Origin: Oasisia sp. SBJ-2009
Taxonomy: Eukaryota > Annelida > Polychaeta > Sabellida > Siboglinidae
NCBI GenBank assembly: GCA_964017155.1
Contig: OZ024854.1
Location: 69,706,754-69,770,753 of the forward strand
Length of the DNA stretch: 64,000 bases
Direction: 5' to 3'
Shown here: piece by piece, positions 1-64,000 of the stretch
Layout: every line of letters begins with the position of its first letter
Position numbering within the stretch: position 1 is the first letter of the stretch
Translations under genes and position numbers: made by a program
Notes under the pieces: generated by a model
Seen by the model: the letters and a program-made list of their open reading frames with translations, nothing else
What the model was told of the DNA's origin: nothing
Databases searched by the model: none

Positions 1-24
1 ATTTGTTTTCAGTATTTCACTATT

Positions 25-192
25 TGACACTTATGTACAAGTCGGACCCACCTCAATGTTGCTATTATATAAGTATTTTTGCCAACATTTGATACTTGAT
101 TAAATTAATTCATTCAATTATAATCATCTTGCGCATATTTATGTTTTATAAACAGCGCTTCTTGGCAAACTTTTGAGGTCGAAAAGACAGCG
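25..192 (+). repeat. Left arm of the unit (exemplar, first complete unit, type A)
   Basis: The arm begins TGACAC (TGGCAC in most other types) and ends AGACAGCG. Its reverse complement recurs at 280-447. It contains the TAATCATC sequence that served as the breakpoint target in the rearranged unit near 46250, and a TTTATAAAA motif read on the minus strand. The GACAC start is diagnostic of A and A' units; all other types have GGCAC. Confidence 0.9.
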
Positions 193-210
193 CCATTTGT
201 GCCAGTCGCA

Positions 211-236
211 AGCGCAGCGGTGCATGTTACTGCGCT
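211..236 (+). repeat. Hairpin in the unit centre (7-bp stem, 12-base loop)
   Basis: AGCGCAG at 211-217 pairs with CTGCGCT at 230-236. The hairpin recurs in nearly all units. Type D units have a G change just after the left stem (caggggtg), outside the pairing. It is nested in the loop of the 168-bp palindrome. Confidence 0.6.
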
Positions 237-254
237 GTGCATATGATATGAGCG

Positions 255-271
255 ATAAACAGTTTGTTTAT
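255..271 (+). repeat. Second small hairpin in the unit centre
   Basis: ATAAAC at 255-260 pairs with GTTTAT at 266-271 around a 5-base loop. In B and C units the C becomes T (ataaat), which would leave a T-G wobble at the loop end. No function can be assigned. Confidence 0.45.
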
Positions 272-279
272 GCCTACCA

Positions 280-447
280 CGCTGTCTTTTCGACCTCAAC
301 AGTCTGCTAAGACGCGCTGTATATAAAACATTAATATGCGCAAGATGATTATAATTGATTGAATTAACACAATCAAGTATCAAATGTTGGCAACGATACA
401 GTTATAATACCAAAATTGAGGTGGGCCCGACTTGTACATAAGTGCCA
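280..447 (-). repeat. Right arm of the unit, inverted copy of the left arm (exemplar)
   Basis: It begins CGCTGTCT and ends AAGTGCCA, the reverse complement of the arm terminus TGGCACTT. It contains GGGCCC (also an ApaI site), which is GGACCC in left arms, and a TATATAAAA motif on the plus strand. In E and A' units the outer end is ATGCC rather than GTGCC. Confidence 0.9.
320..328 (+). promoter_or_regulatory. TATA-like motif TATATAAAA in the right arm (exemplar)
   Basis: The motif is present in almost every right arm (once altered to TTTATAAAA at about 6914 and 13001, once to TATATGAAA at about 18072). It is followed about 160 bp downstream by AATAAA in long spacers. The left arm carries the mirror motif on the minus strand at 144-152. 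Promoter function is only a possibility: AT-rich matches are easily produced by chance. Confidence 0.25.
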
Positions 448-457
448 ACACTTGCGG

Positions 458-475
458 GCGCGTTCCTTCACGCGC
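458..475 (+). repeat. Spacer hairpin GCGCGT-loop-ACGCGC
   Basis: A perfect 6-bp stem with loop TCCTTC. The short spacer keeps a 5-bp GCGCG/CGCGC stem although its loop bases differ. A CACCCGC change at about 16195 and 18731 breaks it in two units that share a common origin. Confidence 0.5.
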
Positions 476-486
476 ACTCTCTCATA

Positions 487-492
487 AATAAA
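487..492 (+). promoter_or_regulatory. AATAAA hexamer in the long spacer (exemplar)
   Basis: The hexamer matches the eukaryotic polyadenylation signal and recurs in each long spacer that reads CATAAATAAAAG. It is missing from short spacers and from the CATCAATAAAAG variant only in its first position context, which still contains AATAAA. Use as a processing signal is not shown. Confidence 0.2.
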
Positions 493-1404
493 AGCACGTA
501 TACTCTCAATTTCTTTACAGTATTTCACTATTTGGCACTGATGTACAAGTTGGACCCACCTCAATGTTGCTATTATATGAGTATTTTGGCCAACATTTGA
601 TACTTGATTAAATTAATTCATTCAATTATAATCATCTTGCGCGTATTTATGTTTTATAAACAGCGCGTCTTGGCAAACTTTTGAGGTCGAAAAGACAGCG
701 CGATTTGTGCCAGTCGCAAGCGCAGCGGTGCATGTTACTGTGCTGTGCATATGAAATGAGCGATAAATAGTTTGTTTATGCCGACCACGCTGTTTTTTCG
801 ACCTCAAAAGTCTGCTAAGACGCGCTGTATATAAAACAATAATATGCGCAAGATGATTATAATTGATTGAATTAACAAAATCAAGTATCAAATGTTGGCA
901 AAAATACAGTTATAATACCAAAATTGAGGTGGGCCCGACTTGTACATAAGTGCCAACACTTGCGGGCGCGTTCCTTCACGCGCACTCTCTCATCAATAAA
1001 AGCACGTATACTCTCAATTTGTTTTCAGCATTTCACTATTTGGCACTTATGTACAAGTCGGACCCACCTCAATGTTGCTATTATATCAGTATTTTTGCCA
1101 ACATTTGATACTTGATTAAATTAATTCATTCAATTATAATCATCTTGCGCGTATTTATGTTTTATAAACAGCGCATCTTGGCAAACTTTTGAGGTCGAAA
1201 AGACAGCGCGATTTGTGCCAGTCGCAAGCGCAGCGGTGCATGTTACTGCGCTGTGCATATGAAATGAGCGATAAATAGTTTGTTTATGCCGACCACGCTG
1301 TTTTTTCGACCTCAAAAGTCTGCTAAGACGCGCTGTATATAAAACAATAATATGCGCAAGATGATTATAATTGATTGAATTAACAAAATCAAGTATCAAA
1401 TGTT

Positions 1405-4400
1405 GGCAAAAATACAGTTATAATACCAAAATTGAGGTGGGCCCGACTTGTACATAAGTGCCAACACTTGCTGGCGCGTTCCTTCACGCGCACTCTCTCA
1501 TAAATAAAAGCACGTGTACTTCAATTTGTTTTCAGCATTTCACTATTTGGCACTTATGTACAAGTCGGACCCGCCTCAATGTTGCTATTATATCAGTATT
1601 TTTGCCAACATTTGATACTTGATTAAATTTATTCATTCAATTATAATCATCTTGCGCGTATTTATGTTTTATAAACAGCGCGTCTTGGCAAACTATTGAG
1701 GTCGAAAAGACAGCGCGAATTGTGCCAGCCGCAAGCGCAGGGGTGCATATTACTGCGCTGTGCATATGAAATGAGCGATAAACAGTTTGTTTATGCCGAC
1801 CACGCTGTCTTTTCGACCTCAAAAGTCAGCTAAGACGCGCTGTATATAAAACAATAATATGCGCAAGATGATTATAATTGATTGAGTTAACAAAATCAAG
1901 TTTCAAAAGTTGGCAAAAATACAGTTATAATACCAAAATTGAGGTGGGCCCGACTTGTACATAAGTGCCAACACTTGAGGGCGCGTTCCTTCACGCGCAC
2001 TCTCTCATAAATAAAAGCACGTATACCCTCAATTTGTTTTCAGTATTTCACTATTTGGCACTGATGTACAAGTCGGACCCACCTCAATGTTGCTATTATA
2101 TCAGTATTTTTGCCAACATTTGATACTTGATTAAATTAATTCATTCAATTATAATCATCTTGCGCATATTTAAGTTTTATAAACAGCGCGTCTTGGCAAA
2201 CTGTTGAGGTCGAAAAGACAGCGCCATTTGTGCCAGTCGCAAGCGCAGCGGTGCATGTTACTGCGCTGTGCATATGATATGAGCGCTAAACAGTTTGTTT
2301 ATGCCTACCACGCTGTCTTTTCGACCTCAAAAGTCTGCTAAGACGCGCTGTATATAAAACATTAATATGCGCAAGATGATTATAATTGATTGAATTAACA
2401 AAATCAAGTATCAAATGTTGGCAACGATACAGTTATAATACCAAAATTGAGGTGGGCCCGTCTTGTACATTAATGCCTACACTTGCGGGCGCGCAACTTC
2501 ACGCGCACTCTCTCATAAAAGCACGTATACTCTCAATTTGTTTTCAGTATTTCACTAGTTGGCACTTATGTACAAGTCGGACCCACCTCAATGTTGCTAT
2601 TATATCAGTATTTTTGCCAACATTTGATACTTGATTAAATTAATTCATTCAATTATAATCATCTTGCGCATATTTATGTTTTATAAACAGCGCGTCTTGG
2701 CAAACTTTTGAGGTCGAAAAGACAGCGCCATTTGTGCCAGTCGCAAGCGCAGCGGTGCATGTTACTGCGCTGTGCATATGATATGAGCGATAAACAGTTT
2801 GTTTATGCCGACCACGCTGTCTTTTCGACCTCAAAAGTCAGCTAAGACGCGCTGTATATAAAACAATAATTTGCGCAAGATGATTATAATTGATTGAATT
2901 AATAAAATCAAGTATCAAATGTTGGCAAAAATACAGTTATAATACCAAAATTGAGGTGGGCCCGACTTGTACATAAGTGCCAAAACTTGCGGGCGCGTTC
3001 CTTCACGCGCACTCTCTCATAAATAAAAGCACGTATACTATCAATTTGTTTTCAGTATTTCACTATTTGACACTTATGTACAAGTCGGACCCACCTCAAT
3101 GTTGCTATTATATAAGTATTTTTGCCAACATTTGATACTTGATTAAATTAATTCATTCAATTATAATCATCTTGCGCATATTTATGTTTTATAAACAGCG
3201 CTTCTTGGCAAACTTTTGAGGTCGAAAAGACAGCGCCATTTGTGCCAGTCGCAAGCGCAGCGGTGCATGTTACTGCGCTGTGCATATGATATGAGCGATA
3301 AACAGTTTGTTTATGCCTACCACGCTGTCTTTTCGACCTCAACAGTCTGCTAAGACGCGCTGTATATAAAACATTAATATGCGCAAGATGATTATAATTG
3401 ATTGAATTAACAAAATCAAGTATCAAATGTTGGCAACGATACAGTTATAATACCAAAATTGAGGTGGGCCCGACTTGTACATAAGTGCCAACACTTGCGG
3501 GCGCGTTCCTTCACGCGCACTCTCTCATAAATAAAAGCACGTATACTCTCAATTTCTTTTCAGTATTTCACTATTTGGCACTTATGTACAAGTCGGACCC
3601 ACCTCAATGTTGCTATTATATAAGTATTTTGGCCAACATTTGATACTTGATTAAATTAATTCATTCAATTATAATCATCTTGCGCGTATTTATGTTTTAT
3701 AAACAGCGCGTCTTGGCAAACTTTTGAGGTCGAAAAGACGGCGCGATTTGTGCCAGTCGCAAGCGCAGCGGTGCATGTTACTGCGCTGTGCATATGAAAT
3801 GAGCGATAAATAGTTTGTTTATGCCGACCACGCTGTTTTTTCGACCTCAAAAGTCTGCTAAGACGCGCTGTATATAAAACAATAATATGCGCAAGATGAT
3901 TATAATTGATTGAATTAACAAAATCAAGTATCAAATGTTGGCAAAAATACAGTTATAATACCAAAATTGAGGTGGGCCCGACTTGTACATAAGTGCCAAC
4001 ACTTGCGGGCGCGTTCCTTCACGCGCACTCTCTCATCAATAAAAGCACGTATACTCTCAATTTGTTTTCAGCATTTCACTATTTGGCACTTATGTACAAG
4101 TCGGACCCACCTCAATGTTGCTATTATATCAGTATTTTTGCCAACATTTGATACTTGATTAAATTAATTCATTCAATTATAATCATCTTGCGCGTATTTA
4201 TGTTTTATAAACAGCGCATCTTGGCAAACTTTTGAGGTCGAAAAGACAGCGCGATTTGTGCCAGTCGCAAGCGCAGCGGTGCATGTTACTGCGCTGTGCA
4301 TATGAAATGAGCGATAAATAGTTTGTTTATGCCGACCACGCTGTTTTTTCGACCTCAAAAGTCTGCTAAGACGCGCTGTATATAAAACAATAATATGCGC

Positions 4401-7400
4401 AAGATGATTATAATTGATTGAATTAACAAAATCAAGTATCAAATGTTGGCAAAAATACAGTTATAATACCAAAATTGAGGTGGGCCCGACTTGTACATAA
4501 GTGCCAACACTTGCTGGCGCGTTCCTTCACGCGCACTCTCTCATAAATAAAAGCACGTATACTCTCAATTTGTTTTCAGCATTTCACTATTTGGCACTTA
4601 TGTACAAGTCGGACCCGCCTCAATGTTGCTATTATATCAGTATTTTTGCCAACATTTGATACTTGATTAAATTAATTCATTCAATTATAATCATCTTGCG
4701 CATATTTAAGTTTTATAAACAGCGCGTCTTGGCAAACTGTTGAGGTCGAAAAGACAGCGCCATTTGTGCCAGTCACAAGCGCAGCGGTGCATGTTACTGC
4801 GCTGTGCATATGATATGAGCGCTAAACAGATTGTTTATGCCTACCACGCTGTATTTTCGACCTCAAAAGTCTGCTAAGACGCGCTGTATATAAAACATTA
4901 ATATGCGCAAGATGATTATAATTGATTGAATTAACAAAATCAAGTATCAAATGTTGGCAACGATACAGTTATAATACCAAAATTGAGGTGGGCCCGTCTT
5001 GTACATTAATGCCTACACTTGCGGGCGCGCAACTTCACGCGCACTCTCTCATAAAAGCACGTATACTCTCAATTTGTTTTCAGTATTTCACTAGTTGGCA
5101 CTTATGTACAAGTCGGACCCACCTCAATGTTGCTATTATATCAGTATTTTTGCCAACATTTGATACTTGATTAAATTAATTCATTCAATTATAATCATCT
5201 TGCGCATATTTATGTTTTATAAACAGCGCGTCTTGGCAAACTTTTGAGGTCGAAAAGACAGCGCCATTTGTGCCAGTCGCAAGCGCAGCGGTGCATGTTA
5301 CTGCGCTGTGCATATGATATGAGCGATAAACAGTTTGTTTATGCCGACCACGCTGTCTTTTCGACCTCAAAAGTCAGCTAAGACGCGCTGTATATAAAAC
5401 AATAATTTGCGCAAGATGATTATAATTGATTGAATTAATAAAATCAAGTATCAAATGTTGGCAAAAATACAGTTATAATACCAAAATTGAGGTGGGCCCG
5501 ACTTGTACATAAGTGCCAAAACTTGCGGGCGCGTTCCTTCACGCGCACTCTCTCATAAATAAAAGCACGTATACTATCAATTTGTTTTCAGTATTTCACT
5601 ATTTGACACTTATGTACAAGTCGGACCCACCTCAATGTTGCTATTATATAAGTATTTTTGCCAACATTTGATACTTGATTAAATTAATTCATTCAATTAT
5701 AATCATCTTGCGCATATTTATGTTTTATAAACAGCGCTTCTTGGCAAACTTTTGAGGTCGAAAAGACAGCGCCATTTGTGCCAGTCGCAAACGCAGCGGT
5801 GCATGTTACTGCGCTGTGCATATTATATGAGCGATAAACAGTTTGTTTATGCCTAACACGCTGTCTTTTCGACCTCAACAGTCTTCTAAGACGCGCTGTA
5901 TATAAAACATTAATATGCGCAAGATGATTATAATTGATTGAATTAACAAAATCAAGTATCAAATGTTGGCAACGATACAGTTATAATACCAAAATTGAGG
6001 TGGGCCCGACTTGTACATAAGTGCCAACACTTGCGGGCGCGTTCCTTCACGCGCACTCTCTCATAAATAAAAGCACGTATACTCTCAATTTCTTTTCAGT
6101 ATTTCACTATTTGGCACTTATGTACAAGTCGGACCCACCTCAATGTTGCTATTATATAAGTATTTTGGCCAACATTTGATACTTGATTAAATTAATTCAT
6201 TCAATTATAATCATCTTGCGCGTATTTATGTTTTATAAACAGCGCGTCTTGGCAAACTTTTGAGGTCGAAAAGACAGCGCGATTTGTGCCAGTCGCAAGC
6301 GCAGCGGTGCATGTTACTGTGCTGTGCATATGAAATGAGCGATAAATAGTTTGTTTATGCCGACCACGCTGTTTTTTCGACCTCAAAAGTCTGCTAAGAC
6401 GCGCTGTATATAAAACAATAATATGCGCAAGATGATTATAATTGATTGAATTAACAAAATCAAGTATCAAATGTTGGCAAAAATACAGTTATAATACCAA
6501 AATTGAGGTGGGCCCGACTTGTACATAAGTGCCAACACTTGCGGGCGCGTTCCTTCACGCGCACTCTCTCATCAATAAAAGCACGTATACTCTCAATTTG
6601 TTTTCAGCATTTCACTATTTGGCACTTATGTACAAGTCGGACCCACCTCAATGTTGCTATTATATCAGTATTTTTGCCAACATTTGATACTTGATTAAAT
6701 TAATTCATTCAATTATAATCATCTTGCGCGTATTTATGTTTTATAAACAGCGCATCTTGGCAAACTTTTGAGGTCGAAAAGACAGCGCGATTTGTGCCAG
6801 TCGCAAGCGCAGCGGTGCATGTTACTGCGCTGTGCATATGAAATGAGCGATAAATAGTTTGTTTATGCCGACCACGCTGTTTTTTCGACCTCAAAAGTCT
6901 GCTAAGACGCGCTGTTTATAAAACAATAATATGCGCAAGATGATTATAATTGATTGAATTAACAAAATCAAGTATCAACTGTGGGCAAAAATACAGTTAT
7001 AATACCAAAATTGAGGTGGGCCCGACTTGTACATAAGTGCCAACACTTGCTGGCGCGTTCCTTCACGCGCACTCTCTCATAAATAAAAGCACGTATACTC
7101 TCAATTTGTTTTCAGCATTTCACTATTTGGCACTTATGTACAAGTCGGACCCGCCTCAATGTTGCTATTATATCAGTATTTTTGCCAACATTTGATACTT
7201 GATTAAATTAATTCATTCAATTATAATCATCTTGCGCATATTTAAGTTTTATAAACAGCGCGTCTTGGCAAACTGTTGAGGTCGAAAAGACAGCGCCATT
7301 TGTGCCAGTCGCAAGCGCAGCGGTGCATGTTACTGCGCTGTGCATATGATATGAGCGCTAAACAGATTGTTTATGCCTACCACGCTGTATTTTCGACCTC

Positions 7401-7491
7401 AAAAGTCTGCTAAGACGCGCTGTATATAAAACATTAATATGCGCAAGATGATTATAATTGATTGAATTAACAAAATAAAGTATCAAATGTT
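1405..7491 (+). repeat. 12-unit higher-order repeat, copy 1 (6087 bp)
   Basis: Unit starts are 1548 D, 2056 E, 2560 F, 3068 A, 3576 B, 4084 C, 4592 E, 5096 F, 5604 A, 6112 B, 6620 C, 7128 E (with a C-like right end after the junction). Internally, F-A-B-C-E is repeated with a 2536-bp period. Rare variants shared with copy 2 at +6087 include cacgtgtacttc near 1513, aagacggcgcg near 3738, gtcacaagcg near 4771, ctgtttataaaac near 6913 and caactgtgggc near 6976. The block edges are approximate because all units are related. Confidence 0.88.
2479..2559 (+). repeat. Short (81-bp) spacer variant (exemplar, type E unit)
   Basis: This variant follows a right arm that ends in ATGCC and reads GCGCGCAACTTCACGCGC where the long form has GCGCGTTCCTTCACGCGC. 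It has cataaaagc instead of cataaataaaagc, a 4-bp difference that explains 504- versus 508-bp units and removes the AATAAA hexamer. It ends CACTAGT instead of CACTATT. It occurs after E and A' units throughout the array. Confidence 0.88.
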
Positions 7492-10400
7492 GGCAAAAAT
7501 ACAGTTATAATACCAAAATTGAGGTGGGCCCGACTTGTACATAAGTGCCAACACTTGCTGGCGCGTTCCTTCACGCGCACTCTCTCATAAATAAAAGCAC
7601 GTGTACTTCAATTTGTTTTCAGCATTTCACTATTTGGCACTTATGTACAAGTCGGACCCGCCTCAATGTTGCTATTATATCAGTATTTTTGCCAACATTT
7701 GATACTTGATTAAATTTATTCATTCAATTATAATCATCTTGCGCGTATTTATGTTTTATAAACAGCGCGTCTTGGCAAACTATTGAGGTCGAAAAGACAG
7801 CGCGAATTGTGCCAGCCGCAAGCGCAGGGGTGCATATTACTGCGCTGTGCATATGAAATGAGCGATAAACAGTTTGTTTATGCCGACCACGCTGTCTTTT
7901 CGACCTCAAAAGTCAGCTAAGACGCGCTGTATATAAAACAATAATATGCGCAAGATGATTATAATTGATTGAGTTAACAAAATCAAGTTTCAAAAGTTGG
8001 CAAAAATACAGTTATAATACCAAAATTGAGGTGGGCCCGACTTGTACATAAGTGCCAACACTTGAGGGCGCGTTCCTTCACGCGCACTCTCTCATAAATA
8101 AAAGCACGTATACCCTCAATTTGTTTTCAGTATTTCACTATTTGGCACTGATGTACAAGTCGGACCCACCTCAATGTTGCTATTATATCAGTATTTTTGC
8201 CAACATTTGATACTTGATTAAATTAATTCATTCAATTATAATCATCTTGCGCATATTTAAGTTTTATAAACAGCGCGTCTTGGCAAACTGTTGAGGTCGA
8301 AAAGACAGCGCCATTTGTGCCAGTCGCAAGCGCAGCGGTGCATGTTACTGCGCTGTGCATATGATATGAGCGCTAAACAGTTTGTTTATGCCTACCACGC
8401 TGTCTTTTCGACCTCAAAAGTCTGCTAAGACGCGCTGTATATAAAACATTAATATGCGCAAGATGATTATAATTGATTGAATTAACAAAATCAAGTATCA
8501 AATGTTGGCAACGATACAGTTATAATACCAAAATTGAGGTGGGCCCGTCTTGTACATTAATGCCTACACTTGCGGGCGCGCAACTTCACGCGCACTCTCT
8601 CATAAAAGCACGTATACTCTCAATTTGTTTTCAGTATTTCACTAGTTGGCACTTATGTACAAGTCGGACCCACCTCAATGTTGCTATTATATCAGTATTT
8701 TTGCCAACATTTGATACTTGATTAAATTAATTCATTCAATTATAATCATCTTGCGCATATTTATGTTTTATAAACAGCGCGTCTTGGCAAACTTTTGAGG
8801 TCGAAAAGACAGCGCCATTTGTGCCAGTCGCAAGCGCAGCGGTGCATGTTACTGCGCTGTGCATATGATATGAGCGATAAACAGTTTGTTTATGCCGACC
8901 ACGCTGTCTTTTCGACCTCAAAAGTCAGCTAAGACGCGCTGTATATAAAACAATAATTTGCGCAAGATGATTATAATTGATTGAATTAATAAAATCAAGT
9001 ATCAAATGTTGGCAAAAATACAGTTATAATACCAAAATTGAGGTGGGCCCGACTTGTACATAAGTGCCAAAACTTGCGGGCGCGTTCCTTCACGCGCACT
9101 CTCTCATAAATAAAAGCACGTATACTATCAATTTGTTTTCAGTATTTCACTATTTGACACTTATGTACAAGTCGGACCCACCTCAATGTTGCTATTATAT
9201 AAGTATTTTTGCCAACATTTGATACTTGATTAAATTAATTCATTCAATTATAATCATCTTGCGCATATTTATGTTTTATAAACAGCGCTTCTTGGCAAAC
9301 TTTTGAGGTCGAAAAGACAGCGCCATTTGTGCCAGTCGCAAGCGCAGCGGTGCATGTTACTGCGCTGTGCATATGATATGAGCGATAAACAGTTTGTTTA
9401 TGCCTACCACGCTGTCTTTTCGACCTCAACAGTCTGCTAAGACGCGCTGTATATAAAACATTAATATGCGCAAGATGATTATAATTGATTGAATTAACAA
9501 AATCAAGTATCAAATGTTGGCAACGATACAGTTATAATACCAAAATTGAGGTGGGCCCGACTTGTACATAAGTGCCAACACTTGCGGGCGCGTTCCTTCA
9601 CGCGCACTCTCTCATAAATAAAAGCACGTATACTCTCAATTTCTTTTCAGTATTTCACTATTTGGCACTTATGTACAAGTCGGACCCACCTCAATGTTGC
9701 TATTATATAAGTATTTTGGCCAACATTTGATACTTGATTAAATTAATTCATTCAATTATAATCATCTTGCGCGTATTTATGTTTTATAAACAGCGCGTCT
9801 TGGCAAACTTTTGAGGTCGAAAAGACGGCGCGATTTGTGCCAGTCGCAAGCGCAGCGGTGCATGTTACTGCGCTGTGCATATGAAATGAGCGATAAATAG
9901 TTTGTTTATGCCGACCACGCTGTTTTTTCGACCTCAAAAGTCTGCTAAGACGCGCTGTATATAAAACAATAATATGCGCAAGATGATTATAATTGATTGA
10001 ATTAACAAAATCAAGTATCAAATGTTGGCAAAAATACAGTTATAATACCAAAATTGAGGTGGGCCCGACTTGTACATAAGTGCCAACACTTGCGGGCGCG
10101 TTCCTTCACGCGCACTCTCTCATCAATAAAAGCACGTATACTCTCAATTTGTTTTCAGCATTTCACTATTTGGCACTTATGTACAAGTCGGACCCACCTC
10201 AATGTTGCTATTATATCAGTATTTTTGCCAACATTTGATACTTGATTAAATTAATTCATTCAATTATAATCATCTTGCGCGTATTTATGTTTTATAAACA
10301 GCGCATCTTGGCAAACTTTTGAGGTCGAAAAGACAGCGCGATTTGTGCCAGTCGCAAGCGCAGCGGTGCATGTTACTGCGCTGTGCATATGAAATGAGCG

Positions 10401-13400
10401 ATAAATAGTTTGTTTATGCCGACCACGCTGTTTTTTCGACCTCAAAAGTCTGCTAAGACGCGCTGTATATAAAACAATAATATGCGCAAGATGATTATAA
10501 TTGATTGAATTAACAAAATCAAGTATCAAATGTTGGCAAAAATACAGTTATAATACCAAAATTGAGGTGGGCCCGACTTGTACATAAGTGCCAACACTTG
10601 CTGGCGCGTTCCTTCACGCGCACTCTCTCATAAATAAAAGCACGTATACTCTCAATTTGTTTTCAGCATTTCACTATTTGGCACTTATGTACAAGTCGGA
10701 CCCGCCTCAATGTTGCTATTATATCAGTATTTTTGCCAACATTTGATACTTGATTAAATTAATTCATTCAATTATAATCATCTTGCGCATATTTAAGTTT
10801 TATAAACAGCGCGTCTTGGCAAACTGTTGAGGTCGAAAAGACAGCGCCATTTGTGCCAGTCACAAGCGCAGCGGTGCATGTTACTGCGCTGTGCATATGA
10901 TATGAGCGCTAAACAGATTGTTTATGCCTACCACGCTGTATTTTCGACCTCAAAAGTCTGCTAAGACGCGCTGTATATAAAACATTAATATGCGCAAGAT
11001 GATTATAATTGATTGAATTAACAAAATCAAGTATCAAATGTTGGCAACGATACAGTTATAATACCAAAATTGAGGTGGGCCCGTCTTGTACATTAATGCC
11101 TACACTTGCGGGCGCGCAACTTCACGCGCACTCTCTCATAAAAGCACGTATACTCTCAATTTGTTTTCAGTATTTCACTAGTTGGCACTTATGTACAAGT
11201 CGGACCCACCTCAATGTTGCTATTATATCAGTATTTTTGCCAACATTTGATACTTGATTAAATTAATTCATTCAATTATAATCATCTTGCGCATATTTAT
11301 GTTTTATAAACAGCGCGTCTTGGCAAACTTTTGAGGTCGAAAAGACAGCGCCATTTGTGCCAGTCGCAAGCGCAGCGGTGCATGTTACTGCGCTGTGCAT
11401 ATGATATGAGCGATAAACAGTTTGTTTATGCCGACCACGCTGTCTTTTCGACCTCAAAAGTCAGCTAAGACGCGCTGTATATAAAACAATAATTTGCGCA
11501 AGATGATTATAATTGATTGAATTAATAAAATCAAGTATCAAATGTTGGCAAAAATACAGTTATAATACCAAAATTGAGGTGGGCCCGACTTGTACATAAG
11601 TGCCAAAACTTGCGGGCGCGTTCCTTCACGCGCACTCTCTCATAAATAAAAGCACGTATACTATCAATTTGTTTTCAGTATTTCACTATTTGACACTTAT
11701 GTACAAGTCGGACCCACCTCAATGTTGCTATTATATAAGTATTTTTGCCAACATTTGATACTTGATTAAATTAATTCATTCAATTATAATCATCTTGCGC
11801 ATATTTATGTTTTATAAACAGCGCTTCTTGGCAAACTTTTGAGGTCGAAAAGACAGCGCCATTTGTGCCAGTCGCAAACGCAGCGGTGCATGTTACTGCG
11901 CTGTGCATATTATATGAGCGATAAACAGTTTGTTTATGCCTACCACGCTGTCTTTTCGACCTCAACAGTCTTCTAAGACGCGCTGTATATAAAACATTAA
12001 TATGCGCAAGATGATTATAATTGATTGAATTAACAAAATCAAGTATCAAATGTTGGCAACGATACAGTTATAATACCAAAATTGAGGTGGGCCCGACTTG
12101 TACATAAGTGCCAACACTTGCGGGCGCGTTCCTTCACGCGCACTCTCTCATAAATAAAAGCACGTATACTCTCAATTTCTTTTCAGTATTTCACTATTTG
12201 GCACTTATGTACAAGTCGGACCCACCTCAATGTTGCTATTATATAAGTATTTTGGCCAACATTTGATACTTGATTAAATTAATTCATTCAATTATAATCA
12301 TCTTGCGCGTATTTATGTTTTATAAACAGCGCGTCTTGGCAAACTTTTGAGGTCGAAAAGACAGCGCGATTTGTGCCAGTCGCAAGCGCAGCGGTGCATG
12401 TTACTGTGCTGTGCATATGAAATGAGCGATAAATAGTTTGTTTATGCCGACCACGCTGTTTTTTCGACCTCAAAAGTCTGCTAAGACGCGCTGTATATAA
12501 AACAATAATATGCGCAAGATGATTATAATTGATTGAATTAACAAAATCAAGTATCAAATGTTGGCAAAAATACAGTTATAATACCAAAATTGAGGTGGGC
12601 CCGACTTGTACATAAGTGCCAACACTTGCGGGCGCGTTCCTTCACGCGCACTCTCTCATCAATAAAAGCACGTATACTCTCAATTTGTTTTCAGCATTTC
12701 ACTATTTGGCACTTATGTACAAGTCGGACCCACCTCAATGTTGCTATTATATCAGTATTTTTGCCAACATTTGATACTTGATTAAATTAATTCATTCAAT
12801 TATAATCATCTTGCGCGTATTTATGTTTTATAAACAGCGCATCTTGGCAAACTTTTGAGGTCGAAAAGACAGCGCGATTTGTGCCAGTCGCAAGCGCAGC
12901 GGTGCATGTTACTGCGCTGTGCATATGAAATGAGCGATAAATAGTTTGTTTATGCCGACCACGCTGTTTTTTCGACCTCAAAAGTCTGCTAAGACGCGCT
13001 GTTTATAAAACAATAATATGCGCAAGATGATTATAATTGATTGAATTAACAAAATCAAGTATCAACTGTGGGCAAAAATACAGTTATAATACCAAAATTG
13101 AGGTGGGCCCGACTTGTACATAAGTGCCAACACTTGCTGGCGCGTTCCTTCACGCGCACTCTCTCATAAATAAAAGCACGTATACTCTCAATTTGTTTTC
13201 AGCATTTCACTATTTGGCACTTATGTACAAGTCGGACCCGCCTCAATGTTGCTATTATATCAGTATTTTTGCCAACATTTGATACTTGATTAAATTAATT
13301 CATTCAATTATAATCATCTTGCGCATATTTAAGTTTTATAAACAGCGCGTCTTGGCAAACTGTTGAGGTCGAAAAGACAGCGCCATTTGTGCCAGTCGCA

Positions 13401-13578
13401 AGCGCAGCGGTGCATGTTACTGCGCTGTGCATATGATATGAGCGCTAAACAGATTGTTTATGCCTACCACGCTGTATTTTCGACCTCAAAAGTCTGCTAA
13501 GACGCGCTGTATATAAAACATTAATATGCGCAAGATGATTATAATTGATTGAATTAACAAAATAAAGTATCAAATGTT
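7492..13578 (+). repeat. 12-unit higher-order repeat, copy 2 (6087 bp)
   Basis: Unit starts are 7635 D, 8143 E, 8647 F, 9155 A, 9663 B, 10171 C, 10679 E, 11183 F, 11691 A, 12199 B, 12707 C, 13215 E. It is nearly identical to copy 1. One visible difference is gcctaacacg near 5851 versus gcctaccacg near 11938. The junction with copy 1 lies close to 7491, where an E unit changes to a C-like right arm (ggcaaaaatac instead of ggcaacgatac). Confidence 0.88.
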
Positions 13579-16500
13579 GGCAACGATACAGTTATAATAC
13601 CAAAATTGAGGTGGGCCCGTCTTGTACATTAATGCCTACACTTGCGGGCGCGCAACTTCACGCGCACTCTCTCATAAAAGCACGTATACTCTCAATTTGT
13701 TTTCAGTATTTCACTAGTTGGCACTTATGTACAAGTCGGACCCACCTCAATGTTGCTATTATATCAGTATTTTTGCCAACATTTGATACTTGATTAAATT
13801 AATTCATTCAATTATAATCATCTTGCGCATATTTATGTTTTATAAACAGCGCGTCTTGGCAAACTTTTGAGGTCGAAAAGACAGCGCCATTTGTGCCAGT
13901 CGCAAGCGCAGCGGTGCATGTTACTGCGCTGTGCATATGATATGAGCGCTAAACAGATTGTTTATGCCTACCACGCTGTATTTTCGACCTCAAAAGTCTG
14001 CTAAGACGCGCTGTATATAAAACATTAATATGCGCAAGATGATTATAATTGATTGAATTAACAAAATCAAGTATCAAATGTTGGCAACGATACAGTTATA
14101 ATACCAAAATTGAGGTGGGCCCGTCTTGTACATTAATGCCTACACTTGCGGGCGCGCAACTTCACGCGCACTCTCTCATAAAAGCACGTATACTCTCAAT
14201 TTGTTTTCAGTATTTCACTAGTTGGCACTTATGTACAAGTCGGACCCACCTCAATGTTGCTATTATATCAGTATTTTTGCCAACATTTGATACTTGATTA
14301 AATTAATTCATTCAATTATAATCATCTTGCGCATATTTATGTTTTATAAACAGCGCGTCTTGGCAAACTTTTGAGGTCGAAAAGACAGCGCCATTTGTGC
14401 CAGTCGCAAGCGCAGCGGTGCATGTTACTGCGCTGTGCATATGATATGAGCGATAAACAGTTTGTTTATGCCGACCACGCTGTCTTTTCGACCTCAAAAG
14501 TCAGCTAAGACGCGCTGTATATAAAACAATAATTTGCGCAAGATGATTATAATTGATTGAATTAATAAAATCAAGTATCAAATGTTGGCAAAAATACAGT
14601 TATAATACCAAAATTGAGGTGGGCCCGACTTGTACATAAGTGCCAAAACTTGCGGGCGCGTTCCTTCACGCGCACTCTCTCATAAATAAAAGCACGTATA
14701 CTATCAATTTGTTTTCAGTATTTCACTATTTGACACTTATGTACAAGTCGGACCCACCTCAATGTTGCTATTATATAAGTATTTTTGCCAACATTTGATA
14801 CTTGATTAAATTAATTCATTCAATTATAATCATCTTGCGCATATTTATGTTTTATAAACAGCGCTTCTTGGCAAACTTTTGAGGTCGAAAAGACAGCGCC
14901 ATTTGTGCCAGTCGCAAGCGCAGCGGTGCATGTTACTGCGCTGTGCATATTATATGAGCGATAAACAGTTTGTTTATGCCTACCACGCTGTCTTTTCGAC
15001 CTCAACAGTCTGCTAAGACGCGCTGTATATAAAACATTAATATGCGCAAGATGATTATAATTGATTGAATTAACAAAATCAAGTATCAAATGTTGGCAAC
15101 GATACAGTTATAATACCAAAATTGAGGTGGGCCCGACTTGTACATAAGTGCCAACACTTGCGGGCGCGTTCCTTCACGCGCACTCTCTCATAAATAAAAG
15201 CACGTATACTCTCAATTTCTTTTCAGTATTTCACTATTTGGCACTTATGTACAAGTCGGACCCACCTCAATGTTGCTATTATATAAGTATTTTGGCCAAC
15301 ATTTGATACTTGATTAAATTAATTCATTCAATTATAATCATCTTGCGCGTATTTATGTTTTATAAACAGCGCGTCTTGGCAAACTTTTGAGGTCGAAAAG
15401 ACAGCGCGATTTGTGCCAGTCGCAAGCGCAGCGGTGCATGTTACTGCGCTGTGCATATGAAATGAGCGATAAATAGTTTGTTTATGCCGACCACGCTGTT
15501 TTTTCGACCTCAAAAGTCTGCTAAGACGCGCTGTATATAAAACAATAATATGCGCAAGATGATTATAATTGATTGAATTAACAAAATCAAGTATCAAATG
15601 TTGGCAACGATACAGTTATAATACCAAAATTGAGGTGGGCCCGACTTGTACATAAGTGCCAACACTTGCGGGCGCGTTCCTTCACGCGCACTCTCTCATA
15701 AATAAAAGCACGTATACTCTCAATTTCTTTTCAGTATTTCACTATTTGGCACTTATGTACAAGTCGGACCCACCTCAATGTTGCTATTATATAAGTATTT
15801 TGGCCAACATTTGATACTTGATTAAATTAATTCATTCAATTATAATCATCTTGCGCGTATTTATGTTTTATAAACAGCGCGTCTTGGCAAACTTTTGAGG
15901 TCGAAAAGACAGCGCGATTTGTGCCAGTCGCAAGCGCAGCGGTGCATGTTACTGCGCTGTGCATATGAAATGAGCGATAAATAGTTTGTTTATGCCGACC
16001 ACGCTGTTTTTTCGACCTCAAAAGTCTGCTAAGACGCGCTGTATATAAAACAATAATATGCGCAAGATGATTATAATTGATTGAATTAACAAAATCAAGT
16101 ATCAAATGTTGGCAAAAATACAGTTATAATACCAAAATTGAGGTGGGCCCGACTTGTACATAAGTGCCAACACTTGCGGGCGCGTTCCTTCACCCGCACT
16201 CTCTCATCAATAAAAGCACGTATACTCTCAATTTGTTTTCAGCATTTCACTATTTGGCACTTATGTACAAGTCGGACCCGCCTCAATGTTGCTATTATAT
16301 CAGTATTTTTGCCAACATTTGATACTTGATTAAATTAATTCATTCAATTATAATCATCTTGCGCATATTTAAGTTTTATAAACAGCGCGTCTTGGCAAAC
16401 TGTTGAGGTCGAAAAGACAGCGCCATTTGTGCCAGTCGCAAGCGCAGCGGTGCATGTTACTGCGCTGTGCATATGATATGAGCGCTAAACAGATTGTTTA

Positions 16501-19298
16501 TGCCTACCACGCTGTATTTTCGACCTCAAAAGTCTGCTAAGACGCGCTGTATATAAAACATTAATATGCGCAAGATGATTATAATTGATTGAATTAACAA
16601 AATCAAGTATCAAATGTTGGCAACGATACAGTTATAATACCAAAATTGAGGTGGGCCCGTCTTGTACATTAATGCCTACACTTGCGGGCGCGCAACTTCA
16701 CGCGCACTCTCTCATAAAAGCACGTATACTCTCAATTTGTTTTCAGTATTTCACTAGTTGGCACTTATGTACAAGTCGGACCCACCTCAATGTTGCTATT
16801 ATATCAGTATTTTTGCCAACATTTGATACTTGATTAAATTAATTCATTCAATTATAATCATCTTGCGCATATTTATGTTTTATAAACAGCGCGTCTTGGC
16901 AAACTTTTGAGGTCGAAAAGACAGCGCCATTTGTGCCAGTCGCAAGCGCAGCGGTGCATGTTACTGCGCTGTGCATATGATATGAGCGATAAACAGTTTG
17001 TTTATGCCGACCACGCTGTCTTTTCGACCTCAAAAGTCAGCTAAGACGCGCTGTATATAAAACAATAATTTGCGCAAGATGATTATAATTGATTGAATTA
17101 ATAAAATCAAGTATCAAATGTTGGCAAAAATACAGTTATAATACCAAAATTGAGGTGGGCCCGACTTGTACATCAGTGCCAAAACTTGCGGGCGCGTTCC
17201 TTCACGCGCACTCTCTCATAAATAAAAGCACGTATACTATCAATTTGTTTTCAGTATTTCACTATTTGACACTTATGTACAAGTCGGACCCACCTCAATG
17301 TTGCTATTATATAAGTATTTTTGCCAACATTTGATACTTGATTAAATTAATTCATTCAATTATAATCATATTGCGCATATTTATGTTTTATAAACAGCGC
17401 TTCTTGGCAAACTTTTGAGGTCGAAAAGACAGCGCCATTTGTGCCAGTCGCAAGCGCAGCGGTGCATGTTACTGCGCTGTGCATATTATATGAGCGATAA
17501 ACAGTTTGTTTATGCCTACCACGCTGTCTTTTCGACCTCAACAGTCTGCTAAGACGCGCTGTATATAAAACATTAATATGCGCAAGATGATTATAATTGA
17601 TTGAATTAACAAAATCAAGTATCAAATGTTGGCAACGATACAGTTATAATACCAAAATTGAGGTGGGCCCGACTTGTACATAAGTGCCAACACTTGCGGG
17701 CGCGTTCCTTCACGCGCACTCTCTCATAAATAAAAGCACGTATACTCTCAATTTCTTTTCAGTATTTCACTATTTGGCACTTATGTACAAGTCGGACCCA
17801 CCTCAATGTTGCTATTATATAAGTATTTTGGCCAACATTTGATACTTGATTAAATTAATTCATTCAATTATAATCATCTTGCGCGTATTTATGTTTTATA
17901 AACAGCGCGTCTTGGCAAACTTTTGAGGTCGAAAAGACAGCGCGATTTGTGCCAGTCGCAAGCGCAGCGGTGCATGTTACTGCGCTGTGCATATGAAATG
18001 AGCGATAAATAGTTTGTTTATGCCGACCACGCTGTTTTTTCGACCTCAAAAGTCTGCTAAGACGCGCTGTATATGAAACAATAATATGCGCAAGATGATT
18101 ATAATTGATTGAATTAACAAAATCAAGTATCAAATGTTGGCAACGATACAGTTATAATACCAAAATTGAGGTGGGCCCGACTTGTACATAAGTGCCAACA
18201 CTTGCGGGCGCGTTCCTTCACGCGCACTCTCTCATAAATAAAAGCACGTATACTCTCAATTTCTTTTCAGTATTTCACTATTTGGCACTTATGTACAAGT
18301 CGGACCCACCTCAATGTTGCTATTATATAAGTATTTTGGCCAACATTTGATACTTGATTAAATTAATTCATTCAATTATAATCATCTTGCGCGTATTTAT
18401 GTTTTATAAACAGCGCGTCTTGGCAAACTTTTGAGGTCGAAAAGACAGCGCGATTTGTGCCAGTCGCAAGCGCAGCGGTGCATGTTACTGCGCTGTGCAT
18501 ATGAAATGAGCAATAAATAGTTTGTTTATGCCGACCACGCTGTTTTTTCGACCTCAAAAGTCTGCTAAGACGCGCTGTATATAAAACAATAATATGCGCA
18601 AGATGATTATAATTGATTGAATTAACAAAATCAAGTATCAAATGTTGGCAAAAATACAGTTATAATACCAAAATTGAGGTGGGCCCGACTTGTACATAAG
18701 TGCCAACACTTGCGGGCGCGTTCCTTCACCCGCACTCTCTCATCAATAAAAGCACGTATACTCTCAATTTGTTTTCAGCATTTCACTATTTGGCACTTAT
18801 GTACAAGTCGGACCCACCTCAATGTTGCTATTATATCAGTATTTTTGCCAACATTTGATACTTGATTAAATTAATTCATTCAATTATAATCATCTTGCGC
18901 GTATTTATGTTTTATAAACAGCGCATCTTGGCAAACTTTTGAGGTCGAAAAGACAGCGCGATTTGTGCCAGTCGCAAGCGCAGCGGTGCATGTTACTGCG
19001 CTGTGCATATGAAATGAGCGATAAATAGTTTGTTTATGCCGACCACGCTGTTTTTTCGACCTCAAAAGTCTGCTAAGACGCGCTGTATATAAAACAATAA
19101 TATGCGCAAGATGATTATAATTGATTGAATTAACAAAATCAAGTATCAAATGTTGGCAAAAATACAGTTATAATACCAAAATTGAGGTGGGCCCGACTTG
19201 TACATAAGTGCCAACACTTGCTGGCGCGTTCCTTCACGCGCACTCTCTCATAAATAAAAGCACGTATACTCTCAATTTGTTTTCAGCATTTCACTATT
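13579..19298 (+). repeat. Pentamer-type block, F-A-B-B-E / F-A-B-B-C
   Basis: Unit starts are 13719 (F left half, E right half), 14223 F, 14731 A, 15239 B, 15747 B, 16255 E, 16759 F, 17267 A, 17775 B, 18283 B, 18791 C. The runs starting at 14223 and 16759 are offset by exactly 2536 bp and share the spacer variant CACCCGC at about 16195 and 18731. The doubled B distinguishes this block from the F-A-B-C-E pentamers further left. Confidence 0.82.
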
Positions 19299-21326
19299 TG
19301 GCACTTATGTACAAGTCGGACCCGCCTCAATGTTGCTATTATATCAGTATTTTTGCCAACATTTGATACTTGATTAAATTAATTCATTCAATTATAATCA
19401 TCTTGCGCGTATTTATGTTTTATAAACAGCGCGTCTTGGCAAACTATTGAGGTCGAAAAGACAGCGCGAATTGTGCCAGCCGCAAGCGCAGGGGTGCATA
19501 TTACTGCGCTATGCATATGAAATGAGCGATAAACAGTTTGTTTATGCCGACCACGCTGTCTTTTCGACCTCAAAAGTCAGCAAAGACGCGCTGTATATAA
19601 AACAATAATATGCGCAAGATGATTATAATTGATTGAGTTAACAAAATCAAGTTTCAAAAGTTGGCAAAAATACAGTTATAATACCAAAATTGAGGTGGGC
19701 CCGACTTGTACATAAGTGCCAACACTTGAGGGCGCGTTCCTTCACGCGCACTCTCTCATAAATAAAAGCACGTATACCCTCAATTTGTTTTCAGTATTTC
19801 ACTATTTGGCACTGATGTACAAGTCGGACCCACCTCAATGTTGCTATTATATCAGTATTTTTGCCAACATTTGATACTTGATTAAATTAATTCATTCAAT
19901 TATAATCATCTTGCGCATATTTAAGTTTTATAAACAGCGCGTCTTGGCAAACTGTTGAGGTCGAAAAGACAGCGCCATTTGTGCCAGTCGCAAGCGCAGC
20001 GGTGCATGTTACTGCGCTGTGCATATGATATGAGCGCTAAACAGTTTGTTTATGCCTACCACGCTGTCTTTTCGACCTCAAAAGTCTGCTAAGACGCGCT
20101 GTATATAAAACAATAATATGCGCAAGATGATTATAATTGATTGAATTAACAAAATCAAGTATCAAATGTTGGCAAAAATACAGTTATAATACCAAAATTG
20201 AGGTGGGCCCGACTTGTACATAAGTGCCAACACTTGCTGGCGCGTTCCTTCACGCGCACTCTCTCATAAATAAAAGCACGTATACTCTCAATTTGTTTTC
20301 AGCATTTCACTATTTGGCACTTATGTACAAGTCGGACCCGCCTCAATGTTGCTATTATATCAGTATTTTTGCCAACATTTGATACTTGATTAAATTAATT
20401 CATTCAATTATAATCATCTTGCGCGTATTTATGTTTTATAAACAGCGCGTCTTGGCAAACTATTGAGGTCGAAAAGACAGCGCGAATTGTGCCAGCCGCA
20501 AGCGCAGGGGTGCATATTACTGCGCTATGCATATGAAATGAGCGATAAACAGTTTGTTTATGCCGACCACGCTGTCTTTTCGACCTCAAAAGTCAGCAAA
20601 GACGCGCTGTATATAAAACAATAATATGCGCAAGATGATTATAATTGATTGAGTTAACAAAATCAAGTTTCAAAAGTTGGCAAAAATACAGTTATAATAC
20701 CAAAATTGAGGTGGGCCCGACTTGTACATAAGTGCCAACACTTGAGGGCGCGTTCCTTCACGCGCACTCTCTCATAAATAAAAGCACGTATACCCTCAAT
20801 TTGTTTTCAGTATTTCACTATTTGGCACTGATGTACAAGTCGGACCCACCTCAATGTTGCTATTATATCAGTATTTTTGCCAACATTTGATACTTGATTA
20901 AATTAATTCATTCAATTATAATCATCTTGCGCATATTTAAGTTTTATAAACAGCGCGTCTTGGCAAACTGTTGAGGTCGAAAAGACAGCGCCATTTGTGC
21001 CAGTCGCAAGCGCAGCGGTGCATGTTACTGCGCTGTGCATATGATATGAGCGCTAAACAGTTTGTTTATGCCTACCACGCTGTCTTTTCGACCTCAAAAG
21101 TCTGCTAAGACGCGCTGTATATAAAACATTAATATGCGCAAGATGATTATAATTGATTGAATTAACAAAATCAAGTATCAAATGTTGGCAACGATACAGT
21201 TATAATACCAAAATTGAGGTGGGCCCGTCTTGTACATTAATGCCTACACTTGCGGGCGCGCAACTTCACGCGCACTCTCTCATAAAAGCACGTATACTCT
21301 CAATTTGTTTTCAGTATTTCACTAGT
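19299..21326 (+). repeat. D-E two-unit tandem duplication (1016 bp period)
   Basis: Unit starts are 19299 D, 19807 (E left half, C-like right half), 20315 D, 20823 E. Both D units share gctatgcatatg and gtcagcaaagacg, variants I do not see in other D units, at an offset of 1016 bp. This points to a local duplication of two units. Confidence 0.8.
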
Positions 21327-24300
21327 TGGCACTTATGTACAAGTCGGACCCACCTCAATGTTGCTATTATATCAGTATTTTTGCCAACATTTGATACTTG
21401 ATTAAATTAATTCATTCAATTATAATCATCTTGCGCATATTTATGTTTTATAAACAGCGCTTCTTGGCAACCTTTTGAGGTCGAAAAGACAGCGCCATTT
21501 GTGCCAGTCGCAAGCGCAGCGGTGCATGTTACTGCGCTGTGCATATGATATGAGCGATAAACAGTTTGTTTATGCCTACCACGCTGTCTTTTCGACCTCA
21601 ACAGTCTGCTAAGACGCGCTGTATATAAAACATTAATATGCGCAAGATGATTATAATTGATTGAATTAACAAAATCAAGTATCAAATGTTGGCAACGATA
21701 CAGTTATAATACCAAAATTGAGGTGGGCCCGACTTGTACATAAGTGCCAACACTTGCGGGCGCGTTCCTTCACGCGCACTCTCTCATAAATAAAAGCACG
21801 TATACTCTCAATTTCTTTTCAGTATTTCACTATTTGGCACTTATGTACAAGTCGGACCCACCTCAATGTTGCTATTATATAAGTATTTTGGCCAACATTT
21901 GATACTTGATTAAATTAATTCATTCAATTATAATCATCTTGCGCGTATTTGTGTTTTATAAACAGCGCGTCTTGGCAAACTTTTGAGGTCGAAAAGACAG
22001 CGCGATTTGTGCCAGTCGCAAGCGCAGCGGTGCATGTTACTGCGCTGTGCATATGAAATGAGCGATAAATAGTTTGTTTATGCCGACCACGCTGTTTTTT
22101 CGACCTCAAAAGTCTGCTAAGACGCGCTGTATATAAAACAATAATATGCGCAAGATGATTATAATTGATTGAATTAACAAAATCAAGTATCAAATGTTGG
22201 CAAAAATACAGTTATAATACCAAAATTGAGGTGGGCCCGACTTGTACATAAGTGCCAACACTTGCGGGCGCGTTCCTTCACGCGCACTCTCTCATCAATA
22301 AAAGCACGTATACTCTCAATTTGTTTTCAGCATTTCACTATTTGGCACTTATGTACAAGTCGGACCCACCTCAATGTTGCTATTATAACAGTATTTTTGC
22401 CAACATTTGATACTTGATTAAATTAATTCATTCAATTATAATCATCTTGCGCGTATTTATGTTTTATAAACAGCGCATCTTGGCAAACTTTTGAGGTCGA
22501 AAAGACAGCGCGATTTGTGCCAGTCGCAAGCGCAGCGGTGCATGTTACTGCGCTGTGCATATGAAATGAGCGATAAATAGTTTGTTTATGCCGACCACGC
22601 TGTTTTTTCGACCTCAAAAGTCTGCTAAGACGCGCTGTATATAAAACAATAATATGCGCAAGATGATTATAATTGATTGAATTAACAAAATCAAGTATCA
22701 AATGTTGGCAAAAATACAGTTATAATACCAAAATTGAGGTGGGCCCGACTTGTACATAAGTGCCAACACTTGCTGGCGCGTTCCTTCACGCGCACTCTCT
22801 CATAAATAAAAGCACGTATACTCTCAATTTGTTTTCAGCATTTCACTATTTGGCACTTATGTACAAGTCGGACCCGCCTCAATGTTGCTATTATATCAGT
22901 ATTTTTGCCAACATTTGATACTTGATTAAATTAATTCATTCAATTATAATCATCTTGCGCATATTTAAGTTTTATAAACAGCGCGTCTTGGCAAACTGTT
23001 GAGGTCGAAAAGACAGCGCCATTTGTGCCAGTCGCAAGCGCAGCGGTGCATGTTACTGCGCTGTGCATATGATATGAGCGCTAAACAGTTTGTTTATGCC
23101 TACCACGCTGTCTTTTCGACCTCAAAAGTCTGCTAAGACGCGCTGTATATAAAACATTAATATGCGCAAGATGATTATAATTGATTGAATTAACAAAATC
23201 AAGTATCAAATGTTGGCAACGATACAGTTATAATACCAAAATTGAGGTGGGCCCGTCTTGTACATTAATGCCTACACTTGCGGGCGCGCAACTTCACGCG
23301 CACTCTCTCATAAAAGCACGTATACTCTCAATTTGTTTTCAGTATTTCACTAGTTGGCACTTATGTACAAGTCGGACCCACCTCAATGTTGCTATTATAT
23401 CAGTATTTTTGCCAACATTTGATACTTGATTAAATTAATTCATTCAATTATAATCATCTTGCGCATATTTATGTTTTATAAACAGCGCGTCTTGGCAAAC
23501 TTTTGAGGTCGAAAAGACAGCGCCATTTGTGCCAGTCGCAAGCGCAGCGGTGCATGTTACTGCGCTGTGCATATGATATGAGCGATAAACAGTTTGTTTA
23601 TGCCGACCACGCTGTTTTTTCGACCTCAAAAGTCAGCTAAGACGCGCTGTATATAAAACAATAATTTGCGCAAGATGATTATAATTGATTGAATTAATAA
23701 AATCAAGTATCAAATGTTGGCAAAAATACAGTTATAATACCAAAATTGAGGTGGGCCCGACTTGTACATAAGTGCCAAAACTTGCGGGCGCGTTCCTTCA
23801 CGCGCACTCTCTCATCAATAAAAGCACGTATACTCTCAATTTGTTTTCAGCATTTCACTATTTGGCACTTATGTACAAGTCGGACCCAACTCAATGTTGC
23901 TATTATATCAGTATTTTTGCCAACATTTGATACTTGATTAAATTAATTCATTCAATTATAATCATCTTGCGCGTATTTATGTTTTATAAACAGCGCATCT
24001 TGGCAAACTTTTGAGGTCGAAAAGACAGCGCGATTTGTGCCAGTCGCAAGCGCAGCGGTGCATGTTACTGCGCTGTGCATATGAAATGAGCGATAAATAG
24101 TTTGTTTATGCCGACCACGCTGTTTTTTCGACCTCAAAAGTCTGCTAAGACGCGCTGTATATAAAACAATAATATGCGCAAGATGATTATAATTGATTGA
24201 ATTAACAAAATCAAGTATCAAATGTTGGCAAAAATACAGTTATAATACCAAAATTGAGGTGGGCCCGACTTGTACATAAGTGCCAACACTTGCTGGCGCG

Positions 24301-24370
24301 TTCCTTCACGCGCACTCTCTCATAAATAAAAGCACGTATACTCTCAATTTGTTTTCAGCATTTCACTATT
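21327..24370 (+). repeat. Mixed block: F/A chimera, B, C, E, F, C
   Basis: Unit starts are 21327 (F-type beginning, A-type from the gcgcttcttgg position), 21835 B, 22343 C, 22851 E, 23355 F, 23863 C. The unit at 23355 has an F left arm but a six-T run in its right arm, a B/C feature, so it too is mosaic. Spacers include the catcaataaaag variant near 22290 and 23815. Confidence 0.75.
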
Positions 24371-27300
24371 TGGCACTTATGTACAAGTCGGACCCGCCTC
24401 AATGTTGCTATTATATCAGTATTTTTGCCAACATTTGATACTTGATTAAATTAATTCATTCAATTATAATCATCTTGCGCGTATTTATGTTTTATAACAG
24501 CGCGTCTTGGCAAACTATTGAGGTCGAAAAGACAGCGCGAATTGTGCCAGCCGCAAGCGCAGGGGTGCATATTACTGCGCTGTGCATATGAAATGAGCGA
24601 TAAACAGTTTGTTTATGCCGACCACGCTGTCTTTTCGACCTCAAAAGTCAGCTAAGACGCGCTGTATATAAAACAATAATATGCGCAAGATGATTATAAT
24701 TGATTGAGTTAACAAAATCAAGTTTCAAATGTTGGCAAAAATACAGTTATAATACCAAAATTGAGGTGGGCCCGACTTGTACATAAGTGCCAACACTTGA
24801 GGGCGCTTTCCTTCACGCGCACTCTCTCATAAATAAAAGCACGTATACTCTCAATTTGTTTTCAGTATTTCACTATTTGGCACTTATGAACAAGTCGGAC
24901 CCACCTCAATGTTGCTATTATATCAGTATTTTTGCCAACATTTGATACTTGATTAAATTAATTCATTCAATTATAATCATCTTGCGCATATTTAAGTTTT
25001 ATAAACAGCGCGTCTTGGCAAACTGTTGAGGTCGAAAAGACAGCGCCATTTGTGCCAGTCGCAAGCGCAGCGGTGCATGTTACTGCGCTGTGCATATGAT
25101 ATGAGCGCTAAACAGTTTGTTTATGCCTACCACGCTGTCTTTTCGACCTCAAAAGTCTGCTAAGACGCGCTGTATATAAAACATTAATATGCGCAAGATG
25201 ATTATAATTGATTGAATTAACAAAATCAAGTATCAAATGTTGGCAACGATACAGTTGTAATACCAAAATTGAGGTGGGCCCGACTTGTACATAAGTGCCA
25301 ACACTTGCGGGCGCGTTCCTTCACGCGCACTCTCTCATAAATAAAAGCACGTATACTCTCAATTTGTTTTCAGTATTTCACTATTTGGCACTAATGTACA
25401 AGTCGGACCCACCTCAATGTTGCTATTATATAAGTATTTTGGCCAACATTTGATACTTGATTAAATTAATTCATTCAATTATAATCATCTTGCGCGTATT
25501 TATGTTTTATAAACAGCGCGTCTTGGCAAACTTTTGAGGTCGAAAAGACAGCGCGATTTGTGCCAGTCGCAAGCGCAGCGGTGCATGTTACTGCGCTGTG
25601 CATATGAAATGAGCGATAAATAGTTTGTTTATGCCGACCACGCTGTTTTTTCGACCTCAAAAGTCTGCTAAGACGCGCTGTATATAAAACAATAATATGC
25701 GCAAGATGATTATAATTGATTGAATTAACAAAATCAAGTATCAAATGTTGGCAAAAATACAGTTATAATACCAAAATTGAGGTGGGCCCGACTTGTACAT
25801 AAGTGCCAACACTTGCGGGCGCGTTCCTTCACGCGCACTCTCTCATAAATAAAAGCACGTATACTCTCAATTTGTTTTCAGCATTTCACTATTTGGCACT
25901 TATGTACAAGTCGGACCCACCTCAATGTTGCTATTATATCAGTATTTTTGCCAACATTTGATATTTGATTAAATTAATTCATTCAATTATAATCATCTTG
26001 CGCGTATTTATGTTTTATAAACAGCGCGTCTTGGCAAACTTTTGAGGTCGAAAAGACAGCGCGATTTGTGCCAGTCGCAAGCGCAGCGGTGCATGTTACT
26101 GCGCTGTGCATATGAAATGAGCGATAAATAGTTTGTTTATGCCGACCACGCTGTTTTTTCGACCTCAAAAGTCTGCTAAGACGCGCTGTATATAAAACAA
26201 TAATATGCGCAAGATGATTATAATTGATTGAATTAACAAAATCTAGTATCAAATGTTGGCAAAAATACAGTTATAATACCAAAATTGAGGTGGGCCCGAC
26301 TTGTACATAAGTGCCAACACTTGCTGGCGCGTTCCTTCACGCGCACTCTCTCATAAATAAAAGCACGTATACTCTCAATTTGTTTTCAGCATTTCACTAT
26401 TTGGCACTTATGTACAAGTCGGACCCTCCTCAATGTTGCTATTATATCAGTATTTTTGCCAACATTTGATACTTGATTAAATTAATTCATTCAATTATAA
26501 TCATCTTGCGCGTATTTATGTTTTATAAACAGCGCGTCTTGGCAAACTATTGAGGTCGAAAAGACAGCGCGAATTGTGCCAGCCGCAAGCGCAGGGGTGC
26601 ATATTACTGCGCTGTGCATATGAAATGAGCGATAAACAGTTTGTTTATGCCGACCACGCTGTCTTTTCGACCTCAAAAGTCAGCTAAGACGCGCTGTATA
26701 TAAAACAATAATATGCGCAAGATGATTATAATTGATTGAGTTAACAAAATCAAGTTTCAAATGTTGGCAAAAATACAGTTATAATACCAAAATTGAGGTG
26801 GGCCCGACTTGTACATAAGTGCCAACACTTGAGGGCGCGTTCCTTCACGCGCACTCTCTCATAAATAAAAGCACGTATACTCTCAATTTGTTTTCAGTAT
26901 TTCACTATTTGGCACTTATGTACAAGTCGGACCCACCTCAATGTTGCTAGTATATCAGTATTTTTGCCAACATTTGATACATGATTAAATTAATTCATTC
27001 AATTATAATCATCTTGCGCATATTTAAGTTTTATAAACAGCGCGTCTTGGCAAACTGTTGAGGTCGAAAAGACAGCGCCATTTGTGCCAGTCGCAAGCGC
27101 AGCGGTTCATGTTACTGCGCTGTGCATATTATATGAGCGCTAAACAGTTTGTTTATGCCTACCACGCTGTCTTTTCGACCTCAAAAGTCTGCTAAGACGC
27201 GCTGTATATAAAACATTAATATGCGCAAGATGATTATAGTTGATTGAATTAACAAAATCAAGTATCAAATGTTGGCAACGATACAGTTATAATACCAAAA

Positions 27301-30300
27301 TTGAGGTGGGCCCGTCTTGTACATTAATGCCTACAGTTGCGGGCGCGCAACTTCACGCGCACTCTCTCATAAAAGCACGTATACTCTCAATTTGTTTTCA
27401 GTATTTCACTAGTTGGCACTTATGTACAAGTCGGACCCACCTCAATGTTGCTATTATATAAGTATTTTTGCCAACATTTGATACTTGATTAAATTAATTC
27501 ATTCAATTATAATCATCTTGCGCGTATTTATGTTTTATAAACAGCGCGTCTTGGCAAACTTTTGAGGTCGAAAAGACAGCGCGATTTGTGCCAGTCGCAA
27601 GCGCAGCGGTGCATGTTACTGCGCTGTGCATATGAAATGAGCGATAAATAGTTTGTTTATGCCGACCACGCTGTTTTTTCGACCTCAAAAGTCTGCTAAG
27701 ACGCGCTGTATATAAAACAATAATATGCGCAAGATGATTATAATTGATTGAATTAACAAAATCAAGTATCAAATGTTGGCAAAAATACAGTTATAATACC
27801 AAAATTGAGGTGGGCCCGACTTGTACATAAGTGTCAACACTTGCGGGCGCGTTCCTTCACGCGCACTCTCTCATAAATAAAAGCACGTATACTCTCAATT
27901 TGTTTTCAGCATTTCACTATTTGGCACTTATGTACAAGTCGGACCCACCTCAATGTTGCTATTATATCAGTATTTTTGCCAACATTTGATACTTGATTAA
28001 ATTAATTCATTCAATTATAATCATCTTGCGCGTATTTATGTTTTATAAACAGCGCGTCTTGGCAAACTATTGAGGTCGAAAAGACAGCGCGAATTGTGCC
28101 AGTCGCAAGCGCAGCGGTGCATGTTACTGCGCTGTGCATATGAAATGAGCGATAAATAGTTTGTTTATGCCGACCACGCTGTCTTTTCGACCTCAACAGT
28201 CAGCTAAGACGCGCTGTATATAAAACAATAATATGCGCAAGATGATTATAATTGATTGACTTAACAAAATCAAGTATCAAATGTTGGCAAAAATACAGTT
28301 ATAATACCAAAATTGAGGTGGGCCCGACTTGTACATAAGTGCCAACACTTGAGGGCGCGTTCCTTCACGCGCACTCTCTCATAAATAAAAGCACGTATAC
28401 TCTCAATTTGTTTTCAGTATTTCACTATTTGGCACTTATGTACAAGTCGGACCCACCTCAATGTTGCTATTATATCAGTATTTTTGCCAACATTTGATAC
28501 TTGATTAAATTAATTCATTCAATTATAATCATCTTGCGCATATTTAAGTTTTATAAACAGCGCGTCTTGGCAAACTGTTGAGGTCGAAAAGACAGCGCCA
28601 TTTGTGCCAGTCGCAAGCGCAGCGGTGCATGTTACTGCGCTGTGCATATGATATGAGCGATAAACAGTTTGTTTATGCCTACCACGCTGTCTTTTCGACC
28701 TCAAAAGTCTGCTAAGACGCGCTGTATATAAAACATGAATATGCGCAAGATGATTATAATTGATTGAATTAACAAAATCAAGTATCAAATGTTGGCAACG
28801 ATACAGTTATAATACCAAAATTGAGGTGGGCCCGTCTTGTACATTAATGCCTACACTTGCGGGCGCGCAACTTCACGCGCACTCTCTCATAAAAGCACGT
28901 ATACTCTCAATTTGTTTTCAGTATTTCACTAGTTGGCACTTATGTACAAGTCGGACCCACCTCAATGTTGCTATTATATCAGTATTTTTGCCAACATTTG
29001 ATACTTGATTAAATTAATTCATTCAATTATAATCATCTTGCGCGTATTTATGTTTTATAAACAGCGCGTCTTGGCAAACTTTTGAGGTCGAAAAGACAGC
29101 GCGATTTGTGCCAGTCGCAAGCGCAGCGGTGCATGTTACTGCGCTGTGCATATGAAATGAGCGATAAACAGTTTGTTTATGCCGACCACGCTGTCTTTTC
29201 GACCTCAAAAGTCAGCTAAGACGCGCTGTATATAAAACAATAATTTGCGCAAGATGATTATAATTGATTGAATTAACAAAATCAAGTATCAAATGTTGGC
29301 AAAAATACAGTTATAATACCAAAATTGAGGTGGGCCCGACTTGTACATAAGTGCCAAAACTTGCGGGCGCGTTCCTTCACGCGCACTCTCTCATAAATAA
29401 AAGCACGTATACTATCAATTTGTTTTCAGTATTTCACTATTTGACACTTATGTACAAGTCGGACCCACCTCAATGTTGCTATTATATCAGTATTTTTGCC
29501 AACATTTGATACTTGATTAAATTAATTCATTCAATTATAATCATCTTGCGCGTATTTATGTTTTATAAACAGCGCGTCTTGGCAAACTATTGAGGTCGAA
29601 AAGACAGCGCGAATTGTGCCAGTCGCAAGCGCAGCGGTGCATGTTACTGCGCTGTGCATATGAAATGAGCGATAAATAGTTTGTTTATGCCGACCACGCT
29701 GTCTTTTCGACCTCAAAAGTCAGCTAAGACGCGCTGTATATAAAACAATAATATGCGCAAGATGATTATAATTGATTGAGTTAACAAAATCAAGTATCAA
29801 ATGTTAGCAAAAATACAGTTATAGTACCAAAATTGAGGTGGGCCCGACTTGTACATAAGTGCCAACACTTGAGGGCGCGTTCCTTCACGCGCACTCTCTC
29901 ATAAATAAAAGCACGTATACTATCAATTTGTTTTCAGTATTTCACTATTTGACACTTATGTACAAGTCGGACCCACCTCAATGTTGCTATTATATAAGTA
30001 TTTTTGCCAACATTTGATACTTGATTAAATTAATTCATTCAATTATAATCATCTTGCGCATATTTATGTTTTATAAACAGCGCTTCTTGGCAAACTTTTG
30101 AGGTCGAAAAGACAGCGCCATTTGTGCCAGTCGCAAACGCAGCGGTGCATGTTACTGCGCTGTGCATATGATATGAGCGATAAACAGTTTGTTTATGCCT
30201 ACCACGCTGTCTTTTCGACCTCAAAAGTCTGCTAAGACGCGCTGTATATAAAACATTACTATGCGCAAGATGATTATAATTGATTGAATTAACAAAATCA

Positions 30301-30961
30301 AGTATCAAATGTTGGCAACGATACAGTTATAATACCAAAATTGAGGTGGGCCCGACTTGTACATTAATGCCTACACTTGCGGGCGCGCAACTTCACGCGC
30401 ACTCTCTCATAAAAGCACGTATACTCTCAATTTGTTTTCAGTATTTCACTAGTTGGCACTTATGTACAAGTCGGACCCACCTCAATGTTGCTATTATATC
30501 AGTATTTTTGCCAACATTTGATACTTGATTAAATTAATTCATTCAATTATAATCATCTTGCGCGTATTTATGTTTTATAAACAGCGCGTCTTGGCAAACT
30601 TTTGAGGTCGAAAAGACAGCGCGATTTGTGCCAGTCGCAAGCGCAGCGGTGCATGTTACTGCGCTGTGCATATGAAATGAGCGATAAACAGTTTGTTTAT
30701 GCCGACCACGCCGTCTTTTCGACCTCAAAAGTCAGCTAAGACGCGCTGTATATAAAACAATAATTTGCGCAAGATGATTATAATTGATTGAATTAATAAA
30801 ATCAAGTATCAAATGTTGGCAAAAATACAGTTATAATACCAAAATTGAGGTGGGCCCGACTTGTACATAAGTGCCAACACTTGCGGGCGCGTTCCTTCAC
30901 GCGCACTCTCTCATAAATAAAAGCACGTATACTCTCAATTTGTTTTCAGCATTTCACTATT
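24371..30961 (+). repeat. Segmental duplication, copy 1 (6591 bp, 13 units)
   Basis: Unit starts are 24371 D (1-bp deletion, ttttataacag), 24878 E, 25386 B, 25894 C, 26402 D, 26910 E, 27414 B, 27922 D-like, 28430 E-like, 28934 G, 29442 D-like, 29950 A', 30454 G. Rare variants shared with copy 2 at +6591: ggcgctttcc, acagttgtaatacc, aaatctagtatc, ggaccctcctc, gatacatgatt, cggttcatg, ttatagttgatt and ctacagttgcg. Shared at +7603: acatgaatatg, gttagcaaaaatac and cacgccgtc. The start edge is approximate. Confidence 0.87.
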
Positions 30962-33900
30962 TGGCACTTATGTACAAGTCGGACCCGCCTCAATGTTGCT
31001 ATTATATCAGTATTTTTGCCAACATTTGATACTTGATTAAATTAATTCATTCAATTATAATCATCTTGCGCGTATTTATGTTTTATAACAGCGCGTCTTG
31101 GCAAACTATTGAGGTCGAAAAGACAGCGCGAATTGTGCCAGCCGCAAGCGCAGGGGTGCATATTACTGCGCTGTGCATATGAAATGAGCGATAAACAGTT
31201 TGTTTATGCCGACCACGCTGTCTTTTCGACCTCAAAAGTCAGCTAAGACGCGCTGTATATAAAACAATAATATGCGCAAGATGATTATAATTGATTGAGT
31301 TAACAAAATCAAGTTTCAAATGTTGGCAAAAATACAGTTATAATACCAAAATTGAGGTGGGCCCGACTTGTACATAAGTGCCAACACTTGAGGGCGCTTT
31401 CCTTCACGCGCACTCTCTCATAAATAAAAGCACGTATACTCTCAATTTGTTTTCAGTATTTCACTATTTGGCACTTATGTACAAGTCGGACCCACCTCAA
31501 TGTTGCTATTATATCAGTATTTTTGCCAACATTTGATACTTGATTAAATTAATTCATTCAATTATAATCATCTTGCGCATATTTAAGTTTTATAAACAGC
31601 GCGTCTTGGCAAACTGTTGAGGTCGAAAAGACAGCGCCATTTGTGCCAGTCGCAAGCGCAGCGGTGCATGTTACTGCGCTGTGCATATGATATGAGCGCT
31701 AAACAGTTTGTTTATGCCTACCACGCTGTCTTTTCGACCTCAAAAGTCTGCTAAGACGCGCTGTATATAAAACATTAATATGCGCAAGATGATTATAATT
31801 GATTGAATTAACAAAATCAAGTATCAAATGTTGGCAACGATACAGTTGTAATACCAAAATTGAGGTGGGCCCGACTTGTACATAAGTGCCAACACTTGCG
31901 GGCGCGTTCCTTCACGCGCACTCTCTCATAAATAAAAGCACGTATACTCTCAATTTGTTTTCAGTATTTCACTATTTGGCACTTATGTACAAGTCGGACC
32001 CACCTCAATGTTGCTATTATATAAGTATTTTGGCCAACATTTGATACTTGATTAAATTAATTCATTCAATTATAATCATCTTGCGCGTATTTATGTTTTA
32101 TAAACAGCGCGTCTTGGCAAACTTTTGAGGTCGAAAAGACAGCGCGATTTGTGCCAGTCGCAAGCGCAGCGGTGCATGTTACTGCGCTGTGCATATGAAA
32201 TGAGCGATAAATAGTTTGTTTATGCCGACCACGCTGTTTTTTCGACCTCAAAAGTCTGCTAAGACGCGCTGTATATAAAACAATAATATGCGCAAGATGA
32301 TTATAATTGATTGAATTAACAAAATCAAGTATCAAATGTTGGCAAAAATACAGTTATAATACCAAAATTGAGGTGGGCCCGACTTGTACATAAGTGCCAA
32401 CACTTGCGGGCGCGTTCCTTCACGCGCACTCTCTCATAAATAAAAGCACGTATACTCTCAATTTGTTTTCAGCATTTCACTATTTGGCACTTATGTACAA
32501 GTCGGACCCACCTCAATGTTGCTATTATATCAGTATTTTTGCCAACATTTGATACTTGATTAAATTAATTCATTCAATTATAATCATCTTGCGCGTATTT
32601 ATGTTTTATAAACAGCGCGTCTTGGCAAACTTTTGAGGTCGAAAAGACAGCGCGATTTGTGCCAGTCGCAAGCGCAGCGGTGCATGTTACTGCGCTGTGC
32701 ATATGAAATGAGCGATAAATAGTTTGTTTATGCCGACCACGCTGTTTTTTCGACCTCAAAAGTCTGCTAAGACGCGCTGTATATAAAACAATAATATGCG
32801 CAAGATGATTATAATTGATTGAATTAACAAAATCTAGTATCAAATGTTGGCAAAAATACAGTTATAATACCAAAATTGAGGTGGGCCCGACTTGTACATA
32901 AGTGCCAACACTTGCTGGCGCGTTCCTTCACGCGCACTCTCTCATAAATAAAAGCACGTATACTCTCAATTTGTTTTCAGCATTTCACTATTTGGCACTT
33001 ATGTACAAGTCGGACCCTCCTCAATGTTGCTATTATATTAGTATTTTTGCCAACATTTGATACTTGATTAAATTAATTCATTCAATTATAATCATCTTGC
33101 GCGTATTTATGTTTTATAAACAGCGCGTCTTGGCAAACTATTGAGGTCGAAAAGACAGCGCGAATTGTGCCAGCCGCAAGCGCAGGGGTGCATATTACTG
33201 CGCTGTGCATATGAAATGAGCGATAAACAGTTTGTTTATGCCGACCACGCTGTCTTTTCGACCTCAAAAGTCAGCTAAGACGCGCTGTATATAAAACAAT
33301 AATATGCGCAAGATGATTATAATTGATTGAGTTAACAAAATCAAGTTTCAAATGTTGGCAAAAATACAGTTATAATACCAAAATTGAGGTGGGCCCGACT
33401 TGTACATAAGTGCCAACACTTGAGGGCGCGTTCCTTCACGCGCACTCTCTCATAAATAAAAGCACGTATACTCTCAATTTGTTTTCAGTATTTCACTATT
33501 TGGCACTTATGTACAAGTCGGACCCACCTCAATGTCGCTAGTATATCAGTATTTTTGCCAACATTTGATACATGATTAAATTAATTCATTCAATTATAAT
33601 CATCTTGCGCATATTTAAGTTTTATAAACAGCGCGTCTTGGCAAACTGTTGAGGTCGAAAAGACAGCGCCATTTGTGCCAGTCGCAAGCGCAGCGGTTCA
33701 TGTTACTGCGCTGTGCATATTATATGAGCGCTAAACAGTTTGTTTATGCCTACCACGCTGTCTTTTCGACCTCAAAAGTCTGCTAAGACGCGCTGTATAT
33801 AAAACATTAATATGCGCAAGATGATTATAGTTGATTGAATTAACAAAATCAAGTATCAAATGTTGGCAACGATACAGTTATAATACCAAAATTGAGGTGG

Positions 33901-36900
33901 GCCCGTCTTGTACATTAATGCCTACAGTTGCGGGCGCGCAACTTCACGCGCACTCTCTCATAAAAGCACGTATACTCTCAATTTGTTTTCAGTATTTCAC
34001 TAGTTGGCACTTATGTACAAGTCGGACCTACCTCAATGTTGCTATTATATAAGTATTTTTGCCAACATTTGATACTTGATTAAATTAATTCATTCAATTA
34101 TAATCATCTTGCGCGTATTTATGTTTTATAAACAGCGCGTCTTGGCAAACTTTTGAGGTCGAAAAGACAGCGCGATTTGTGCCAGTCGCAAGCGCAGCGG
34201 TGCATGTTACTGCGCTGTGCATATGAAATGAGCGATAAATAGTTTGTTTATGCCGACCACGCTGTTTTTTCGACCTCAAAAGTCTGCTAAGACGCGCTGT
34301 ATATAAAACAATAATATGCGCAAGATGATTATAATTGATTGAATTAACAAAATCAAGTATCAAATGTTGGCAAAAATACAGTTATAATACCAAAATTGAG
34401 GTGGGCCCGACTTGTACATAAGTGTCAACACTTGCGGGCGCGTTCCTTCACGCGCACTCTCTCATAAATAAAAGCACGTATACTCTCAATTTGTTTTCAG
34501 CATTTCACTATTTGGCACTTATGTACAAGTCGGACCCACCTCAATGTTGCTATTATATCAGTATTTTTGCCAACATTTGATACTTGATTAAATTAATTCA
34601 TTCAATTATAATCATCTTGCGCGTATTTATGTTTTATAAACAGCGCGTCTTGGCAAACTATTGAGGTCGAAAAGACAGCGCGAATTGTGCCAGTCGCAAG
34701 CGCAGCGGTGCATGTTACTGCGCTGTGCATATGAAATGAGCGATAAATAGTTTGTTTATGCCGACCACGCTGTCTTTTCGACCTCAAAAGTCAGCTAAGA
34801 CGCGCTGTATATAAAACAATAATATGCGCAAGATGATTATAATTGATTGACTTAACAAAATCAAGTATCAAATGTTGGCAAAAATACAGTTATAATACCA
34901 AAATTGAGGTGGGCCCGACTTGTACATAAGTGCCAACACTTGAGGGCGCGTTCCTTCACGCGCACTCTCTCATAAATAAAAGCACGTATACTCTCAATTT
35001 GTTTTCAGTATTTCACTATTTGGCACTTATGTACAAGTCGGACCCACCTCAATGTTGCTATTATATCAGTATTTTTGCCAACATTTGATACTTGATTAAA
35101 TTAATTCATTCAATTATAATCATCTTGCGCATATTTAAGTTTTATAAACAGCGCGTCTTGGCAAACTGTTGAGGTCGAAAAGACAGCGCCATTTGTGCCA
35201 GTCGCAAGCGCAGCGGTGCATGTTACTGCGCTGTGCATATGATATGAGCGCTAAACAGTTTGTTTATGCCTACCACGCTGTCTTTTCGACCTCAAAAGTC
35301 TGCTAAGACGCGCTGTATATAAAACATTAATATGCGCAAGATGATTATAATTGATTGAATTAACAAAACCAAGTATCAAATGTTGGCAACGATACAGTTA
35401 TAATACCAAAATTGAGGTGGGCCCGTCTTGTACATTAATGCCTACACTTGCGGGCGCGCAACTTCACGCGCACTCTCTCATAAAAGCACGTATACTCTCA
35501 ATTTGTTTTCAGTATTTCACTAGTTGGCACTTATGTACAAGTCGGACCCACCTCAATGTTGTTATTATATCAGTATTTTTGCCAACATTTGATACTTGAT
35601 TAAATTAATTCATTCAATTATAATCATCTTGCGCGTATTTATGTTTTATAAACAGCGCGTCTTGGCAAACTTTTGAGGTCGAAAAGACAGCGCGATTTGT
35701 GCCAGTCGCAAGCGCAGCGGTGCATGTTACTGCGCTGTGCATATGAAATGAGCGATAAATAGTTTGTTTATGCCGACCACGCTGTTTTTTCGACCTCAAA
35801 AGTCTGCTAAGACGCGCTGTATATAAAACATTAATATGCGCAAGATGATTATAATTGATTGAATTAACAAAATCAAGTATCAAATGTTGGCAAAAATACA
35901 GTTATAATACCAAAATTGAGGTGGGCCCGACTTGTACATAAGTGCCAACACTTGAGGGCGCGTTCCTTCACGCGCACTCTCTCATAAATAAAAGCACGTA
36001 TACTCTCAATTTGTTTTCAGTATTTCACTATTTGGCACTTATGTACAAGTCGGACCCACCTCAATGTTGCTATTATATCAGTATTTTTGCCAACATTTGA
36101 TACTTGATTAAATTAATTCATTCAATTATAATCATCTTGCGCATATTTAAGTTTTATAAACAGCGCGTCTTGGCAAACTGTTGAGGTCGAAAAGACAGCG
36201 CCATTTGTGCCAGTCGCAAGCGCAGCGGTGCATGTTACTGCGCTGTGCATATGAAATGAGCGATAAACAGTTTGTTTATGCCTACCACGCTGTCTTTTCG
36301 ACCTCAAAAGTCTGCTAAGACGCGCTGTATATAAAACATGAATATGCGCAAGATGATTATAATTGATTGAATTAACAAAATCAAGTATCAAATGTTGGCA
36401 ACGATACAGTTATAATACCAAAATTGAGGTGGGCCCGTCTTGTACATTAATGCCTACACTTGCGGGCGCGCAACTTCACGCGCACTCTCTCATAAAAGCA
36501 CGTATACTCTCAATTTGTTTTCAGTATTTCACTAGTTGGCACTTATGTACAAGTCGGACCCACCTCAATGTTGCTATTATATCAGTATTTTTGCCAACAT
36601 TTGATACTTGATTAAATTAATTCATTCAATTATAATCATCTTGCGCGTATTTATGTTTTATAAACAGCGCGTCTTGGCAAACTTTTGAGGTCGAAAAGAC
36701 AGCGCGATTTGTGCCAGTCGCAAGCGCAGCGGTGCATGTTACTGCGCTGTGCATATGAAATGAGCGATAAACAGTTTGTTTATGCCGACCACGCTGTCTT
36801 TTCGACCTCAAAAGTCAGCTAAGACGCGCTGTATATAAAACAATAATTTGCGCAAGATGATTATAATTGATTGAATTAACAAAATCAAGTATCAAATGTT

Positions 36901-38564
36901 GGCAAAAATACAGTTATAATACCAAAATTGAGGTGGGCCCGACTTGTACATAAGTGCCAAAACTTGCGGGCGCGTTCCTTCACGCGCACTCTCTCATAAA
37001 TAAAAGCACGTATACTATCAATTTGTTTTCAGTATTTCACTATTTGACACTTATGTACAAGTCGGACCCACCTCAATGTTGCTATTATATCAGTATTTTT
37101 GCCAACATTTGATACTTGATTAAATTAATTCATTCAATTATAATCATCTTGCGCGTATTTATGTTTTATAAACAGCGCGTCTTGGCAAACTATTGAGGTC
37201 GAAAAGACAGCGCGAATTGTGCCAGTCGCAAGCGCAGCGGTGCATGTTACTGCGCTGTGCATATGAAATGAGCGATAAATAGTTTGTTTATGCCGACCAC
37301 GCTGTCTTTTCGACCTCAAAAGTCAGCTAAGACGCGCTGTATATAAAACAATAATATGCGCAAGATGATTATAATTGATTGAGTTAACAAAATCAAGTAT
37401 CAAATGTTAGCAAAAATACAGTTATAGTACCAAAATTGAGGTGGGCCCGACTTGTACATAAGTGCCAACACTTGAGGGCGCGTTCCTTCACGCGCACTCT
37501 CTCATAAATAAAAGCACGTATACTATCAATTTGTTTTCAGTATTTCACTATTTGACACTTATGTACAAGTCGGACCCACCTCAATGTTGCTATTATATAA
37601 GTATTTTTGCCAACATTTGATACTTGATTAAATTAATTCATTCAATTATAATCATCTTGCGCATATTTATGTTTTATAAACAGCGCTTCTTGGCAAACTT
37701 TTGAGGTCGAAAAGACAGCGCCATTTGTGCCAGTCGCAAACGCAGCGGTGCATGTTACTGCGCTGTGCATATGATATGAGCGATAAACAGTTTGTTTATG
37801 CCTACCACGCTGTCTTTTCGACCTCAAAAGTCTGCTAAGACGCGCTGTATATAAAACATTACTATGCGCAAGATGATTATAATTGATTGAATTAACAAAA
37901 TCAAGTATCAAATGTTGGCAACGATACAGTTATAATACCAAAATTGAGGTGGGCCCGACTTGTACATTAATGCCTACACTTGCGGGCGCGCAACTTCACG
38001 CGCACTCTCTCATAAAAGCACGTATACTCTCAATTTGTTTTCAGTATTTCACTAGTTGGCACTTATGTACAAGTCGGACCCACCTCAATGTTGCTATTAT
38101 ATCAGTATTTTTGCCAACATTTGATACTTGATTAAATTAATTCATTCAATTATAATCATCTTGCGCGTATTTATGTTTTATAAACAGCGCGTCTTGGCAA
38201 ACTTTTGAGGTCGAAAAGACAGCGCGATTTGTGCCAGTCGCAAGCGCAGCGGTGCATGTTACTGCGCTGTGCATATGAAATGAGCGATAAACAGTTTGTT
38301 TATGCCGACCACGCCGTCTTTTCGACCTCAAAAGTCAGCTAAGACGCGCTGTATATAAAACAATAATTTGCGCAAGATGATTATAATTGATTGAATTAAT
38401 AAAATCAAGTATCAAATGTTGGCAAAAATACAGTTATAATACCAAAATTGAGGTGGGCCCGACTTGTACATAAGTGCCAAAACTTGCGGGCGCGTTCCTT
38501 CACGCGCACTTTCTCATAAATAAAAGCACGTATACTATCAAGTTGTTTTCAGTATTTCACTATT
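30962..38564 (+). repeat. Segmental duplication, copy 2 (7603 bp, 15 units)
   Basis: Unit starts are 30962 D (same 1-bp deletion), 31469 E, 31977 B, 32485 C, 32993 D, 33501 E, 34005 B, 34513 D-like, 35021 E, 35525 B, 36033 E-like, 36537 G, 37045 D-like, 37553 A', 38057 G. The units at 35021 and 35525 have no counterpart in copy 1. A few point differences separate the copies, for example cttatgaacaag near 24884 versus cttatgtacaag near 31475. Confidence 0.87.
35021..36032 (+). repeat. Two extra units (E+B, 1012 bp) in copy 2 of the segmental duplication
   Basis: The offset between the two copies changes from 6591 to 7603 bp across this point, exactly 504+508 bp. Either these units were gained in copy 2 or lost from copy 1. 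Whole-unit steps like this are what unequal exchange in a satellite produces. Confidence 0.8.
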
Positions 38565-40080
38565 TGACACTTATGTACAAGTCGGACCCACCTCAATGTT
38601 GCTATTATATAAGTATTTTTGCCAACATTTGATACTTGATTAAATTAATTCATTCAATTATAATCATCTTGCGCATATTTATGTTTTATAAACAGCGCTT
38701 CTTGGCAAACTTTTGAGGTCGAAAAGACAGCGCCATTTGTGCCAGTCGCAAACGCAGCGGTGCATGTTACTGCGCTGTGCATATGATATGAGCGATAAAC
38801 AGTTTGTTTATGCCTACCACGCTGTCTTTTCGACCTCAAAAGTCTGCTAAGACGCGCTGTATATAAAACATTAATATGCGCAAGATGATTATAATTGATT
38901 GAATTAACAAAATCAAGTATCAAATGTTGGCAACGATACAGTTATAATACCAAAATTGAGGTGGGCCCGTCTTGTACATTAATGCCTACACTTGCGGGCG
39001 CGCAACTTCACGCGCACTCTCTCATAAAAGCACGTATACTCTCAATTTGTTTTCAGTATTTCACTAGTTGGCACTTATGTACAAGTCGGACCCACCTCAA
39101 TGTTGCTATTATATCAGTATTTTTGCCAACATTTGATACTTGATTAAATTAATTAATTCAATTATAATCATCTTGCGCGTATTTATGTTTTATAAACAGC
39201 GCGTCTTGGCAAACTTTTGAGGTCGAAAAGACAGCGCGATTTGTGCCAGTCGCAAGCGCAGCGGTGCATGTTACTGCGCTGTGCATATGAAATGAGCGAT
39301 AAACAGTTTGTTTATGCCGACCACGCTGTCTTTTCGACCTCTAAAGTCAGCTAAGACGCGCTGTATATAAAACAATAATTTGCGCAAGATGATTATAATT
39401 GATTGAATTAATAAAATCAAGTATCAAATGTTGGCAAAAATACAGTTATAATACCAAAATTGAGGTGGGCCCGACTTGTACATAAGTGCCAAAACTTGCG
39501 GGCGCGTTCCTTCACGCGCACTCTCTCATAAATAAAAGCACGTATACTATCAATTTGTTTTCAGTGTTTCACTATTTGACACTTATGTACAAGTCGGACC
39601 CACCTCAATGTTGCTATTATATAAGTATTTTTGCCAACATTTGATACTTGATTAAATTAATTCATTCAATTATAATCATCTTGCGCATATTTATGTTTTA
39701 TAAACAGCGCTTCTTGGCAAACTTTTGAGGTCGAAAAGACAGCGCCATTTGTGCCAGTCGCAAACGCAGCGGTGCATGTTACTGCGCTGTGCATATGATA
39801 TGAGCGATAAACAGTTTGTTTATGCCTACCACGCTGTCTTTTCGACCTCAAAAGTCTGCTAAGACGCGCTGTATATAAAACATTAATATGCGCAAGATGA
39901 TTATAATTGATTGAATTAACAAAATCAAGTATCAAATGTTGGCAACGATACAGTTATAATACCAAAATTGAGGTGGGCCCGTCTTGTACATTAATGCCTA
40001 CACTTGCGGGCGCGCAACTTCACGCGCACTCTCTCATAAAAGCACGTATACTCTCAATTTGTTTTCAGTATTTCACTAGT

Positions 40081-43000
40081 TGGCACTTATGTACAAGTCG
40101 GACCCACCTCAATGTTGCTATTATATCAGTATTTTTGCCAACATTTGATACTTGATTAAATTAATTAATTCAATTATAATCATCTTGCGCGTATGTATGT
40201 TTTACAAACAGCGCGTCTTGGCAAACTTTTGAGGTCGAAAAGACAGCGCGATTTGTGCCAGTCGCAAGCGCAGCGGTGCATGTTACTGCGCTGTGCATAT
40301 GAAATGAGCGATAAACAGTTTGTTTATGCCGACCACGCTGTCTTTTCGACCTCAAAAGTCAGCTAAGACGCGCTGTATATAAAACAATAATTTGCGCAAG
40401 ATGATTATAATTGATTGAATTAATAAAATCAAGTATCAAATGTTGGCAAAAATACAGTTATAATACCAAAATTGAGGTGGGCCCGACTTGTACATAAGTG
40501 CCAAAACTTGCGGGCGCGTTCCTTCACGCGCACTTTCTCATAAATAAAAGCACGTATACTATCAAGTTGTTTTCAGTATTTCACTATTTGACACTTATGT
40601 ACAAGTCGGACCCACCTCAATGTTGCTATTATATAAGTATTTTTGCCAACATTTGATACTTGATTAAATTAATTCATTCAATTATAATCATCTTGCGCAT
40701 ATTTATGTTTTATAAACAGCGCTTCTTGGCAAACTTTTGAGGTCGAAAAGACAGCGCCATTTGTGCCAGTCGCAAACGCAGCGGTGCATGTTACTGCGCT
40801 GTGCATATGATATGAGCGATAAACAGTTTGTTTATGCCTACCACGCTGTCTTTTCGACCTCAAAAGTCTGCTAAGACGCGCTGTATATAAAACATTAATA
40901 TGCGCAAGATGATTATAATTGATTGAATTAACAAAATCAAGTATCAAATGTTGGCAACGATACAGTTATAATACCAAAATTGAGGTGGGCCCGTCTTGTA
41001 CATTAATGCCTACACTTGCGGGCGCGCAACTTCACGCGCACTCTCTCATAAAAGCACGTATACTCTCAATTTGTTTTCAGTATTTCACTAGTTGGCACTT
41101 ATGTACAAGTCGGACCCACCTCAATGTTGCTATTATATCAGTATTTTTGCCAACATTTGATACTTGATTAAATTAATTAATTCAATTATAATCATCTTGC
41201 GCGTATTTATGTTTTATAAACAGCGCGTCTTGGCAAACTTTTGAGGTCGAAAAGACAGCGCGATTTGTGCCAGTCGCAAGCGCAGCGGTGCATGTTACTG
41301 CGCTGTGCATATGAAATGAGCGATAAACAGTTTGTTTATGCCGACCACGCTGTCTTTTCGACCTCAAAAGTCAGCTAAGACGCGCTGTATATAAAACAAT
41401 AATTTGCGCAAGATGATTATAATTGATTGAATTAATAAAATCAAGTATCAAATGTTGGCAAAAATACAGTTATAATACCAAAATTGAGGTGGGCCCGACT
41501 TGTACATAAGTGCCAAAACTTGCGGGCGCGTTCCTTCACGCGCACTCTCTCATAAATAAAAGCACGTATACTATCAATTTGTTTTCAGTATTTCACTATT
41601 TGACACTTATGTACAAGTCGGACCCACCTCAATGTTGCTATTATATAAGTATTTTTGCCAACATTTGATACTTGATTAAATTAATTCATTCAATTATAAT
41701 CATCTTGCGCATATTTATGTTTTATAAACAGCGCTTCTTGGCAAACTTTTGAGGTCGAAAAGACAGCGCCATTTGTGCCAGTCGCAAACGCAGCGGTGCA
41801 TGTTACTGCGCTGTGCATATGATATGAGCGATAAACAGTTTGTTTATGCCTACCACGCTGTCTTTTCGACCTCAAAAGTCTGCTAAGACGCGCTGTATAT
41901 AAAACATTAATATGCGCAAGATGATTATAATTGATTGAATTAACAAAATCAAGTATCAAATGTTGGCAACGATACAGTTATAATACCAAAATTGAGGTGG
42001 GCCCGTCTTGTACATTAATGCCTACACTTGCGGGCGCGCAACTTCACGCGCACTCTCTCATAAAAGCACGTATACTCTCAATTTGTTTTCAGTATTTCAC
42101 TAGTTGGCACTTATGTACAAGTCGGACCCACCTCAATGTTGCTATTATATCAGTATTTTTGCCAACATTTGATACTTGATTAAATTAATTAATTCAATTA
42201 TAATCATCTTGCGCGTATTTATGTTTTATAAACAGCGCGTCTTGGCAAACTTTTGAGGTCGAAAAGACAGCGCGATTTGTGCCAGTCGCAAGCGCAGCGG
42301 TGCATGTTACTGCGCTGTGCATATGAAATGAGCGATAAACAGTTTGTTTATGCCGACCACGCTGTCTTTTCGACCTCAAAAGTCAGCTAAGACGCGCTGT
42401 ATATAAAACCATAATTTGCGCAAGATGATTATAATTGATTGAATTAATAAAATCAAGTATCAAATGTTGGCAAAAATACAGTTATAATACCAAAATTGAG
42501 GTGGGCCCGACTTGTACATAAGTGCCAAAACTTGCGGGCGCGTTCCTTCACGCGCACTCTCTCATAAATAAAAGCACGTATACTATCAATTTGTTTTCAG
42601 TATTTCACTATTTGACACTTATGTACAAGTCGGACCCACCTCAATGTTGCTATTATATAAGTATTTTTGCCAACATTTGATACTTGATTAAATTAATTCA
42701 TTCAATTATAATCATCTTGCGCATATTTATGTTTTATAAACAGCGCTTCTTGGCAAACTTTTGAGGTCGAAAAGACAGCGCCATTTGTGCCAGTCGCAAA
42801 CGCAGCGGTGCATGTTACTGCGCTGTGCATATGATATGAGCGATAAACAGTTTGTTTATGCCTACCACGCTGTCTTTTCGACCTCAAAAGTCTGCTAAGA
42901 CGCGCTGTATATAAAACATTAATATGCGCAAGATGATTATAATTGATTGAATTAACAAAATCAAGTATCAAATGTTGGCAACGATACAGTTATAATACCA

Positions 43001-44128
43001 AAATTGAGGTGGGCCCGTCTTGTACATTAATGCCTACACTTGCGGGCGCGCAACTTCACGCGCACTCTCTCATAAAAGCACGTATACTCTCAATTTGTTT
43101 TCAGTATTTCACTAGTTGGCACTTATGTACAAGTCGGACCCACCTCAATGTTGCTATTATATCAGTATTTTTGCCAACATTTGATACTTGATTAAATTAA
43201 TTAATTCAATTATAATCATCTTGCGCGTATTTATGTTTTACAAACAGCGCGTCTTGGCAAACTTTTGAGGTCGAAAAGACAGCGCGATTTGTGCCAGTCG
43301 CAAGCGCAGCGGTGCATGTTACTGCGCTGTGGATATGAAATGAGCGATAAACAGTTTGTTTATGCCGACCACGCTGTCTTTTCGACCTCAAAAGTCAGCT
43401 AAGACGCGCTGTATATAAAACAATAATTTGCGCAAGATGATTATAATTGATTGAATTAATAAAATCAAGTATCAAATGTTGGCAAAAATACAGTTATAAT
43501 ACAAAAATTGAGGTGGGCCCGACTTGTACATAAGTGCCAAAACTTGCGGGCGCGTTCCTTCACGCGCACTCTCTCATAAATAAAAGCACGTATACTATCA
43601 ATTTGTTTTCAGTATTTCACTATTTGACACTTATGTACAAGTCGGACCCACCTCAATGTTGCTATTATATAAGTATTTTTGCCAACATTTGATACTTGAT
43701 TAAATTAATTCATTCAATTATAATCATCTTGCGCATATTTATGTTTTATAAACAGCGCTTCTTGGCAAACTTTTGAGGTCGAAAAGACAGCGCCATTTGT
43801 GCCAGTCGCAAACGCAGCGGTGCATGTTACTGCGCTGTGCATATGATATGAGCGATAAACAGTTTGTTTATGCCTACCACGCTGTCTTTTCGACCTCAAA
43901 AGTCTGCTAAGACGCGCTGTATATAAAACATTAATATGCGCAAGATGATTATAATTGATTGAATTAACAAAATCAAGTATCAAATGTTGGCAACGATACA
44001 GTTATAATACCAAAATTGAGGTGGGCCCGTCTTGTACATTAATGCCTACACTTGCGGGCGCGCAACTTCACGCGCACTCTCTCATAAAAGCACGTATACT
44101 CTCAATTTGTTTTCAGTATTTCACTAGT
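40081..44128 (+). repeat. Four-dimer super-repeat, copy 1 (4048 bp)
   Basis: Successive G units carry private variants: 40081 has gtatgtatgttttacaaac plus spacer actttctc and caagttg; 41093 is plain; 42105 has aaaaccataattt; 43117 has gtggatatg and atacaaaaattg. The same order recurs at 44129 and again from 49618. Confidence 0.83.
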
Positions 44129-46248
44129 TGGCACTTATGTACAAGTCGGACCCACCTCAATGTTGCTATTATATCAGTATTTTTGCCAACATTTGATACT
44201 TGATTAAATTAATTAATTCAATTATAATCATCTTGCGCGTATGTATGTTTTACAAACAGCGCGTCTTGGCAAACTTTTGAGGTCGAAAAGACAGCGCGAT
44301 TTGTGCCAGTCGCAAGCGCAGCGGTGCATGTTACTGCGCTGTGCATATGAAATGAGCGATAAACAGTTTGTTTATGCCGACCACGCTGTCTTTTCGACCT
44401 CAAAAGTCAGCTAAGACGCGCTGTATATAAAACAATAATTTGCGCAAGATGATTATAATTGATTGAATTAATAAAATCAAGTATCAAATGTTGGCAAAAA
44501 TACAGTTATAATACCAAAATTGAGGTGGGCCCGACTTGTACATAAGTGCCAAAACTTGCGGGCGCGTTCCTTCACGCGCACTTTCTCATAAATAAAAGCA
44601 CGTATACTATCAAGTTGTTTTCAGTATTTCACTATTTGACACTTATGTACAAGTCGGACCCACCTCAATGTTGCTATTATATAAGTATTTTTGCCAACAT
44701 TTGATACTTGATTAAATTAATTCATTCAATTATAATCATCTTGCGCATATTTATGTTTTATAAACAGCGCTTCTTGGCAAACTTTTGAGGTCGAAAAGAC
44801 AGCGCCATTTGTGCCAGTCGCAAACGCAGCGGTGCATGTTACTGCGCTGTGCATATGATATGAGCGATAAACAGTTTGTTTATGCCTACCACGCTGTCTT
44901 TTCGACCTCAAAAGTCTGCTAAGACGCGCTGTATATAAAACATTAATATGCGCAAGATGATTATAATTGATTGAATTAACAAAATCAAGTATCAAATGTT
45001 GGCAACGATACAGTTATAATACCAAAATTGAGGTGGGCCCGTCTTGTACATTAATGCCTACACTTGCGGGCGCGCAACTTCACGCGCACTCTCTCATAAA
45101 AGCACGTATACTCTCAATTTGTTTTCAGTATTTCACTAGTTGGCACTTATGTACAAGTCGGACCCACCTCAATGTTGCTATTATATCAGTATTTTTGCCA
45201 ACATTTGATACTTGATTAAATTAATTAATTCAATTATAATCATCTTGCGCGTATTTATGTTTTATAAACAGCGCGTCTTGGCAAACTTTTGAGGTCGAAA
45301 AGACAGCGCGATTTGTGCCAGTCGCAAGCGCAGTGGTGCATGTTACTGCGCTGTGCATATGAAATGAGCGATAAACAGTTTGTTTATGCCGACCACGCTG
45401 TCTTTTCGACCTCAAAAGTCAGCTAAGACGCGCTGTATATAAAACAATAATTTGCGCAAGATGATTATAATTGATTGAATTAATAAAATCAAGTATCAAA
45501 TGTTGGCAAAAATACAGTTATAATACCAAAATTGAGGTGGGCCCGACTTGTACATAAGTGCCAAAACTTGCGGGCGCGTTCCTTCACGCGCACTCTCTCA
45601 TAAATAAAAGCACGTATACTATCAATTTGTTTTCAGTATTTCACTATTTGACACTTATGTACAAGTCGGACCCACCTCAATGTTGCTATTATATAAGTAT
45701 TTTTGCCAACATTTGATACTTGATTAAATTAATTCATTCAATTATAATCATCTTGCGCATATTTATGTTTTATAAACAGCGCTTCTTGGCAAACTTTTGA
45801 GGTCGAAAAGACAGCGCCATTTGTGCCAGTCGCAAACGCAGCGGTGCATGTTACTGCGCTGTGCATATGATATGAGCGATAAACAGTTTGTTTATGCCTA
45901 CCACGCTGTCTTTTCGACCTCAAAAGTCTGCTAAGACGCGCTGTATATAAAACATTAATATGCGCAAGATGATTATAATTGATTGAATTAACAAAATCAA
46001 GTATCAAATGTTGGCAACGATACAGTTATAATACCAAAATTGAGGTGGGCCCGTCTTGTACATTAATGCCTACACTTGCGGGCGCGCAACTTCACGCGCA
46101 CTCTCTCATAAAAGCACGTATACTCTCAATTTGTTTTCAGTATTTCACTAGTTGGCACTTATGTACAAGTCGGACCCACCTCAATGTTGCTATTATATCA
46201 GTATTTTTGCCAACATTTGATACTTGATTAAATTAATTAATTCAATTA

Positions 46249-46256
46249 TAATCATC
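46249..46256 (+). repeat. 8-bp putative target-site duplication TAATCATC, left copy
   Basis: This is unit position 97-104, directly followed by the GGCAC terminus. The base that normally precedes GGCAC is T, but here it is C from the target, so the junction is unambiguous. Confidence 0.75.
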
Positions 46257-46582
46257 GGCACTTATGTACAAGTCGGGCCCACCTCAATTTTGGTATTATA
46301 ACTGTATTTTTGCCAACATTTGATACTTGATTTTATTAATTCAATCAATTATAATCATCTTGCGCAAATTATTGTTTTATATACAGCGCGTCTTAGCTGA
46401 CTTTTGAGGTCGAAAAGACAGCGTGGTCGGCATAAACAAACTGTTTATCGCTCATTTCATATGCACAGCGCAGTAACATGCACCGCTGCGCTTGCGACTG
46501 GCACAAATCGCGCTGTCTTTTCGACCTCAAAAGTTTGCCAAGACGCGCTGTTTGTAAAACATACATACGCGCAAGATGATTA
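46257..46582 (-). repeat. Inverted unit fragment (326 bp, positions 422-97 of a G unit)
   Basis: Reading the minus strand gives a G unit from taatcatcttgcgc through the centre to aagtgcc. It carries gtatgtatg and ttttacaaacag, the variant otherwise seen only in G units at 40081, 44129 and 49618. Its outer end has GGGCCC at about 46276, the right-arm state, confirming that a right arm comes first. It is the only segment in the window where the unit centre is inverted. Confidence 0.95.
46575..46582 (-). repeat. 8-bp putative target-site duplication, inverted copy GATGATTA
   Basis: This is the reverse complement of TAATCATC and is directly followed by GGCAC at 46583. The preceding A replaces the T expected before GGCAC in the array, so this junction is also unambiguous. 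Opposite orientation of the two copies is expected when the intervening segment has been inverted. Confidence 0.75.
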
Positions 46583-49500
46583 GGCACTTATGTACAAGTC
46601 GGACCCACCTCAATGTTGCTATTATATCAGTATTTTTGCCAACATTTGATACTTGATTAAATTAATTAATTCAATTATAATCATCTTGCGCGTATTTATG
46701 TTTTATAAACAGCGCGTCTTGGCAAACTTTTGAGGTCGAAAAGACAGCGCGATTTGTGCCAGTCGCAAGCGCAGCGGTGCATGTTACTGCGCTGTGCATA
46801 TGAAATGAGCGATAAACAGTTTGTTTATGCCGACCACGCTGTCTTTTCGACCTCAAAAGTCAGCTAAGACGCGCTGTATATAAAACAATAATTTGCGCAA
46901 GATGATTATAATTGATTGAATTAATAAAATCAAGTATCAAATGTTGGCAAAAATACAGTTATAATACCAAAATTGAGGTGGGCCCGACTTGTACATAAGT
47001 GCCAAAACTTGCGGGCGCGTTCCTTCACGCGCACTCTCTCATAAATAAAAGCACGTATACTATCAATTTGTTTTCAGTATTTCACTATTTGACACTTATG
47101 TACAAGTCGGACCCACCTCAATGTTGCTATTATATAAGTATTTTTGCCAACATTTGATACTTGATTAAATTAATTCATTCAATTATAATCATCTTGCGCA
47201 TATTTATGTTTTATAAACAGCGCTTCTTGGCAAACTTTTGAGGTCGAAAAGACAGCGCCATTTGTGCCAGTCGCAAACGCAGCGGTGCATGTTACTGCGC
47301 TGTGCATATGATATGAGCGATAAACAGTTTGTTTATGCCTACCACGCTGTCTTTTCGACCTCAAAAGTCTGCTAAGACGCGCTGTATATAAAACATTAAT
47401 ATGCGCAAGATGATTATAATTGATTGAATTAACAAAATCAAGTATCAAATGTTGGCAACGATACAGTTATAATACCAAAATTGAGGTGGGCCCGTCTTGT
47501 ACATTAATGCCTACACTTGCGGGCGCGCAACTTCACGCGCACTCTCTCATAAAAGCACGTATACTCTCAATTTGTTTTCAGTATTTCACTAGTTGGCACT
47601 TATGTACAAGTCGGACCCACCTCAATGTTGCTATTATATCAGTATTTTTGCCAACATTTGATACTTGATTAAATTAATTAATTCAATTATAATCATCTTG
47701 CGCGTATTTATGTTTTATAAACAGCGCGTCTTGGCAAACTTTTGAGGTCGAAAAGACAGCGCGATTTGTGCCAGTCGCAAGCGCAGCGGTGCATGTTACT
47801 GCGCTGTGCATATGAAATGAGCGATAAACAGTTTGTTTATGCCGACCACGCTGTCTTTTCGACCTCAAAAGTCAGCTAAGACGCGCTGTATATAAAACCA
47901 TAATTTGCGCAAGATGATTATAATTGATTGAATTAATAAAATCAAGTATCAAATGTTGGCAAAAATACAGTTATAATACCAAAATTGAGGTGGGCCCGAC
48001 TTGTACATAAGTGCCAAAACTTGCGGGCGCGTTCCTTCACGCGCACTCTCTCATAAATAAAAGCACGTATACTATCAATTTGTTTTCAGTATTTCACTAT
48101 TTGACACTTATGTACAAGTCGGACCCACCTCAATGTTGCTATTATATAAGTATTTTTGCCAACATTTGATACTTGATTAAATTAATTCATTCAATTATAA
48201 TCATCTTGCGCATATTTATGTTTTATAAACAGCGCTTCTTGGCAAACTTTTGAGGTCGAAAAGACAGCGCCATTTGTGCCAGTCGCAAACGCAGCGGTGC
48301 ATGTTACTGCGCTGTGCATATGATATGAGCGATAAACAGTTTGTTTATGCCTACCACGCTGTCTTTTCGACCTCAAAAGTCTGCTAAGACGCGCTGTATA
48401 TAAAACATTAATATGCGCAAGATGATTATAATTGATTGAATTAACAAAATCAAGTATCAAATGTTGGCAACGATACAGTTATAATACCAAAATTGAGGTG
48501 GGCCCGTCTTGTACATTAATGCCTACACTTGCGGGCGCGCAACTTCACGCGCACTCTCTCATAAAAGCACGTATACTCTCAATTTGTTTTCAGTATTTCA
48601 CTAGTTGGCACTTATGTACAAGTCGGACCCACCTCAATGTTGCTATTATATCAGTATTTTTGCCAACATTTGATACTTGATTAAATTAATTAATTCAATT
48701 ATAATCATCTTGCGCGTATTTATGTTTTACAAACAGCGCGTCTTGGCAAACTTTTGAGGTCGAAAAGACAGCGCGATTTGTGCCAGTCGCAAGCGCAGCG
48801 GTGCATGTTACTGCGCTGTGGATATGAAATGAGCGATAAACAGTTTGTTTATGCCGACCACGCTGTCTTTTCGACCTCAAAAGTCAGCTAAGACGCGCTG
48901 TATATAAAACAATAATTTGCGCAAGATGATTATAATTGATTGAATTAATAAAATCAAGTATCAAATGTTGGCAAAAATACAGTTATAATACAAAAATTGA
49001 GGTGGGCCCGACTTGTACATAAGTGCCAAAACTTGCGGGCGCGTTCCTTCACGCGCACTCTCTCATAAATAAAAGCACGTATACTATCAATTTGTTTTCA
49101 GTATTTCACTATTTGACACTTATGTACAAGTCGGACCCACCTCAATGTTGCTATTATATAAGTATTTTTGCCAACATTTGATACTTGATTAAATTAATTC
49201 ATTCAATTATAATCATCTTGCGCATATTTATGTTTTATAAACAGCGCTTCTTGGCAAACTTTTGAGGTCGAAAAGACAGCGCCATTTGTGCCAGTCGCAA
49301 ACGCAGCGGTGCATGTTACTGCGCTGTGCATATGATATGAGCGATAAACAGTTTGTTTATGCCTACCACGCTGTCTTTTCGACCTCAAAAGTCTGCTAAG
49401 ACGCGCTGTATATAAAACATTAATATGCGCAAGATGATTATAATTGATTGAATTAACAAAATCAAGTATCAAATGTTGGCAACGATACAGTTATAATACC

Positions 49501-49617
49501 AAAATTGAGGTGGGCCCGTCTTGTACATTAATGCCTACACTTGCGGGCGCGCAACTTCACGCGCACTCTCTCATAAAAGCACGTATACTCTCAATTTGTT
49601 TTCAGTATTTCACTAGT

Positions 49618-52600
49618 TGGCACTTATGTACAAGTCGGACCCACCTCAATGTTGCTATTATATCAGTATTTTTGCCAACATTTGATACTTGATTAAATTA
49701 ATTAATTCAATTATAATCATCTTGCGCGTATGTATGTTTTACAAACAGCGCGTCTTGGCAAACTTTTGAGGTCGAAAAGACAGCGCGATTTGTGCCAGTC
49801 GCAAGCGCAGCGGTGCATGTTACTGCGCTGTGCATATGAAATGAGCGATAAACAGTTTGTTTATGCCGACCACGCTGTCTTTTCGACCTCAAAAGTCAGC
49901 TAAGACGCGCTGTATATAAAACAATAATTTGCGCAAGATGATTATAATTGATTGAATTAATAAAATCAAGTATCAAATGTTGGCAAAAATACAGTTATAA
50001 TACCAAAATTGAGGTGGGCCCGACTTGTACATAAGTGCCAAAACTTGCGGGCGCGTTCCTTCACGCGCACTTTCTCATAAATAAAAGCACGTATACTATC
50101 AAGTTGTTTTCAGTATTTCACTATTTGACACTTATGTACAAGTCGGACCCACCTCAATGTTGCTATTATATAAGTATTTTTGCCAACATTTGATACTTGA
50201 TTAAATTAATTCATTCAATTATAATCATCTTGCGCATATTTATGTTTTATAAACAGCGCTTCTTGGCAAACTTTTGAGGTCGAAAAGACAGCGCCATTTG
50301 TGCCAGTCGCAAACGCAGCGGTGCATGTTACTGCGCTGTGCATATGATATGAGCGATAAACAGTTTGTTTATGCCTACCACGCTGTCTTTTCGACCTCAA
50401 AAGTCTGCTAAGACGCGCTGTATATAAAACATTAATATGCGCAAGATGATTATAATTGATTGAATTAACAAAATCAAGTATCAAATGTTGGCAACGATAC
50501 AGTTATAATACCAAAATTGAGGTGGGCCCGTCTTGTACATTAATGCCTACACTTGCGGGCGCGCAACTTCACGCGCACTCTCTCATAAAAGCACGTATAC
50601 TCTCAATTTGTTTTCAGTATTTCACTAGTTGGCACTTATGTACAAGTCGGACCCACCTCAATGTTGCTATTATATCAGTATTTTTGCCAACATTTGATAC
50701 TTGATTAAATTAATTAATTCAATTATAATCATCTTGCGCGTATTTATGTTTTATAAACAGCGCGTCTTGGCAAACTTTTGAGGTCGAAAAGACAGCGCGA
50801 TTTGTGCCAGTCGCAAGCGCAGCGGTGCATGTTACTGCGCTGTGCATATGAAATGAGCGATAAACAGTTTGTTTATGCCGACCACGCTGTCTTTTCGACC
50901 TCAAAAGTCAGCTAAGACGCGCTGTATATAAAACAATAATTTGCGCAAGATGATTATAATTGATTGAATTAATAAAATCAAGTATCAAATGTTGGCAAAA
51001 ATACAGTTATAATACCAAAATTGAGGTGGGCCCGACTTGTACATAAGTGCCAAAACTTGCGGGCGCGTTCCTTCACGCGCACTCTCTCATAAATAAAAGC
51101 ACGTATACTATCAATTTGTTTTCAGTATTTCACTATTTGACACTTATGTACAAGTCGGACCCACCTCAATGTTGCTATTATATAAGTATTTTTGCCAACA
51201 TTTGATACTTGATTAAATTAATTCATTCAATTATAATCATCTTGCGCATATTTATGTTTTATAAACAGCGCTTCTTGGCAAACTTTTGAGGTCGAAAAGA
51301 CAGCGCCATTTGTGCCAGTCGCAAACGCAGCGGTGCATGTTACTGCGCTGTGCATATGATATGAGCGATAAACAGTTTGTTTATGCCTACCACGCTGTCT
51401 TTTCGACCTCAAAAGTCTGCTAAGACGCGCTGTATATAAAACATTAATATGCGCAAGATGATTATAATTGATTGAATTAACAAAATCAAGTATCAAATGT
51501 TGGCAACGATACAGTTATAATACCAAAATTGAGGTGGGCCCGTCTTGTACATTAATGCCTACACTTGCGGGCGCGCAACTTCACGCGCACTCTCTCATAA
51601 AAGCACGTATACTCTCAATTTGTTTTCAGTATTTCACTAGTTGGCACTTATGTACAAGTCGGACCCACCTCAATGTTGCTATTATATCAGTATTTTTGCC
51701 AACATTTGATACTTGATTAAATTAATTAATTCAATTATAATCATCTTGCGCGTATTTATGTTTTATAAACAGCGCGTCTTGGCAAACTTTTGAGGTCGAA
51801 AAGACAGCGCGATTTGTGCCAGTCGCAAGCGCAGCGGTGCATGTTACTGCGCTGTGCATATGAAATGAGCGATAAACAGTTTGTTTATGCCGACCACGCT
51901 GTCTTTTCGACCTCAAAAGTCAGCTAAGACGCGCTGTATATAAAACCATAATTTGCGCAAGATGATTATAATTGATTGAATTAATAAAATCAAGTATCAA
52001 ATGTTGGCAAAAATACAGTTATAATACCAAAATTGAGGTGGGCCCGACTTGTACATAAGTGCCAAAACTTGCGGGCGCGTTCCTTCACGCGCACTCTCTC
52101 ATAAATAAAAGCACGTATACTATCAATTTGTTTTCAGTATTTCACTATTTGACACTTATGTACAAGTCGGACCCACCTCAATGTTGCTATTATATAAGTA
52201 TTTTTGCCAACATTTGATACTTGATTAAATTAATTCATTCAATTATAATCATCTTGCGCATATTTATGTTTTATAAACAGCGCTTCTTGGCAAACTTTTG
52301 AGGTCGAAAAGACAGCGCCATTTGTGCCAGTCGCAAACGCAGCGGTGCATGTTACTGCGCTGTGCATATGATATGAGCGATAAACAGTTTGTTTATGCCT
52401 ACCACGCTGTCTTTTCGACCTCAAAAGTCTGCTAAGACGCGCTGTATATAAAACATTAATATGCGCAAGATGATTATAATTGATTGAATTAACAAAATCA
52501 AGTATCAAATGTTGGCAACGATACAGTTATAATACCAAAATTGAGGTGGGCCCGTCTTGTACATTAATGCCTACACTTGCGGGCGCGCAACTTCACGCGC

Positions 52601-54677
52601 ACTCTCTCATAAAAGCACGTATACTCTCAATTTGTTTTCAGTATTTCACTAGTTGGCACTTATGTACAAGTCGGACCCACCTCAATGTTGCTATTATATC
52701 AGTATTTTTGCCAACATTTGATACTTGATTAAATTAATTAATTCAATTATAATCATCTTGCGCGTATTTATGTTTTACAAACAGCGCGTCTTGGCAAACT
52801 TTTGAGGTCGAAAAGACAGCGCGATTTGTGCCAGTCGCAAGCGCAGCGGTGCATGTTACTGCGCTGTGGATATGAAATGAGCGATAAACAGTTTGTTTAT
52901 GCCGACCACGCTGTCTTTTCGACCTCAAAAGTCAGCTAAGACGCGCTGTATATAAAACAATAATTTGCGCAAGATGATTATAATTGATTGAATTAATAAA
53001 ATCAAGTATCAAATGTTGGCAAAAATACAGTTATAATACAAAAATTGAGGTGGGCCCGACTTGTACATAAGTGCCAAAACTTGCGGGCGCGTTCCTTCAC
53101 GCGCACTCTCTCATAAATAAAAGCACGTATACTATCAATTTGTTTTCAGTATTTCACTATTTGACACTTATGTACAAGTCGGACCCACCTCAATGTTGCT
53201 ATTATATAAGTATTTTTGCCAACATTTGATACTTGATTAAATTAATTCATTCAATTATAATCATCTTGCGCATATTTATGTTTTATAAACAGCGCTTCTT
53301 GGCAAACTTTTGAGGTCGAAAAGACAGCGCCATTTGTGCCAGTCGCAAACGCAGCGGTGCATGTTACTGCGCTGTGCATATGATATGAGCGATAAACAGT
53401 TTGTTTATGCCTACCACGCTGTCTTTTCGACCTCAAAAGTCTGCTAAGACGCGCTGTATATAAAACATTAATATGCGCAAGATGATTATAATTGATTGAA
53501 TTAACAAAATCAAGTATCAAATGTTGGCAACGATACAGTTATAATACCAAAATTGAGGTGGGCCCGTCTTGTACATTAATGCCTACACTTGCGGGCGCGC
53601 AACTTCACGCGCACTCTCTCATAAAAGCACGTATACTCTCAATTTGTTTTCAGTATTTCACTAGTTGGCACTTATGTACAAGTCGGACCCACCTCAATGT
53701 TGCTATTATATCAGTATTTTTGCCAACATTTGATACTTGATTAAATTAATTAATTCAATTATAATCATCTTGCGCGTATTTATGTTTTACAAACAGCGCG
53801 TCTTGGCAAACTTTTGAGGTCGAAAAGACAGCGCGATTTGTGCCAGTCGCAAGCGCAGCGGTGCATGTTACTGCGCTGTGGATATGAAATGAGCGATAAA
53901 CAGTTTGTTTATGCCGACCACGCTGTCTTTTCGACCTCAAAAGTCAGCTAAGACGCGCTGTATATAAAACAATAATTTGCGCAAGATGATTATAATTGAT
54001 TGAATTAATAAAATCAAGTATCAAATGTTGGCAAAAATACAGTTATAATACAAAAATTGAGGTGGGCCCGACTTGTACATAAGTGCCAAAACTTGCGGGC
54101 GCGTTCCTTCACGCGCACTCTCTCATAAATAAAAGCACGTATACTATCAATTTGTTTTCAGTATTTCACTATTTGACACTTATGTACAAGTCGGACCCAC
54201 CTCAATGTTGCTATTATATAAGTATTTTTGCCAACATTTGATACTTGATTAAATTAATTCATTCAATTATAATCATCTTGCGCATATTTATGTTTTATAA
54301 ACAGCGTTTCTTGGCAAACTTGTGAGGTCGAAAAGACAGCGCCATTTGTGCCAGTCGCAAACGCAGCAGTGCATGTTACTGCGCTGTGCATATGATATGA
54401 GCGATAAACAGTTTGTTTATGCCTACCACGCTGTCTTTTCGACCTCAAAAGTCTGCTAAGACGCGCTGTATATAAAACATTAATATGCGCAAGATGATTA
54501 TAATTGATTGAATTAACAAAATCAAGTATCAAATGTTGGCAACGATACAGTTATAATACCAAAATTGAGGTGGGCCCGTCTTGTACATTAATGCCTACAC
54601 TTGCGGGCGCGCAACTTCACGCGCACTCTCTCATAAAAGCACGTATACTCTCAATTTGTTTTCAGTATTTCACTAGT
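49618..54677 (+). repeat. Four-dimer super-repeat, copy 3, with its last dimer doubled
   Basis: G-unit order: 49618 (gtatgtatg type), 50630 plain, 51642 (aaaaccataa), 52654 and 53666 (both gtggatatg with atacaaaaattg). The fourth dimer is duplicated in tandem by 1012 bp. The A' unit at 54174 has several private changes (cagcgtttc, cttgtgagg, gcagcagtgc). Confidence 0.8.
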
Positions 54678-56197
54678 TGGCACTTATGTACAAGTCGGAC
54701 CCACCTCAATGTTGCTATTATATCAGTATTTTTGCCAACATTTGATACTTGATTAAATTAATTAATTCAATTATAATCATCTTGCGCGTATTTATGTTTT
54801 ATAAACAGCGCGTCTTGGCAAACTTTTGAGGTCGAAAAGACAGCGCGATTTGTGCCAGTCGCAAGCGCAGCGGTGCATGTTACTGCGCTGTGCATATGAA
54901 ATGAGCGATAAACAGTTTGTTTATGCCGACCACGCTGTCTTTTCGACCTCAAAAGTCAGCTAAGACGCGCTGTATATAAAACAATAATTTGCGCAAGATG
55001 ATTATAATTGATTGAATTAATAAAATCAAGTATCAAATGTTGGCAAAAATACAGTTATAATACCAAAATTGAGGTGGGCCCGACTTGTACATAAGTGCCA
55101 AAACTTGCGGGCGCGTTCCTTCACGCGCACTCTCTCATAAATAAAAGCACGTATACTATCAATTTGTTTTCAGTATTTCACTATTTGACACTTATGTACA
55201 AGTCGGACCCACCTCAATGTTGCTATTATATAAGTATTTTTGCCAACATTTGATACTTGATTAAATTAATTCATTCAATTATAATCATCTTGCGCATATT
55301 TATGTTTTATAAACAGCGCTTCTTGGCAAACTTTTGAGGTCGAAAAGACAGCGCCATTTGTGCCAGTCGCAAACGCAGCGGTGCATGTTACTGCGCTGTG
55401 AATATGATATGAGCGATAAACAGTTTGTTTATGCCTACCACGCTATCTTTTCGACCTCAAAAGTCTGCTAAGACGCGCTGTATATAAAACATTAATATGC
55501 GTAAGATGATTATAATTGATTGAATTAACAAAATCAAGTATCAAATGTTGGCAACGATACAGTTATAATACCAAAATTGAGGTGGGCCCGTCTTGTACAT
55601 TAATGCCTACACTTGCGGGCGCGCAACTTCACGCGCACTCTCTCATAAAAGCACGTATACTCTCAATTTGTTTTCAGTATTTCACTAGTTGGCACTTATG
55701 TACAAGTCGGACCCACCTCAATGTTGCTATTATATCAGTATTTTTGCCAACATTTGATACTTGATTAAATTAATTAATTCAATTATAATCATCTTGCGCG
55801 TATTTATGTTTTATAAACAGCGCGTCTTGGCAAACTTTTGAGGTCGAAAAGACAGCGCGATTTGTGCCAGTCGCAAGCGCAGCGGTGCATGTTACTGCGC
55901 TGTGCATATGAAATGAGCGATAAACAGTTTGTTTATGCCGACCACGCTGTCTTTTCGACCTCAAAAGTCAGCTAAGACGCGCTGTATATAAAACAATAAT
56001 TTGCGCAAGATGATTATAATTGATTGAATTAATAAAATCAAGTATCAAATGTTGGCAAAAATACAGTTATAATACCAAAATTGAGGTGGGCCCGACTTGT
56101 ACATAAGTGCCAAAACTTGCGGGCGCGTTCCTTCACGCGCACTCTCTCATAAATAAAAGCACGTATACTATCAATTTGTTTTCAGTATTTCACTATT

Positions 56198-57208
56198 TGA
56201 CACTTATGTACAAGTCGGACCCACCTCAATGTTGCTATTATATAAGTATTTTTGCCAACATTTGATACTTGATTAAATTAATTCATTCAATTATAATCAT
56301 CTTGCGCGTATTTATGTTTTATAAACAGCGCGTCTTGGCAAACTTTTGAGGTCGAAAAGACAGCGCGATTTGTGCCAGTCGCAAGCGCAGCGGTGCATGT
56401 TACTGCGCTGTGCATATGAAATGAGCGATAAATAGTTTGTTTATGCCGACCACGCTGTTTTTTCGACCTCAAAAGTCTGCTAAGACGCGCTGTATATAAA
56501 ACAATAATATGCGCAAGATGATTATAATTGATTGAATTAACAAAATCAAGTATCAAATGTTGGCAAAAATACAGTTATAATACCAAAATTGAGGTGGGCC
56601 CGACTTGTACATAAGTGCCAACACTTGCGGGCGCGTTCCTTCACGCGCACTCTCTCATAAATAAAAGCACGTATACTCTCAATTTGTTTTCAGTATTTCA
56701 CTATTTGGCACTTATGTACAAGTCGGACCCACCTCAATGTTGCTATTATATAAGTATTTTTGCCAACATTTGATACTTGATTAAATTAATTCATTCAATT
56801 ATAATCATCTTGCGCGTATTTATGTTTTATAAACAGCGCGTCTTGGCAAACTTTTGAGGTCGAAAAGACAGCGCGATTTGTGCCAGTCGCAAGCGCAGCG
56901 GTGCATGTTACTGCGCTGTGCATATGAAATGAGCGATAAATAGTTTGTTTATGCCGACCACGCTGTTTTTTCGACCTCAAAAGTCTGCTAAGACGCGCTG
57001 TATATAAAACAATAATATGCGCAAGATGATTATAATTGATTGAATTAACAAAATCAAGTATCAAATGTTGGCAAAAATACAGTTATAATACCAAAATTGA
57101 GGTGGGCCCGACTTGTACATTAATGCCTACACTTGAGGCGCGCAACTTCACGCGCACTCTCTCATAAAAGCACGTATACTCTCAATTTGTTTTCAGTATT
57201 TCACTAGT
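56198..57208 (+). repeat. Two B units interrupting the dimer array
   Basis: B units start at 56198 and 56706. The second has a short spacer with a 1-bp deletion (cttgaggcgcgc), giving a 503-bp unit. They sit between a G unit at 55690 and a G unit at 57209, so the A'-G alternation is lost here. Confidence 0.82.
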
Positions 57209-60200
57209 TGGCACTTATGTACAAGTCGGACCCACCTCAATGTTGCTATTATATCAGTATTTTTGCCAACATTTGATACTTGATTAAATTAATTAATTCA
57301 ATTATAATCATCTTGCGCGTATTTATGTTTTACAAACAGCGCGTCTTGGCAAACTTTTGAGGTCGAAAAGACAGCGCGATTTGTGCCAGTCGCAAGCGCA
57401 GCGGTGCATGTTACTGCGCTGTGCATATGAAATGAGCGATAAACAGTTTGTTTATGCCGACCACGCTGTCTTTTCGACCTCAAAAGTCAGCTAAGACGCG
57501 CTGTATATAAAACAATAATTTGCGCAAGATGATTATAATTGATTGAATTAATAAAATCAAGTATCAAATGTTGGCAAAAATACAGTTATAATACCAAAAT
57601 TGAGGTGGGCCCGACTTGTACATAAGTGCCAAAACTTGCGGGCGCGTTCCTTCACGCGCACTCTCTCATAAATAAAAGCACGTATACTATCAATTTGTTT
57701 TCAGTATTTCACTATTTGACACTTATGTACAAGTCGGACCCACCTCAATGTTGCTATTATATAAGTATTTTTGCCAACATTTGATACTTGATTAAATTAA
57801 TTCATTCAATTATAATCATCTTGCGCATATTTATGTTTTATAAACAGCGCTTCTTGGCAAACTTTTGAGGTCGAAAAGACAGCGCTATTTGTGCCAGTCG
57901 CAAACGCAGCGGTGCATGTTACTGCGCTGTGCATATGATATGAGCGATAAACAGTTTGTTTATGCCTACCACGCTGTCTTTTCGACCTCAAAAGTCTGCT
58001 AAGACGCGCTGTATATAAAACATTAATATGCGCAAGAAGATTATAATTGATTGAATTAACAAAATCAAGTATCAAATGTTGGCAACGATACAGTTATAAT
58101 ACCAAAATTGAGGTGGGCCCGTCTTGTACATTAATGCCTACACTTGCGGGCGCGCAACTTCACGCGCACTCTCTCATAAAAGCACGTATACTCTCAATTT
58201 GTTTTCAGTATTTCACTAGTTGGCACTTATGTACAAGTCGGACCCACCTCAATGTTGCTATTATATCAGTATTTTTGCCAACATTTGATACTTGATTAAA
58301 TTAATTAATTCAATTATAATCATCTTGCGCGTATTTATGTTTTATAAACAGCGCGTCTTGGCAAACTTTTGAGGTCGAAAAGACAGCGCGATTTGTGCCA
58401 GTCGCAAGCGCAGCGGTGCATGTTACTGCGCTGTGCATATGAAATGAGCGATAAACAGTTTGTTTATGCCGACCACGCTGTCTTTTCGACCTCAAAAGTC
58501 AGCTAAGACGCGCTGTATATAAAACAATAATTTGCGCAAGATGATTATAATTGATTGAATTAATAAAATCAAGTATCAAATGTTGGCAAAAATACAGTTA
58601 TAATACCGAAATTGAGGTGGGCCCGACTTGTACATAAGTGCCAAAACTTGCGGGCGCGTTCCTTCACGCGCACTCTCTCATAAATAAAAGCACGTATACT
58701 ATCAATTTGTTTTCAGTATTTCACTATTTGACACTTATGTACAAGTCGGACCCACCTCAATGTTGCTATTATATAAGTATTTTTGCCAACATTTGATACT
58801 TGATTAAATTAATTCATTCAATTATAATCATCTTGCGCGTATTTATGTTTTATAAACAGCGCTTCTTGGCAAACTTTTGAGGTCGAAAAGACAGCGCCAT
58901 TTGTGCCAGTCGCAAACGCAGCGGTGCATGTTACTGCGCTGTGCATATGATATGAGCGATAAACAGTTTGTTTATGCCTACCACGCTGTCTTTTCGACCT
59001 CAAAAGTCTGCTAAGACGCGCTGTATATAAAACATTAATATGCGCAAGATGATTATAATTGATTGAATTAACAAAATCAAGTATCAAATGTTGGCAACGA
59101 TACAGTTATAATACCAAAATTGAGGTGGGCCCGTCTTGTATATTAATGCCTACACTTGCGGGCGCGCAACTTCACGCGCACTCTCTCATAAAAGCACGTA
59201 TACTCTCAATTTGTTTTCAGTATTTCACTAGTTGGCACTTATGTACAAGTCGGACCCACCTCAATGTTGCTATTATATCACTATTTTTGCCAACATTTGA
59301 TACTTGATTAAATTAATTAATTCAATTATAATCATCTTGCGCGTATTTATGTTTTATAAACAGCGCGTCTTGGCAAACTTTTGAGGTCGAAAAGACAGCG
59401 CGATTTGTGCCAGTCGCAAGCGCAGCGGTGCATGTTACTGCGCTGTGCATATGAAATGAGCGATAAACAGTTTGTTTATGCCGACCACGCTGTCTTTTCG
59501 ACCTCAAAAGTCAGCTAAGACGCGCTGTATATAAAACAATAATTTGCGCAAGATGATTATAATTGATTGAATTAATAAAATCAAGTATCAAATGTTGGCA
59601 AAAATACAGTTATAATACCAAAATTGAGGTGGGCCCGACTTGTACATAAGTGCCAAAACTTGCGGGCGCGTTCCTTCACGCGCACTCTCTCATAAATAAA
59701 AGCACGTATACTATCAATTTGTTTTCAGTATTTCACTATTTGACACTTATGTACAAGTCGGACCCACCTCAATGTTGCTATTATATAAGTATTTTTGCCA
59801 ACATTTGATACTTGATTAAATTAATTCATTCAATTATAATCATCTTGCGCATATTTATGTTTTATAAACAGCGCTTCTTGGCAAACTTTTGAGGTCGAAA
59901 AGACAGCGCCATTTGTGCCAGTCGCAAACGCAGCGGTGCATGTTACTGCGCTGTGCATATGATATGAGCGATAAACAGTTTGTTTATGCCTACCACGCTG
60001 TCTTTTCGACCTCAAAAGTCTGCTAAGACGCGCTGTATATAAAACATTAATATGCGCAAGATGATTATAATTGATTGAATTAACAAAATCAAGTATCAAA
60101 TGTTGGCAACGATACAGTTATAATACCAAAATTGAGGTGGGCCCGACTTGTACATTAATGCCTACACTTGCGGGCGCGCAACTTCACGCGCACTCTCTCA

Positions 60201-61764
60201 TAAAAGCACGTATACTCTCAATTTGTTTTCAGTATTTCACTAGTTGGCACTTATGTACAAGTCGGACCCACCTCAATGTTGCTATTATATCAGTATTTTT
60301 GCCAACATTTGATACTTGATTAAATTAATTCATTCAATTATAATCATCTTGCGCGTATTTATGTTTTATAAACAGCGCGTCTTGGCAAACTTTTGAGGTC
60401 GAAAAGACAGCGCGATTTGTGCCAGTCGCAAGCGCAGCGGTGCATGTTACTGCGCTGTGCATATGAAATGAGCGATAAACAGTTTGTTTATGCCGACCAC
60501 GCTGTCTTTTCGACCTCAAAAGTCAGCTAAGACGCGCTGTATATAAAACAATAATATGCGCAAGATGATTATAATTGATTGAATTAACAAAATCAAGTAT
60601 CAAATGTTGGCAAAAATACAGTTATAATACCAAAATTGAGGTGGGCCCGACTTGTACATAAGTGCCAACACTTGCGGGCGCTTTCCTTCACGCGCACTCT
60701 CTCATAAATAAAAGCACGTATACTCTCAATTTGTTTTCAGTATTTCACTATTTGGCACTTATGTACAAGTCGGACCCACCTCAATGTTGCTATTATATAA
60801 GTATTTTTGCCAACATTTGATACTTGATTAAATTAATTCATTCAATTATAATCATCTTGCGCGTATTTATGTTTTATAAACAGCGCGTCTTGGCAAACTT
60901 TTGAGGTCGAAAAGACAGCGCGATTTGTGCCAGTCGCAAGCGCAGCGGTGCATGTTACTGCGCTGTGCATATGAAATGAGCGATAAATAGTTTGTTTATG
61001 CCGACCACGCTGTTTTTTCGACCTCAAAAGTCTGCTAAGACGCGCTGTATATAAAACAATAATATGCGCAAGATGATTATAATTGATTGAATTAACAAAA
61101 TCAAGTATCAAATGTTGGCAAAAATACAGTTATAATACCAAAATTGAGGTGGGCCCGACTTGTACATTAATGCCTACACTTGCGGGCGCGCAACTTCACG
61201 CGCACTCTCTCATAAAAGCACGTATACTCTCAATTTGTTTTCAGTATTTCACTAGTTGGCACTTATGTACAAGTCGGACCCACCTCAATGTTGCTATTAT
61301 ATCAGTATTTTTGCCAACATTTGATACTTGATTAAATTAATTAATTCAATTATAATCATCTTGCGCGTATTTATGTTTTACAAACAGCGCGTCTTGGCAA
61401 ACTTTTGAGGTCGAAAAGACACCGCGATTTGTGCCAGTCGCAAGCGCAGCGGTGCATGTTACTGCGCTGTGCATATGAAATGAGCGATAAACAGTTTGTT
61501 TATGCCGACCACGCTGTCTTTTCGACCTCAAAAGTCAGCTAAGACGCGCTGTATATAAAACAATAATTTGCGCAAGATGATTATAATTGATTGAATTAAT
61601 AAAATCAAGTATCAAATGTTGGCAAAAATACAGTTATAATACCAAAATTGAGGTGGGCCCGACTTGTACATACGTGCCAAAACTTGCGGGCGCGTTCCTT
61701 CACGCGCACTCTCTCATAAATAAAAGCACGTATACTATCAATTTGTTTTCAGTATTTCACTATT
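57209..61764 (+). repeat. Right-hand dimer block with a further B intrusion
   Basis: Unit starts are 57209 G, 57717 A', 58221 G, 58729 A', 59233 G, 59741 A', 60245 G, 60753 B (with short spacer), 61257 G. The unit at 60245 lacks the aattaattaattc marker. The G-A'-G run from 57209 to about 58700 recurs 5060 bp downstream. Confidence 0.8.
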
Positions 61765-63784
61765 TGACACTTATGTACAAGTCGGACCCACCTCAATGTT
61801 GCTATTATATAAGTATTTTTGCCAACATTTGATACTTGATTAAATTAATTCATTCAATTATAATCATCTTGCGCATATTTATGTTTTATAAACAGCGCTT
61901 CTTGGCAAACTTTTGAGGTCGAAAAGACAGCGCCATTTGTGCCAGTCGCAAACGCAGCGGTGCATGTTACTGCGCTGTGCATATGATATGAGCGATAAAC
62001 AGTTTGTTTATGCCTACCACGCTGTCTTTTCGACCTCAAAAGTCTGCTAAGACGCGCTGTATATAAAACATTAATATGCGCAAGATGATTATAATTGATT
62101 GAATTAACAAAATCAAGTATCAAATGTTGGCAACGATACAGTTATAATACCAAAATTGAGGTGGGCCCGTCTTGTACATTAATGCCTACACTTGCGGGCG
62201 CGCAACTTCACGCGCACTCTCTCATAAAAGCACGTATACTCTCAATTTGTTTTCAGTATTTCACTAGTTGGCACTTATGTACAAGTCGGACCCACCTCAA
62301 TGTTGCTATTATATCAGTATTTTTGCCAACATTTGATACTTGATTAAATTAATTAATTCAATTATAATCATCTTGCGCGTATTTATGTTTTACAAACAGC
62401 GCGTCTTGGCAAACTTTTGAGGTCGAAAAGACAGCGCGATTTGTGCCAGTCGCAAGCGCAGCGGTGCATGTTACTGCGCTGTGCATATGAAATGAGCGAT
62501 AAACAGTTTGTGTATGCCGACCACGCTGTCTTTTCGACCTCAAAAGTCAGCTAAGACGCGCTGTATATAAAACAATAATTTGCGCAAGATGATTATAATT
62601 GATTGAATTAATAAAATCAAGTATCAAATGTTGGCAAAAATACAGTTATAATACCAAAATTGAGGTGGGCCCGACTTGTACATAAGTGCCAAAACTTGCG
62701 GGCGCGTTCCTTCACGCGCACTCTCTCATAAATAAAAGCACGTATACTATCAATTTGTTTTCAGTATTTCACTATTTGACACTTATGTACAAGTCGGACC
62801 CACCTCAATGTTGCTATTATATAAGTATTTTTGCCAACATTTGATACTTGATTAAATTAATTCATTCAATTATAATCATCTTGCGCATATTTATGTTTTA
62901 TAAACAGCGCTTCTTGGCAAACTTTTGAGGTCGAAAAGACAGCGCTATTTGTGCCAGTCGCAAACGCAGCGGTGCATGTTACTGCGCTGTGCATATGATA
63001 TGAGCGATAAACAGTTTGTTTATGCCTACCACGCTGTCTTTTCGACCTCAAAAGTCTGCTAAGACGCGCTGTATATAAAACATTAATATGCGCAAGAAGA
63101 TTATAATTGATTGAATTAACAAAATCAAGTATCAAATGTTGGCAACGATACAGTTATAATACCAAAATTGAGGTGGGCCCGTCTTGTACATTAATGCCTA
63201 CACTTGCGGGCGCGCAACTTCACGCGCACTCTCTCATAAAAGCACGTATACTCTCAATTTGTTTTCAGTATTTCACTAGTTGGCACTTATGTACAAGTCG
63301 GACCCACCTCAATGTTGCTATTATATCAGTATTTTTGCCAACATTTGATACTTGATTAAATTAATTAATTCAATTATAATCATCTTGCGCGTATTTATGT
63401 TTTATAAACAGCGCGTCTTGGCAAACTTTTGAGGTCGAAAAGACAGCGCGATTTGTGCCAGTCGCAAGCGCAGCGGTGCATGTTACTGCGCTGTGCATAT
63501 GAAATGAGCGATAAACAGTTTGTTTATGCCGACCACGCTGTCTTTTCGACCTCAAAAGTCAGCTAAGACGCGCTGTATATAAAACAATAATTTGCGCAAG
63601 ATGATTATAATTGATTGAATTAATAAAATCAAGTATCAAATGTTGGCAAAAATACAGTTATAATACCAAAATTGAGGTGGGCCCGACTTGTACATAAGTG
63701 CCAAAACTTGCGGGCGCGTTCCTTCACGCGCACTCTCTCATAAAAGCACGTATACTCTCAATTTGTTTTCAGTATTTCACTAGT
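61765..63784 (+). repeat. Right-edge dimers, including a copy of 57209-58700
   Basis: Unit starts are 61765 A', 62269 G, 62777 A', 63281 G. The A' unit at 62777 shares gcgctatttg and gcaagaagattat with the one at 57717, exactly 5060 bp (five dimers) upstream. The G unit at 63281 is 504 bp because its spacer starts as the long type and ends as the short type (cgttccttc then cataaaagc, cactagt), so it is a spacer recombinant. Confidence 0.8.
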
Positions 63785-64000
63785 TGGCACTTATGTACAA
63801 GTCGGACCCACCTCAATGTTGCTATTATATCACTATTTTTGCCAACATTTGATACTTGATTAAATTAATTAATTCAATTATAATCATCTTGCGCGTATTT
63901 ATGTTTTATAAACAGCGCGTCTTGGCAAACTTTTGAGGTCGAAAAGACAGCGCGATTTGTGCCAGTCGCAAGCGCAGCGGTGCATGTTACTGCGCTGTGC
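63785..64000 (+). repeat. Partial G unit cut by the window end
   Basis: It contains the full left arm (63785-63952) and 48 bp of the centre. It carries atatcactattttt, otherwise seen in the G unit at 59233. It follows another G unit directly, so two G units are adjacent here. Confidence 0.85.

Follow-up and report, generated by a model that had tools for sequence, protein, structure and literature searches.

An inverted unit fragment in an Oasisia satellite array suggests rearrangement of the repeat by a mobile-element enzyme

Introduction

How does part of a satellite unit come to lie inverted, between joins that fall exactly at unit ends, within an array that is otherwise regular? The question is raised by a single spot in a 64,000-nucleotide stretch of contig OZ024854.1 from the siboglinid annelid Oasisia sp. 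SBJ-2009, referred to below as the window. An earlier note on this DNA had read the spot as a scar of reversed-ends transposition (RET) and had taken its 8-bp overlap as a pointer to hAT elements. In maize RET inversions, as described in the sections cited here, two elements of direct orientation transpose jointly by their facing termini and the segment from one of these ends to the new site is inverted, while the DNA that separated the elements drops out and the breakpoints carry 8-bp duplications (PMC8225341, PMC9910405, PMC3744419).

Results

Architecture of the array and its elements

The whole 64-kb window is one uninterrupted satellite in which near-palindromic elements, GGCAC...GTGCC, alternate with spacers (Table 1). 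Arm starts were scanned with up to six mismatches allowed per 27 bases. The 125 whole elements are uniform in length, 421 bp in 123 and 420 bp in two, and the 125 spacers measure 87 bp (82 cases), 83 bp (40), 86 bp (two) or 82 bp (one). Autocorrelation peaks lie at 508 and 1012, and dimers of 1012 bp occupy about 37 kb to 56 kb of the window. Tandem Repeats Finder, with periods limited to 500, flagged one place only, the disturbed spot described below.

In the G-type unit at 49619, the 170-bp arms share 88% identity when one is inverted, with a perfect match over the outermost 20 bp, and the palindrome reaches 2 bp (TT/AA) outside the GG...CC ends. As single-stranded DNA this unit folds at -161 kcal/mol (z -24). 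The element start GGCACTTATGTAC is usually preceded by a spacer ending in CACTA[T/G]TT. Units are most often flanked on their left side by CACTATTT or CACTAGTT and on their right side by one of TACACTTG, AACACTTG and AAAACTTG; among these flanks in the array interior no target duplication surrounds an ordinary unit, and the duplication of an original insertion is thus not visible there. The 64-kb window holds no open reading frame of at least 120 amino acids, and neither a transposase gene nor a dispersed copy of the element was seen in it.

Table 1. Positions, within the 64,000-nucleotide window, of the array, the parts of the break and the neighbouring units
Feature	Position	Strand	Support
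Satellite array, 421-bp palindromic elements with 82-87-bp spacers	1..64000	+	128 left-arm and 125 right-arm matches, regular spacing
Upstream intact A-type element, haplotype 5, with altered ends (left GACAC, right GGCATTAATG in reverse complement)	45650..46070	+	
Left stub, G-type element positions 1-103, ending in the putative 8-bp target TAATCATC	46154..46256	+	0 mismatches to 40082, 44130 and 49619
Putative 8-bp target duplication, first copy (TAATCATC)	46249..46256	+	
Inverted piece, 326 bp, reverse complement of element positions 96-421	46257..46582	-	0/326 mismatches to haplotype 7
Putative target duplication, second copy, inverted (GATGATTA on the + strand)	46575..46582	-	
Downstream intact G-type element, haplotype 8, left terminus GGCAC joined to the inverted piece	46583..47003	+	
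Intact sister block, G haplotype 7, A haplotype 5 and G haplotype 8	49619..51051	+	Proxy for the pre-event array

Anatomy of the break

Positions 46154-46582 are the only large break in the unit ladder of the window. Here the inverted piece begins exactly at the right terminus of an element, and it shares with the stub an exact overlap of 8 bp, TAATCATC/GATGATTA. The anatomy of the fragment, its overlap and its unambiguous joins, as set out in the earlier note, proved exact to the base; the junction coordinates hold, the numbering used there beginning at T46153, one base before the stub start at 46154. The length balance proposed for the event, 1012-591+8 = 429, agrees with the 429 bp from 46154 to 46583.

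Enumeration of split points against the intact block returned one position per junction, 46256/46257 and 46582/46583, and hence no microhomology at either. Both joins start at GGCAC, the facing termini of elements in direct orientation. They coincide with the terminal GG, although the palindrome goes on for another 2 bp (TT/AA) outside it, so that a transposon end accounts for their position better than a hairpin base does. Among the 128 left-arm starts of the window, just 46257 and 46583 lack the usual spacer end in front. A probe for the element loop (up to eight mismatches in 30) matched the + strand 126 times and the - strand once, at 46463, and the 20-mers across the junctions each occur once in the window.

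These properties were compared with a null of uniform random breakpoints within one 1012-bp block, which was devised after the feature had been seen. Both joins fell at element termini in the right sense in 61 of 9,989,038 valid draws, and termini joins combined with an overlap of 7-10 bp were found in none of the 9,989,038. A chance origin of the break is rejected by this null, framed post hoc as it is.

Haplotypes on either side of the break

Two comparisons place the fragments among the other units. The best-match comparison kept 125 of the 128 arm starts (leaving out 46154, 46257 and the truncated last unit at 63786) and trimmed all elements to 421 bases, those at 24372 and 30963 being one base shorter; the haplotype alignment comprised 125 units, without the start at 46257, the unit at 46154 and that at 63786, which has no following start. 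The inverted piece is identical (0/326) only to the units at 40082, 44130 and 49619, which constitute haplotype 7 (3/125 elements), and its next-best match, the unit at 57210, differs by one base. The stub is likewise without mismatches to many other G-type units besides these three, carries no site that separates a haplotype-7 from a haplotype-9 origin and is not haplotype-diagnostic.

From 40082 to 55691 the G units follow the order 7, 8, 9, 10, 7, 11, break, 8, 9, 10, 7, 8, 9, 10, 10, 8, 8, where haplotype 11 is haplotype 8 with one change at position 193, and 13 of the 15 A units interleaved with them are haplotype 5. In all three other places where haplotype 7 occurs, the next G unit is 8 or its one-base variant 11, and the break, whose inverted piece is haplotype 7, is also followed by 8. 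An in-silico reversed-ends product built from the block at 49619, with 24 hand-picked G-type units among the 125 elements serving as donors in the product test, equals window positions 46154-48083 with 0 mismatches in 1930 bp. This match confirms the breakpoints and the haplotypes, and is expected equally under any mechanism with these breakpoints. Downstream, identity to the sister block continues for 3149 bp until the first difference.

On the upstream side, 3000 bp before the stub contain 12 differences from the sister block, the first at 627 bp, in line with an off-cycle shift of haplotype. The G unit just upstream is haplotype 11 (an 8), whose on-cycle successor is 9, not 7. A stub of haplotype 7 at this place would therefore be off-cycle and would need one independent unequal exchange; such steps make up three of the 14 other transitions among G units 40082-55691, counted with the event pair excluded and haplotype 11 scored as 8. 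If the stub is instead an on-cycle haplotype 9, it and the inverted piece come from different units, a simple one-unit RET fails, and nothing accounts for an 8-bp overlap at matching positions of the element.

A probable reversed-ends reaction between two G-type units

RET by a transposase supplied in trans is, in our judgement, the probable origin of the break and its best explanation. The enzyme would have bound the intact right end of a haplotype-7 G unit together with the facing, likewise intact left end of a haplotype-8 G unit, cut both, and inserted the reversed end pair with an 8-bp stagger into TAATCATC in the left arm of the same haplotype-7 unit. The stretch from the target to the right end would thereby be inverted and the target duplicated in inverted orientation. 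DNA between the ends would be lost, in the minimal case the 591 bp of a spacer, an A-type unit and a spacer, or perhaps that length and one or more further turns of the 4048-bp haplotype cycle, and the second end may have lain on the same chromatid or on its sister. The earlier reading of the spot as RET gains support from the expected structure, from a haplotype-7 inverted piece placed before haplotype 8 and from the exact product. As judged by the in-silico product, the segment from target to end is inverted and the DNA between the elements is missing, as RET requires. The evidence for RET here comprises one event in one assembly.

The ends that would have taken part match each other over their first 20 bp, reading GGCACTTATGTACAAGTCGG on both sides. 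Those of A-type haplotype 5 are altered, to GACAC on the left and GGCATTAATGTACAAGAC, in reverse complement, on the right. Altered ends of this kind would explain the use of the next G unit rather than of the adjacent A unit, and the reaction seems to have passed over a unit whose ends were altered, provided that these changes disable the A-type ends and that the lost unit was indeed haplotype 5.

Compared with maize Ac/fAc, as documented in the sections cited, the locus shares the facing direct ends, the inversion up to the target, the loss between the ends and, if the overlap is a target duplication of the length typical of this element, the 8-bp duplication (PMC8225341, PMC9910405, PMC3744419). 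It differs in that the ends belong to satellite units, the target lies inside a participating element and the inverted stretch is just 326 bp long.

Alternative origins of the break

Template switching within the palindrome (fork stalling/MMBIR), the main alternative, is unlikely. The nascent strand would leave the left arm at position 103, copy the opposite strand inward, starting at the right end, and then jump forward to the next G unit. Stable hairpins are a known trouble for replication forks, and the element forms a very stable one, with the folding energy given above; a haplotype-9 stub, moreover, would keep the cycle order with no extra exchange. Against this stand the lack of microhomology at either join, the placement of both joins precisely at the element terminus, 2 bp short of where the palindrome stops, and the overlap of 8 bp, which would have to be coincidence. 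The earlier note had held that template switching predicts neither terminus-precise joins nor the overlap; terminus-precise joins free of microhomology are not predicted by it.

Two ordinary insertions followed by homologous recombination have a slightly smaller chance still. An element would have inserted in inverted orientation into TAATCATC, a second would have hit this 8-bp site again inside the first element, and the second would then have recombined with a downstream array unit, the remainder being removed seamlessly. Standard transposition with 8-bp duplications suffices for this route, recombination between near-identical units leaves no trace, and the target 8-mer is common (on the + strand TAATCATC occurs 127 times and GATGATTA 124 times). 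The route nevertheless takes three events, has the same element position struck twice and does not predict that the inverted piece should carry the haplotype that normally precedes the downstream unit.

An assembly artefact, in which chimeric or foldback reads were misjoined within the repeat, is the least probable of the three. Near-identical units make an array difficult to assemble; yet a misjoin gives no reason for joins precisely at termini with an overlap of 8 bp, the remaining 125 elements are regular at 421 bp (123) or 420 bp (2), and a local haplotype matches the inverted piece base for base.

Three further readings were rejected: inversion of a whole unit by recombination between its arms, which would not yield a stub with a terminus-exact restart; autointegration of a single excised element, since the stub unit has kept its upstream flank at the left end; and RET with the adjacent A-type unit, as the unit downstream matches G-type haplotype 8 from end to end.

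Assignment to a transposase superfamily

The termini of hAT elements have the general form YARNG, and the ends here, GGCACTTATG, are of another kind. An 8-bp target duplication, also typical of hAT, is represented at this locus by one overlap and is a feature common to other superfamilies as well, and the hAT pointer of the earlier note is not supported, given that the ends begin GGCAC. P and Mutator-like elements may also be sources of the transposase. The ends of the satellite elements also differ from the terminal inverted repeat of maize Ac/Ds, given as C/TAGGGATGAAA in the part of the source cited (PMC3260210).

Merlin elements, in the description cited, have terminal GG, terminal inverted repeats of 24-462 bp and target duplications of 8 or 9 bp (PMC8101967). 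The satellite elements end in GGCAC and have arms of about 170 bp at 88% identity, within this range, and the single 8-bp duplication proposed here is of a fitting length. The likeness to Merlin thus extends to the GG ends, the long inverted repeats and the 8-bp duplication (PMC8101967, for the features it describes in the section cited). By these structural features, a Merlin-like transposase, which would be of the DDE_Tnp_IS1595 type, is the better-fitting candidate, favoured over hAT.

Discussion

Several known systems bear on this locus. Xstir and miDNA4 of Xenopus and TIR-220 of Tetris, as portrayed in the sections cited, are also tandem arrays arisen from short non-autonomous inverted-repeat elements or parts of them; here the repeat is a whole element with matching ends plus a spacer, and one unit bears a scar of the transposase type (PMC12628747, PMC9659126). 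The Galileo inversions of Drosophila are similarly linked to elements with long inverted repeats. Inversion 2z3 among them, whose 7-bp target duplications are exchanged and whose elements are chimeric, is ascribed in the part of the report cited to ectopic recombination, whereas the Oasisia locus has a new putative target duplication at element termini, which 2z3 as described there does not (PMC2775673).

The end sequence GGCACTTATGTACAAGTC had no match in viral contigs or genome contigs and the whole unit none among phages, in collections from which records of this genome itself may be absent; such a result is expected for a eukaryotic host. The element end sequences led to no related report in literature full text, and no report of RET in satellite DNA was found in the open-licence PMC literature. 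RET is known, and so are MITE-derived satellites (PMC12628747, PMC9659126, in the sections cited); what appears here is probable RET in a satellite, a setting that we did not find reported, with an element that is not hAT-like.

Transposon-derived satellites are usually viewed as relics, altered by unequal exchange and by errors of replication. A RET scar in a homogenised array would show that satellite units can still be recognised and cut by a transposase, and would extend RET to an element with ends that are not hAT-like. On sister chromatids, according to the section cited, RET gives tandem duplications that begin with an element (PMC3744419). A bolder and doubtful possibility is that the satellite is a living transposase substrate whose units are competent elements, such that alternative transposition of facing ends built the array and still remodels it; if true, cutting by transposase would be a route of satellite turnover besides unequal exchange. 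The locus also supplies a signature that can be counted in complete satellite assemblies, namely GGCAC joined to non-spacer DNA and accompanied by inverted overlaps of 8 bp. The break described here suggests that satellite DNA can still undergo cutting and rearrangement by a mobile-element enzyme.

Element ends and flanks of the array units

Altered ends are common among the 125 elements of the window, with the left end GACAC carried by 34/125, the right end GGCATTAATGTACAAGAC likewise by 34/125, and both together in the same element by 20/125; the common GGCACTTATGTACAAG ends are found at both sides in 67/125. In the spacers within the window, the commonest flanks preceding units (CACTATTT or CACTAGTT) and following them (TACACTTG, AACACTTG or AAAACTTG) form no target duplication, and it is from the palindrome and the element ends only that we infer a possible origin of the array by transposition.

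Higher-order organisation

With units sorted into types by clustering at a cut-off of 8 differences, a higher-order repeat of approximately five units, A-B-B-D-E, with some units extra or missing, is frequent in the initial third of the array. This pattern differs from, and later gives way to, a dimer of types J-E.

Repeat patterns and their positions in the window
Feature	Window position	Repeat length (bp)
Five-unit repeat	1-21000	2536
Dimer stretch	~37 kb to 56 kb	1012
Haplotype cycle of G units	40082-55691	4048
A units among these G units	40082-55691	

Where the array is built of dimers, its G units follow a four-step cycle of exact whole-unit variants (haplotypes 7-8-9-10), while 13/15 of the A units interspersed among them share one identical haplotype. 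The two alternating kinds of unit are homogenised unevenly.
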